From Campylobacter sp. (GTDB lineage: Bacteria; Campylobacterota; Campylobacteria; Campylobacterales; Campylobacteraceae): 48,072 bases of DNA. Both the position numbers and the translations under genes were made by a program. The stretch lies in contig JALFKC010000078.1 of NCBI GenBank assembly GCA_022775765.1, positions 1 through 48,072 of the forward strand, in the 5' to 3' direction. The notes below the pieces were generated by a model. That model searched no databases, had not been told where the DNA came from, and saw nothing but the letters and a program-made list of their open reading frames with translations. Positions 1-48,072 of the stretch are shown piece after piece. Each line of letters opens with the position of its first letter. Position 1 is the stretch's first letter.

Positions 1-179
1 AAATTCTTAGCTTTATCATCACCAAATAACTTAGGATAAATTTGGCATTTAGAAGTTTGACTTTCGGTATTTAAAAGCTTCTTTTTCTTAATGCTCTTTC
101 CGATTAAATTCCCATCTTTTGTAAAACCCACTTCAAACCCAGCCTTTAAAAACTCAGCCCGTATTAACTCTCTATCCAT
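1..179 (-). CDS. Partial early gene of Mu-like prophage, unknown function
   Basis: The frame starts with ATG at 177-179 and runs open off the left edge, so only about the first 59 residues are visible (MDRELIRAEFLKAGF...). An AGGAG Shine-Dalgarno site lies about 8 bases upstream and overlaps the stop codon of the MuB-like gene, so it is very probably translated from the same early transcript. The visible part is charged and lysine-rich (IGKSIKKKKLL) with no signal peptide or membrane segment. I do not recognise a family. Its place after A and B fits the small early accessory genes of Mu-like phages, which is inference from context only. Confidence 0.6.
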   Translation of the reverse strand, partial: MDRELIRAEFLKAGFEVGFTKDGNLIGKSIKKKKLLNTESQTSKCQIYPKLFGDDKAKN

Positions 180-181
180 CT

Positions 182-1111
182 TTATCTCCTTTTTGTATAG
201 ACTAAATTTGCAGCTACTGTTTCGCTATATCCTAGCTCCATATTAGCCCTAGTTTTCTCAAACGCTCTAGCGTTATTATCTGTTGCTAAATACTCACTCA
301 TACTCTTACTAAGCCCATTTAACTCACCTATCTTTATAAGCTCTTGGGTGCTTAAACTCATCTCAGGACTATAAGTAAAACGGCTCTTTATATACCCACC
401 AAGATTGTCTATGTCATTTTTAAGCTCAGTTAGCCCAACACAAATCACCACAACACCAACCTTTTTATCCCTAAAATACTCAAATATCTCTCTTAAAAGC
501 TCAAATTTTCTCTCAAAAGTATTTCTACTATCCCCACTAAAAAGATCGCTCTCATCTATCACTAAAAGTCTAATCCCTTTTTTCTCTAAGCTCTCAATCA
601 CCATATCAAGCTTATCATCGGTGTTTCCTTTGGGCTTTTCATTTAAGTTTTTAAGTATCAAACTCATAAACGAACTTGCACTAAGGCTTTTTCTAGCTTT
701 TATATACAAAGCATCATCTCTATCCTTGCAAATGCTCTTTAAAAGATAAGTCTTACCCATACCACTATCACCAAAAATTAGCTCGAAAAAACTTAAATTT
801 GATGAGACCATACTTAAAACTCTCTCTTTTATCTTAGTTTGAGCTAGGCTTAGCCAAGGCTCATTTGATATTTTTTCTGTTGTCTTGCTTTTTAGTTCAT
901 TTTGTGGTAAAATTTCATCAGTTTTTCCTAAGCCATTGTCTGCTATGTAGTTATTTAGATAGTTTTCAATGGCGTTTTCATAAAGTCTCTTATTTGCACT
1001 CTTATAGCTCCCATTTAAAACACCATTTACCACCCCGACGCCCTTACCGATAACTCTTGCGATGTCTGGTTGAGTTAAGCCACTAAGCTCAAATTTCTCT
1101 TTTAAATTCAT
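182..1111 (-). CDS. MuB-like transposition ATPase (target-DNA activator)
   Basis: This 309-residue protein has an N-terminal helix-turn-helix-like segment (residues 1-45, LTQPDIARVIG then VVNGVLNGSYKS) followed by an AAA+ ATPase. The Walker A motif is GDSGMGKT (114-121) and the Walker B motif is LLVIDE (182-187). This is the layout of phage Mu B, an ATP-dependent DNA-binding protein that selects target DNA and stimulates the transposase. Length matches Mu B (about 310 residues). It lies directly downstream of the MuA-like transposase on the same strand, as B follows A in Mu. Start is ATG at 1109-1111; the upstream purine-rich stretch is a weak ribosome site. A general AAA ATPase of a Tn7/Tn552-type element is possible in principle, but the neighbours make Mu B the best reading. 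Confidence 0.88.
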   Translation of the reverse strand: MNLKEKFELSGLTQPDIARVIGKGVGVVNGVLNGSYKSANKRLYENAIENYLNNYIADNGLGKTDEILPQNELKSKTTEKISNEPWLSLAQTKIKERVLSMVSSNLSFFELIFGDSGMGKTYLLKSICKDRDDALYIKARKSLSASSFMSLILKNLNEKPKGNTDDKLDMVIESLEKKGIRLLVIDESDLFSGDSRNTFERKFELLREIFEYFRDKKVGVVVICVGLTELKNDIDNLGGYIKSRFTYSPEMSLSTQELIKIGELNGLSKSMSEYLATDNNARAFEKTRANMELGYSETVAANLVYTKRR

Positions 1112-1213
1112 CTTTTTATACCCCTATTTAACCTTTCTTTTTGGTATATTTTTTACTTTAAAAGCCCTTTGGCTAAAACTAAAAACCTACTTTTTACTAA
1201 GCTATTTGATTTA

Positions 1214-1230
1214 AAATAACTTAGGATAAA
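1214..1230. repeat. 17-bp direct repeat, second copy in the A-B spacer
   Basis: The 17-mer AAATAACTTAGGATAAA at 24-40 recurs exactly at 1214-1230. A second shared block (TTTAGAAGTTT) follows each copy at a different distance. The first copy is coding (IYPKLFG on the minus strand); the second is in the noncoding spacer between the transposase and MuB-like genes. It may be a gene remnant or a protein-binding site. Confidence 0.5.
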
Positions 1231-1283
1231 ATAAGAAAAGCGTTAATTTCTCAAGCTTTAGAAGTTTAAAAACTCTCATTTTT

Positions 1284-3458
1284 CTACATCGCTTCTAAAA
1301 GTTTGTCATTACTCATCGCAAACCTCTTCTTTAATTTTTTATTTTTCTCATTTTTTACCTTAGTTTGCATTGCTACACTCGTATATGTATTTATTCTTAT
1401 GGTTTTAGAATAAAGCCCTTTGTAGTAGCTAAATGCTTCATTTACAGCCCGAACAACTTTTTCGTTCTCACTAATTTTTGCTTTTACCAAACGGCTATCT
1501 CTTGGATCAATTGCTCTGTTTATATAAGCTTCACATATATAAGTGTGCTTATCTATATCAACTACGCTAACGCTTTTAAGCTCTTCATCTATTAGCCTAA
1601 CTTCTACAATTTGCCCATTATATTTGCTTAAAAATGGGCTTGAAAATGAGTATTTAGCTTTGTTAATGCTTAAATTTATGCTTGAGTTTCTAACTTTTAT
1701 AGCCCTTCGTTCGCTAAAAATATAATCAAGTGTTGTTTTATCAAAAGAACTAACCTGTTCTAGCTCACTTGTAAATTTATCCATAGGCACGATATTTCTA
1801 CTTTTATTTAGGTGTTCATTCCACTTTTTTATAGCTTTTGCAAAATATCCTATAAACTCTTTATAAAAAAGCGGATGATCTTTCATATATTTTTTTAAAA
1901 TTTCGCTATTTTTTCGGTTATCTTTGTGATAGCTACTTCCACCTTTTTCGTAGATAATGCTTTCCATCATCCATCTTTGAACATGATTAAAGATATTTTC
2001 AATAGGCTTTGCTCTTGAGTTTGCAGGGCGGGCTTTTTTATGAGTAAGTCTTGGATCTAAAGCATCAAAGTCCTTTAGTTTTATACCACTTAACTGGCTA
2101 ATTACCTCTTTTACATAATTACTTAGCTCAGGCTTTCCATTATCTGTATAAATTGAGTCTGGTACGCCAAATCCAAGTGCCATTTTTAAAGACCTACCAA
2201 CGCTTAATTTATTATATTTTCCAAGCACGATATCAACGCCGATTATCGCTCCACTACCCATATCTATCCAAACATAAGCGTTTGGATTTACAATCTCTCC
2301 ATATTCGTTTATAACATCAAAGTCAAAGACTATCTGATCCCCACATATCATCTCCATACTTTTATAAAGGTTAAGATCTCTTAAAACAAATGGGGCTATT
2401 TCATTTCTAACGCCCCGCTCACCCCTAGTGGCTTTTAAAAGCATAGCTTTAACTTCAGGTTTATCCATCTGCCTTGCAAAGCTCTTATAGCTTCCAACTG
2501 ACCAGCCATTATTTAAAGCCTCTTTCCTAAGTGCTTCATATATAAATGCTTTTGTAGCAAGTGGGTTGTTTAGCCACGCCCCCAAAGCCCACTCTAAGGC
2601 ATTGATTTCAAAACTACTTGTTTTAAATGTAGCTTTAAAATCAATGCCTATGTTTGATTTTTTTGTTTTATATGGTTTAAGACATTTAGGGCAGATGTTT
2701 TCAGGGTTGCTACTTGATGTATCATCGCCTTCATCTCCACTCTCCCCACACTCACATAGCTCATCATCAACATCTTTTCTCCACTCATAAAGAGTCTTTA
2801 AACTAACGCCATATTTACTAGCTATCACTTTACCCCACGCAGTTTTGCCAAACCCTTTAGGAACACAGCTCATCTCATTTACAGCTTTTATTTTATTCAT
2901 CTTTTCAAGCTCTTTTATCTTTTTATTTTTAACTTTAGTTCGTATATTACATTGCTTAAACCTATAAGAGCTACACCTGGTGTCATTAATAAAGCTCCCA
3001 TATACCAAAGTATCTCCCTGAGTAGAGATAGGATTAAAACTACTGCTTTTAGTGCTATTATTTTCATCTTTTAACTCCTTTTTATTTGCTATATCTTCTA
3101 AATTTAAAGCCTTTTTATTTGTCTCTAAAGGCTCTAAATTTAGCTGAGTGTTTATCGGTTTTTTATTGCTAACCCCTTGTTTTTTGTTGTCAGGTGCTAG
3201 TTTTTCGTTGTCTGTTCTTTGATTTCTTTTGTCTGTTATCTGATTTTCGCTCTCTGATATCAGTTTTTCACCACCATCAATCCAAATTTGAAGGGTTTTG
3301 CCACCACGACCGATACCTGGGATATATTTAAAGTGGCATATATGACACTTTATAGTGCAAAAATTTTTGCTTTTTTGAGTTGCTCTAAAAGCAGCTTTTT
3401 CAACGCTTTTATTATTTACACCCAAAATTTCAGCCGCTACCTTACTGCTCACCCACAC
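1284..3458 (-). CDS. MuA-like DDE transposase of a Mu-like prophage
   Basis: This 724-residue protein carries the full catalytic triad of the MuA family: an Asp in CGDQIVFD (D374), an Asp in IYTDNGKP (D439) and a Glu in KPIENIF (E487). They are embedded in the same surrounding pattern as MuA (WID...GAIIG after the first Asp). The N-terminus has a helix-turn-helix-like start (AAEILGVNNKSVEKAA) for end or enhancer binding. A polar linker follows (about 65-150), then a second helix-turn-helix-like segment (KYGVSLKTLYEW, 215-226). An unusual Cys pattern (CEC at 235-237, CPKC at 256-259) could bind zinc. A basic tail ends the protein. The start is GTG at 3456-3458, overlapping the upstream small gene by 10 bp with AAGGGG before it. 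The gene appears intact. Confidence 0.93.
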   Translation of the reverse strand: MWVSSKVAAEILGVNNKSVEKAAFRATQKSKNFCTIKCHICHFKYIPGIGRGGKTLQIWIDGGEKLISESENQITDKRNQRTDNEKLAPDNKKQGVSNKKPINTQLNLEPLETNKKALNLEDIANKKELKDENNSTKSSSFNPISTQGDTLVYGSFINDTRCSSYRFKQCNIRTKVKNKKIKELEKMNKIKAVNEMSCVPKGFGKTAWGKVIASKYGVSLKTLYEWRKDVDDELCECGESGDEGDDTSSSNPENICPKCLKPYKTKKSNIGIDFKATFKTSSFEINALEWALGAWLNNPLATKAFIYEALRKEALNNGWSVGSYKSFARQMDKPEVKAMLLKATRGERGVRNEIAPFVLRDLNLYKSMEMICGDQIVFDFDVINEYGEIVNPNAYVWIDMGSGAIIGVDIVLGKYNKLSVGRSLKMALGFGVPDSIYTDNGKPELSNYVKEVISQLSGIKLKDFDALDPRLTHKKARPANSRAKPIENIFNHVQRWMMESIIYEKGGSSYHKDNRKNSEILKKYMKDHPLFYKEFIGYFAKAIKKWNEHLNKSRNIVPMDKFTSELEQVSSFDKTTLDYIFSERRAIKVRNSSINLSINKAKYSFSSPFLSKYNGQIVEVRLIDEELKSVSVVDIDKHTYICEAYINRAIDPRDSRLVKAKISENEKVVRAVNEAFSYYKGLYSKTIRINTYTSVAMQTKVKNEKNKKLKKRFAMSNDKLLEAM

Positions 3459-3718
3459 TTTAGCCCCTTATTAGCCCATACCCACTTACCATCACCCCCA
3501 CCTGATACCTTATGTAAAACTCTATCTAAAGCTATACCATCACTTTCTAAAACTCTCTTAGCTCTCTCACTCACATAGCCCTTATAAAAGCTACTTAAAC
3601 TTAGATTATTTATCTCACAGTATGCCTTCATATCATACCTCGTCCTATCTTTTATCGCTTCAGCCAAGCTTTGCATCCCATCTCCTTTCATAATCTCATT
3701 GTTAAACCAAATTTTCAT
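3449..3718 (-). CDS. Small early DNA-binding protein, Ner-like (tentative)
   Basis: I place the start at ATG 3716-3718 (MKIWFNNEIMKGDG), 89 residues, because AAGGGGG precedes it; the open frame extends 14 codons further upstream. A second ATG with its own AGGAG lies inside (MQSLAEA). The segment YCEINNLSLSSFYKGYVSERAKRV has the spacing of a helix-turn-helix, and the gene sits just ahead of the transposase, where Mu has Ner, the small negative regulator of early transcription. The homology to Ner is my inference from position, size and fold pattern. It overlaps the transposase start by 10 bp, suggesting coupled translation. The start region contains one copy of a 19-bp inverted repeat. Confidence 0.6.
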   Translation of the reverse strand: MKIWFNNEIMKGDGMQSLAEAIKDRTRYDMKAYCEINNLSLSSFYKGYVSERAKRVLESDGIALDRVLHKVSGGGDGKWVWANKGLKCG

Positions 3719-4038
3719 TTTAATAACCCCCTTTCGAGTGAGCTTACAGAAGAGCAACAAGCTCGCATACGAGTTAAAATCAACGAATTTTCCAATGAAA
3801 TTCGCAAGAATGGATCCTTGGATCTAATTCTTTGCTTTTTAAAACCAGACTCTTTAGATCTTCCATAGTAAGCTTAATCTCTATATTTAAAGACTTTGCA
3901 TTAAGGGCAGGGCAAGTAGGTAATATCTCTCTTAAAGGAATTCTTACTTCCTTGCTTTTTATATCAAAATAGGCTTTTTTAATCTCTGTTTTAAAATTTT
4001 TACTCATACTCTATCCTTTAAATTTGGTTTAACAATGA
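3696..4038. repeat. 19-bp exact inverted repeat flanking the first early gene
   Basis: TCATTGTTAAACCAAATTT at 3696-3714 recurs exactly, in inverse orientation, at 4020-4038. The left copy overlaps the first codons of the Ner-like gene. The right copy lies in the leader of the 75-residue early gene. The two copies face each other across about 305 bases. They could be regulator-binding sites or the traces of a duplication and inversion. Confidence 0.7.
3780..4007 (-). CDS. Small hypothetical protein, first early gene of the prophage
   Basis: This 75-residue protein starts with ATG at 4005-4007 behind a good AAAGGA site and is the first gene after the strong early promoter. It is charged, with alternating basic and acidic stretches (EIKKAYFDIKSKEVRIPL and EIKLTMEDLKSLVLKS), and has no membrane segment. 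I recognise no family. An imperfect hairpin (about 3808-3834, AAGAATGGATCC against GGATCTAATTCTT) lies in its last codons and could slow transcription before the Ner-like gene. Small first genes at this place are usual in Mu-like phages, but the function is unknown. Confidence 0.6.
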   Translation of the reverse strand: MSKNFKTEIKKAYFDIKSKEVRIPLREILPTCPALNAKSLNIEIKLTMEDLKSLVLKSKELDPRIHSCEFHWKIR

Positions 4039-4055
4039 AATTTTAAAGACCATTT

Positions 4056-4137
4056 AATTCTAATTTTTAGAATTTTTGGGTATCATTTCTTAAATGATTT
4101 AGAAATTATAGCACATATATGACACTATGTCAAGTGT
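4056..4137. promoter_or_regulatory. Cluster of dyad sites, candidate repressor operators
   Basis: Three perfect dyads with 3-base centres lie in the 144-bp divergent region: AATTCTAA-TTT-TTAGAATT (4056-4074), ATCATTT-CTT-AAATGAT (4082-4098) and TGACA-CTA-TGTCA (4120-4132). The last is interlocked with ACACT-N6-AGTGT (4122-4137). They overlap the -35 box, the predicted start point and the early leader of the lytic promoter. The block TATATGACACT recurs at the repressor start codon (about 4150) and inside the transposase gene (about 3336). Which are true operators cannot be told from sequence alone. Confidence 0.6.
4105..4133 (-). promoter_or_regulatory. Early (lytic) promoter of the Mu-like prophage
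   Basis: Read on the minus strand there is a perfect sigma-70 promoter: TTGACA (4133-4128), a 17-base spacer, and TATAAT (4110-4105). It points into the early genes (75-residue protein, Ner-like, transposase, MuB-like). The -35 box lies inside a dyad (TGACACTATGTCA, 4120-4132), as expected if the repressor blocks polymerase here. Confidence 0.85.
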
Positions 4138-4151
4138 TTTAAGGAAATTAT

Positions 4152-4928
4152 ATGACACTTTTTTCAAATATTAGAAAGTTGAGAGCTGAAAAGGGCTGGA
4201 CACAAAGTGATTTAGCTAATTTTTCAGATGTTTCAGTTGAAACTATAAAGAGATATGAAAATGGTAAAACAAATCCAACTACTGATAATTTATTAAAAAT
4301 AGCTAATGCGTTAAATGTTAATATAAAAAAATTATATAGCAACAACTTGTTTCCTACTAAGTCTCTTAGTAAAGATAATTTGTCTCTTAGTGAGTCTCCT
4401 ACTCTCCAAAATTCATCCGTTACCCCAAAAGCCCCAAAAGATATCAAAAAATTTGATAGAAATTTACTCCCAGATGCTGATTTTGAAGGCTCTATCTCTA
4501 TTAATGTCAAAAAGGACACAGTCTATATCCCATTTTTTAAAGATGGGGCTATTTCTGCTGGTTTTGGCACCACCGACTTTGAGAATGACTGCGATTTTTT
4601 ACCATTTAAAAAGCAAGATTTAAAGCTTATGTTTGGTGTCAGCAACTCCCAGCCTATCGGCATTATCCCTTGTATCGGCAACTCAATGGAACCAACCATA
4701 AAAGAGGGCGAACTAGTAGTCTTTCAAAACGATGGCTCACAAACCGAAGGAGCTATATATGTGATAAGATATGATGGCGAACTCTTTGTCAAACGCTTAC
4801 AAAGACGCCCTTTAAGCCTGATTTCTGATAATAAAATCTATGAGCCTATAAAGATTGAAAAACTAAGCCAAATAGAGCTTTTAGGACGCGTAGTTGGGGC
4901 TTACTCCATACTTTCAAAAAGATTTTAG
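4152..4928 (+). CDS. LexA/CI-type phage repressor (HTH + S24 peptidase)
   Basis: This 258-residue protein combines an N-terminal XRE helix-turn-helix (residues 4-60, WTQSDLANFSDVSVETIKRYENG) with a linker (65-120) and a C-terminal S24 domain. The serine of GNSMEPT (S178) and the lysine of LFVKRLQ (K214) form the Ser-Lys dyad. AISAGFG (134-140) is a plausible self-cleavage site, Ala136-Gly137. Such repressors hold lysogeny and inactivate themselves when RecA filaments form after DNA damage. The gene diverges from the transposition genes, as Mu c does, but Mu c itself lacks an S24 domain, so control here is more lambda-like. Start is ATG 4152, preceded by AAGGAAATT. It is intact, so the element may still be repressible. 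Confidence 0.92.
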   Translation: MTLFSNIRKLRAEKGWTQSDLANFSDVSVETIKRYENGKTNPTTDNLLKIANALNVNIKKLYSNNLFPTKSLSKDNLSLSESPTLQNSSVTPKAPKDIKKFDRNLLPDADFEGSISINVKKDTVYIPFFKDGAISAGFGTTDFENDCDFLPFKKQDLKLMFGVSNSQPIGIIPCIGNSMEPTIKEGELVVFQNDGSQTEGAIYVIRYDGELFVKRLQRRPLSLISDNKIYEPIKIEKLSQIELLGRVVGAYSILSKRF

Positions 4929-4983
4929 GTGGTACTAATAGCTTTATGCATTATATCTAATTTTACTTGTCGCCATTAAGTAA

Positions 4984-5137
4984 GATTAAGTCAGTTAATC
5001 CTTTAAGTTTGAATGCAAAATTTTATCTATTTTATGCATTCAATACTATTCAAACTACTTAAATAAGGCTATTGTAACTATTAACGAACATTTAAGATTG
5101 AATGTCAATTAATATGTTCGTTAATATGTCAGTTAAT
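4984..5137. repeat. Iteron-like 12-bp repeats and dyads beside the repressor
   Basis: Three 12-mers stand in exact tandem: ATGTCAATTAAT (5102-5113), ATGTTCGTTAAT (5114-5125) and ATGTCAGTTAAT (5126-5137). A near copy, AAGTCAGTTAAT, lies at 4988-4999. An inverted copy, ATTAACGAACAT, at 5080-5091 is the exact complement of the middle unit. Other symmetry in the same stretch: GATTAA-5-TTAATC (4984-5000), GTCAG-5-CTGAC (about 5128-5142), GAATGCA/TGCATTC (5011-5017 and 5035-5041), and a repeated TTTAAGnTTGAATG (5002-5015 and 5091-5104). No gene is visible. The position near the repressor end of a Mu-like element suits transposase or IHF sites, but this is inference. Confidence 0.65.
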
Positions 5138-5352
5138 CTGACTTAATCAACAAATATTAAAATATCACAACTATATAACTATTAAAATGAGCTTACTTTT
5201 ACTCAAAGCCCCCTAAACAGCGTATTTTTATGATATAAAGTTACATTTTAAGAAATCATCAAATCCAAAAAACACCACCAAAAACAGATGAATTTTTAAT
5301 CAAATCTTAAGTGAAATAATCAAAATAGTAGTAAAATTTTTGATTTTTTTAA

Positions 5353-5485
5353 AACTTCATTCAAACCACTTCAAAGCACCACAACACCGAGCTTTGAATG
5401 AAGTTATTTTTTAGTTTTTGAAGCTGTTTTGAAGCGTTTTGAAGCGTTTTGAAGTTATTTTGAAGTTATTTTGAATTAAAAACCA
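5353..5485. mobile_element. Candidate prophage end with helically phased GAAG repeats
   Basis: A 13-bp perfect inverted repeat (AACTTCATTCAAA 5353-5365, TTTGAATGAAGTT 5393-5405) is followed by six TTTTGAA units whose GAA begins at 5420, 5431, 5441, 5451, 5462 and 5473. The spacing is 10-11 bases, one helical turn. Read inward on the minus strand the end would start TGGTTTTTAATTCAAAATAAC from 5485, giving the TG...CA termini expected of Mu-like elements. The block lies on the repressor side, where the left end should be. The stretch 5486-5657 beyond it holds no gene I can see and would be host DNA. The exact terminus is a proposal. Confidence 0.45.
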
Positions 5486-5657
5486 CTTTACCCAAAAAAT
5501 GCCTAAAATTTGCCTAAATTCGCATTTTCAGTTCTCATTTTTTACCTTAATTATTTTTCTCTCAAACTCCCACGCAATCGCACTTTTAAACACTTTTTCT
5601 CACTTTTTTATTTTTTACCTTTTGCATAACATCTATCAAATACGCTAATTTATTCAT

Positions 5658-6830
5658 CTAAAATTTATCAATATACATTTTATTTAGTTTTGAAAGTTCG
5701 CTATTTAGCTTCTTTAAATTATACTTTTCAAGCGAAAGTGACTCATTTTTGGTTAAATTTCTGCCAAGTCCAAAAGCATTGACGCTGATATTTACGCTCT
5801 CTAAAATGGTCAGCAGCATATCATAATGCGTCGCGGGGCACGAAATATAAAAAGCCGGAATTTAAAAAAGATTAAAAATTTTTCTATCTGTGACGCCGAT
5901 ATTGCTATTTTTAAAATACTTTCTGACTTGGCTTAAATGATCGCCCAAAATCACCACAGATGTATTTTTGTAAAAATCTTGCGCCATTATCCAACGCAAA
6001 AACTTACCCAGCTCGTCATCTGTGCAAACCACGCTTTTGGTGTAGCGATTTGCAAAAGCCTTGCAACTGGAGCTTTTAAAACCCGGAAAATGCATATTTA
6101 TAGTTGAGGTATAAAACGCGAAAGGCTGATTTAATTTTGCTTTTTGCGTCAGTTTTTCTTTTGCGATTTTGTAAATTTTATCGGCATAAATTCCCCAGCA
6201 AAATCCTGGCTTCTGCCCAGCTAGTGCTGTTTGTTTGAATATGACCTTTATTAAAAACTACGCCATTTTTGGCGATTTGATTTAAATTTTTAACTCTACT
6301 TTTTCATTTTTTCTTAAATTTTTATAATTCCACTCCAAACTTTCAGCATAAATCACAACTAAATTTTTAAGATTTGTTTGCGTCAAAGTGGCTAAATTTG
6401 GCTTTTTGTATTCTTTTTCATAAATATTAGAATACTCAAAAAAATATGAAAATGTTATAAAAACTCATCTGTGCGTTTGCGACGATTAGAGAAATAACTA
6501 AAAACAAAGATGAAAATTTCAGTAAATACCTTTTAAAAAAGTGGCAAAATTTCACGCCCAAATACCACAAAACGCCAACCGCAATCGTTGGAATGATGAT
6601 TTTTCTCTGATAGAAACTTTATAAATATCTAAGGCGTCGCCTGTATCAGAGACAAAGTAAAAAACATCTGCTTGGTCGTAAAATGCCCGAAATATCGCCA
6701 ACTAAAATATGCAAGTGCAAGTAAAAATGCCAAAAATAGCACAATTATAATTGAAATTCACACCCTTGTTTTAATCTTTTTCTCGTTTTTACGGGTTATT
6801 ATTTGCGTCTTGTGGTCCGCAATTTTGCAT
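5658..6830 (-). pseudogene. Decayed OpgB/MdoB-like phosphoglycerol transferase (sulfatase fold)
   Basis: Pieces of one sulfatase-fold membrane protein can be read in order but in different frames. There is an N-terminal membrane segment (ISIIIVLFLAFLLALAYF, about 6700-6760) followed by WRYFGHFTTKQMFF. Then come KNLVVIYAESLEW (about 6330-6370), NGVVFNKGHIQTNSTSW, WGIYADKIYKIAKEKL, and CTDDELGKFLRWI with VVILGDHLSQ (5862-6095). The C-terminal tail is THYDMLLTILES...FGLGRNL, ending at TAG 5658-5660. Several stops and frameshifts interrupt it. The region expected between NSTSW and WGIYAD, normally well over 100 residues and carrying the catalytic Thr, is missing. Its ATG (6828-6830) overlaps the upstream stop as TAATG, so it was once the last gene of the glycan operon. 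The family decorates periplasmic glucans or surface glycans with phosphoglycerol. Confidence 0.8.
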
Positions 6831-7582
6831 TATTTTTTATCCTTAAATTTTGAAATTTCATATAGTTTTGCTTCCTTTAAAAAGGCATAAAAAGCATTAA
6901 TAATAGATGTGATAAAGCCTCTTCTTCCATTAAAAATAGAGCGTCTTAAAAAGTAGGATTTAAGAAAGATTAGTGGAAATATAAAAATCAATTTAAGCAA
7001 ACTTGGTTTCTTACCTTTTTCAAAGTCGCTTTTTGCTCTTAACGATGAATAATTATTATTTTTTATAACTAATTCGTGGATAAATTTATCGCTAAAATGG
7101 TGGATTGAGTTTTTGCTTTTTCGCACGTTGCCGTTTATTGAAATTTGTGCGTGAACGCCTAAATTTTTATACTCACCACTACTTTTTTTAAAAAATCTTA
7201 TATGCGTATTTTGCCTAACCAAAGGCGAAGTTATAAAACCCATATTGTATTCGCGAAACTTTATATCAAGCCCATTAAATTTATCTTGCTTCATAAAAGT
7301 GGCGATTTCGTCTTTCAATTCTGGCGTGATTTCTTCATCTGCGTCAAGATTTAGCACCCATTCATTTTTGCAAAGGCTAAAAGCGTAATTTTTTTGCACT
7401 CCTTCGCCTTGCCATTTGTGAAAATAAATTTTATCCGTGTAATCTTTGGCGATTTCAAGCGTTTTATCGGTGCTACCGCTATCGACGATGATTATCTCAT
7501 CAAAATCTTTTACACTTTCAAGCATTCTTTTAATGTGCTTTTCTTCATTTAAAACTATCGCATAAACCGAAGCTTTTATCAT
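6830..7582 (-). CDS. GT2 glycosyltransferase, WaaE/KdtX-like LPS core type
   Basis: This 250-residue GT-A enzyme begins with the family 2 pattern: SVYAIVLNEEKHIKRML, then IIIVDSGSTDKT (30-41) and LNLDADEEITPEL (76-88), whose acidic residues bind nucleotide-sugar and metal. The DSGSTD and DADEE forms and the C-terminal RRSIFNGRRGFI segment are typical of the WaaE/KdtX branch, which adds glucose or heptose-linked sugars to the lipopolysaccharide inner core. A hydrophobic patch (LIFIFPLIFLKSYFL) probably touches the membrane. It overlaps the upstream deacetylase by 4 bp. The sugar it transfers cannot be read from sequence. Confidence 0.85.
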   Translation of the reverse strand: MIKASVYAIVLNEEKHIKRMLESVKDFDEIIIVDSGSTDKTLEIAKDYTDKIYFHKWQGEGVQKNYAFSLCKNEWVLNLDADEEITPELKDEIATFMKQDKFNGLDIKFREYNMGFITSPLVRQNTHIRFFKKSSGEYKNLGVHAQISINGNVRKSKNSIHHFSDKFIHELVIKNNNYSSLRAKSDFEKGKKPSLLKLIFIFPLIFLKSYFLRRSIFNGRRGFITSIINAFYAFLKEAKLYEISKFKDKK

Positions 7583-8364
7583 AATTTGTTCCTAATTCTT
7601 GTAAATCTAAGCCAAAAGTCAAAAAAACTTTCCGTGCCTAAAATTCCAATGCGTTTGATTTTTAGCCTATCATCATTTTGGCTAAAAACGCCTCTTTGGA
7701 CGATGACGGCGTTTTTAAATCCCGCTTCACTTACTAATTTAACGATATTTCCATCAAATTTCCCATACGGATACGCAAAACTTTCGCAAGCTTTTCCCGT
7801 GATTTTTTCCACTTCTTTTTTTGAGTTTTCTATCTCAAATTTTGAGTTTTCTAGCGAGATTTTAGTTAAATTTAGATGATTTAAAGAGTGTGCACCAAAT
7901 TCTATGATATCCATCATTTGCACGATTTGATCGCTACTAAGCATCGCTGAAATGTGATTTGTGTTAGTTTTTTCCCAGTGATTTTCTTTTTGATTTGGCA
8001 ACAAAAAAATCGTCGCTTTTGCACCAAAGTGCTTTAAAACTGGATAAGCATTAGTAAAATTATCCGCGTATCCATCATCAAAAGTTATGCAAACGGCTTT
8101 TTTAGGCAAATTTACACTCTCTTTTAAAGCACAAATTTCAGTTAGAGTAAAAAATTTATAACCTTTTTTTACCATCCACGCGATTTGTCTTTCAAAATCT
8201 CGTGGCAAAACACGCCATTTATCGAATTTATCACCAAAATGATTTTCGATGCTGTGATACATCAAAACCCGCACATTTGCGTCATTTAAGGGCATTCTCC
8301 ACCAATTATAACGAAGTGAAAACACCACAATCAAAAGTCCCAAAAAAATCCAAACAAAAATCAT
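7579..8364 (-). CDS. Membrane-anchored polysaccharide deacetylase (CE4), copy 1
   Basis: This 261-residue protein has one N-terminal membrane segment (residues 2-18) ending in LRYNWWR, then a NodB-type CE4 domain. Motif 1 is TFDDGY (94-99) with catalytic and metal-binding Asp. Motif 2 is HSLNH (159-163), supplying metal-binding His. Motif 3 is FAYPYGKFD (196-204). CE4 enzymes remove N-acetyl (sometimes formyl) groups from amino sugars. Lying among core-type glycosyltransferases, it probably acts on a lipopolysaccharide or lipid-linked glycan at the membrane face. It is paralogous to the deacetylase at 12386-13207, sharing the anchor and the WWR motif. It overlaps both neighbours by 4 bp. Peptidoglycan is the alternative substrate. 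Confidence 0.87.
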   Translation of the reverse strand: MIFVWIFLGLLIVVFSLRYNWWRMPLNDANVRVLMYHSIENHFGDKFDKWRVLPRDFERQIAWMVKKGYKFFTLTEICALKESVNLPKKAVCITFDDGYADNFTNAYPVLKHFGAKATIFLLPNQKENHWEKTNTNHISAMLSSDQIVQMMDIIEFGAHSLNHLNLTKISLENSKFEIENSKKEVEKITGKACESFAYPYGKFDGNIVKLVSEAGFKNAVIVQRGVFSQNDDRLKIKRIGILGTESFFDFWLRFTRIRNKL

Positions 8365-9377
8365 TTTATCACACTCTCATAAGCTTTTATATATTTTTGT
8401 GCTACATTTTCAATGCTGTATTTTTGGGAGGTTTTTTTGATGTTTTCAAATTTTTTGGCGTAAATTTCGTAGTTTTTATAAATTTCATCGAGCTTTTGAG
8501 TGAGCTTAAAAGCGTCATTTTCTACGATAAAATCATTGACTAAAATCTCTTTATAATTTGCCACATCAAGGGCAAAAACCATCTTGCAATAATAAATTCC
8601 TTCAATCAAAGTTAGCAAAAAGCCTTCAAAGAGCGACGGCAAAAGCTGAATATTTGAGCTAAAAATATAGTCCCACGGATCATTTACATGCCCTACGAGT
8701 TTTACTTTTTCGTTTAAATTTAGCTCATCTATCAAGCTTTTTAGCTTATTTTCATAAACGCCCTGCCCCAAAATATAAAATCTATAATCAAATTTTACGC
8801 CCTTTAGTGCCCTAATTGTAAGTTGCCAATTTTTGTGCTTTTCAAGCCTACCAACACCCACGATATTAAACATTTTTTCATTTAAAATTCTGCTTGGGGT
8901 TTTAAAACTTATTCCGTTTTCAATCAATAAGCTCTCCCTACCATTTGCTAATTTGCAAATTCTTAAGGTTTCAGGTGAAATTCCTACGTAAATATCGGCA
9001 AATTTCATTCTTTTTTTGACAAACCAATTATGTTTTGTAAAAATTAGTGGAATTTTACGCTTTAAAAAAATCTGCATATATTTCATAATCTCTAAAAATT
9101 TTGTATTGTGGCGGTGAATTACATCAGGGGCAATTTTGCAGAGCATTTTTTCAATTTTGTAAAGATAGATTGGATTGCAGTAGCGATATTTTTTGGTGGC
9201 GAAATTTATAAATTTCACTCTTTTATCGACATAATCTTGCACATTTTCGCCATTTTCTCCTACCGCGTTGCAAAACAAAAAAACCTTATTTTCTTTGCAT
9301 ATTTCATTGTATAAATCAAGGCAAACTTTTTCCGTGCCACTAAATTCAGAAAACATTAGAACTTGTAAAATTCTCAT
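8361..9377 (-). CDS. GT4 glycosyltransferase (GT-B fold)
   Basis: This 338-residue enzyme opens with MRILQVLMFSEFSGTEKVCLDL, a glycine-containing acceptor-site loop. It continues with APDVIHRHNTKFLEI and has a C-terminal Rossmann domain with GVGRLEKHKN, FYILGQG and the EX7E motif EGFLLTLIEG that holds the nucleotide sugar. No signal peptide or membrane segment is visible, so it should act in the cytoplasm on a lipid-linked or lipid A-core acceptor. It is a close relative of the next gene upstream (9374-10366): both start with the M(R/K)ILQ..GTEKVC pattern, which indicates local duplication. Overlaps of 4 bp on both sides imply coupled translation. Donor and linkage are unknown. Confidence 0.87.
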   Translation of the reverse strand: MRILQVLMFSEFSGTEKVCLDLYNEICKENKVFLFCNAVGENGENVQDYVDKRVKFINFATKKYRYCNPIYLYKIEKMLCKIAPDVIHRHNTKFLEIMKYMQIFLKRKIPLIFTKHNWFVKKRMKFADIYVGISPETLRICKLANGRESLLIENGISFKTPSRILNEKMFNIVGVGRLEKHKNWQLTIRALKGVKFDYRFYILGQGVYENKLKSLIDELNLNEKVKLVGHVNDPWDYIFSSNIQLLPSLFEGFLLTLIEGIYYCKMVFALDVANYKEILVNDFIVENDAFKLTQKLDEIYKNYEIYAKKFENIKKTSQKYSIENVAQKYIKAYESVIK

Positions 9378-10366
9378 TTTTTATTCACCACAATTTCATA
9401 AGCTTTGATATATTTTTGTGCCATTTTTTCGATGCTAAATTCTGCACTCCAATTTTGCTTTACTTTTGCGAAAATTTTAGTAAATTTTTTATGATTTTCA
9501 TAAATTTCATTTAGCTTTTCGCTTAAAATTTCTACTTTTCTATCAAAAACCAAATCGTTTCCCAAAATATCTTTATGATTTGAAACATTAGAGGCTATCA
9601 AAGTTTTTGCGTAAAAAATAGCTTCTATAAGCGAAATAGAAAGCCCTTCAGTTTCTGAAGCAATGACTTGCAAATCGCAACTATAAACATAATCCGCCAC
9701 ATTATCGACAAATCCAGCGAGATTAACTTTATCAGCGATATTTAGTTTTTGTGACAAATTTTTTAGATTTTCTTTTTCATTGCCTTCGCCAAGAATGATA
9801 AGCTCAAAATCAAAATTAACTCGTGATAATGCCTCTATTAGCAAATCCCAGCCTTTAACTGGTGCCAATCTGCCAACGCCTAGAATTGTAAATTTCTCTT
9901 TTTTTATTAATTTTGGCTCTTTTTTTATCGCACCATTTGTTATTAGGATGTTTTTTTTAGCATTCATATAATCCATCGTTTCTGGCGAAACAGCTACGCT
10001 AATATCAGCTAGTTTAAATTTAGTTTTTAGCTCCGGATTGTGGAGAGTAGCTAGAATTTTGATTTTATTTTTTAAAAATAGTTGCATATAACTCATTATT
10101 TCTAACTCTTTTGCATTGTGGCAGTGGATTATATCTGGTGCAATTTTTTCTACCAATTTTGCAGTTTTGTATAAAAAAAGCGGATTAAATCTGTTTTTAT
10201 TAAAATCAAATTGTAGAAATTTCACTCCGTCGCTTAAATATTGCGTTATATCTTTGTTTGAAAGCAAAATTACTTTGTGATTTTTACTCATTTCATTACA
10301 TAAATCAACGCAAACTTTTTCAGTTCCAGCAAATTGAGTCCAATGCAAAGTTTGCAAAATTTTCAT
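9374..10366 (-). CDS. GT4 glycosyltransferase, paralogue of its neighbour
   Basis: This 330-residue GT-B enzyme starts MKILQTLHWTQFAGTEKVCVDL. It has IAPDIIHCHNAKELEIM, then GVGRLAPVKGWDLLIEAL and ELIILGEGNEKENLK in the nucleotide-binding domain. The EX7E motif is EGLSISLIEA. It resembles the gene at 8361-9377 along its whole length, so the two probably arose by tandem duplication and now add successive sugars. The C-terminal tails (MAQKYIKAYE / VAQKYIKAYE) are nearly the same. It has no membrane segment and overlaps the genes on both sides by 4 bp. Substrate is unknown. Confidence 0.87.
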   Translation of the reverse strand: MKILQTLHWTQFAGTEKVCVDLCNEMSKNHKVILLSNKDITQYLSDGVKFLQFDFNKNRFNPLFLYKTAKLVEKIAPDIIHCHNAKELEIMSYMQLFLKNKIKILATLHNPELKTKFKLADISVAVSPETMDYMNAKKNILITNGAIKKEPKLIKKEKFTILGVGRLAPVKGWDLLIEALSRVNFDFELIILGEGNEKENLKNLSQKLNIADKVNLAGFVDNVADYVYSCDLQVIASETEGLSISLIEAIFYAKTLIASNVSNHKDILGNDLVFDRKVEILSEKLNEIYENHKKFTKIFAKVKQNWSAEFSIEKMAQKYIKAYEIVVNKK

Positions 10367-11421
10367 AAATTTTCTCCATTTTTATAGATAAATTCGCTCC
10401 ATTCATAATTTTCACTTAAATTTTCATTAAATAAAATTTCCATCATAAATTTACTCACACGCTTTGCATTTGTCATCTCGTAAGCTTTTTTTTGTCCGTT
10501 TTTAGCGATAATTTTAAATTTATCATTTGCTAAATACTCTTTTATTTTTACCGCACAATCATCGAAATTCTTAAAATAAACAATTTCATCGTTTGCTTTA
10601 AAAAGCTTATCAAAGCCCTTTATCTCAGGCGAAAAAGTGCAAGTCGCACAGCCTAAAAATTGTGCCATTCTATCACTCGCACCAAGCAATTTATTTGATT
10701 TTTCGCAATCCAATTCATCGTCGCGGTTAAAATTTATGGCGATTTTGCTCTCATTTATCGCCTTAAAAAAGTCAAATCCAAAAATCGGCTCATTCCCAAG
10801 ACTTGCGTAAATTTTATGTTTTATGCTATTTTTTTTGCAAAATTCATCTAGCAAAAGTGCGAATTTATGGCGGTTGTCTTCTTTATAATCTCTTGCAATG
10901 TAAATTATATCGTTCGACTTTTCAAGCCCCAAATCGCACTCAAAAGCTGGATCTGAAATGTTTGGAAAAAACGCAAAAGTCGCATTTTTATATTTTGTAG
11001 AAAATTCTTTTAGCCTTAGTGCATTTGCGTAAAAAAATGCGTCGATGATATTAAATTTCTCAAAAAACTCCGGCTTTTCTTCTAAATGATCGACATACCA
11101 CATTGCGATTTTGATATTTGGAAGTGCTTTTTTTATCGCTAAAAGCGTCTCATTTACGATTCTTTCGGCTTTTGTGATAAGCAAAACATCAGCGTTTAAA
11201 TTTTTGCAAATATTAATGAGTTTTTCATTCATTTTTTTAAGACCGCTATTTTTTATGCCAAATTTTCTTAAATTTCTCTCCTGATCGCGGTAGCTAAAAT
11301 CATAAACAAAATGCCCATTTTGATGAAGTCCGTGCGAAATTTTTCTATCTGGATCATAATAGCATTTAGCATCTACTTTTTCATTAAAAGTACAACAATG
11401 CACTATTCTTAATGATTTCAT
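10363..11421 (-). CDS. CgeB-type glycosyltransferase (GT1-like)
   Basis: This 352-residue protein does not show the GT4 EX7E motif in its usual setting. It has the pattern of CgeB-like glycosyltransferases: an N-terminal domain with LNADVLLITKAERI and IAMWYVDHLEEKPEFF, then NDIIYIARDYKEDNRH. The C-terminal block is ESKIAINFNRDDELDCEKSNKLLGASDRMAQFLGC with TFSPEIKGFDKLF and DEIVYFKNFDDCAVKIKEYL, the region that binds the sugar nucleotide in this group. It is cytoplasmic by appearance. The gene overlaps both neighbours by 4 bp in the glycan operon. Donor sugar is unknown; the family call rests on recalled motif patterns. Confidence 0.72.
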   Translation of the reverse strand: MKSLRIVHCCTFNEKVDAKCYYDPDRKISHGLHQNGHFVYDFSYRDQERNLRKFGIKNSGLKKMNEKLINICKNLNADVLLITKAERIVNETLLAIKKALPNIKIAMWYVDHLEEKPEFFEKFNIIDAFFYANALRLKEFSTKYKNATFAFFPNISDPAFECDLGLEKSNDIIYIARDYKEDNRHKFALLLDEFCKKNSIKHKIYASLGNEPIFGFDFFKAINESKIAINFNRDDELDCEKSNKLLGASDRMAQFLGCATCTFSPEIKGFDKLFKANDEIVYFKNFDDCAVKIKEYLANDKFKIIAKNGQKKAYEMTNAKRVSKFMMEILFNENLSENYEWSEFIYKNGENL

Positions 11422-12389
11422 AATACAATCCTTTTGTAATATTTTTTAATTTTATCGATGTAATTTTCAAAACTAAATTTTTTTATATTTTCTTTTTTTA
11501 TTTTTAAAAAACTTTGATGAAATTTTGCGTAGTTAAGATAAATTTCGCTAATTTTTTTAGATAAATCCGTGTATATAAATTTTTCGCCCAAAATTTCCAC
11601 ACTATCTCCAATATCGCCAGAAATCATCACATTAGAGTAAAAAATTCCTTCAATCAAAACAATTCCAAGACCTTCTTTTTTTGAGCTAATGACTTGCAAA
11701 TGCGAATTTGCTAAAATTTCAGCTACATTTTCCTTAAATCCAAGCAAAAAAACTCTATTTTGCAAATTTAGCGAATTTATTAAATTTTGCAGATTTTCTT
11801 TTTCATCTCCATCGCCGATAATTTGAAGTTTAAAATTAAAATTTAGTGTGGAAACCGCATTTATAAGTGCGTCAAAACCTTTAATCGCATCAAGCCTTCC
11901 GACGGCTGAAATGGTGAAAATTTCAGGCATTTTTGGCGTTAAATTTTTAGCTTTTATGCCAAAATAAATAATTTCGCTTTTGTGATTTATCGTTTTTGCG
12001 ACCGCTTTTGAAACGGCAATGACATTTTTAGTACGGTTAAAAATTTTACCTTTTCTATCGTTGTGCTTTGTGGCAACAATATGAAATTTCAAAAATTTAC
12101 TCAAAACAAAGCCCACTTGCGTAGCTTTTGCGGCGTGAGTGTGCAAAATTTCTGGCTTAAACTTACGCAAAATTTTAGCAATCTCTAAATATAAAAAAAT
12201 GTTGTATCGTTTGTCAAAACTTCGGTATTCGTGGATTTTAACAGCTTTTGAGATTTTATCTTTAAACTCGCAATTTTTTGGGACAATTAATAAAATTTCG
12301 TCCGTTTTGCAAAGTTCGTTAATCGTTTCGCTGATGATTTTTTCAACCCCACCAAACTTTGCTGAGCACGAAAAATAGGCAATTTTCAT
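11418..12389 (-). CDS. GT4 glycosyltransferase
   Basis: This 323-residue GT-B enzyme begins MKIAYFSCSAKFGGVEKIIS, the glycine loop of the acceptor domain. It has FKPEILHTHAAKATQVGFVL, then SAVGRLDAIKGFDALINAV, LQIIGDGDEKENLQ and the EX7E motif EGLGIVLIEG. It is similar in plan to, but more distant from, the two GT4 genes downstream. It follows the second deacetylase with a 4-bp overlap. There is no signal peptide or membrane segment. It probably builds the same core or O-chain as its operon partners; the sugar is unknown. Confidence 0.87.
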   Translation of the reverse strand: MKIAYFSCSAKFGGVEKIISETINELCKTDEILLIVPKNCEFKDKISKAVKIHEYRSFDKRYNIFLYLEIAKILRKFKPEILHTHAAKATQVGFVLSKFLKFHIVATKHNDRKGKIFNRTKNVIAVSKAVAKTINHKSEIIYFGIKAKNLTPKMPEIFTISAVGRLDAIKGFDALINAVSTLNFNFKLQIIGDGDEKENLQNLINSLNLQNRVFLLGFKENVAEILANSHLQVISSKKEGLGIVLIEGIFYSNVMISGDIGDSVEILGEKFIYTDLSKKISEIYLNYAKFHQSFLKIKKENIKKFSFENYIDKIKKYYKRIVL

Positions 12390-13207
12390 CGTACGCGTCC
12401 ATTTTTCATCTTTAAAATAAATGCTAGTAACCCTTGCTTACCGCTTATCATAATGCGCGGAATTTCGTTATTTTGATAAATTTCTTTTCTAAAAACATCG
12501 TTTTTGGTAGTTACACTTGCTGCGTAATTTTGCCCCGCGATTTTTAAGCTTTCATCGTCAAAATACCCAAATGGATAGGCTAATGAGTTGCATTTTATGC
12601 CAAAAATTTTTTCAATTTCAGCTTTAGAATTTATTATTTCACGCGATTTTTTACCACTACTTAAAGACGGCAAATTTGCGTGATTTAGCGTGTGTGAGCC
12701 AATCTCAATAAGCCTACTTTCAAGCATTTCGCGAATTTCTTCATTGCTTAGCATTTTTTCAGCATTTAATTCCGCACTTTTTTGTTTTAAATCTTTATCT
12801 GTCGCCCAGTCATTATTAAAGCGGTTTAAAACGATAAAAATCGTAGCCTTAAAATTGTATTTTTTTAGAATTTTAAAAGCGTTTGTGAAATTATCTTTAT
12901 ACCCATCATCAAAGGTGATGACGACCGATTTTGGCGGGATCTCTTTTAAATTTACAAGTTCATTAAGCGTAAAACTTTTAAAGTTATTTTTGCTAAGCCA
13001 CGCAATTTGTGCCTCAAAAATTCCTGGTTTTACTCTTAAGCGATTAAACTTGCTTTTATTTTTTGGCAGATGATCTGAAATCATATGATACATCAAAACA
13101 CGCGGATATTTGTAACTCACACTACTTCGCCACCACGCAAAACGGATAGAAAAGATTATAAAACCGCAAAAAATTAAAAAGCTAAAAATCCACAAAAATG
13201 CACTCAA
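12386..13207 (-). CDS. Membrane-anchored polysaccharide deacetylase (CE4), copy 2
   Basis: This 273-residue protein has an N-terminal anchor (residues 4-22) ending in IRFAWWR, then a CE4 domain: RVLMYHMISDH (36-46), TFDDGY (98-103), HTLNH (172-176) and LAYPFGYFDD (209-218). The metal-binding Asp and His residues are all present. It shares anchor, WWR motif and domain order with the deacetylase at 7579-8364, with the glycosyltransferases lying between them. Two kept copies suggest two different acetamido sugars or positions in one glycan. It overlaps the ligase-like gene upstream and the GT4 gene downstream by 4 bp each. A role on peptidoglycan cannot be excluded. Confidence 0.87.
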   Translation of the reverse strand: MSAFLWIFSFLIFCGFIIFSIRFAWWRSSVSYKYPRVLMYHMISDHLPKNKSKFNRLRVKPGIFEAQIAWLSKNNFKSFTLNELVNLKEIPPKSVVITFDDGYKDNFTNAFKILKKYNFKATIFIVLNRFNNDWATDKDLKQKSAELNAEKMLSNEEIREMLESRLIEIGSHTLNHANLPSLSSGKKSREIINSKAEIEKIFGIKCNSLAYPFGYFDDESLKIAGQNYAASVTTKNDVFRKEIYQNNEIPRIMISGKQGLLAFILKMKNGRVR

Positions 13208-14388
13208 ATTTTGCTCCGATTTTTAAAATTTTCACTATAAACGAAAAACAAAAATATCGTAATATAGCTAAAAAGCTCTTTTGAATCAAAAACACTAAAA
13301 TCAAACTGCGTAATAATCACAAAATAGGCAAGTAGCGAAAAATAGATAAAATTTTTGCTTTTAAAAATATCAAATCCAACTTTCAAAACTGCTAAAATCC
13401 ATGCACAAAGCCCAAAAATGCCAGTAAAAAGTAGAATTTCAATCGTTGAATTATGAACTCCAGTATGAATGGCGATATATTCGTTTTTTGGAAGTGCTTT
13501 CCAAACGCCAACACCGTATCCAAATAGCGGATTTTGAGATATCATAGAAAGCCCATATTTCCAAAGCTCAGCTCTATAGCTTGAATGCCCTTGAAGTAGT
13601 TGATTTAACCTGAAATGAAAGCTATCCACACACAAAAACAGAGTTATTAAAATTAGCACAAAAATTCCAAAAGCTATAAATATTTTTTTGTCAAGTTTTT
13701 TAAAATTTAATAATAAAAAAATACCAACCGCGACTGCACTTGCAACCCAGCCAGAACGCGAAAATGAAAAAATCATACAAAAGCCATAAATTGCAATCAA
13801 AATCAAAGCAAGTATGAAATTTTTACGAAACAAAAATAGCGAAAAAACCACACTCGCACTCATAATCAAGCCCATTGCATTGCGGTTATTAAGTGTGCCT
13901 TTTAAGCCAATATCGTTGCTTGCAGGGTTATTAAATAAAATATTTGGATTTAAAATACCACTAATTATCCCGCTTAACGCTAAAATCATTGTTCCAAATA
14001 AAAGCCAATAAAGCAGATTTTTTTTCTCAAAAAATCCAAGTGCATAAAAATACGCTAAAGCTATGAAAACGACTATATATCTTAGAACAAACATCGTGAT
14101 ATGGTGCCAAGATTTTTTGCCCAAAAGCTCTAAATTTAGCAAATTAGCAATCACCATACTAAAAATTATGAGAAAAACAAATGCACTAAGCAATCTCATC
14201 TGATTAAAATTTCGTGCTGTGATAGCGAAATTTTTGCTAATCAAAAGATGCGAAATAAAAAATAAAATAATCAAAATCGTTGAGATTTGATAAACTGCAT
14301 TTTTAAAAGGAATTGAAATTACCCATATAAATAGTATAAAATTAAATGCGAGTTTTATCTTGTCATATTCCTTTAGTCTTGCTAACAT
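13204..14388 (-). CDS. O-antigen ligase/polymerase family protein (WaaL-like)
   Basis: This 394-residue protein is almost wholly membrane-embedded (about 11-12 hydrophobic segments). Its large periplasmic loop reads NPLFGYGVGVWKALPKNE then HTGVHNSTIEILLFTG, with His312 in the HxxxHN-type motif of the Wzy_C/WaaL family. WaaL joins undecaprenyl-linked O-chain to lipid A-core in the periplasm. Wzy polymerases share the fold, so ligase versus polymerase is not settled here. Its setting among core glycosyltransferases, and a separate Wzy-like gene at 41064, favour ligase. It is the first gene of the long minus-strand operon. ATG at 14386-14388 follows AAGGAAAA, and a TATAAT box lies 36 bases upstream. 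Confidence 0.78.
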   Translation of the reverse strand: MLARLKEYDKIKLAFNFILFIWVISIPFKNAVYQISTILIILFFISHLLISKNFAITARNFNQMRLLSAFVFLIIFSMVIANLLNLELLGKKSWHHITMFVLRYIVVFIALAYFYALGFFEKKNLLYWLLFGTMILALSGIISGILNPNILFNNPASNDIGLKGTLNNRNAMGLIMSASVVFSLFLFRKNFILALILIAIYGFCMIFSFSRSGWVASAVAVGIFLLLNFKKLDKKIFIAFGIFVLILITLFLCVDSFHFRLNQLLQGHSSYRAELWKYGLSMISQNPLFGYGVGVWKALPKNEYIAIHTGVHNSTIEILLFTGIFGLCAWILAVLKVGFDIFKSKNFIYFSLLAYFVIITQFDFSVFDSKELFSYITIFLFFVYSENFKNRSKI

Positions 14389-14424
14389 ACTAGTTTTCCT
14401 TATTTATAATTTTGATTAGGGTTG

Positions 14425-14430
14425 ATTATA
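14425..14430 (-). promoter_or_regulatory. -10 box of the glycan operon
   Basis: TATAAT on the minus strand, 36 bases before the start of the ligase-like gene and followed by an AAGGAAAA ribosome site. As is usual in Campylobacter, no good -35 box is seen. Confidence 0.6.
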
Positions 14431-14484
14431 TTAAAATCTTGCTTAATATCCATTCAAAACTTAGCTTAAATTTGAAAATTTATG

Positions 14485-14490
14485 TATAAT
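14485..14490 (+). promoter_or_regulatory. -10 box of the O-acetylation operon
   Basis: TATAAT with TATG just before it, 33-42 bases ahead of the possible starts of the MBOAT gene. It is divergent from the glycan operon promoter in the same 135-bp gap. Confidence 0.6.
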
Positions 14491-14523
14491 TTGAACTCTG
14501 ATTAAAATTTACAAAGATAAAAG

Positions 14524-15918
14524 GTGGGTTTTTTGAGTCTATTTTCTGCAAATTTTGTGCTTTTGTTTATGTTGTTTTTAACGCTTTACCGCGTAACTTT
14601 GGGCATAAAATGGCTAAATTTGCTTATACTTTTTGGATTTAATTGTTTAGTTTTATACTCGTTTAGTCCAGTATTTTTGATGATAAATTTATGCTTTGGC
14701 TTGAGTGTTTTTGTCTTTGGACGGCTGATAAATTTACTAAAAAGCAGGTTTTTACTAATTTTAGGGCTGTTTTTGGTGGTGATAAATTTATGTTTTTTTA
14801 AATATTATGACTTTTTGAAGGTAAATTTCATCTCGGTTTTTGAATTTTTAGAATTTAATGGGCTAAGTAGCGAGATACTATTTCCTATTGGAATTTCATT
14901 TTATTCGTTCGCAGGAATTACCTATTTGGTTAGTTCTTACAGGGATAAAATCAAGCCAAATTTATTTAAAACTTTGATATATTTTTCATTTTTTGCCACT
15001 TTGATCTCTGGACCGATTTTTAGGTCTAAGGCGTTTTTTGAGGCTCTTGAAAATAGAGCTTTTAGTCTCAAAATCAGCGAAAAACAAAAATCATTTATGG
15101 TTTTAATTTTTGCTCTTATTAGCCTTGCTATTATCAAAAAACTTCTCTTGGCAAACACCCTAAATAACGCAATAATGCCTCTATTTTCTAGCTCAGCTGA
15201 TTATCAAGTAGGTGAGCTTATTTTGGGGCTTTTAGGATATAGTTTTTTACTATATTTTGACTTTAGTGGATATGTAAATTTAGTTCAAGCCTTTGGACTT
15301 TTAATAGGCATAAAGTTGCCTGAAAATTTCAATAAACCTTTTATGGCTAAAAATCTCAAAGAGTTTTGGGGCAGGTGGCATATCTCGCTCTCAACATTTA
15401 TCAAAGATTACATCTACATTCCACTTGGTGGCAATAGGTGCGGAATTTTAGTGCAAAATTTCAATGTCATAATTGCGTTTTTTATCTCAGGAATCTGGCA
15501 CGGCAATACCTTAAGCTTCGCATTTTGGGGGCTAATGCACGCATTTGGGGTTGTATTTTTAAATCTTACAAAGCGGTTTGATATCCTTAAGTTTGACTAT
15601 CTTAAAATAGTTGCGACATTTTTGTTTGTGAGTTTTGCGTGGGTATTTTTTGCTAGTAAAAGCACTGGGGGTAGCTTTTTGTATCTGCATTTTATGCTTA
15701 CAAAACCGCTTGAATTTAATATTTGCGAGTTATTTTGGTTAGTAGCAATTTTGCTATTTTTATATATTTATCCTAAAATCAACGCACTTTTAATCTTACA
15801 AAAATTTTATCATAAAATACCAGTAATCTTGTATCCATTTGTCTTTGCTGTCTTTTTAGTGGGGATTTATATTTTGATGCCAAGTGGAATGCCAAATTTT
15901 ATCTATCAGGATTTTTGA
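14524..15918 (+). CDS. patA: MBOAT O-acyltransferase, PatA/AlgI-like
   Basis: This protein of up to 464 residues is an integral membrane acyltransferase with about ten hydrophobic segments. It carries the MBOAT block FWGRWHISLSTFIKDYIYIPLGG (about 281-303) and the catalytic motif ISGIWHG with His326, then LMHA with His339. MBOAT proteins pass acetyl groups across the membrane. With the SGNH protein encoded next they form a PatA/PatB-type pair that O-acetylates peptidoglycan, as described in Campylobacter; an AlgI/AlgJ-like role on a surface glycan is the alternative. Start is uncertain: GTG 14524 has no clear ribosome site, while TTG 14533 follows AAAGG at good spacing. The stop overlaps the next start (TGATG). 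Confidence 0.82.
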   Translation: MGFLSLFSANFVLLFMLFLTLYRVTLGIKWLNLLILFGFNCLVLYSFSPVFLMINLCFGLSVFVFGRLINLLKSRFLLILGLFLVVINLCFFKYYDFLKVNFISVFEFLEFNGLSSEILFPIGISFYSFAGITYLVSSYRDKIKPNLFKTLIYFSFFATLISGPIFRSKAFFEALENRAFSLKISEKQKSFMVLIFALISLAIIKKLLLANTLNNAIMPLFSSSADYQVGELILGLLGYSFLLYFDFSGYVNLVQAFGLLIGIKLPENFNKPFMAKNLKEFWGRWHISLSTFIKDYIYIPLGGNRCGILVQNFNVIIAFFISGIWHGNTLSFAFWGLMHAFGVVFLNLTKRFDILKFDYLKIVATFLFVSFAWVFFASKSTGGSFLYLHFMLTKPLEFNICELFWLVAILLFLYIYPKINALLILQKFYHKIPVILYPFVFAVFLVGIYILMPSGMPNFIYQDF

Positions 15919-16982
15919 TGAGAGTTTTTGCTGTTTTATTTGCAACTATTTTGATAAATTTGGGGTTATTTTCTTATCCGTTAATCACCATTTTTGAGCA
16001 AAAGTATAGAACTAGTTTGCCTGTTTTTGTCAAAGATAATAAAATAGTCAAATTCAGCCAAAAGCTTACTTCTAATAAGGAGATATTTAAAGAGAAAATT
16101 TCACTAATTTTGCAAAAAGCAAACACTAAATTTAACAAATTTGATGAAAATTTCGCTAGCGAAAATTCGCCTAAAATAGATGATACAGATAAAATGGACG
16201 AAATTTTAAAGCAAAACATTAGCGTGCAAATTCCATCAAAAAGCGAAATTTCAAATAAAACAAATCTTGATAATATGACAAATTCGTCACTAGAAATTTG
16301 CGAAATTCCTAGTGAGCTAAATTTTGATGAAATTTTGCAAGGCCAAAGCACAAAAGACCAAAATACTACAATTTCAAAAAACAATACTATTTTGCTAATT
16401 GGCGATTCACTGATGGATGGGGTTGGTATTCAGCTTAAGCCACACCTTGCTAAATTTGGCTATGAGGTTATTAACCTTTCAAAAAATAGCACTGGCCTTG
16501 CAAATAAGGAGTATTTTGATTGGCAAAGTGAGCTTGAAAACGCACTTACAAAGCACCAAAATGTCGCTGCGGTGGTTGTGTTTATGGGTGCAAATGATAC
16601 GCTTGATATCAAAAAAACTGGGAAATATATCAGTTTTAACAAAGAAATTTGGTCTGAAATTTACGTTAGCAGGGTACTTGAGTTAAAGGGCATTGTGCCT
16701 AGTGGCGTGAAGCTGATTTGGATAGAAATCCCTTGTATGAGGTCTTTGTCTTTTGATAAAAAAATTAAAAAATTAAATGCGATTTACAAAAATAGTTTAA
16801 ACGCACCAAATGACTATTTTGTGGGAACTATGGATGATTTTTGTGAGGGTGGCAAATACGAAGCTTATGTTAAAATTGATGGGAAATCCTATAAACTAAG
16901 AGCTGGAGATGGCATTCATCTCACGCCTCGTGGCTACAAAATAATATCAGATAAAGTTTTTGAAATTATAAAAGATGATTAA
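15918..16982 (+). CDS. patB: SGNH/GDSL hydrolase-fold O-acetyltransferase, PatB-like
   Basis: This 354-residue protein has an N-terminal membrane or signal segment (residues 1-25) and a polar Ser/Asn/Lys-rich linker (35-155). An SGNH domain follows: GDSLMDG with nucleophile S164, GAND with N226, and DGIH with D331 and H334. The length of linker before the domain fits a periplasmic enzyme tethered to the inner membrane. It would receive acetyl groups from the MBOAT partner and place them on glycan hydroxyls, peptidoglycan most likely. ATG at 15918-15920 overlaps the MBOAT stop, so it is translated by coupling. A few extra codons upstream (TTG) are open but unnecessary. An esterase role is possible with the same fold. 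Confidence 0.75.
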   Translation: MRVFAVLFATILINLGLFSYPLITIFEQKYRTSLPVFVKDNKIVKFSQKLTSNKEIFKEKISLILQKANTKFNKFDENFASENSPKIDDTDKMDEILKQNISVQIPSKSEISNKTNLDNMTNSSLEICEIPSELNFDEILQGQSTKDQNTTISKNNTILLIGDSLMDGVGIQLKPHLAKFGYEVINLSKNSTGLANKEYFDWQSELENALTKHQNVAAVVVFMGANDTLDIKKTGKYISFNKEIWSEIYVSRVLELKGIVPSGVKLIWIEIPCMRSLSFDKKIKKLNAIYKNSLNAPNDYFVGTMDDFCEGGKYEAYVKIDGKSYKLRAGDGIHLTPRGYKIISDKVFEIIKDD

Positions 16983-16990
16983 GCAAAATT

Positions 16991-16999
16991 TGATACAAT
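16991..16999 (+). promoter_or_regulatory. Extended -10 promoter of tRNA-Ser
   Basis: TGA-TACAAT forms an extended -10 element about 9 bases before the tRNA 5' end, directly after the stop of the SGNH gene. Confidence 0.5.
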
Positions 17000-17008
17000 A
17001 ACGCTTTT

Positions 17009-17096
17009 AGATGGGTGTCTGAGCGGTTGAAAGAGCACGCCTGGAACGCGTGTAAGGTGCAAGCCTTCGAGGGTTCAAATCCCTTCCCATCTGCCA
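17009..17096 (+). tRNA. tRNA-Ser(GGA)
   Basis: An 88-base tRNA including encoded CCA. The acceptor stem is AGATGGG with CCCATCT, the discriminator base is G, the anticodon arm is CACGC-CTGGAAC-GCGTG with anticodon GGA, and the T arm is GAGGG-TTCAAAT-CCCTT. The long variable arm between anticodon and T arms is that of a class II serine tRNA. It reads UCC and UCU codons. Confidence 0.95.
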
Positions 17097-17535
17097 GACA
17101 TTGTTTTTAAACTTTTACAAACTTTATCAAATCTTGCCAAAACTTGCTAAATTTGACTGATATAGAGATAAAAAATTGACTACTTTTTAAAAACTATGCT
17201 AACAATCTTAAATTTAAACAATTTTTATTTGATTAATGGGTTAATTTGGATAAATCAGTGTTAAATTCACACTCTTTTGTTAGATTTAAGATTTCTAAAT
17301 TATAGCACAATATTTGGGTTTTGATTGAGATTATTTATTGCTCTTAAATTTGAGATTAAATTGCTTTTTGGGTTATTAAATATTAGCCTTGTTTGACTTG
17401 CAACTGGCTGCAAAAAATATCTTTGCTTGAGAATTTAGCACCAAATTTTGATAGTGGCGAACTATTTTTGCAAAGACTAAAAAATATATCAAAGACAAAT
17501 TAAGCTTTTAGAGCTTGTAGTGGCATTATAAAAAT
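17097..17535 (+). other. Non-coding gap after tRNA-Ser, with a short gene remnant
   Basis: About 440 bases hold no intact gene. A short open stretch near the right end (about 17385-17503, plus strand) reads LLENLAPNFDSGELFLQRLKN and then stops. It looks like the C-terminus of a lost gene but matches nothing I recognise. The rest is A/T-rich without clear repeats. Gaps like this beside a tRNA can mark old integration events; no attachment-site duplicate of the tRNA 3' end is seen. Confidence 0.4.
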
Positions 17536-17557
17536 AGTCGGCTCAAGTGAGCCAACT
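17536..17557 (-). terminator. Terminator of the fdh operon
   Basis: Hairpin with GGCTC (17540-17544) and GAGCC (17549-17553) around AAGT, extended by AGT/ACT past one mismatch. On the minus strand it is followed by ATTTTTAT. It starts four bases after the FdhB stop codon. Confidence 0.75.
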
Positions 17558-17560
17558 AAA

Positions 17561-18127
17561 TTATTTGGTAAAAAGCCCTATGCGGTTTCTATTCATCACT
17601 CTTTTTCTGTAGATATTAGAAACTTCAGTTGCGTCGCCAACTAGCAAAGCGTTAGTTGAACATATCGCTGCACACATCGGAACTTTGCCTTCAGCTATGC
17701 GGTTTTGACCATAAAGCTCTCTTTCTTCGCTAGAATTAGTCTCTTCAGGGCCACCAGCACACATTGTGCATTTATCCATCTCGCCTTTTATACTAAAAGC
17801 ACCATCCCTTGGGAATTGTGGTGCACCAAATGGACACGCATATAAGCAGTATCCACACCCAATGCAGGTTTTTTTGTCGTGAAGCACAATGCCATCTTCT
17901 CTAATATAAAAGCAATTTACAGGACAAACTTGTGCACAAGGGGCGTCGGTGCAGTGCTGACAAGCTAGAGTGCTTGAGTACTCTTTGCCTACAACGCCTT
18001 CATTGATGATGACAACTTTGCGTCTATTTATCCCAACTGGGACTTCGTGAGCTGACGAGCAAGCCACTTGACAGCCATAGCAGGCTATACATCTGTCGTT
18101 ATCTACATAAAATTTCATTCTTGCCAT
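17561..18127 (-). CDS. fdhB: Formate dehydrogenase iron-sulfur subunit FdhB
   Basis: This 188-residue protein has four Cys clusters for [4Fe-4S] centres: CIACYGCQVAC (13-23), CQHCTDAPCAQVCPVNC (56-72), CIGCGYCLYACP (88-99), and CTMC (120-123) with CAAIC (152-156). It forms the electron relay from the molybdenum/tungsten site of FdhA toward the membrane. There is no C-terminal membrane helix, so it must dock to a separate cytochrome b or other acceptor. It has no Tat signal of its own and would be exported with FdhA. ATG follows AAGGAG and lies 10 bases after the FdhA stop. The terminator comes immediately after, so no fdhC follows here. Confidence 0.93.
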   Translation of the reverse strand: MARMKFYVDNDRCIACYGCQVACSSAHEVPVGINRRKVVIINEGVVGKEYSSTLACQHCTDAPCAQVCPVNCFYIREDGIVLHDKKTCIGCGYCLYACPFGAPQFPRDGAFSIKGEMDKCTMCAGGPEETNSSEERELYGQNRIAEGKVPMCAAICSTNALLVGDATEVSNIYRKRVMNRNRIGLFTK

Positions 18128-18137
18128 AACTTACTCC

Positions 18138-21047
18138 TTATGCTTTTTCTATCTTGCAAAGTCCAGCATTGAACTCTGAAATTTGAGTATTGATATCAAA
18201 GCCATAGTTTGTAATGGTGTTTGAGCTCTCGCCTATTATATATGGTTTGGTACCCTCAGGGTATCTATCGCTTAGATCCACGCCTTGTAAAATTCCCGCA
18301 AAGTTATAAGGCATAACTATTCTATCGGGTGTGACTGATTCAGAGTAGATACATTTAACCTTGATTTTTGTCCCTTGTGGGCTGTGTATCCACATCATCT
18401 CACCATCTCTTATGCCTTTGTTTGCTGCTAATTTAGGATTGACATGAGCAAACATCTCAGGCGTAATCGCTGCAAGGTATTTGCTAGTCCTTTCTATCAT
18501 ACCAGCCCCACTTAAATTTACTAGTCTTAGTGAGCTAACCACAGTTGGGAACTCTTCACTCCAATCTTTTTCTTGTTGCTCGCTTTTAAATTTAGTAGCA
18601 ACCCTAAAGTTTCTTGCTTGATCGTCCCAAGTAGGGTATTTTTGCACTAAATCCCAGCGCGGTGAGTGGATCGGTTCTCTGTGTTTTGGAATCGGATCTG
18701 CAAATTCCCATACCTTTACTCTAGCTCTAGCATTTCCACACGGACAAACCCCAGCTTCACGGCATTTTTGTGCGATTATACCGCTGTAATCCATACTCCA
18801 ACTAGGCCCCATTTTAGCTCTTTCTTCATCGGTTAGAGTTATACCTAAAACGCTTTCAATGTTTTCTTTGGTGATTTGAGCGTGACCGCCTTTTACCTTT
18901 GAGCCAGGCAAGGTTATGCTCTCATCGGCTAGTTGGCTAACGCCGTCATGCTCTAGTCCAAAGCGGTTTCTAAAGCCCATTCCGCCTTCTGCGTAAGGCT
19001 TAGTTATATCATACAAAATCGGCGTTCCAGGGTGCTTTTCATCCCAACAAGGCCACGGAAGACCATAATATTCACCCTCAACTGGTCCAATCCCCTTTAG
19101 GGTTGCTGGATCAAAGTATTGCCAGTTTTCTTGATGTTTTTTAAGTCTTGCTGCTGTGCGACCGTTATTTCCGATACTTTGAGTATTTCTTGCGATCTCA
19201 TCAGTCGCATCATCTGGCCAAACAAAGTCATCTTTTACCTGCTTGATCTCTCCATCAACCACGCCCATTTTCATACCACGCACAAACTCATCATAAAAAC
19301 CAAATTTCTTAGCAAACATAAACATTATCTCTTGATCTTCTTTGCTTTCATAAATCGGCTTAATAACCTGAGTTCTCCACTGAGCTGAGCGGTTTGTAGC
19401 ACTAACATAGCCTGAGCTTTCAAACTGAGTGCAAGCTGGAAGTACATAAATTCCATCTTTTCTATCGCTTAAAATCGCAACTTCGTTCAAAAACGGCTCG
19501 GCTACTACAAGCATATCAAGCTTGTCTAGAGCTTCTTTGATTTTGACTTGATGAGCCATTGAAGTAATTCCTGTTCCTTGAACCCAAAGAACTCTTAAAT
19601 TTCCACTTGAAAATGTGTCTTCTTCTTTTAAAACTCCTTGCCACCATTTTGATAACGAGTAGCCCTTTTCGTTACGCCAATTTCTATCTTCTGGGTTTTT
19701 CTCATCGTAGTAAAAATACTCTTTAAAGTTTGTCCCAGCGACATCTTCACCAAGTTTTTCTCTTTTTTCTTTGGTTGAAACAGCAAATCTTTTAACAAAC
19801 GCGTCATAATCAACACCCCAACCTTTGCAGTGGTGTTTCCAAGCTGCGTCTCCTAGACCATAATAACCTGGCAGGCTATCTGCTAGGCAGTTCATATCGG
19901 TTGCACCTTGAACATTGTCGTGCCCTCTAAGAATATTACATCCGCCACCTGGTTTTCCCATATTGCCTAAAACAAGTTGTAAAATCGCTAAAATTCTAGT
20001 GTTTGAACTACCAACTGAGTGTTGAGTAATACCCAAAGCCCAGCACAAACTAGATGGTCTTGAAGTGGCAAAAAGTCTAGTAAATTCCTCCAGCTCTTCA
20101 ATCTTACATCCTGTTACATTTGCAACCTCTTCAGGTGTCCAGTGAGCAGCTTCCTTTCTTATCTCATCAACGGCGTAGCTTTGCTTTGCGATGACTTCTT
20201 TGTCTTCCCAGCCATTTTTGAAGATTAGATGAAGCATTCCATAAATAAATGCGATATCAGTTCCTGGTCTAATTCTTATATACATATCAGCTTTTGCTGC
20301 TGTTCTAGTGAAAACCGGATCTACAACAACGATTTTAGCGTTGTTTCTATCCCTTGCTTGCAGTGCGGATTTCATCGCTCCAACTGGATTTGCGACGGCT
20401 GAATTTGCACCTATGAATAAAATCACTTTTGAGTTTAACATATCTTTGCTGTGGTTTGTCATAGCACCATAACCCCAAGTATTCGCCACACCGGCGACTG
20501 TTGCACTATGTCAAATTCTAGCTACATGATCTATATTATTTGTTCCCCAAAATGCTGCAAATTTCCTAAAATAAAATGCTTGTTCGTTTGAAAATTTAGC
20601 CGAACCCAAAAACTCAACGCTATCTGGGCCGTCTTCTTTTCTAATCTCAAGCATTTTTGCTGAAATCTCATCAACTGCAGTCTCCCACGAAATTCTCTCC
20701 CACTTTCCATCTACTTTTTTGAGTGGGTATTTAAGCCTCATTTTTGACTTTGTAAGGTCGATTTGGTCTATACCCTTACAGCAGTGGCTTCCTTGAGAGA
20801 ATGGGTGATCTGTAGCTACATCTTGGCGAATCCAAGTGTTTGTAGATTCATCAACTTCGGCTAAGATTCCGCAACCTGCCGAGCAAATCGAACATATGGT
20901 CTTTTTCATCACTGTGTTTGGAAATGGATTTTTAACTTCTTCAGGGGTAGCATCTCTAAAGATTTCGCTTTCACCACCAAATAAAGCACTTGATCCAACT
21001 CCAAGAGCTGCCAGCTTTAAAAAAGAGCGTCTTGCTATATTACTCAT
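18138..21047 (-). CDS. fdhA: Selenocysteine formate dehydrogenase catalytic subunit FdhA
   Basis: The gene must be read through an in-frame TGA (20511-20513) as one protein of 969 residues. It has a Tat signal (ARRSFLKLAALGVGSSALF, residues 5-23), then a [4Fe-4S] site CSICSAGCG and SHCCKG. After HVARI comes selenocysteine 179, then HSATVAGVANTWGYG. Reading U at this place gives the active-site pattern of Sec-containing formate dehydrogenases, where U ligates Mo or W and a His follows. The rest is the molybdopterin oxidoreductase fold, ending in the dinucleotide-binding domain. It oxidises formate to CO2 in the periplasm to feed the respiratory chain. ATG follows AAGGAG. The tiny Tat gene upstream and FdhB downstream are in the same operon. 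SelA and SelB are encoded nearby. Confidence 0.95.
20483..20513 (-). promoter_or_regulatory. Sec UGA codon and SECIS hairpin in fdhA
   Basis: After the UGA (20511-20513), 13 bases lead to a stem TCGCC (20497-20493), a loop GGTGT (20492-20488) and GGCGA (20487-20483), a perfect 5-bp hairpin. The loop GGU, which SelB recognises in bacterial SECIS elements, begins 18 bases after the UGA. From memory this is the same distance as in E. coli fdhF. Confidence 0.88.
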
Positions 21048-21056
21048 AACAACTCC

Positions 21057-21254
21057 TTAATAAACTATCTTGTAGTAATCTTCCCAAGCTTTACTTTTAA
21101 AATAAAGCACCTCTTTTTTCTTTGCTTTGCCTTGAGTTACACCAGAAGTGTTATTATCAGGCGTTTTAGCATTTAGTGCAACCGCAGTTACAGCTGTAGC
21201 TGCTGCACCAAGCTTAAGGGATTTTCTAAGAAAATCTCTTCTATTTTCTTGCAT
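21057..21254 (-). CDS. Small Tat-signal protein of the fdh operon (FdhX-like)
   Basis: This 65-residue protein starts with a twin-arginine signal (NRRDFLRKSLKLGAAATAVTAVAL, residues 4-27). A short lysine-rich tail follows, ending in VLYFKSKAWEDYYKIVY. A small Tat protein directly upstream of fdhA is a conserved mark of formate dehydrogenase operons in Campylobacterota and Shewanella, where it has been called FdhX. Its role is not established; it may escort or mature the enzyme. Start is ATG behind AAGGAG (TAAAGGAGATAAAATG). The FdhA start is 9 bases beyond its stop. Confidence 0.8.
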   Translation of the reverse strand: MQENRRDFLRKSLKLGAAATAVTAVALNAKTPDNNTSGVTQGKAKKKEVLYFKSKAWEDYYKIVY

Positions 21255-21358
21255 TTTATCTCCTTTATTTTAGTATGCAAATTTAGCATATTTTTTATGT
21301 TAAATTTGCAAATTCATATAATTTTGCTATGCGAAAATTTATAGCCACAAACTAAAAT

Positions 21359-21406
21359 AGTATATGAAAAGTGACTATTACAATATGCAAATTTTACACA
21401 TTGTAA
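21359..21406 (-). promoter_or_regulatory. fdh operon promoter with a dyad operator
   Basis: On the minus strand TATACT (21364-21359) is a likely -10 box ahead of the small Tat gene. Upstream lies a perfect dyad, TTACAAT (21378-21384), 15-base centre, ATTGTAA (21400-21406), covering the -35 region. This is the form of a dimeric regulator site. The response regulator at 25496 is one candidate binder; a Crp/Fnr-family protein is another. Confidence 0.5.
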
Positions 21407-21486
21407 TTTATTAAACATTGACTAAACTCCCATATACTTAGGTATTCTAGCGAAATTTTAATCAATTTAACTTTAATAAAATAAAT

Positions 21487-22182
21487 TTAACTTTTTTCTT
21501 CAGTTTTGTCTAAGATATCATAAATTTCATCGATATTTTCCATCTTGGTTTCATAAGGTTTTTTAGCTAGACTTTGCCTTGCAATGTCTTTGAGTGGTGG
21601 CTTGCTAAGCCCATAAACTGAGCGTTCAAGCGAGATAAAATTCTCAAATAAAATTGCTAAATTCTTAAAAAATTTTGCACTTTTGTGATATTTTAAAAGA
21701 TAGATAAACTCATCAATTATTTCATTTATTATCGAAGTAAAAAGTTGTGAACTAAGTAGGGTGTATTTGGCCTCATTTTTGCTAAGCATTTTTGACATAC
21801 TTAACAACACAAAATAGATACTATCTTCGCTATCATGGCTATTTTCATTTAGTCTAAAATCTGTTTTTTTAATGATATCGGTGATAATATGTTTTGCGTG
21901 CCCTTCGTCTCTGCCTTCTGTATAAAAACTAGCCCCAAGCGGGACATTTGCAAACGAAAAATCAAAAAATACTGCATTTTGCTCACTTTTAAACTCATCG
22001 AATTTAAACTCGCTAAGCTCTTTAAATGCACTTTCATTGTCTTTTGATAGGCTGGCTGAGTACAAAAAATTTAGCTGGTCTTGCCATCTATTGAATATCT
22101 CATCATCTTCGCTAAACAAAAATGGCAATGCAAAAAATTCATAATAATAGCTTCTTATTCTTTTAATCTCTTTGTAGTCCAT
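21487..22182 (-). CDS. TorD-family chaperone for formate dehydrogenase
   Basis: This 231-residue, all-helical, cytoplasmic protein has the TorD/DmsD pattern: YYYEFFALPFLF near the N-terminus, the core segment FANVPLGASFYTEGRDEG (about 138-155 as a loop and helix), and D/E-rich helices after it. Such chaperones bind the Tat signal of a molybdoenzyme and hold it until the cofactor is inserted. Given its place, the client should be FdhA, whose Tat signal would otherwise carry it out too early. It overlaps the ferredoxin-like gene by one base (TAATG). A 232-bp gap containing the fdh promoter separates it from the small Tat gene. Confidence 0.8.
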   Translation of the reverse strand: MDYKEIKRIRSYYYEFFALPFLFSEDDEIFNRWQDQLNFLYSASLSKDNESAFKELSEFKFDEFKSEQNAVFFDFSFANVPLGASFYTEGRDEGHAKHIITDIIKKTDFRLNENSHDSEDSIYFVLLSMSKMLSKNEAKYTLLSSQLFTSIINEIIDEFIYLLKYHKSAKFFKNLAILFENFISLERSVYGLSKPPLKDIARQSLAKKPYETKMENIDEIYDILDKTEEKS

Positions 22183-23855
22183 TAGAAAATTTTCACTCCT
22201 TGTTCAAGTTGTTTTTTTATCATCAATTTTGCCTTGCAGTCGCTACAGCAATAAAGCGATTTGAGTTTATAAGGGTCATCTTTAAATTTTGGTTCCATAA
22301 AATTTGCGATTTTTTGCACGGCTTTGGTAGTTGCAAACTCTTTGCCACACTCTACGCATTTAAATAGCTCATCTTTGGCTAAGGTTTGATATTCAAAATA
22401 CTCAGGCTTTAATTCAAGCTCACCTCTGGTTAGCTTAATAGTGTCTTTTTCAGCACAGCTTACTTCACAATATCCGCAAGTTGTGCAAATTGAAGCGTTG
22501 AATTTGATAGAATTATCTTTGGTATCAGCGATTAATGCTCCGACATTGCACGCCCCAACGCAGCTCAAACAAAGCGTGCAAGAGCTCTCATTAATTTCAA
22601 CCTTGCCATATCTTATCCATTCACCACTCTTTGCGACGCCTAGATCATCACCCCCTACCAAAAATTTAACTCTCTTTGCAAAAATCTCTCTTTTTGCGAG
22701 ATTTGCTTGATTTGCTAAGCTAAATTTGCTCTCATGAATTAGTTTGGCGGTTTTGAGAGCAATTCTTAGTTCTATCTCATCTTTTGCCACCAAAATAGCG
22801 TCAACGCCAAATTTGAGATTATAAATTTGATTGATTAAATCAATGCTCTCTTTTACGCCAGCAGAGATTAAATCACTATAAAATATTATATTAGCCCCAC
22901 TCTCTTCAAGCAGGGTCAAAAGGTGGGTTTGGCTTAGAAACTTCTCACCTTCAATTGCAAACGGAAGCACATTTTTTGGCAAACTCACATCACAATCATC
23001 AAGGTCCATTATGCGTGGGGTGATGAGTGGAATTTTATTCTCATACATTTTCGCAACTTCCCAAAACGCGTCTTTTGGCATTTTGGTGTAATCAAGTGCA
23101 CCACTTGGGCAAATACTTACGCAGCCCCCACACCCCACACAGTCGATATGAGAAAAAACTAGCTCTTTTTTCTCATCATCCTTTAAAATCGCCACGGTCG
23201 GGCAGATATCTACGCATTTTGCACAGTGTTCGCTTCGTCTGTGGTGGTATTGACAGATATCAGAGTTATATGAGATAGAGTTTTTGTAGTGATAGAGTGG
23301 AAAGTGATTATTAAGATAGTCTAAAATTTCAATCGGCTCAAGCTCGCTAATTTCTAAACACCCACTCTGTCTAAGCATATATGGCTTAGCATTTTCAACC
23401 AAAAAAAAGTCGCACTCTACTTCAAAATCCTTGCCGTGTTGAAGCACATCCGCAAAAAGCTCGCCAACTTGCCCGTAGATAAAGTTTATCTCGCTGTGAG
23501 TTAGGGTTATCACGCTAAATCCACTCTCTTTTAATGTGGTGGCAAGTTCGCTTTTGTCATCATCGCTAACAAGTAAAATATTTTTACCGACCTCTTTTTC
23601 ATAATCAATATCTGTAGCACCATCAAAAGTTACCGCTCTTGCTTCGTATAAAAGGCTACTATTTTTGGCTTTTTGAATGGTGTCATCAAGACTTTTGCTT
23701 AGATAAAAATTGATCTCAGGTGCGTAGATTAAGGCTTTTTGATTTTCGTCATTGCTAACTAAAAACTCGCTACTACAGGGCTTATTTAATAGTTCAATCT
23801 CATCGCTTAAAACAACTTCATCGTCTAAGTTTTGTATGAATACAAATTCTTTCAT
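22182..23855 (-). CDS. Multi-cluster 4Fe-4S ferredoxin-like protein of the fdh locus
   Basis: This 557-residue protein has an N-terminal half with few motifs, then CQYHHRRSEHCAKCVDICP (about 200-218) and CVGCGGCVSICP (about 239-250). Near the end come CTLCLSCVGACN and CTTCGYCEVSCAE, i.e. at least four [4Fe-4S] sites. The tail has CVECGKE and CCSDCKAKL, which look like a zinc ribbon. There is no signal peptide, so it is cytoplasmic. Always next to the TorD-like gene in this kind of locus, it may move electrons or sulfur for FdhA maturation; this is inference. It is the first gene of the minus-strand group, with AGGAAAG before ATG 23853-23855. Confidence 0.75.
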   Translation of the reverse strand: MKEFVFIQNLDDEVVLSDEIELLNKPCSSEFLVSNDENQKALIYAPEINFYLSKSLDDTIQKAKNSSLLYEARAVTFDGATDIDYEKEVGKNILLVSDDDKSELATTLKESGFSVITLTHSEINFIYGQVGELFADVLQHGKDFEVECDFFLVENAKPYMLRQSGCLEISELEPIEILDYLNNHFPLYHYKNSISYNSDICQYHHRRSEHCAKCVDICPTVAILKDDEKKELVFSHIDCVGCGGCVSICPSGALDYTKMPKDAFWEVAKMYENKIPLITPRIMDLDDCDVSLPKNVLPFAIEGEKFLSQTHLLTLLEESGANIIFYSDLISAGVKESIDLINQIYNLKFGVDAILVAKDEIELRIALKTAKLIHESKFSLANQANLAKREIFAKRVKFLVGGDDLGVAKSGEWIRYGKVEINESSCTLCLSCVGACNVGALIADTKDNSIKFNASICTTCGYCEVSCAEKDTIKLTRGELELKPEYFEYQTLAKDELFKCVECGKEFATTKAVQKIANFMEPKFKDDPYKLKSLYCCSDCKAKLMIKKQLEQGVKIF

Positions 23856-23946
23856 TAACTTTCCTAATTTATAAATTTATTATTAGCGTTAAATTTTATT
23901 ATGAAAATGGTTAATACTTACTGAAACATCCTACTAAATTTTTAGC

Positions 23947-23952
23947 TATAAT
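23947..23952 (+). promoter_or_regulatory. -10 box of the kinase-selAB operon
   Basis: TATAAT within TAGCTATAATATTAC, 66 bases before the kinase start, in the 163-bp gap shared with the divergent ferredoxin-like gene. An AGGAAAG ribosome site precedes ATG 24019. Confidence 0.6.
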
Positions 23953-24018
23953 ATTACACATAAAAGCATAAAATTTTTACCAATTGCTTTTGCAAGACTA
24001 TTTAGGAAAGAATTTATA

Positions 24019-25494
24019 ATGAAAAACCGTGAAAATGCCACCTTAAACTATACAAAAAGCATATATGCTATATTTATTATCACTTTTGTAATGAGTGCGG
24101 TTGTTGCGGTGATATTTGTACTCTATATCACCAATCTTAAAAAGTCACTTGATGAAATTTACTCTCACTATGTTTTGCCAACTAACAAAATAGTAGAAAT
24201 TTCACAGTTTTATAGTGCAAATTTATTCTACGATATCAATCAAAAAAACTCATCTGAGATTAAAAATTTGCTAGATAGCATTCAGACAAAATGGGACGAA
24301 TATAGATCTTTGAGCAGATATTATGGTAAAAGTGAGTTTGAAGATCTACAAAAAATTGAACTAGAAAAAGCAATTGAGGCAAATTTGCAAAATATCTTAA
24401 TTCTTGCAAATGATACTGGCATAGTCAGCTTGCAAGATATTAAAAATCAAAAAGAGCAAATTTACCTTGCACTTCAGGTAAGTGCTGAGGATTTTAACAA
24501 GCTATTTTCATATTTTTTGGATGAGTTAAACAAGCAAAAATCAAGCACGGATGAGTTTTATAAGAAGTGGTTTTATAGGCTTTTTGGGCTGATATTTATT
24601 ATTTTTATGCTTTGTGCTAGCACGGTTGTTTTTTTGGGATTAAAATCAAAGCAGATTAATAAAATGCTCGATTCGATGGTAAAGACAAAGACCTATGAAC
24701 TTCAAAATCTAAACAAAGAGCTTGAAGCGAAATTAAAACGCGAACTTGAAAACTCACGCAAAAAAGATCAAGCCATACTTATGAACTCTAAAATGGCCGC
24801 CCTTGGTGAAATGCTTAGAAATGTCTCTCACCAGTGGCGTCAGCCATTAAATGCGATAATTATGATAATTCAAAGCTTTGAAACCAAGCTTGAAAAAGGC
24901 AAACTCACTCAAGAATTTGTCTCATCTCAGGTCAAAGAAGCACTAATTTTAGCTAATGGAATGTCAAAAACTTTAGATGAATTTGGAAGTTTTTATAGTC
25001 CAAACAAACAAAAAAGGAGCTTTGAACTCGATGAGCTTATCCAAAATAGCCTAACTCTAAGCCGTTATATCCTAGATAAAAACAATATCAAGCTGACATA
25101 TGAAAAGCAAGATGGTATAAGACTATTTACTTATAAAAATGAACTTTTGCAGGTGTTGATAAATATCATTAACAACGCCAAAGACGCACTTAATGATAAA
25201 TTTTATACAAAATATATTATAATTAAAACTTATATAAAAGATAACTTCGCTATAATTGATATTGCCGATAATGGCGGAGGGATAAAAGATGGTGTCATTG
25301 AGAAAATTTTTGAACCATATTTTACGACTAAACACCAGAGTATGGGAAGTGGAATTGGACTTTATATGAGTAAAAATTTGATAGAAAAACATATCGGCGG
25401 CGAACTTTTAGTAACAAATATAACAAAAGAATTTGGACCTAGAGAGTATAGGGGGGCAAATTTTATAATCAAAATTCCTATGATGGAGGATTAG
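24019..25494 (+). CDS. Membrane sensor histidine kinase
   Basis: This 491-residue protein has two membrane segments (about 15-38 and 188-208) around a helical periplasmic sensing region of about 150 residues. A coiled linker (215-255) follows. The transmitter has an H-box NVSHQWRQPLN with H271, an N-box NIINNAKDAL (N385/N386), a G1 box DNGGG (417-421), and an F/G2 stretch FEPYFTTKHQSMGSGIGL. All residues needed for autophosphorylation are present. The stop is one base before the response regulator start, so they are partners. The stimulus is unknown. Placement beside formate dehydrogenase and selAB suggests formate, selenium or respiratory state. Confidence 0.9.
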   Translation: MKNRENATLNYTKSIYAIFIITFVMSAVVAVIFVLYITNLKKSLDEIYSHYVLPTNKIVEISQFYSANLFYDINQKNSSEIKNLLDSIQTKWDEYRSLSRYYGKSEFEDLQKIELEKAIEANLQNILILANDTGIVSLQDIKNQKEQIYLALQVSAEDFNKLFSYFLDELNKQKSSTDEFYKKWFYRLFGLIFIIFMLCASTVVFLGLKSKQINKMLDSMVKTKTYELQNLNKELEAKLKRELENSRKKDQAILMNSKMAALGEMLRNVSHQWRQPLNAIIMIIQSFETKLEKGKLTQEFVSSQVKEALILANGMSKTLDEFGSFYSPNKQKRSFELDELIQNSLTLSRYILDKNNIKLTYEKQDGIRLFTYKNELLQVLINIINNAKDALNDKFYTKYIIIKTYIKDNFAIIDIADNGGGIKDGVIEKIFEPYFTTKHQSMGSGIGLYMSKNLIEKHIGGELLVTNITKEFGPREYRGANFIIKIPMMED

Positions 25495-25495
25495 A

Positions 25496-26164
25496 ATGAA
25501 TGAAAGAAACTTAGACGCACTTTCTAAAATCAGCGTTTTGTATTTAGAAGACGAGGAGACGCTTTTAAAACAGACTACGAATGTTTTGGAAGATTTTGTC
25601 AAAACTATTTATCCTTGCAAGGATATTAACTCGGCAACTGAAGCGATACTAAACAAAAAAGTAGATGTCATTATCAGCGATATTTTGCTTGAAAATGGGC
25701 TTGGCATCGAGTTTTTAAAAAAAATCAGAACCGAGGGCTATCAAACACCATTTATCTTCACAACTGCTTACACAGATACCAAATATATGCTTGAAGCGAT
25801 CAAATTTAGTGCAAACGGCTACATTATCAAGCCTATAAATGTCAAAGACCTTTTGAATATGATATATGATGTGATTATCCCTATTTTAAAAGAGGACGAA
25901 TACAAAAAAAACGAGTATATCATCAAAACAGTTGCCGCGGTTACTGATACAAAGGCGGTTGAAGTGATAAAATTTATCGTTAATAATCTAAATGAAGATA
26001 TGATTTTTAACTATCCGCATTCGGTGATTATGGAGAATATCGATGTTAGCAAGCCAACAGTCATCAAGCTTTTTAAACAGTTAGCGGATTTGGAGATTTT
26101 GGTTAAACTTCAAAACTCAAAGTATGAATTTAGACCACAAAATCTTAAAAATTTAGAAATTTGA
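25496..26164 (+). CDS. Response regulator with HTH output domain
   Basis: This 222-residue protein has an N-terminal receiver: acidic pair E18/D19 (LYLEDEE), phosphoacceptor D62 (ISDILLENG), T89/T90 and K112 (IIKPIN). After a linker, residues 140-222 are helical and contain IDVSKPTVIKLFKQLADLEILVKL. This is a winged-helix-like DNA-binding output not of the OmpR type, closer to the response regulators often found in Campylobacterota. ATG follows TGGAGGA and lies one base after the kinase stop. The likely targets are its own operon and the divergent fdh genes; this is inferred only from position. Confidence 0.88.
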   Translation: MNERNLDALSKISVLYLEDEETLLKQTTNVLEDFVKTIYPCKDINSATEAILNKKVDVIISDILLENGLGIEFLKKIRTEGYQTPFIFTTAYTDTKYMLEAIKFSANGYIIKPINVKDLLNMIYDVIIPILKEDEYKKNEYIIKTVAAVTDTKAVEVIKFIVNNLNEDMIFNYPHSVIMENIDVSKPTVIKLFKQLADLEILVKLQNSKYEFRPQNLKNLEI

Positions 26165-26174
26165 TAGGAATTTG

Positions 26175-27491
26175 ATGAAAATACAGCTTCCTCAAATCGA
26201 TAAGTTAGCAAATCTAAAAGAGTTTGAAGGTGCTTTTAGACCAAAGATAATCGCTATTGCAAAAAGTGTGCTTGAGTGCGAGAGACAAAAAGCACTAAGC
26301 AGACAAAGCTACAAAAGCTTTGATGAGATAGTTAGCGAGATTGCGTCTTGCTACGATGAATTTGAAGCTCTTAGCCTAAGGCCAATTATTAACGCAACAG
26401 GTGTAGTTCTTCACACAAATTTAGGTAGAAGTGCTATAAGTAGCGAAGTTTTAAAAAGAGCCCTAAAGGCTTCAAAAGGCTACTCAAATTTAGAATACGA
26501 CACAAATTTAGGCAAAAGAGCATGGCGATACTCTTACACAAGCGAGCTTTTTAATCTTTTGTGTGGAAGCGAAGAAGCTCTAATCGTAAATAACAACGCT
26601 AGTGCAGTTTTTTTGGTGCTTAATACCTTTGCTAAGGCTAGGCAAACCATCGTAAGTAGGGGAGAGCTTGTAGAGATTGGCGGTGGATTTAGAATCCCTG
26701 AGGTGATGAGTAGCTCTCTTACAAACTTAATTGAAGTTGGCACCACAAACAAAACCAAACTCAAAGATTACGAAGAAGCAATCAATGAAAACACCGCTAT
26801 GCTAATGAAAGTCCATAAGTCAAATTTTGCCATCCTAGGCTTTAGCGATGAGGTTAGTATAAGCAAGATTTCAAATTTAAGTAGTAAATTTGGGTTAATT
26901 AGCTACTACGATATGGGAAGTACGTATATAAATGAGCTTCCTTTTAATCTTGGCAAAGATGAGTCACCACTTGGTGAGATTTTAAAAACAGGCGTGGATC
27001 TAGTGAGTTTTAGTGGCGATAAGCTCTTTGGAAGCGTTCAGTGTGGCATAATTCTAGGCAAAAAATCTCTCATAGCTAAGCTTAAACAAAACCAACTTCT
27101 AAGAATGCTAAGAGTTGATAAAATCACCCTTTCTATCTTAAATGAAACCATCAAAGCTTATCTAAATAAAGAGTTTGATTTAATCACTACAACTCATCAA
27201 ATTTACAAAACCACTGATGAGCTAAAAAGCCTTGCAACTAGCGTAAAAAATAGTATAATCTTGCCTTGCGAAGTAGTTCAAACTTCAACTTTTATAGGCG
27301 GGGGCAGTATGCCTTGCAAAAGCTATCCAAGCGTGGCTTTGGCCTTTGATGGTAACACGCAAGAGCTAGAGAGTAAATTTAGAAAATCAGGCGTCATCGG
27401 CAGGATAGAAAATGGCAAATTTTTGCTTGATTTTAGGACTATTTTGGATGATGAGATTGATAGTTTGATAAAAATTTGCAATGAAATTTGA
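26175..27491 (+). CDS. selA: L-seryl-tRNA(Sec) selenium transferase SelA
   Basis: This 438-residue PLP enzyme converts seryl-tRNA(Sec) to selenocysteyl-tRNA(Sec) using selenophosphate. It shows the SelA pattern: LRPIINATGVVLHTNLGRS, YSNLEYD, VNNNASAVFL, SRGELVEIGGGFRIPEV, and the PLP-binding lysine in VSFSGDKLFGS (K283). I use ATG 26175 (AGGAA in front); a TTG one codon upstream is also open. It follows the response regulator by 10 bases and is followed by SelB after 14, so all are probably one transcript. Its product is needed for the UGA in fdhA about 6 kb away. Confidence 0.96.
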   Translation: MKIQLPQIDKLANLKEFEGAFRPKIIAIAKSVLECERQKALSRQSYKSFDEIVSEIASCYDEFEALSLRPIINATGVVLHTNLGRSAISSEVLKRALKASKGYSNLEYDTNLGKRAWRYSYTSELFNLLCGSEEALIVNNNASAVFLVLNTFAKARQTIVSRGELVEIGGGFRIPEVMSSSLTNLIEVGTTNKTKLKDYEEAINENTAMLMKVHKSNFAILGFSDEVSISKISNLSSKFGLISYYDMGSTYINELPFNLGKDESPLGEILKTGVDLVSFSGDKLFGSVQCGIILGKKSLIAKLKQNQLLRMLRVDKITLSILNETIKAYLNKEFDLITTTHQIYKTTDELKSLATSVKNSIILPCEVVQTSTFIGGGSMPCKSYPSVALAFDGNTQELESKFRKSGVIGRIENGKFLLDFRTILDDEIDSLIKICNEI

Positions 27492-27505
27492 TAAGGAAGT
27501 GAAAT

Positions 27506-29329
27506 TTGAATAGTATCATCATAGGCACGGCTGGTCATATTGACCACGGCAAAACTTCGCTAATCAAGGCGTTAAACGGCGTTGATGGCGATAGAATGCA
27601 AAGTGAAAAAGAGCGTGGAATCACAATTGATCTTAGCTTTTCAAATTTAAAAAGTGGCGAAAATAATATCGCATTCATCGATGTCCCGGGGCACGAAAAT
27701 TTAGTCAAAACTATGATAAGTGGGGCGTATAGTTTTGATGCGTGTATGCTTGTAGTAGCAAGTGATGACTCACTTATGCCCCAAACCAAAGAGCATATTG
27801 AAATCCTTTGGCTACTTGGTGTAAAATCCATCATACTTTGCATAACAAAGTGCGATCTTACAACCAAAGATGAGCAGATTAAAGCTGATCTTGAAACGAG
27901 AGACTATATCGCTAAATTTGATGGACTAGAGGTTTTGCAGACATTTTTTGTAAGCACCAAAGATGAGTTAAGCCTAAATGAGCTAAAATCCTATCTTTTT
28001 ACTATCAAGCCAAAAGCTAGAAGCTCAAACTCGCTTGTTAGATACTATATTGATAGGGTTTTTAGCCTAAAGGGGATTGGAATTGTAGTGACTGGAAGTT
28101 TGGTTGATGGATTTATCAAAACAGGCGAAAAGCTATTTTGCCTAAATAATTCAAAAATATATAATGTTAAATCCTTGCAAGTGCACGATAGTTTTGTAAG
28201 CTTAGCAGACTTTCCAAACAGAGTGGCGATAAACTTAAGCCCTGCAAATGCCAGCGAGCTAAAAAAGGGCTATATTTTATCCAAAAAAGGTTTTTTTAGG
28301 GGATTTGGCCAGGTTGATTGCGTATTTGTAGGAAAAATCGAGCACAATGAAAGCGTTATGTTTTGTGTAGGAAGCGACGCAGTGAGTGCTAAAGCTTTGG
28401 TATTAAGCAAAAAAGATGACAAATATTTTGTGAGTTTTAAGTTTCAAAAAGAGATGTTTTTAAAATTTAATGAGCCTTTTGTAGTGTTAGCAAATTCACG
28501 CGTAATTGGTGGTGGCAAGGTGCTAAATCCTATTAGCGAACCGCTTAAAAAGCCACTTAAGATAGAGCTTTTAAACGCTCTAAACTCAAAAAATTTCATC
28601 AAAGCATTTGAGATTTTAGCTATCACTCACAAGCATGGTTTTGGACTGATATCATCATTTCAACGCTTCGCGGTGGAACACGCTGACGCACTAAATATCG
28701 CTAAAAATTTAAGTGATAAATTCTACATAGATGAGACAAATTTATGCGTTTATAGCGTGGAAGCACTCAAAGATATAGAGAATTTTGTCAAATTTATGGT
28801 AGCAAAAAACCCATACGCTATTTTTAGCCCAAGTAGCATTGCACTTCGCCTAGCGTGGGCGAGCGAGAATTTGATAGGTTTGGCACTTCAAAATTTAGCA
28901 AAAAACTCTCTAATAGAAAAAAATGGAAGTGTCTATATCAAAAAAGGCGTCGATATAAACGCACTTGAAAAAAGCGTAAGCGAAAAGATCTACTCAATTA
29001 TCAAAAATGATGGCATAACCCCACAAGCCCCATATAATATCTACGATAGTCTTGATATCGATAGAGTTAGTGGGGATAACGCACTAAAGGGACTAACTGC
29101 TTCCAAAAAGGTCGTCCGCCTAGCACACAATCTCTTTATAAGTAGTGAGAGTTTGGCTGAAATTCTCAAAATTATGAGAGAAATCATCGCAAAAAATGGT
29201 AAAATAAATGTGGGAATTTTAAAAGATAGTCTAGGTATCAGTAGGAAATTCGCCATCGCATTTTTGGAGTATTTGGATGGTTTTGATGATATCAAAAAGA
29301 TAGAAAATGATAGGTTTTTGATAAAATGA
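27506..29329 (+). CDS. selB: Selenocysteine-specific elongation factor SelB
   Basis: This 607-residue GTPase delivers Sec-tRNA to UGA codons marked by a SECIS. The EF-Tu-like G domain has GTAGHIDHGKT (7-17), EKERGITID (35-43), DVPGH (59-63) and TKCD (114-117). Beta-barrel domains follow. The C-terminal third, of winged-helix repeats (for example IFSPSSIALRLAWASENLI and GKINVGILKDSLGISRKFAIAFLEYLD), binds the SECIS hairpin. The start is TTG 27506 with AAGGAAG in front; no ATG fits, because the G1 motif begins seven residues later. It ends in a 4-bp overlap with the lipoprotein gene. The tRNA(Sec) gene is not in this window. Confidence 0.96.
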   Translation: MNSIIIGTAGHIDHGKTSLIKALNGVDGDRMQSEKERGITIDLSFSNLKSGENNIAFIDVPGHENLVKTMISGAYSFDACMLVVASDDSLMPQTKEHIEILWLLGVKSIILCITKCDLTTKDEQIKADLETRDYIAKFDGLEVLQTFFVSTKDELSLNELKSYLFTIKPKARSSNSLVRYYIDRVFSLKGIGIVVTGSLVDGFIKTGEKLFCLNNSKIYNVKSLQVHDSFVSLADFPNRVAINLSPANASELKKGYILSKKGFFRGFGQVDCVFVGKIEHNESVMFCVGSDAVSAKALVLSKKDDKYFVSFKFQKEMFLKFNEPFVVLANSRVIGGGKVLNPISEPLKKPLKIELLNALNSKNFIKAFEILAITHKHGFGLISSFQRFAVEHADALNIAKNLSDKFYIDETNLCVYSVEALKDIENFVKFMVAKNPYAIFSPSSIALRLAWASENLIGLALQNLAKNSLIEKNGSVYIKKGVDINALEKSVSEKIYSIIKNDGITPQAPYNIYDSLDIDRVSGDNALKGLTASKKVVRLAHNLFISSESLAEILKIMREIIAKNGKINVGILKDSLGISRKFAIAFLEYLDGFDDIKKIENDRFLIK

Positions 29330-29931
29330 AAAGATATTTTTGGATAGTTTTGCTGATTTTTGGGGTTGTTGGATTTAGTGGTTGTGCGAATAAAAATGTG
29401 AATTTAAATGAAGGCATAGTTAGAACTAGTGAGCCACTTTTTATTGGGACTAAGCCAAAAGATAACAAAGTTTATGTGAAATTTAGCGACGCTACTGGCC
29501 TTGATTGGGGGCAGGTGAGTGCGAGCGAAAAATTAAGTGATGATTTGAGACAAAAACTACTACTTAATGGCTACATTTTAACCGATGAAAAACAAAACGC
29601 AAGTGTGATTATAAATGGTGGAATTAACTATTTTAGACGAACTATTATCAAAGATAGAGATCCATTTTTGGAGTTTGGAATGGGTAGAAGATGGTACTAC
29701 GCTGGTGTTGGATATTATGATAATTTTTATGATATGCGGATGAATAGCTATATCTACGACGCACAAATTTCACTTAGCATTGGAATTAATGATGGCAAAA
29801 ATATCAAAAATTACACTACAAATTTAAACTATCAAAGTAGTAAAAATATCAATTCACTCTCTACTATGCTAAAAATTTTCTCAAATAAAATCTCAAATCA
29901 GATAATTTATTACTTAAAAAATGCAGATTAA
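29326..29931 (+). CDS. Lipoprotein, weakly TraT-like, last gene of the selAB operon
   Basis: This 201-residue protein has a signal peptide ending in the lipobox GFSGC (residues 16-20), so it should be lipidated and sent to the envelope. The mature part has VYVKFSDATGLDW, a helical stretch DDLRQKLLLNGYILTDEKQNASVIING, and an aromatic region FGMGRRWYYAGVGYYDNFYD. The plan (small domain, then 'GYI..' and an apolar repeat) recalls TraT-type outer-membrane lipoproteins, but only weakly. ATGA overlaps the SelB stop, so it is translated with selB although nothing ties it to selenium. Function unknown. Confidence 0.7.
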   Translation: MKRYFWIVLLIFGVVGFSGCANKNVNLNEGIVRTSEPLFIGTKPKDNKVYVKFSDATGLDWGQVSASEKLSDDLRQKLLLNGYILTDEKQNASVIINGGINYFRRTIIKDRDPFLEFGMGRRWYYAGVGYYDNFYDMRMNSYIYDAQISLSIGINDGKNIKNYTTNLNYQSSKNINSLSTMLKIFSNKISNQIIYYLKNAD

Positions 29932-30016
29932 GTTAAAACTAATATTAAATTTATAAATTATATATATTTTATCAATTAAGCTTTATTTTATGAGAAAATT
30001 TTAAGTAATCCTTGTG

Positions 30017-30022
30017 TATAAT
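30017..30022 (+). promoter_or_regulatory. -10 box of the pepE-dcuC operon
   Basis: TATAAT preceded by TTGTG (extended -10 style), 27 bases before the ATG of pepE, which has a very strong AAAGGAGG ribosome site. Confidence 0.6.
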
Positions 30023-30048
30023 CTACGCTAAATTAAAGGAGGTTTCCT

Positions 30049-30744
30049 ATGAAAAAAGCACTTTTATTAAGCGCTTCAAGCTACAAAAATACTGGATATT
30101 TGGTTCATTCAAAAGAGTGGATAAGAGATTTTCTCACATCAAACTTAAATGATGAAATTCTTTTTATCCCATACGCTGGAGTTAGACGCTCAAATGAAGA
30201 ATATGAGAAAAAAGTCAGCGATTGCTTGGGGCTAAATATCAAATCTATCCACCGATTTGATGATAAAAAGTTAGCCATCAAATCAGCCAAAGTTATAGCA
30301 GTAGGTGGCGGCAATACATTTATGCTAATGCACTATTTATACAAATTTGATTTAATTCAGCCCATCAAAGAAGCTGTAGAAAATGGTGCACTTTATTTTG
30401 GTTGGTCGGCTGGGGCAAATATCGCAGGTCAGACTATGATGACAACAAACGATATGCCAATCATTATGCCAAAAAGTTTTGACGCATTACAAATTTTCCC
30501 ATATCAAATCAATCCGCACTTTATCAGTGGCAAAACCCCAGGTCACAACGGCGAAAGTAGAGAAGAAAGGCTAGAAGAGTTTTTAATAACCAATCAAAGC
30601 TCTACTGTGTATGCACTGCCCGAAGGAAGTGCACTTTTGATAAATGGAAATGAAGTTAAGGTTATAGGTTATGCAGATATTTTGAAAATGCAGTATCAAA
30701 AACCTACCAAAGTGATAAAAATTTCTCAAACATTTAAAATTTAA
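30049..30744 (+). CDS. pepE: Peptidase E (alpha-aspartyl dipeptidase)
   Basis: This 231-residue protein of peptidase family S51 cleaves dipeptides with N-terminal Asp. The glutaminase-like fold shows VGGGNTF (85-91), the nucleophile elbow GWSAGAN with S120, and NPHF with His157 for the Ser-His-Glu triad. There is no signal peptide, so it is cytoplasmic. A strong ribosome site (AAAGGAGG) suggests high output. The next gene, a C4-dicarboxylate carrier, starts 8 bases after its stop. Together they fit a path in which Asp-X peptides yield aspartate, then fumarate, for anaerobic respiration with succinate export. Confidence 0.92.
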   Translation: MKKALLLSASSYKNTGYLVHSKEWIRDFLTSNLNDEILFIPYAGVRRSNEEYEKKVSDCLGLNIKSIHRFDDKKLAIKSAKVIAVGGGNTFMLMHYLYKFDLIQPIKEAVENGALYFGWSAGANIAGQTMMTTNDMPIIMPKSFDALQIFPYQINPHFISGKTPGHNGESREERLEEFLITNQSSTVYALPEGSALLINGNEVKVIGYADILKMQYQKPTKVIKISQTFKI

Positions 30745-30752
30745 GGAAAAAT

Positions 30753-32069
30753 ATGACAAATTTCATAGAGACTTTTAGGATAGTTTGTGCTATTTTAGGA
30801 ATTGTCGCGGTTGTAGCTTTGTTAATCAAAAAATTTGAAACTAGAACTGTGCTTGTTGGTGTTGGTTTGGTGCTTTGTATAATTTCTCTTGAGCCGATGA
30901 GTGGGCTTAAGGCTTTTACTGACAATATGGTAAGGGGTGGGCTTATAAAAGCAATTTGTGCGAGTATGGGTTTTGCGTATGTGATGAAATTTACAGGATG
31001 CGACCAACATTTAGTTAGAGCTCTAACCGCACCACTTAGAAATGTGGGGCTGTTTTTGGTTCCGCTAACTGTTGTGGTGACATTTTTTATCAATATCGCT
31101 ATTCCATCGGCTGCTGGGTGTTCAGCAGCGGTGGGAGCAACCTTGATCCCGCTTTTGATGGCAGCTGGAATTAAACCTGAGATGGCTGGAGCTTCAGTAT
31201 TGGCAGGAACTTTTGGAGCGGTTTTGAGCCCTGGATCAGCTCACAATATTTTTGTAACAGAAATGGTTCAAATGTCAAATCCAGTTTACACAGTACAAGA
31301 TGTAATCAAGGTTCAATTCTCAAGTGCGATGATCTCTTTGGTTATAGTTCTTGTTTGTATAACAGTGGCTGTGTTTATATTTAGAGATTATCAAAAAGGC
31401 TTAAATTTTAATAATTTGGGTGATAGCAATATCCAAGAAAGCAAAGAACCTATAAAAGTGCATTTTGCCATTATGCCTTTGATTCCACTTGTTATACTTA
31501 TTATCGGCGGAACTAGTTTAAGCGATATAAGCTGGCTAGCTTGGACAAAAATGGGCGTTGCTGAAGCGATGCTAATAGGTGCGATTGTCGCAATTGCGGT
31601 AACTTTAACCAATCCTCAAACAATCACCAAAGAGTTTTTTAACGGAATGGGAAGTGCTTACGCAAACGTAATTGGAATTATCATTGCAGCTGGAGTATTT
31701 GTCGCAGGACTTGGTGCGTGCGGAGCAATTGATGCGATAATTGATTTTTTAAAAAACGAACAAAGTTATGTGAAATTTGGTGGAACATTTATACCATTTT
31801 TAATGGCAGTTGTAACCGGATCTGGGGATGCAGCAGCATTTGCATTTAATGAAGCAGTAACTTCTCAGGCTATACATTTAGGTTTCGCTCAAGACAAGCT
31901 TGGAATGGCAGTTGCGATTTCTGGGGCTTTGGGTAGAAGTATGTCGCCAATCGCTGGGGCTTGTATAGTGTGTGCTGGACTTGCAAAAGTTAGCCCTATT
32001 CAAATAGCCAAAAGAACTGCTATTGGTATGATATTTTCTGTGCTTGCTATAGCATTTTTTATTTTATAG
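30753..32069 (+). CDS. dcuC: DcuC-family C4-dicarboxylate carrier, copy 1
   Basis: This 438-residue membrane protein has about 12 hydrophobic segments, with DcuC signatures CASMGFAYVMKFTGCD, IAIPSAAGCSAAVGATLIPL and VTGSGDAAAFAFNEAV, and two repeated halves. DcuC-type carriers exchange or export C4-dicarboxylates such as succinate and fumarate under low oxygen. It sits 8 bases after pepE with AAGGAAAA in front. It is a clear paralogue of the next gene, with short stretches of near-identical DNA. A polar loop at about 213-235 separates the halves and differs between the copies. Confidence 0.9.
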   Translation: MTNFIETFRIVCAILGIVAVVALLIKKFETRTVLVGVGLVLCIISLEPMSGLKAFTDNMVRGGLIKAICASMGFAYVMKFTGCDQHLVRALTAPLRNVGLFLVPLTVVVTFFINIAIPSAAGCSAAVGATLIPLLMAAGIKPEMAGASVLAGTFGAVLSPGSAHNIFVTEMVQMSNPVYTVQDVIKVQFSSAMISLVIVLVCITVAVFIFRDYQKGLNFNNLGDSNIQESKEPIKVHFAIMPLIPLVILIIGGTSLSDISWLAWTKMGVAEAMLIGAIVAIAVTLTNPQTITKEFFNGMGSAYANVIGIIIAAGVFVAGLGACGAIDAIIDFLKNEQSYVKFGGTFIPFLMAVVTGSGDAAAFAFNEAVTSQAIHLGFAQDKLGMAVAISGALGRSMSPIAGACIVCAGLAKVSPIQIAKRTAIGMIFSVLAIAFFIL

Positions 32070-32101
32070 CATACTTTAGATGAAAAATTTGATAGAATGT
32101 T

Positions 32102-32107
32102 TATAAT
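32102..32107 (+). promoter_or_regulatory. Possible internal promoter before the second dcuC
   Basis: TATAAT in TTTATAATATT, 18 bases before the start; the leader would be only about 10 bases but it contains AGGAGG. It lies in the 56-bp gap between the two carriers. Confidence 0.4.
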
Positions 32108-32125
32108 ATTTTTTAGGAGGATGAA

Positions 32126-33460
32126 ATGGAAACAATCAAGTTGTTTTTGGCTCTTTTAGGAATTGTGGCAGCTATAACACTTCTTATTATGAAAAAAGAG
32201 ACTAGAACTGTGCTTATTGGCGTTGGTTTAGTGCTTTGCGTGCTTTCTTTGAAACCTATGGATTCACTTACTGCTTTTACTAAGTCTATGACAAATGCAA
32301 ATTTGATTAAAGCAATTTGTGCTAGTATGGGTTTTGCGTATGTGATGAAATTTACAGGATGTGATAAAGAACTTGTAAGAATGCTGACAAAACCTGTTAA
32401 AAATATAGGATTTTTCTTAATTCCTATAACTGTTGCTTTGACATTTTTTATCAATATTGCAATTCCATCAGCAGCAGGTTGTGCAGCAGCTGTAGGGGCT
32501 ACTTTGATACCTTTGCTTATGGCTAGTGGAGTTAAACCACAAATGGCAGCAGCAGCTGTGTTTGCTGGAACATTTGGAAGTGTTTTAAGCCCTGGACTTT
32601 CACATAACATCTTCGTAACAGATATGGTTATGGAGACAAATGCTGCTTATACAGTGCAAGATGTTATAGCAGTTCAAATTCCAAGTGCACTAATTGCTTT
32701 GGCAATCACACTGGTTGGAATTTCTATTATGGCGTTGATCCTAAAAGATTATCAAAAAGGACAAAGCTTTTCTATTTTATCTGCAGATAAAGAAAGCGGC
32801 ACTACCAAAAAAGATGATGGAAATATTAACTATCTACACGCAATAATGCCACTAATTCCTTTGATAATTTTGATAATAGGAAGCACCGACTTTGCAGACG
32901 CAAATTCTGAAAAAGCGATATCTTGGCTAACTTGGACGAAGATGGGCGTTGCTGAAGCGATGCTACTTGGAGCAATTTTGACTATTTTTGTCACAATGAC
33001 AAATCCTCAAACAATCACCAAAGAGTTTTTTACTGGTGCTGGTAACTCATATGCAAGCATAATGGGCATCATCATCGCAGCTGGTGTGTTTGTCGCAGGA
33101 CTTAAAGCGTGCGGTGCCGTTGATTATGTCATAGAAGCTCTAAAAAATGGACAAGAATACGCAAAATATGGCGGAACATTCATACCATTTTTGATGGGGC
33201 TTGTTACAGGTTCAGGCGATGCGGCAGCGATGGCGTTTAATGACGCAGTTACAAGGCACGCTGCAAGCTTTGGTATGGCTCAAGACGAACTTGGTATGGC
33301 AGTTACCATAGCAGGGGCTCTTGGTAGAAGTATGTCGCCGATTGCTGGTGCGTGCATAGTTTGTGCTGGAATAGCAGGAATTAATCCTATTGAGATAACC
33401 AAAAGAAACGCTCTTGGTATGATAGTTGCTGTTCTTGTGATAGCATTTATAATTTTATAA
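32126..33460 (+). CDS. dcuC: DcuC-family C4-dicarboxylate carrier, copy 2
   Basis: This 444-residue paralogue of the preceding gene repeats the same signatures: CASMGFAYVMKFTGCD, IAIPSAAGCAAAVGATLIPL and LVTGSGDAAAMAFNDAV. It has a slightly longer central loop (about 208-235, DKESGTTKKDDGNIN). AGGAGG precedes the ATG. Blocks of DNA match copy 1 almost perfectly while other parts have diverged. The two may differ in substrate or in uptake versus export. A strong hairpin (33487-33515) follows the gene. Confidence 0.9.
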   Translation: METIKLFLALLGIVAAITLLIMKKETRTVLIGVGLVLCVLSLKPMDSLTAFTKSMTNANLIKAICASMGFAYVMKFTGCDKELVRMLTKPVKNIGFFLIPITVALTFFINIAIPSAAGCAAAVGATLIPLLMASGVKPQMAAAAVFAGTFGSVLSPGLSHNIFVTDMVMETNAAYTVQDVIAVQIPSALIALAITLVGISIMALILKDYQKGQSFSILSADKESGTTKKDDGNINYLHAIMPLIPLIILIIGSTDFADANSEKAISWLTWTKMGVAEAMLLGAILTIFVTMTNPQTITKEFFTGAGNSYASIMGIIIAAGVFVAGLKACGAVDYVIEALKNGQEYAKYGGTFIPFLMGLVTGSGDAAAMAFNDAVTRHAASFGMAQDELGMAVTIAGALGRSMSPIAGACIVCAGIAGINPIEITKRNALGMIVAVLVIAFIIL

Positions 33461-33486
33461 ATGGCAAATTTTATTGACATTTTATA

Positions 33487-33515
33487 AGTTTAAAGCCGAA
33501 AAAAGGCTTTAAACT
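33487..33515. terminator. Hairpin after dcuC copy 2
   Basis: Perfect 11-bp inverted repeat AGTTTAAAGCC / GGCTTTAAACT with loop GAAAAAA. It lacks a clear T-tract after it on the plus strand, so it may end or only protect the dcuC transcript. Confidence 0.6.
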
Positions 33516-33600
33516 CTGAAAATTTGTGTAAATTTTACATACTTTGTGAAATTTTTTTAACTTTTTTATATTTATTCTAGTAAAATTTAATTTATTATCA

Positions 33601-33606
33601 TATAAT
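33601..33606 (+). promoter_or_regulatory. -10 box of the aconitase-citrate synthase-IDH operon
   Basis: TATAAT in ATCATATAATCAC, 65 bases before the aconitase start. AAAGAAAGGA precedes the ATG at 33671. Confidence 0.55.
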
Positions 33607-33670
33607 CACTATATTAAAAAAGTTATAAATTTGTAAAATTTATTTAAATTTTAAAAAAGAAAGGATTTAC

Positions 33671-35530
33671 ATGGCTCAAAATGTTACACAAAAAATTATC
33701 TCAGCACACCAAACAAGTTTGGTAGGAGACACTTTAAGTATAAAGATAGACCAAACTCTAACCCAAGACGCAACAGGAACAATGGCGTATTTGGAATTTA
33801 TGAGTTTTGGTTTGGATAGGGTTAAGACTGATCTTTCAGTAAGTTATGTCGATCACAACACCTTACAAAACGGTTTTATGAATGCAGACGATCACAAATT
33901 CTTACAAACCGCAGCCGATAGATACGGCATAGTTTTTTCAAAAGCAGGCAATGGAATTTGCCATCAAGTGCATGTAGAAAACTTCGCAAAACCTGGCGTT
34001 ACGATTTTGGGATCTGACTCTCACACCCCAACTTCTTCAGCTCTTGGAGCTCTAGCAATAGGTGCTGGTGGGCTTGATGTAGCGTGTGCGATGGCTGGAA
34101 TTCCATTTAGTCTTGTTGCACCAAAGGTCGTTGGAGTCGAACTAAAAGGCAAGCTTAGAGATGGAGTTAGTGCAAAAGATATCATCATCTATCTTATTGG
34201 CAAACTAACAGTTAAAGGTGGCGTTAATAAGATCATAGAATACCACGGTGAGGGCGTTAAAACTCTAAAAGTGCCTGAGAGAGCGACAATTTGCAATATG
34301 GGTGCAGAACTTGGTGCTACAAGCTCGGTTTTCCCATCTGATGAAAACACCTTAGAGTTTTTGACTCTTCAAAAAAGAGCGGGTGATTACAAAGAGCTAA
34401 AAGCTGACGCGGATGCAACCTATGATGAGAATATCGTCATTGACCTAAACACTCTTGAACCACAAGCTTCTTGTCCAAATTCACCTGACAATGTAAAGCT
34501 AGTAAGCGAACTAAAAGATATCAAGGTTGATCAAGTTTTGATAGGAAGTTGTACCAACTCATCATATTTTGACTTTGTCAAGGTCGCTTCTATCCTAAAA
34601 GACAAAAGAGTTCATCCAGATGTCTCACTCGCAATCAGCCCAGGAAGCAATCAAGTCCTAGAGATGATAACCGAGAGTGGAATTTTGGCTGTGCTTTTAA
34701 GAGCAGGGGCTAGAATACTAGAATCAGCATGTGGTCCGTGCATAGGTATGGGGCAATCACCTGCGTCAAATTCAGTCTCGCTTAGAACTTTTAATAGAAA
34801 CTTCTACGGCAGAAGTGGCACAAACTCAGCTTCAGTGTATCTAGTTTCGCCTGAAGTTGCAGCCCTTTCAGCGGTAAATGGCTATATCTCTAATCCGCTA
34901 GGAAGTAAGCTTGACGCGTTTAGTATTGATGTGGATTATCCTAAAAACAAAAATTTACTCATCGAGCCAACCTTCAAAAGCGAAGTTGTGATGGGGCCAA
35001 ATATCAAGCCAATCCCTAAATTTGAACCAATCGGGAATAAATTTAGCACAAAAGTTATGATAAGCCTAGGTGACAATATCACTACAGACCACATTATGCC
35101 AGCTGGTGCGAAGGTGCTTCCATACAGAAGTAATATAGAAAAAATTTCAGAGTTTGTATTTTCGAATATTGACGAAGAGTTTTCAAAAAGATGCCTTGAA
35201 AATGGCGGTGGTGTCATAGTTGCAAAGCAAAACTACGGCCAAGGTTCATCAAGAGAACACGCCGCAATCGCACCTAGATATCTTGGCATAAAGGCTGTAA
35301 TTGCAGGAAGTTTTGCAAGAATCCACAAGAAAAATCTCATAAATTTTGGAATTTTACCAATTGAGATGGATGTGGAAGCTAAACTTTTTGATGAGATAGA
35401 GGTTAGTTTTGATAAAAACGAAATCAAAGTTATTAACAAAACTCAAAACAAAACATACACTACCAAAAATTCTCTCAGTGAAGCTGAATACAAACTGATA
35501 GAAGTTGGTGGTTTGCTTAATACTTTCTAA
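33671..35530 (+). CDS. Aconitate hydratase (short, non-AcnB type)
   Basis: This 619-residue enzyme isomerises citrate to isocitrate by way of a [4Fe-4S] cluster held by C294 (IGSCTNS), C354 and C357 (ESACGPCIGMG). It has SDSHTPT (115-121) in the substrate site and a C-terminal swivel domain (about 460-570) with GDNITTDHIMPAGA and QGSSREHAA, the Ser-Arg loop that reads the substrate. It is much shorter than AcnB (about 860), the form usual in Campylobacter, and shorter than AcnA (about 890). This size is common in anaerobes such as Clostridia. It leads an operon with citrate synthase and isocitrate dehydrogenase, which settles aconitase over isopropylmalate or homoaconitate enzymes. Confidence 0.87.
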   Translation: MAQNVTQKIISAHQTSLVGDTLSIKIDQTLTQDATGTMAYLEFMSFGLDRVKTDLSVSYVDHNTLQNGFMNADDHKFLQTAADRYGIVFSKAGNGICHQVHVENFAKPGVTILGSDSHTPTSSALGALAIGAGGLDVACAMAGIPFSLVAPKVVGVELKGKLRDGVSAKDIIIYLIGKLTVKGGVNKIIEYHGEGVKTLKVPERATICNMGAELGATSSVFPSDENTLEFLTLQKRAGDYKELKADADATYDENIVIDLNTLEPQASCPNSPDNVKLVSELKDIKVDQVLIGSCTNSSYFDFVKVASILKDKRVHPDVSLAISPGSNQVLEMITESGILAVLLRAGARILESACGPCIGMGQSPASNSVSLRTFNRNFYGRSGTNSASVYLVSPEVAALSAVNGYISNPLGSKLDAFSIDVDYPKNKNLLIEPTFKSEVVMGPNIKPIPKFEPIGNKFSTKVMISLGDNITTDHIMPAGAKVLPYRSNIEKISEFVFSNIDEEFSKRCLENGGGVIVAKQNYGQGSSREHAAIAPRYLGIKAVIAGSFARIHKKNLINFGILPIEMDVEAKLFDEIEVSFDKNEIKVINKTQNKTYTTKNSLSEAEYKLIEVGGLLNTF

Positions 35531-35540
35531 GGAGATACAA

Positions 35541-36842
35541 ATGAGCGAGTTTTTAAAAGACCAATACAACAGCTTAAAAGGAGTTGGCTCGATTGACGCT
35601 AGCCTGTATAAAAAATACGAGGTCAAAAAAGGGCTTAGAAACGAAAATGGCACTGGAGTTTTAGTTGGCCTTACTAAAGTTTCTGAAGTTGAGGGCTATG
35701 ATATTGTAGATAACAAAAAAGTCCCTAAAAAAGGGCATTTGTATTATAGAGGATATGATATTAGAAAGATAGCCGAGCTTTCAAAAGGTGAGTTTATCTA
35801 TGAAAAAACATGCTTTTTACTGCTTTTTGGTAGAATTCCAACTTCTGATGAGCTTGATAAATTCAAAAAAATTTTATCAGATCATTATGATTTGCCAAAG
35901 GATTTTTTGGAAAATATCATCCTTAAAAACCCATCAAATTCACTGATGAATCACATAATGAGATGTATTCTCTCTCTTTATTCATCAGACGCTGACCCTG
36001 ATAATATCGACACTTATGAGTTACTCAAAAAGGGCATCTCTATCATAGCAAAGCTTCCAGCAATAATCAGCTACTCTTTGCAAGCAAAAAGCCACTATTT
36101 GGATAAAGACACCCTTACTATCCACTTTCCAAAAAAAGACTACACAATAGCTCAAAACCTACTCTATATGTCACGCAATAATGGCAAATTTAGCGACCTT
36201 GAGGCAAAGACTTTGGATATGTGCTTGATGGTGCATGCAGACCATGGAGGTGGAAATAACTCAACTTTCACGGGCACGGTTGTCTCCTCAACTCATACTG
36301 ATATCTACTCTATGATAAGTGCTTCTATGGCAAGCCTTAAGGGGCCTTTGCACGGTGGGGCAAGTGGGGCAACTCTAGCAATGATGCACGCTATAATTGA
36401 CGATATCGGCGAAAAAGCGAGTGATGATGAGATAAGAAGCGTAATCAAAAGACTGCTTGAGAAAGACTATTTTGACAAAAAAGGCGTAGTTTATGGTATC
36501 GGTCACGCAGTTTATACTATATCAGATCCAAGATGTGAGCTTTTAAAGGCTAAAGCTGGCGAACTCTCAAAAGGCAAATTTGATGATAGATTTAACTTCT
36601 ATGATAGATTTGAAAAAATCGCAATCGAAGAGCTAAAAGCTAAAAAAGGCATAGTAACTTGTGCGAATGTGGATTTTTACTCAGGGCTTGTGTATGAGAT
36701 GCTTGCTTTGCCTAGAGAGCTTTTTGTGCCGATATTTGCGTGCGCTAGAACAGTTGGATGGATAGCACATAATATCGAAAGCTTAATTTATAGTGACAAA
36801 ATTATTCGCCCAGCAACAAAATATGTAGGAGATATTAAATGA
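35541..36842 (+). CDS. Citrate synthase (clostridial/Bacteroides-like type)
   Basis: This 433-residue enzyme condenses oxaloacetate and acetyl-CoA. It shows the citrate synthase blocks GHLYYRGYDI, MVHADHGGGNNSTFTGTVVSS, GPLHGGASGATLAMM (catalytic His), GIGHAVYTISDPR (second His) and ANVDFYSGLV (catalytic Asp). The extended N-terminus (GLRNENGTGVLVGLTKVSEVEGY) is that of the Firmicutes/Bacteroides branch rather than the usual proteobacterial GltA. ATG 35541 is chosen because AAGGAG lies just before it; the open frame extends 12 codons into aconitase without need. Methylcitrate synthase is an alternative, but the flanking aconitase and isocitrate dehydrogenase argue for citrate. Confidence 0.88.
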   Translation: MSEFLKDQYNSLKGVGSIDASLYKKYEVKKGLRNENGTGVLVGLTKVSEVEGYDIVDNKKVPKKGHLYYRGYDIRKIAELSKGEFIYEKTCFLLLFGRIPTSDELDKFKKILSDHYDLPKDFLENIILKNPSNSLMNHIMRCILSLYSSDADPDNIDTYELLKKGISIIAKLPAIISYSLQAKSHYLDKDTLTIHFPKKDYTIAQNLLYMSRNNGKFSDLEAKTLDMCLMVHADHGGGNNSTFTGTVVSSTHTDIYSMISASMASLKGPLHGGASGATLAMMHAIIDDIGEKASDDEIRSVIKRLLEKDYFDKKGVVYGIGHAVYTISDPRCELLKAKAGELSKGKFDDRFNFYDRFEKIAIEELKAKKGIVTCANVDFYSGLVYEMLALPRELFVPIFACARTVGWIAHNIESLIYSDKIIRPATKYVGDIK

Positions 36843-37828
36843 CAGATATAGTTTTACTTCCAGGTGATGGTATAGGCAAAGAGATAACTGCAAGTGTAGT
36901 TGAGATTTTGGACAAAGCTGGTGCAAATATAAAGTGGCACGAGTTTGAAGTGGGACAAGGAGCGTATGATAAATGTGGTGAATTAATACCAAATGATGTC
37001 ATCGAAGCGATCAAACAATACAAAATCGCCCTAAAAGGGCCAGTAACTACGCCTATTGGTAAGGGATTTCGTTCGGTAAATGTTACGCTTAGATCTATGT
37101 TTGATCTATACGCTAATGTCCGTCCAGCCAAATCCATACCATTCATATCAAAATTTCAAGATGTTGATATAGTAACTGTTAGGGAAAACACCGAAGGGCT
37201 TTATATCGGCGAAGAAAGAGAGATTAATGGGGGATTTGAGGCGATAAAAAGAATAACTCGCAAAAATAGTGAGAGAATTATCCGCTACGCATTTGAATAC
37301 GCCAAAAATCACGGACGCAAAAAGGTAACTTGCGTGCATAAGGCAAATATCCTAAAGCAAACCGATGGGCTATTCCTTAGCATATTTAGAGATATTGCAA
37401 AAGAGTATCCAAGTATCACAAGCGATGATAAAATCATAGACAATATGTGTATGCAACTAGTTATGTATCCAAGTAGCTACGATGTCATCGTTACTGCAAA
37501 TTTATATGGCGATATTTTGTCTGATTTAATCGCAGGGTTAGTTGGCGGTTTGGGGCTAGTAGCTGGAGCAAATATCGGCACAAACGCTGGCATATATGAA
37601 GCAGTGCATGGAAGTGCGCCTGATATTGCAGGCAAGGGTATTGCCAATCCAAGTGCACTTTTGGAAGGTGCTTGCATGATGCTTGATGATATTGACAAAA
37701 AAGACATCGCAACAAAAATCAGAAAAGCTGTAGCCAAAACACTAGATGAGAGGGTTAGTCTAACTGGCGACCTAGGTGGCAAAGCAACTACGGCAGAGTT
37801 TACAAAGGCTGTGATAGCTAATCTTTAA
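36839..37828 (+). CDS. Isocitrate dehydrogenase, NAD-type short form
   Basis: This 329-residue beta-decarboxylating dehydrogenase has LPGDGIGKEI at the N-terminus, GPVTTPIGKGFRSVNVTLR (substrate loop with Ser and Arg), YANVRPAKS, VRENTEGLYIG, VHKANILKQTDGLF (catalytic Lys) and VTANLYGDILSDL (metal-binding Asp). It lacks the long insert of the proteobacterial NADP enzyme. Isopropylmalate and homoisocitrate dehydrogenases are close relatives; the 'SVNVTLR' substrate loop and the operon favour isocitrate. It overlaps citrate synthase by 4 bp (ATGA), so it is translated by coupling. A perfect hairpin ends the operon. The product, 2-oxoglutarate, feeds glutamate synthesis. Confidence 0.86.
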   Translation: MTDIVLLPGDGIGKEITASVVEILDKAGANIKWHEFEVGQGAYDKCGELIPNDVIEAIKQYKIALKGPVTTPIGKGFRSVNVTLRSMFDLYANVRPAKSIPFISKFQDVDIVTVRENTEGLYIGEEREINGGFEAIKRITRKNSERIIRYAFEYAKNHGRKKVTCVHKANILKQTDGLFLSIFRDIAKEYPSITSDDKIIDNMCMQLVMYPSSYDVIVTANLYGDILSDLIAGLVGGLGLVAGANIGTNAGIYEAVHGSAPDIAGKGIANPSALLEGACMMLDDIDKKDIATKIRKAVAKTLDERVSLTGDLGGKATTAEFTKAVIANL

Positions 37829-37831
37829 CTC

Positions 37832-37860
37832 AAATTTGACGGATTTAATCCGTCAAATTT
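37832..37860 (+). terminator. Terminator of the aconitase operon
   Basis: A perfect 13-bp inverted repeat, AAATTTGACGGAT / ATCCGTCAAATTT with loop TTA, four bases after the isocitrate dehydrogenase stop codon. The 3' arm ends in AAATTT. Confidence 0.8.
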
Positions 37861-37907
37861 ACCATTATTTGATAAAATTTCGTTTCAATATTACAAAAGA
37901 GAAAAGT

Positions 37908-38281
37908 ATACTTACAGATAAATTTTTTGAAGTTTTAAAATTTAAAGGTGTTGTGACTATACTTTCGTGGGGTGGTGAAGATGAGCCAAATGTTGTCAAT
38001 ACTTGGAACTCATACCTTTTGGTTAAAGATGAGACTATAATTTGCCAGTAGCTAGAATGAGCCATTTACAGACAAATCTCAAGGTAAATAATCACATCAA
38101 AATGACCCTTGGCTCAAGAGAAGTGATGGGCAATAATAACTATCAAGGAACTGGCTTTTTGATATAAGGCAGGGCGTCTTTTTTGGATAGTGGTGAGATT
38201 TATGGCGAGATGAGATCAAGATTTTCATTTGCAAAAAGAGTTTTAAAAGTAGAAGTTCTCTCATCAAAACAGCTTTTGTAA
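37908..38281 (+). pseudogene. Decayed FMN-binding split-barrel (PPOx-like) protein
   Basis: The remnant reads LTDKFFEVLKFKGVVTILSWGGEDEP, then NTWNSYLLVKDETIIC. A one-base loss after 38045 shifts the frame to PVARMSHLQTNLKVNNHIKMTLGSREVMGNNNYQGTGFLI, then a TAA stop (about 38164). It continues as GRASFLDSGEIYGEMRSRFSFAKRVLKVEVLSSKQLL to TAA at 38279-38281. This is the pattern of small pyridoxamine-oxidase-like flavin proteins of anaerobes. The expected start codon is ATA (37908-37910) instead of ATG. With three lesions the gene is dead. It lies between two hairpins. Confidence 0.8.
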
Positions 38282-38299
38282 TAGTTGTGAGATTTGAAG

Positions 38300-38341
38300 C
38301 AGGAATGAGATATCAAAAATTTTGTATAAATCTCATCCCTG
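38300..38341 (+). terminator. Hairpin between the flavoprotein remnant and the sugar transferase
   Basis: CAGGAATGAGAT (38300-38311) pairs with ATCTCATCCCTG (38330-38341) with one mismatch, followed by TTTTGTAAATTTAT on the plus strand. It lies between converging genes and may serve both. Confidence 0.6.
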
Positions 38342-38368
38342 TTTTGTAAATTTATAGTTTATTCAAAT

Positions 38369-39694
38369 TTAACTTGCACCCTCTCTTAAAAGCACAGTTT
38401 TAAAGGTTTTGAGAATAATGATAATGTCAATATAAACTCGCCAGTTTTTGACATACCAAACATTAAGCTTGGTTCTATCGCTAAAATTTAGTGTTTCTCG
38501 CCCTGTTATTTGAGCTAATCCTGTAAGTCCGGGCTTGACAAGCCTAATTGTGTAGATATCTTCATCGCTTGTTCCAGACTCTTTGTGCTCATTTGGTGGC
38601 ACAGGTCTAGGCCCTACGATACTCATTTCAAGCTTTAAAACATTGATAAGCTGCGGGAGCTCATCAAGTGAAGTTTTCCTTAGAAAAGCACCTATTTTAG
38701 TAATTCTAGGATCATTTTTGTATTTGTGAAATTTATCATAATACTCTATCTCTTCAGGATTTTCATCCAAATAACGCTTTAAAATCTCATCACTATTTTC
38801 TCTCATACTTCTAAATTTATAACAGCCAAAAACTTTTCCATATTGACCAGCTCTATCTTGCCTAAAAAGCACACTTCCGCGTGGTTCTTCAAGTTTGATA
38901 AGCACAAAAATTACCAAAAATATAATAAACAAAAATGGCAGTGCTAAAAGCACGATTGTGTAGTCTATAAGAGTTTTGATTAGCCGATTTAGTGGGCTTT
39001 GAAGTGAGTTTTCAAGCACAAAAAGATTGGTACGAGAGTTAAAAAGATTGTAAATACTAGCTCTGCTAAAATCATAACTATCAAGAAGCGGGGTAAATAT
39101 CACCTCTTTGTGCGAACAGATGTTTTGTTCTACTAGTTTATCGAGTTTAGCTGGGTTTAGTCCTTGGCTAGAGATAAAAATCGTATCATAATCGCCCTGT
39201 CTGCTAATGGTGTAGCCTAGATATGGATTGCCAAATATTTCTCGTCTAAAGTGCTTATTAGAATTAACTACCTTAGCTTTTTTCTGCCAAATTCCAACTT
39301 TAAAAAGAGAGTGTTTGAGTATAAATTTGGCAAATGGAATGAGTATCATCATAAGCAAAAATGTCATCGTTAAGATAATCCTAGAGTATGAGAGATTTTT
39401 GCTAAGGGCAAGTATAGAAAAAAGTATGATAAAAGCTAGAAAAGATGAGCGGATGATAAGTAAATTCTCGTGCCAAAAATCATATCTATGGGTGTAAATT
39501 CCTTGATACGCAAAGATAAAAAACGGTATAAAATATATGAGAAAAAACTCTGTGTAGTCATTAAAATCGTGGTGCAAAGATGGATCAAAAAACCCATTTA
39601 GAAAGTTTTTGATAATAACCGACATCAATACAGATAGATATATCATCGCCAAATCACACAGTGCAATACAGCATAAATTTAGTATTTTTTTCAC
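38369..39694 (-). CDS. Polyprenyl-phosphate sugar-1-phosphate transferase (WbaP/WcaJ-like)
   Basis: This 441-residue membrane enzyme starts glycan repeat units by moving a sugar-1-phosphate onto undecaprenyl phosphate. Four N-terminal membrane segments (about 10-125) and a soluble middle are followed by another membrane helix (about 240-262). The catalytic domain has FRQDRAGQYGKVFGCYKFRSM, RKTSLDELPQLINVLKLEMS, IVGPRPVPP and VKPGLTGLAQITGR. Start is GTG 39692-39694 with AAAGGT in front. It diverges from the chain-length gene, and a G9 tract sits near the -35 region of its likely promoter (TATAAT on the minus strand at 39743-39738). The sugar (Gal, Glc or GalNAc) is not known. Confidence 0.9.
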   Translation of the reverse strand: MKKILNLCCIALCDLAMIYLSVLMSVIIKNFLNGFFDPSLHHDFNDYTEFFLIYFIPFFIFAYQGIYTHRYDFWHENLLIIRSSFLAFIILFSILALSKNLSYSRIILTMTFLLMMILIPFAKFILKHSLFKVGIWQKKAKVVNSNKHFRREIFGNPYLGYTISRQGDYDTIFISSQGLNPAKLDKLVEQNICSHKEVIFTPLLDSYDFSRASIYNLFNSRTNLFVLENSLQSPLNRLIKTLIDYTIVLLALPFLFIIFLVIFVLIKLEEPRGSVLFRQDRAGQYGKVFGCYKFRSMRENSDEILKRYLDENPEEIEYYDKFHKYKNDPRITKIGAFLRKTSLDELPQLINVLKLEMSIVGPRPVPPNEHKESGTSDEDIYTIRLVKPGLTGLAQITGRETLNFSDRTKLNVWYVKNWRVYIDIIIILKTFKTVLLREGAS

Positions 39695-39737
39695 AATAAA
39701 CTGACCTTTTTTTGTTTTTAAAATAATTAATCTGTAA

Positions 39738-39805
39738 ATTATACCATAGAAAAACTATAAATTCGGGGGGGGGTGAATTTGGCGAAATTTTAAACGATAT
39801 ATAAG
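39738..39805. promoter_or_regulatory. Divergent promoters around a G9 tract (possible phase switch)
   Basis: A run of nine G (39765-39773) lies between a minus-strand -10 TATAAT (39743-39738) and a plus-strand -10 TATAAG (39800-39805). With 17-base spacers the -35 boxes would lie at 39766-39761 and 39777-39782, touching the tract on either side. Poly-G runs of this length change by slipped-strand errors in Campylobacter. Here that would alter promoter spacing for the sugar transferase, the Wzz-like gene, or both. Confidence 0.55.
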
Positions 39806-39852
39806 TATAAACTCTATAAAATACCAAAAATACAAAAATTTTGGAGTAACAT

Positions 39853-41055
39853 TTGCAGACTAATCAAAATGAAATTTATGATGACGAGATAGATTTAATA
39901 GAACTTTTTAAAACTCTTTGGGACGGCAGGATAGTTATCGCTATTTGTGTGGCAGTGTTTGTTGTGCTAGGTGTGATATATATTTTAGTAGCTACGCCTT
40001 GGTATAAGGCAACGGCTTTGGTTGAGACTGGATACTATAAATCGGGTGCTACTCAAAACAATCTCTTGTCTGAAACTTCTGCTACAATAGAAAAATTAAG
40101 AATCTCATACATAGATCTCTTAGAAGAGACAGAAGACAAAGACGCCTATGTGGATAGCATAAATGAAGTCAAAAACAACCCTAGCTTTTTTAAAATCACA
40201 GCTTTTGGCAAAACAAATGACCTTGCAAAAGATATCATAAATTTAGTCGTTAGTGACGCAGCAAGTGAGCACAACAATACTTTGCAGACATATCTTAGCA
40301 CTCAAAAAGTAACTCTTGCTAATATTGACCGCCAAATAGAGTTTCTCAAAAACAACCGAATAGTTGAGGTTCAAACTCGCATAGATAATATGCAAAAAAT
40401 CACTATGCCAAAGCTTCAAAGGCAGATAGATTATTTTGAAAAAGTAGTAATTCCTATGGCTAGAAAAGATGTAGAAGTCATCGATACTATAAACCTACCA
40501 TCTTTAGAAAGCAGGATAAATTTGCTAAATGATGATGCTAAAAGATACGAAGATGAACTAAAATTGCTGAAAAATGCAAAAGGTAGTGATTTCACAATCG
40601 CAATAGAGCTTATCCAAGAGCAAAATCTAAACTCAAATCTCTCATCAACCAAAAACAATCTCATAGCCTTAGAACAGCAACGAGAAGTGCTTATAACCAA
40701 AACAAAGCCCGAGCTTCAAAATAGGCTTGATAGGCTTACAAATATTGAGCTTGTAAATTTGCAAAGCGATATGGATAAGCTTAGATACGATACTCTACCA
40801 GCACTTCAAAGAGAGCTGTATAATCTGCAAACTGCGGAACTCAATGCCTTGCTAGATAAGAGATCAATAGTTGAAATCTCACTTCAGCCACACAGTTACA
40901 AAAATACTTCCATAGTCTCAGATATAGTTGTCTCGCAAAACCCAACCAAACCCAAAAAACTAATAATTTTAGCAGTTTCTTTGGTGCTTGGCGGTATGAT
41001 AGGGGTGTTTGTGGTGCTGGTAAGAAGTAAGTATTGTTTATATGGATATGAATAA
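39853..41055 (+). CDS. Wzz-like chain-length determinant (polysaccharide co-polymerase)
   Basis: This 400-residue inner-membrane protein has two end helices (about 28-50 and 370-393) enclosing a long periplasmic domain rich in coiled coil (IDRQIEFLKNNRIVEVQTRI and later LQNRLDRLTNIELVNLQSDM). NPTKPKK before the last helix is the Pro-rich motif of the Wzz family. It sets how many repeat units the Wzy polymerase links. The start is TTG 39853 with GGAG in front; no ATG fits the family start (DEIDLIELFKTLWDGR). It leads the plus-strand capsule/O-antigen genes. Base composition is like the main chromosome, unlike the more A/T-rich genes after it. Confidence 0.88.
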   Translation: MQTNQNEIYDDEIDLIELFKTLWDGRIVIAICVAVFVVLGVIYILVATPWYKATALVETGYYKSGATQNNLLSETSATIEKLRISYIDLLEETEDKDAYVDSINEVKNNPSFFKITAFGKTNDLAKDIINLVVSDAASEHNNTLQTYLSTQKVTLANIDRQIEFLKNNRIVEVQTRIDNMQKITMPKLQRQIDYFEKVVIPMARKDVEVIDTINLPSLESRINLLNDDAKRYEDELKLLKNAKGSDFTIAIELIQEQNLNSNLSSTKNNLIALEQQREVLITKTKPELQNRLDRLTNIELVNLQSDMDKLRYDTLPALQRELYNLQTAELNALLDKRSIVEISLQPHSYKNTSIVSDIVVSQNPTKPKKLIILAVSLVLGGMIGVFVVLVRSKYCLYGYE

Positions 41056-41063
41056 AATTTTAT

Positions 41064-42353
41064 ATGTATTTCTTAACATTATTTTTTGTAGTTTTAATAA
41101 TTTTTTTTACAATATTTGTTTTAAATGATAGCATTATATCGCCAACCATAATGTTTTGTTTTGGATATCTATTCACATTGATTCTTATGCCCATTTCTGC
41201 ATATTATTTGAATTATAATGTAAGTAGTGAAACATATTTTATAATCATTATCGGCATATTATTATTCTCATTTGTATCACAATTTGCAAAATATATTATA
41301 TGCTACCAAAAAAAGGTTGTTATACAAAAACTAAAACCACTGTATTTATCGAAATTATCATATGTTTTTATGCTTGCTTTGGCATTATTTACATTTTTTT
41401 ATCTTTTTAGTTTTTTTATATCAAATGTTGATTTTAGCTATAGTTTAGCAAACATTTCAAAAGATATTAATAATTTTAGGAATATGTTAGTTTCTAAAGT
41501 AGATAGGTTAGAATATCCTTTTTTACTAAGTCAAGGATTAAAAATTTCAAAATGTTTAGCATTTATTTCCCTTTATATCTATTTTAATAATTCTGTTTAT
41601 TATAAAAAGTATATTAAAAATTTTTATTTATTATTACCGACTATTATTTTTTGTTTAATGGAGTTTATAACTGGTGCTAGATTTGCTATATTAGAATTTA
41701 TAATAGCATCTTTTTTTCTTTTTATATTTTTTAATTCGGCAAATAATACAAAATTTAAACTCAATCAAAGAAATATAATAAAACTTATATTTTTTATGAT
41801 TATTTTAATTGTGATTTTTGATTTGAGTAGATATGTAGTAGATACATCACAAGATGATAGTATTTTAGAAATTTTAGCGTTTTATTTTGGTAATCCTATT
41901 ATTTTACTAGATATATATATTAATAACTTTAATGGAGTTCATACAAATTTTTTTGGAGAAGAGACATTTTATGCTATTTATTCTTTTTTAAATAAAATTA
42001 ATATTGTTGATTATTCAAATAGTGTTCATCTAGAATTTAGATCATATAATGGGATAAATTTAGGCAATGTATATACTGGTTATAGAAGTTTAATTAATGA
42101 TTTTGGTTTTATTGGTATGCTCATTATGCATATTATATATGCTTTGTTGATAAATTGTTTTTATTATTCTATTGTATATAAAAAGAGAAAACCAATTGAT
42201 ATTTTTATTGTTTTTTATTTATATTTATCATCTATGACTGTTATGCATTTTTTTAATGGTAGATTTTTTTATATATTTTCTCCAGGTTTTTTGTCTGTTT
42301 TTATTATTATTTGTATATTTTCAAAGGTTTTATATGTTAAATATATCGACTAA
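41064..42353 (+). CDS. Wzy-like oligosaccharide repeat-unit polymerase
   Basis: This 429-residue protein has about 11-12 membrane segments and a short polar loop reading ETFYAIYSFLNKINIVDY, then FRSYNGINLGNVYTGYRSLINDFGFIGML. This is the 'NVYT..YxDFG' pattern of O-antigen polymerases that join lipid-linked repeat units in the periplasm. The A/T-rich composition starts here. ATG 41064 lacks a strong ribosome site; it may be coupled to the gene before it, 8 bases upstream. Its last 20 bases overlap the next gene. The repeat unit cannot be predicted. Confidence 0.8.
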   Translation: MYFLTLFFVVLIIFFTIFVLNDSIISPTIMFCFGYLFTLILMPISAYYLNYNVSSETYFIIIIGILLFSFVSQFAKYIICYQKKVVIQKLKPLYLSKLSYVFMLALALFTFFYLFSFFISNVDFSYSLANISKDINNFRNMLVSKVDRLEYPFLLSQGLKISKCLAFISLYIYFNNSVYYKKYIKNFYLLLPTIIFCLMEFITGARFAILEFIIASFFLFIFFNSANNTKFKLNQRNIIKLIFFMIILIVIFDLSRYVVDTSQDDSILEILAFYFGNPIILLDIYINNFNGVHTNFFGEETFYAIYSFLNKINIVDYSNSVHLEFRSYNGINLGNVYTGYRSLINDFGFIGMLIMHIIYALLINCFYYSIVYKKRKPIDIFIVFYLYLSSMTVMHFFNGRFFYIFSPGFLSVFIIICIFSKVLYVKYID

Positions 42354-44214
42354 TTTTATTTCTTTTGATATTTTTGATACTTTGCTTAAAAGAGATGTAA
42401 AAGATCCCAAAGATGTATTTAGGCTTATGCTAGAAAAAATTAAATATGAAAGTATTTGTTATATACCAGACACATTTGTTGAAGATAGAGTGTTTGCTGA
42501 AAAAACGGCTAGAAAGATATCAAATTGTGAAGAGATAATTTTTGATGATATTTATAACTGTTTTGATGATAGATATGATTTAGAAATGATTAAAATATTA
42601 AAAAATATCGAACTACAAATAGAAAAGCAAATTTTAACTAAAAATATAGAAATTTTTGATTTATATAAAAAATGCCTTGAACAGAATAAATATCTGGTTA
42701 TTGCTTCAGATATGTATTTGCCAAAAGAGTTTATATTAGAAATTTTAAATAATAATGGTATTTTTGGTTTTCAAAAGCTATATTTATCTAGCGATATTAA
42801 AAAAACAAAACGAAGTGGTAATTTATTTAAATATATATTATCAGATTTGAAAATTTCTCCAAATCAATTATTCCATATAGGCGATAATAAAATAAGTGAT
42901 TTTGAAATTCCATGTTCTTTTGGTATTACTTCTCACCTTATAAAAACTTTCAAAAATAATACATATTTTTATTCCAACTCAACCTTAGAAAAAAATTATT
43001 TAAACACTTTTATAAATAATAGAATATCAAAAAAAGACTTATTTTATGATTTAGGATATGAATGCTTTGGAATTCTACTTTTTAATTTTTGTATTTGGCT
43101 AAATAATAATGTGAAAAAGAATGAAATATCCAAAATTCTTTTCTTTTCCAGAGATGGCTATATTATTAAAAAAGCATATGATATTTTATTTCCAAATTCA
43201 AATAATACATATTTTTACGCTTCTAGACGAGGACTTATTGTGCCAACTTTATTCAAAATAAATGACTTTTTTGAATTAAAAGATTTTATGCATCTTAAAA
43301 AAACTATTTCTTTGCATAATTTTATTAAAAGTGTTGGTTTAGAAGATGTTGATCTTACTAAGTATAAAATAAAGCATAATATAAATGATGATTTTATTGT
43401 TGATACAAATCATCCAGCTGATAATTTTTTGCTATTTTTTAACGATATAAAAAAAGAAATAATATCAAATTCTAAAAAAGAATTTGATATTATAAGTAAA
43501 TATATTAAAGATAATTTACAAGATAAAAAAATAGCAATAGTTGATATAGGTTGGCATGGTAATATGCAAAAAGCAATTTTTAATATATTAAAATTGATTG
43601 ATATAAAGTGTGAATTATATGGTTTTTATGTTGGGGTTAGGGATAGCAATTCAAAGCAATCTCACAATAATCATATGAAAGGTTTTTTATTCGATGATAG
43701 AAAAGAAAATAAAAAATTTAATTTAGCTTCTACTAGTATATTTGAAAGTGTTTTTTTAGCAAATCACGGTTCTGTAAAAAAATTTAATATAAATAGCATC
43801 ACTTTTAAAATAGAACCTATTTTTTATAAATATGAGTATTTAAATGAAAATAATGAATATATAGATGATTATTATAAAATACAAAAATTTCAAAATGGGG
43901 CGTTAAAATTTGTGATAGATTTTAAAAAAAGCAATATAAAATTCTTGCAATTTGATACTTTCTATAGCTTTAATCAATTATTAAATAAACCAACTCTTGA
44001 AATAGCCGAAAAGTTTGGCAATCTTAAATTTTTCGATGTTGATGAATCTTTTATTGCGAAGCCAAAAGGTAGATTGTATTATTTTTTTCATCCGAATGTT
44101 TTTATTAGTGATTTAAAAAATTCTAGTTGGCGTATTGGATTTTTAAAAAGAGTTTTTGTAGTAAATGTTAGATATGACTTAATAATTAGTTTTGTAAAAA
44201 GGCTTATAAAATGA
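42334..44214 (+). CDS. HAD-like two-domain protein of a surface glycan locus
   Basis: From ATG 42334 (AAAGG in front) this is 626 residues. The first domain (about 1-215) is HAD-like: ISFDIFDTLLKR (nucleophile Asp, general acid Asp), IASDMYLPKE (motif II), KKTKRSGN (Lys) and HIGDNKISDFE (metal-binding Asp). The second domain (about 230-500) has KILFFSRDGYIIKKAYDI and ASRRGLIV, then IAIVDIGWHGNMQKAIFNIL, which looks like another Rossmann-type fold. The family occurs in capsule and O-antigen loci, but I know no proven function; phosphatase or phosphotransferase action on a glycan is a guess. It overlaps Wzy by 20 bp and Wzx by 4 bp. Confidence 0.75.
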   Translation: MLNISTNFISFDIFDTLLKRDVKDPKDVFRLMLEKIKYESICYIPDTFVEDRVFAEKTARKISNCEEIIFDDIYNCFDDRYDLEMIKILKNIELQIEKQILTKNIEIFDLYKKCLEQNKYLVIASDMYLPKEFILEILNNNGIFGFQKLYLSSDIKKTKRSGNLFKYILSDLKISPNQLFHIGDNKISDFEIPCSFGITSHLIKTFKNNTYFYSNSTLEKNYLNTFINNRISKKDLFYDLGYECFGILLFNFCIWLNNNVKKNEISKILFFSRDGYIIKKAYDILFPNSNNTYFYASRRGLIVPTLFKINDFFELKDFMHLKKTISLHNFIKSVGLEDVDLTKYKIKHNINDDFIVDTNHPADNFLLFFNDIKKEIISNSKKEFDIISKYIKDNLQDKKIAIVDIGWHGNMQKAIFNILKLIDIKCELYGFYVGVRDSNSKQSHNNHMKGFLFDDRKENKKFNLASTSIFESVFLANHGSVKKFNINSITFKIEPIFYKYEYLNENNEYIDDYYKIQKFQNGALKFVIDFKKSNIKFLQFDTFYSFNQLLNKPTLEIAEKFGNLKFFDVDESFIAKPKGRLYYFFHPNVFISDLKNSSWRIGFLKRVFVVNVRYDLIISFVKRLIK

Positions 44215-45599
44215 ATTTAGTATTAAAACAAAATTTATTTTATGCTTTTTTGGGGCAAATTATATCATTACTTTTAAGTTTTGTATTAGCAATAGTATTG
44301 CCAAAATATTTAACACTAAATGATTTTGCATATTGGCAATTGTTTATTTTTTATTTGAGTTATATAGGAATATTTCATTGTGGTATTTCTGATGGTATAT
44401 TGCTTAGATTTGGTGGTAAAAACATTAATAATATTAAGCCACAGTTTATTTCATCACAGTTACACATCCTTTTGCTTATACAAATTTTTTTTTCATGCAT
44501 TATTCTTATTGCGGCTATTTATTGTATAAAAAGTTATGATAGGAAATTTATATTATTTACAATAGCTTTTTATTTAATATTTAATACTATATTTTGGTTT
44601 TTTGGAATGTTGCTTCAAGCTGTTAATTTAACTAAAAATTTATCACAAGGTATTATGATAGAGAAAGCATTTGTTGTAATATTTTTTCTATTATTGATTG
44701 TTGTAGATCAAAGAAATTTTATGAATTTTATATATTGTTTTACTATATCCAAAGTAATATCTACATTTTTCTTGCTGATAAAATTCAAAAGATTTATTTT
44801 AAATAAAACATATACATTAAAATTTTTAAAAAAAGAAACTATTAAAAATATAAAAGTCGGATTAAAATTAACTATTGCAAATATATCTGCATTATTAATA
44901 CTTGGTATAGGAAGATTTTGTATAGATATAAAATTTGGACTTTTATCTTTTAATCAAGTGTCTTTTGCCTTATCTTTAGTATTTTTTTTAGTTACTTTTT
45001 TAAATCAAATTTGTTTAGTTTTTTTTCCTTTTATTAAATCAATGCCTTCTGAAAAATATAGTTTTTATGCAAAAAGGATATTGTTTTTTTTAATGATAAT
45101 TATTCCAATTTGCTATATTATGTTTATGCCATTTAAATTTCTAATTACGGTTTATTTGCCAATGTATGCCGAAGCTGTGCAATATATGATTATTTTATTT
45201 CCAATTTGTATTTTTGAAATAAAAACACAAATGTTTTGCATGACCTTTTATAAAGTTCTTAGAATGGAAAAAAAGTTGTTATATGTAAATTTGCTATTTG
45301 TATTAGTTTCTGCAGTTTTATATATTTTTGGAGCTTTTTATTTAGAGAATATTGTATCCATTATTATTTCTATGGTTATTATTATAATTTGCAAAAATAT
45401 TGTGATGGAGATAATTTTATCTAATAAACTAAATATAACCGTTGAATATAATATTGCACTTTTATTTTTAACGGTTATTTTTTATATATTAAATATAAAA
45501 ATAGACAATGATTTTTATAGCTTTGCGTTCATGCTTATCGCAAGTATATTTATAATTTTTATTGAGTATAATAAAATTATTTTAAGGAGAATCAAATGA
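44211..45599 (+). CDS. Wzx-like lipid-linked oligosaccharide flippase
   Basis: This 462-residue protein has about 12-14 membrane segments of the polysaccharide-transport (MATE-like) family: FLGQIISLLLSFVLAIVLPKYL at the start, then a paired-half layout with short polar links. Such proteins turn undecaprenyl-diphosphate repeat units from the inner to the outer face of the membrane. It overlaps the HAD-like gene by 4 bp and the GT2 gene by 4 bp. It is strongly A/T-rich, like its neighbours. No residue-level motif proves substrate. Confidence 0.85.
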   Translation: MNLVLKQNLFYAFLGQIISLLLSFVLAIVLPKYLTLNDFAYWQLFIFYLSYIGIFHCGISDGILLRFGGKNINNIKPQFISSQLHILLLIQIFFSCIILIAAIYCIKSYDRKFILFTIAFYLIFNTIFWFFGMLLQAVNLTKNLSQGIMIEKAFVVIFFLLLIVVDQRNFMNFIYCFTISKVISTFFLLIKFKRFILNKTYTLKFLKKETIKNIKVGLKLTIANISALLILGIGRFCIDIKFGLLSFNQVSFALSLVFFLVTFLNQICLVFFPFIKSMPSEKYSFYAKRILFFLMIIIPICYIMFMPFKFLITVYLPMYAEAVQYMIILFPICIFEIKTQMFCMTFYKVLRMEKKLLYVNLLFVLVSAVLYIFGAFYLENIVSIIISMVIIIICKNIVMEIILSNKLNITVEYNIALLFLTVIFYILNIKIDNDFYSFAFMLIASIFIIFIEYNKIILRRIK

Positions 45600-46591
45600 A
45601 TAAAAGCCCAAAAATATCAGTAATAGTGCCAGTGTATAATGTAGAAAATTATATAAAAAGATCTATTCAAAGCCTTTTAGATCAAACATACACAAATTTT
45701 GAAGCTTTGATTGTTGATGATGGTTCGAAAGACAGATCTATTGATATTGCAAAAAAACTCGTAAAGGACGATGAAAGATTTCTTTTTTTTATAAAAGAAA
45801 ACGGAGGATTGAGTGACGCTCGAAATTTTGGTTTAGGCAAAGCCAGTGGTAAATATATATCTTTTTTAGATAGTGATGATTATTTTGATAGCTTTTTTTT
45901 TGAAAAGATGATTTATAAATTGATAAATGATAATTCTGATGTTTGTATCTGTGATATTGATTTAGTTAAAGAAGATGGTAGTTTTATCTCATCAAGAAAA
46001 ACATTTTATGATAAAAAAATATCTGGTGTTGATGCTTTTATTGACAACTTACAAACTATATCTATAGTATCTATGGCACAAAATAAACTCTATAAAAAAG
46101 AGCTTTTTAAAGAAATTAGATATCCAAAAGGATTATATTATGAAGATAGAGCAACCACATATAAACTGTTTTTAAAATCAAATTCAGTGTCTTTTATAAA
46201 TCAGAGTTTATTTTTTTATGTGCAAAGAAAAGGTTCTATAATGAATGGACTTAATCAAAAAAAAATAGATGATAGATTTATTGTTATTGATAGTATAAAA
46301 AAATATTTACAAGAGAACAATATATATAAAACATATGATAGAGAATTTAAAAATTGTTATTTGCTTAATGTTCCGCTTGCTGGTGCTTCTATGATAGCTA
46401 TGTATTCTAATGATTATAAGGTTGAAATAAAGAATTTTTTAAATAAAACAGACAATAAAATATATAGTTTAAAAAACATTATATTGCTTGGTAAGATACA
46501 TAAATTAAAAGCTTTGGCACTATTGTTGTTAAAACTACAACCGATTTTATTTAAAAAATTGCTTGTAAAGTTTAAGTCTAGAAATTTTTAA
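45596..46591 (+). CDS. GT2 glycosyltransferase
   Basis: This 331-residue GT-A enzyme has the family 2 marks near its N-terminus: ISVIVPVYNVENYIKRSI, ALIVDDGSKDRSIDIA, KENGGLSDARNFGL and ISFLDSDDYFD (the metal-binding DxD region). A helical C-terminal third holds the acceptor. It has no membrane segment and works on the cytoplasmic face. It probably adds one sugar of the repeat unit turned over by Wzx. It overlaps Wzx by 4 bp (ATGA). Donor unknown. Confidence 0.88.
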   Translation: MNKSPKISVIVPVYNVENYIKRSIQSLLDQTYTNFEALIVDDGSKDRSIDIAKKLVKDDERFLFFIKENGGLSDARNFGLGKASGKYISFLDSDDYFDSFFFEKMIYKLINDNSDVCICDIDLVKEDGSFISSRKTFYDKKISGVDAFIDNLQTISIVSMAQNKLYKKELFKEIRYPKGLYYEDRATTYKLFLKSNSVSFINQSLFFYVQRKGSIMNGLNQKKIDDRFIVIDSIKKYLQENNIYKTYDREFKNCYLLNVPLAGASMIAMYSNDYKVEIKNFLNKTDNKIYSLKNIILLGKIHKLKALALLLLKLQPILFKKLLVKFKSRNF

Positions 46592-46615
46592 GTATAAAAA
46601 GGACGGATAAATTGT

Positions 46616-47878
46616 ATGAATATACTTATATTAGAACCAACATATAGTAATTTTATATGCGATTTTGCCAAATCTTTAAAACCAACCTCTATACATTCTT
46701 TTATATTTAATTTTGGATATATAATATATTTGAAAAACACAAAAAAAATATATATCAATAAAATATTAAAGAAGCAAAATTTTACAGATAAAGATTTAGA
46801 TTTAGCAAAAAAAACTAATAATCTTTTTACTGTTTTAAAAACTAAAAATTCAACTGTTACACAAAAAGATTTTGAGACAATGGCAAAATATATATCTTTT
46901 TTAAGAGAATATATCAAAAATAAAAAAATTAATCTAGTGCTTATGCTAAATGATTTAAGATGGCAACACGCCTTGTCTATTGAAATTTGCAAAGAGTTAG
47001 ATATAAAATATATTGTATTTGAACAGGGCTATTTTAGACCAAACACTATAACTATGGATTTTAAGGGTGTGAATGCTAATTCTAGCCTATGCAATATCAA
47101 TCTAAAAGATATAAAATATACGAAAAAAGAGATTAGAAGTTATAGGCTTATTTTTTATAAAAAATATCAGACAATATTAAAATTTTCTTTATTTATATTC
47201 TTAAATAAAATTGGAAAACTTTGTAATTTAAATGTTGAATGTCAAAACAAACAGTATAGTTTTGTGAGCTACTTTAAAAATTTTATTTCTAAGAATTTCA
47301 TTAGAAATAAAAAAGATGACTATAATTTGCCAGATAAATTCATCTATGTTCCGTTGCAAGTAAATACTGATACACAAATTTTAATTCATAGCGATTTTTG
47401 TGATATGCAGGAATTTATTGATGTAGTAGAAAACTCTTTTTATTCTTTTAACAAAAAAAATGATATCAAACTTGTTTTTAATATACACCCAATGGAAAAA
47501 GGTACTCATAAATATAAATTTGATGACAAAACAATTATTTCCAATGCTCCTACGAGAATATTAATACAGAAGTCTCTGTTTGTAATTACTATAAATTCTA
47601 CCGTAGGATTAGAAAGTTTGATTGAACATAAAAATTTAATAGTTTTAGGAAATGCTTTTTATAAATTAAAAGAAATTTGTATATGCTCAGATAAACTTAA
47701 TTTAAAAAATGACATAAAAAAACTAATATGTAAAGATGCTCATATTAATTTTAAATTAGTAGATAGTTTCTTAGATTATATAAAATATGAATATTTAGTT
47801 AATGGAAATTTTTATAATTATGATAAAAATACTCTGGAAGAATGTTGTGCAAAATATTATAGTTCGATGAATATTTGA
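46616..47878 (+). CDS. KpsS/LipB-like capsule protein (Kdo-transferase fold)
   Basis: This 420-residue protein shows the GT-B pattern of KpsS/LipB-type capsule proteins: VLMLNDLRWQHALS, then VFEQGYFRPNTITMDFKGVN. A C-terminal half has KFIYVPLQVNTDTQI, LVFNIHPMEKG and VITINSTVGLESLIEHKNLIVLG. KpsS and KpsC build the poly-Kdo linker between lipid and capsule in ABC-exporter systems. It is odd to find one among Wzx/Wzy genes, so it may be a specialised transferase for this glycan instead. ATG 46616 follows AAGGACGGA. It ends the A/T-rich block and converges on the kpsF-like gene. Confidence 0.8.
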   Translation: MNILILEPTYSNFICDFAKSLKPTSIHSFIFNFGYIIYLKNTKKIYINKILKKQNFTDKDLDLAKKTNNLFTVLKTKNSTVTQKDFETMAKYISFLREYIKNKKINLVLMLNDLRWQHALSIEICKELDIKYIVFEQGYFRPNTITMDFKGVNANSSLCNINLKDIKYTKKEIRSYRLIFYKKYQTILKFSLFIFLNKIGKLCNLNVECQNKQYSFVSYFKNFISKNFIRNKKDDYNLPDKFIYVPLQVNTDTQILIHSDFCDMQEFIDVVENSFYSFNKKNDIKLVFNIHPMEKGTHKYKFDDKTIISNAPTRILIQKSLFVITINSTVGLESLIEHKNLIVLGNAFYKLKEICICSDKLNLKNDIKKLICKDAHINFKLVDSFLDYIKYEYLVNGNFYNYDKNTLEECCAKYYSSMNI

Positions 47879-47929
47879 TACACAAAATTAAGATTTGATT
47901 TTTTATTTTAATGGTTTATTTTTGGCATA

Positions 47930-48072
47930 TCAAATCCCCAGTTTTGCCAAGTCATGTATATGAACTACGCCTTGAACGCACCTTTTATCATCAATAACTA
48001 TAAGAAGCTGAATTTTGTATTTTTCTATAACTCTTAAGGCTTTGTAAGCTAGCATAAATCTATTGTCAATAG
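47930..48072 (-). CDS. Partial kpsF/kdsD-like arabinose-5-phosphate isomerase (3' end)
   Basis: Only the last 46 codons are inside the window: DNRFMLAYKALRVIEKYKIQ then LLIVIDDKRCVQGVVHIHDLAKLGI and TGA (47930-47932). This is the end of the second CBS domain of KpsF/KdsD, which interconverts ribulose-5-P and arabinose-5-P, the first step to CMP-Kdo for lipopolysaccharide and capsule. The rest lies beyond the right edge. It converges on the KpsS-like gene with about 50 bases between, where I see no clear terminator. Confidence 0.8.
   Translation of the reverse strand, partial: IDNRFMLAYKALRVIEKYKIQLLIVIDDKRCVQGVVHIHDLAKLGI

Follow-up and report, generated by a model that had tools for sequence, protein, structure and literature searches.

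A kinase-regulator pair beside selA and selB in Campylobacter sp. as a putative derived copy of an apparently undescribed Campylobacterota signalling module

Does a two-component pair that lies between the genes for selenocysteine synthesis and an operon for a selenocysteine-containing formate dehydrogenase (FDH) control either of them? The question arises from a 48,072-nucleotide contig of Campylobacter sp. (JALFKC010000078.1), in the following called the window. A first-pass annotation had proposed that a membrane sensor is probably co-transcribed with selA and selB, faces the only selenoprotein gene seen, and places selenium insertion and formate oxidation under joint control by a periplasmic signal. 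No transcriptional regulator of FDH or of selenocysteine synthesis appears in a review on how respiration is regulated in Campylobacterota (PMC6682613). Sequence comparison identifies the pair as a derived copy of a Campylobacterota signalling module that appears to be undescribed; the annotation had seen in the locus the window's best candidate for such a unit. No description of the module was found in the literature searched.

The pair and its neighbours

Re-measurement from the open reading frames reproduced the head-to-tail arrangement of kinase, regulator, selA, selB and lipoprotein genes with gaps of 1, 10, 14 and -4 bases (Table 1), the gap before selA shrinking to 7 if its alternative TTG start is used. 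Divergence from the FDH operon was likewise confirmed; the facing genes are ordered polyferredoxin-TorD-fdhA(TGA)-fdhB, which is the arrangement that characterizes the module. A terminator of its own would have set the kinase-regulator pair apart from selA and selB, and no terminator-like site is present on the plus strand of 24019-29931. Judged from the spacing, co-transcription of the sensor with selA and selB is likely here. The lipoprotein gene falls outside the conserved unit. It lies 3' of selB in the window genome only, while in four relatives it is found beyond fdhB on the opposite strand, and because this placement is unique it probably stands outside the functional unit. The statement about the only selenoprotein gene holds for the 17-36 kb examined, where fdhA is alone, but not for the genome, which has a second TGA-containing fdhA and a TGA-containing selD on another contig (C47). 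The selA gene of the window is the sole selA in the genome.

Table 1 Features of the kinase-regulator locus and the facing operon
Feature	Coordinates	Strand	Basis and remarks
Sensor histidine kinase, membrane-bound, 491 aa	24019..25494	+	ORF, Pfam, motifs; orthologous to kinase of the PBP-kinase-regulator module
Response regulator, receiver plus C-terminal winged helix (RepL/MarR-like)	25496..26164	+	Pfam, motifs, fold search
selA, L-seryl-tRNA(Sec) selenium transferase	26175..27491	+	SelA equivalog; ATG start; in-frame TTG 26172 possible start
selB, selenocysteine-specific elongation factor	27506..29329	+	SelB equivalog; TTG start
Lipoprotein, 4-base overlap with selB	29326..29931	+	ORF
Divergent intergenic region, 163 bp	23856..24018		Between polyferredoxin and kinase
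Polyferredoxin, 557 aa, opens facing operon	22182..23855	-	ORF, Pfam
TorD-like FDH chaperone	21487..22182	-	ORF, Pfam
fdhA, selenocysteine FDH catalytic subunit	18138..21047	-	In-frame TGA 20511-20513
fdhB, iron-sulfur subunit	17561..18127	-	ORF, comparison with relatives

The kinase has two candidate transmembrane segments (about 11-42 and 183-211) that enclose a helical, 4HB-like periplasmic domain scoring slightly under the Pfam cut-off, followed by HisKA and HATPase domains (HATPase_c above cut-off). H271, N382, DNGGG and GSGIGL are all intact, so that H, N and G boxes are present, and a Pfam search of the whole protein revealed neither a receiver nor an HPt domain; the kinase is not a hybrid. 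In the regulator, D57 and K112 of the receiver are intact (Response_reg above cut-off). With these residues, the pair qualifies as a two-component system with putative phosphotransfer between its members. The output domain resembles Pfam RepL, again slightly under the cut-off, and Trans_reg_C was absent in the Pfam search, which speaks against membership in the OmpR family. A PDB sequence search with this domain gave nothing useful, and a fold search with a model of middling quality (mean pLDDT 74) gave weak matches to MarR, CRP and CodY (E 0.02 or worse). The recognition helix, SKPTVIKLFKQL, is the same as in the Sulfurospirillum orthologs and conforms to SKPTxIKxF, the pattern that characterizes the regulator orthologs of the module.

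The module in related genomes

Outside the Campylobacteraceae, a gene for a periplasmic binding protein (PBP) of the Peripla_BP_6 family lies directly 5' of the kinase gene at 59 of 60 loci, the polyferredoxin/FDH operon diverges from the module in 50/56, and selA follows immediately 3' in 29/62. Among the other members of the genus, the PBP gene is found at this position in two of four, and the gene order is conserved in five genomes of the genus. Conservation of the order elsewhere, which the first-pass annotation had named as a check, extends to the regulator and selA but not to the position of the lipoprotein: the regulator gene lies directly 5' of selA in all ten Campylobacteraceae genomes that have both selA and a regulator ortholog, more than chance would give. 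Every module-linked fdhA gene read (46/46) contains a TGA, so that the pair could track either selenocysteine or formate; the link to fdh persists where selA is not adjacent, which favours FDH as the partner.

In principle, three unrelated transcription units could have come together by history, with the regulator governing neither fdh nor sel. The sel and fdh genes do remain divergent in relatives that lack the pair, so their adjacency is independent of it, and one clade has kept the pair without fdh or sel. However, of the 89 genomes of the order in which a strong regulator ortholog occurs, 86 also have the polyferredoxin gene, a count that, like the palindrome statistics below, treats related genomes as independent, and one palindrome is common to fdh, selD and fdhT. 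Mere adjacency is thus very unlikely.

A palindrome at FDH and selenium genes

This palindrome, GGTAAA-N6-TTTACC (18 bp, spacer constant at 6), marks the module/fdh promoters. Of 64 intergenic regions, 53 contain it with at most one mismatch, where 0.4 would be expected, and it recurs upstream of selD at all 19 loci (p 0.005-0.03 each), upstream of fdhT (YedE) in two genomes and upstream of extra FDH operons in some genomes. At fdh it lies near the start site, at the other targets farther upstream, so that control could be of either sign. A composite pattern was found in 52 of 89 regulator-bearing genomes as opposed to 4 of 310 others, related genomes again being counted singly, and 41 of its 71 sites fall into the fdh/PBP region. 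In Arcobacteraceae, palindromes that extend over the start codon of selA (GGTAAAAATG...) were left out of the counts because the ribosome site together with the coding sequence could suffice to produce them. Matches within coding sequences (L210, L226 and L337, besides several in Campylobacter) were treated as chance. We infer that the regulator binds the palindrome as its candidate operator and that the genes so marked form a formate/selenium regulon.

Alternatively, the palindrome may be bound by another regulator of the same genomes, the pair being a mere neighbour that controls something else. Regulator-bearing Campylobacter genomes are indeed mostly devoid of the palindrome: it is missing at fdh1 in four relatives (G066, G067, G072, G077) and at fdh2 in the three of them that have this operon (G066, G067, G077). 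Moreover, fdh has a second conserved element, an 11-bp direct repeat (TTAAA-N5-CTTAA), which could be the site of the regulator instead, although it is less marked at selD and does not reach significance in the window. Three observations argue against another regulator and make it unlikely. The palindrome is gone from fdh where Arcobacteraceae have lost the regulator (G325 and G166), as it is from regulator-less Campylobacter; relatives that lack fdh and keep the pair carry paired palindromes upstream of the hydrogenase gene hydA; and paralogous modules, whose recognition helix differs, have no palindrome.

Where the full module is present, the PBP gene and the palindrome occupy the position between fdh and kinase. 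In the window, a Peripla_BP_6 gene is missing 5' of the kinase and was not found elsewhere in the genome by a search run without a positive control. The best palindrome match in the fdh/kinase region (23856..24018) has three mismatches, and neither palindrome nor direct repeat is significant there. The sensor domain has also diverged, the ratio of periplasmic to kinase identity being 0.43 without PBP versus 0.70-0.81 with it. Joint control of formate and selenium genes by a periplasmic signal therefore fits the family, with its linkage to selenocysteine-FDH, its usual PBP and its palindrome, but is unsupported for the facing operon of the window. The only GGTAAA-N6-TTTACY site of this genome lies on C47 at 9892-9909, 14 bp upstream of torD2-fdhA2, the second selenocysteine-FDH operon, and could be a chance occurrence, as a reversed control pattern gives one or two matches.

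Two further explanations bear on these losses. Within the Campylobacteraceae there is a graded series from the full module through copies without PBP (window, G066, G072) to genomes without the pair. Together with the lowered identity ratio and the lack of a cis-element in the window, it would suit a decaying remnant on its way to the loss complete in most Campylobacter, selA and selB being read from the kinase promoter without any signal. The intact catalytic motifs, recognition helix and open frames, and the one palindrome left at fdh2, render this doubtful. The other explanation, close to the original proposal, is that an operator diverged past recognition lets the pair act on selA, selB and the fdh operon facing it. 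It draws on the head-to-head genes across the divergent region and on the order conserved in the genus. Given the unchanged recognition helix, the operator would not be expected to differ altogether, and no significant match to either element exists, so we regard it as rather unlikely.

A putative formate-selenium switch and known systems

The explanation that we favour, with a probability of roughly 0.6, is that the pair derives from the PBP-kinase-regulator module, whose regulator controls FDH and selenium genes via the palindrome and, in the window organism, now acts in trans on fdh2. The full system would comprise a LivK-type PBP, a kinase anchored in the membrane whose periplasmic domain is helical, and a regulator with winged-helix output. 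A periplasmic ligand held by the PBP would alter kinase activity, the phosphorylated regulator would then bind the palindrome, and the cell would jointly adjust FDH, selenium supply and selenocysteine synthesis. selA and selB would be reached by read-through from the module in Campylobacter and Sulfurospirillum or via a palindrome of their own in Arcobacteraceae. In the window organism, with PBP lost and sensor domain diverged, the regulator may act in trans on the second FDH operon and set the level of selA and selB through its own operon. Against this reading, Fdh2 of S. multivorans has been described as constitutive (PMC4585668). The palindrome-less fdh operons of regulator-bearing Campylobacter relatives and the lack of an element in the window region also count against it.

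More tentatively, and at less than even odds, the module may serve a dedicated formate-selenium regulon of Campylobacterota. The PBP would sense a ligand related to formate or selenium, so that uptake of selenium and synthesis of selenophosphate and selenocysteine proceed only when the selenoenzyme is usable; the regulator would have been redirected to hydrogenase in a lineage from insect guts and, without the PBP, would act on the second FDH operon in the window species. The module is widespread in relatives of Campylobacter and apparently switches the oxidation of formate and the use of selenium as one. The comparison names candidates for both sensor and regulator and adds an exactly defined 18-bp site with the promoters that it would control. 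If the reading is true, the selenium machinery is not housekeeping here but co-regulated with its client enzyme, and the series of losses in Campylobacter, along with the site's apparent shift to hydrogenase, would clearly illustrate how a signalling system is dismantled and re-aimed.

PceS-PceP of Sulfurospirillum, which serves tetrachloroethene respiration, is likewise a two-component system controlling a respiratory operon in Campylobacterota. PceP, a member of the OmpR family, binds CTATW-N17-CTATW; its kinase PceS spans the membrane with seven helices (PMC7755780). Family and site rule out identity with the pair described here, which has a RepL-like output, two helices and a palindromic site. 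BumS-BumR of Campylobacter jejuni is another Campylobacter two-component pair, with BumS described as cytoplasmic and devoid of autophosphorylation residues (PMC11796366); topology and motifs exclude it, as the window kinase has two transmembrane candidates and intact motifs. FdhTU of C. jejuni connects FDH with the acquisition or use of selenium (cited in PMC6682613) but consists of accessory proteins and includes no sensor.

TorT-TorS-TorR resembles the module in that a PBP and a membrane kinase control a molybdoenzyme operon. The kinase, TorS, is a hybrid of the phosphorelay kind, and the binding protein, TorT, belongs to another type. TorT is bound to TorS in the control of TMAO respiration in Escherichia coli (PMC3795677). 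In contrast, the kinase described here is not a hybrid, the PBP is of the Peripla_BP_6 family and has been lost from the window copy, the regulator lacks an OmpR-type output domain, and the putative target is a selenoenzyme together with its selenium machinery.

Gene content and order of the locus

Two-component genes and selA-selB had been placed by the first-pass annotation in one operon, divergent from fdh, with joint control of selenium insertion and formate oxidation by a periplasmic signal inferred, and its coordinates and spacings from the kinase to the lipoprotein gene proved correct by ORF positions. A scan of the + strand over this stretch found no terminator-like sites. Two membrane helices and a helical periplasmic domain were recognised in the kinase, whose H, N and G boxes are intact, and the regulator carries the receiver residues D57 and K112. 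The C-terminal part of the regulator matches Pfam RepL slightly below the cut-off; its output part adopts a winged-helix topology in an AlphaFold model whose confidence is middling (mean pLDDT 74), with only weak fold matches to MarR, CRP and CodY. The facing operon encodes a polyferredoxin, a TorD-like chaperone, FdhA and FdhB of a formate dehydrogenase (FDH), and fdhA has an in-frame TGA at 20511-20513. The lipoprotein gene follows selB in the window, whereas in four relatives it follows fdhB on the opposite strand; it is present in two copies in genomes G066 and G072.

Features of the window locus, of contig C47 from the same genome and of hydA upstream regions in metagenome-assembled genomes of genus g9 (L numbers are loci)
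Feature	Location	Strand	Remark
Membrane sensor kinase	24019-25494	+	ORF
Response regulator	25496-26164	+	ORF
selA	26175-27491	+	ORF
selB	27506-29329	+	ORF
Lipoprotein	29326-29931	+	ORF
Second full FDH operon	C47 (L227) 344-13327		divergent from moaE-moeA
Palindromes upstream of hydA	L312 1501/1593; L313 1501/1591; L333 5389/5481; L315 1501		g9

Linkage of the pair to selenocysteine FDH

A regulator ortholog occurs in 5/14 genomes of the genus and also in genera g7-g12 of the family. selA is present in 120/153 family genomes, and the regulator gene lies immediately 5' of it in all ten that hold both. A scan of named genomes yielded 80 loci from Campylobacter, Sulfurospirillum, Arcobacteraceae, Sulfurimonas-like and other lineages. 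Outside Campylobacteraceae, a gene for a periplasmic binding protein (PBP; Peripla_BP_6) precedes the kinase gene in 59/60 testable loci and a polyferredoxin operon is divergent in 50/56, while selA is the next gene in 29/62 and lies further downstream in 12 more. Every linked fdhA gene with a readable codon (46/46) contains TGA, and among 399 genomes of the order a polyferredoxin gene is present in 86 of the 89 with a strong regulator ortholog. Judged by these linkage and co-occurrence counts, the pair tracks selenocysteine FDH more closely than selA. In genus g9 the pair is kept beside unrelated genes, without selA, and a search of two members found no TorD/FDH chaperone gene.

A palindrome and its candidate binder

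The palindrome GGTAAA-N6-TTTACC occurs with at most one mismatch in 53/64 fdh/PBP intergenic regions (0.4 expected from Markov shuffles), and all but two of these matches have a spacer of 6. Alignment on the palindrome revealed, at a fixed distance after it, a reversed -10 element (ATTnTA) and an 11-bp direct repeat, TTAAA-N5-CTTAA. The composite pattern GGTMAA-N6-TTTACY-N1-3-ATTNTA gave 71 sites in 56 of 399 genomes, compared with six hits for the reversed control; 41 sites lie in the fdh/PBP region and 11 others within 25 kb of the regulator gene. It was found in 52/89 regulator-bearing versus 4/310 other genomes, with a Fisher value of 5e-36 that treats relatives as independent, which they are not.

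The palindrome is also present upstream of selD in 19/19 Arcobacteraceae-like loci (p 0.005 to 0.03 each). Further sites precede additional FDH operons, a YedE/FdhT gene (NF033796) in two genomes and, in one, a gene for a putative selenate-binding protein (TIGR04553, below cut-off). In four Sulfurospirillum genomes (L318, L319, L327, L330) the palindrome lies about 145-160 bp 5' of the genes for a double-cubane-cluster reductase and its activator, and three genomes (L321, L322, L326) have it 51-60 bp 5' of a DUF3144 gene, a hint at a formate or selenium role of that family.

This regulator is the probable binder on four grounds: the palindrome at fdh is absent where the regulator was lost (G325 of the Arcobacteraceae, G166 and regulator-less Campylobacter); in G275 an exact palindrome accompanies each of the three FDH operons that share one locus; in three g9 genomes hydA, encoding the [NiFe]-hydrogenase small subunit, is preceded by two palindromes spaced 90-92 bp apart, and in a fourth by one; and the recognition helix is identical in the window, Sulfurospirillum and g9. 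In paralogous PBP-kinase-regulator modules this helix differs and there is no palindrome.

Loci L162, L163, L164 and L165 hold such paralogous modules, with a different recognition helix, and do not adjoin fdh. In Arcobacteraceae loci (L087, L133, L139 and others), a putative selenocysteine tRNA gene was read by eye, antisense between selD and selA; selD itself has TGA in most of these loci, with a codon for cysteine instead in L110, L114, L153 and L160.

The window copy, its likely targets and known systems

Within the 163 bp between the kinase and polyferredoxin genes neither palindrome nor direct repeat matched significantly, which speaks against the suggested control of the facing fdh, and the window contains no palindrome with up to one mismatch. 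The only GGTAAA-N6-TTTACY site of the 1.8-Mb genome lies on C47, 14 bp 5' of a second TorD gene. This gene is followed by TGA-containing fdhA2, fdhB, genes for a cytochrome subunit, FdhD and a ModE-like regulator, and a TGA-containing selD; a YedF-like gene is also found in this region. Because fdhA2 and selD both carry TGA, the genome has at least three selenoprotein genes. The C47 site could be due to chance, since this genome also yields one to two hits to the reversed control pattern, and the absence of the palindrome at the second FDH operon in G066, G067 and G077 counts against it as a real site. We estimate at roughly 5e-4 the probability that a chance hit would fall no more than 150 bp from any of about four relevant promoters, and with up to two mismatches the palindrome occurs at the second FDH operon in 6/10 regulator-bearing versus 0/8 regulator-less genomes. 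The probable targets of the window regulator are the second FDH operon and, via its own transcript, selAB.

The PBP gene is absent from the window, G066 and G072 and present in G067 and G077; a search made without a positive control found no PBP copy elsewhere in the genome. Campylobacter kinases without PBP share 0.25 identity in the periplasmic part versus 0.59 in the kinase core (ratio 0.43), compared with 0.70-0.81 where PBP is present, the samples being small (three and two sequences in the genus, respectively). The window copy is a derived one with an altered sensor; that the whole system has decayed is a serious rival explanation. In regulator-less Campylobacter, the C. jejuni-like clade included, polyferredoxin and selA genes are commonly divergent with about 150-190 bp between them, and in L294 (G325, Arcobacteraceae) the pair is lost, yet selD-selA-selB is still divergent from the FDH operon. 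The simplest history runs from the full module through loss of PBP to loss of the pair.

At the family level, ligand-loaded PBP would act on the kinase, and the phosphorylated regulator would then bind the palindrome and set FDH, selD, selA and selenium uptake together. Control could be by activation or by repression: the palindrome lies near the transcription start at fdh and further upstream at selD and fdhT. Neither pair nor palindrome is described in the literature searched, most subscription journals being outside its coverage. BumSR, PceSP, TorT/TorS and FdhTU are described in the searchable papers, and none is the present pair. Although it lacks the hybrid-kinase feature of TorT-TorS-TorR, the system is similar to it in overall plan.
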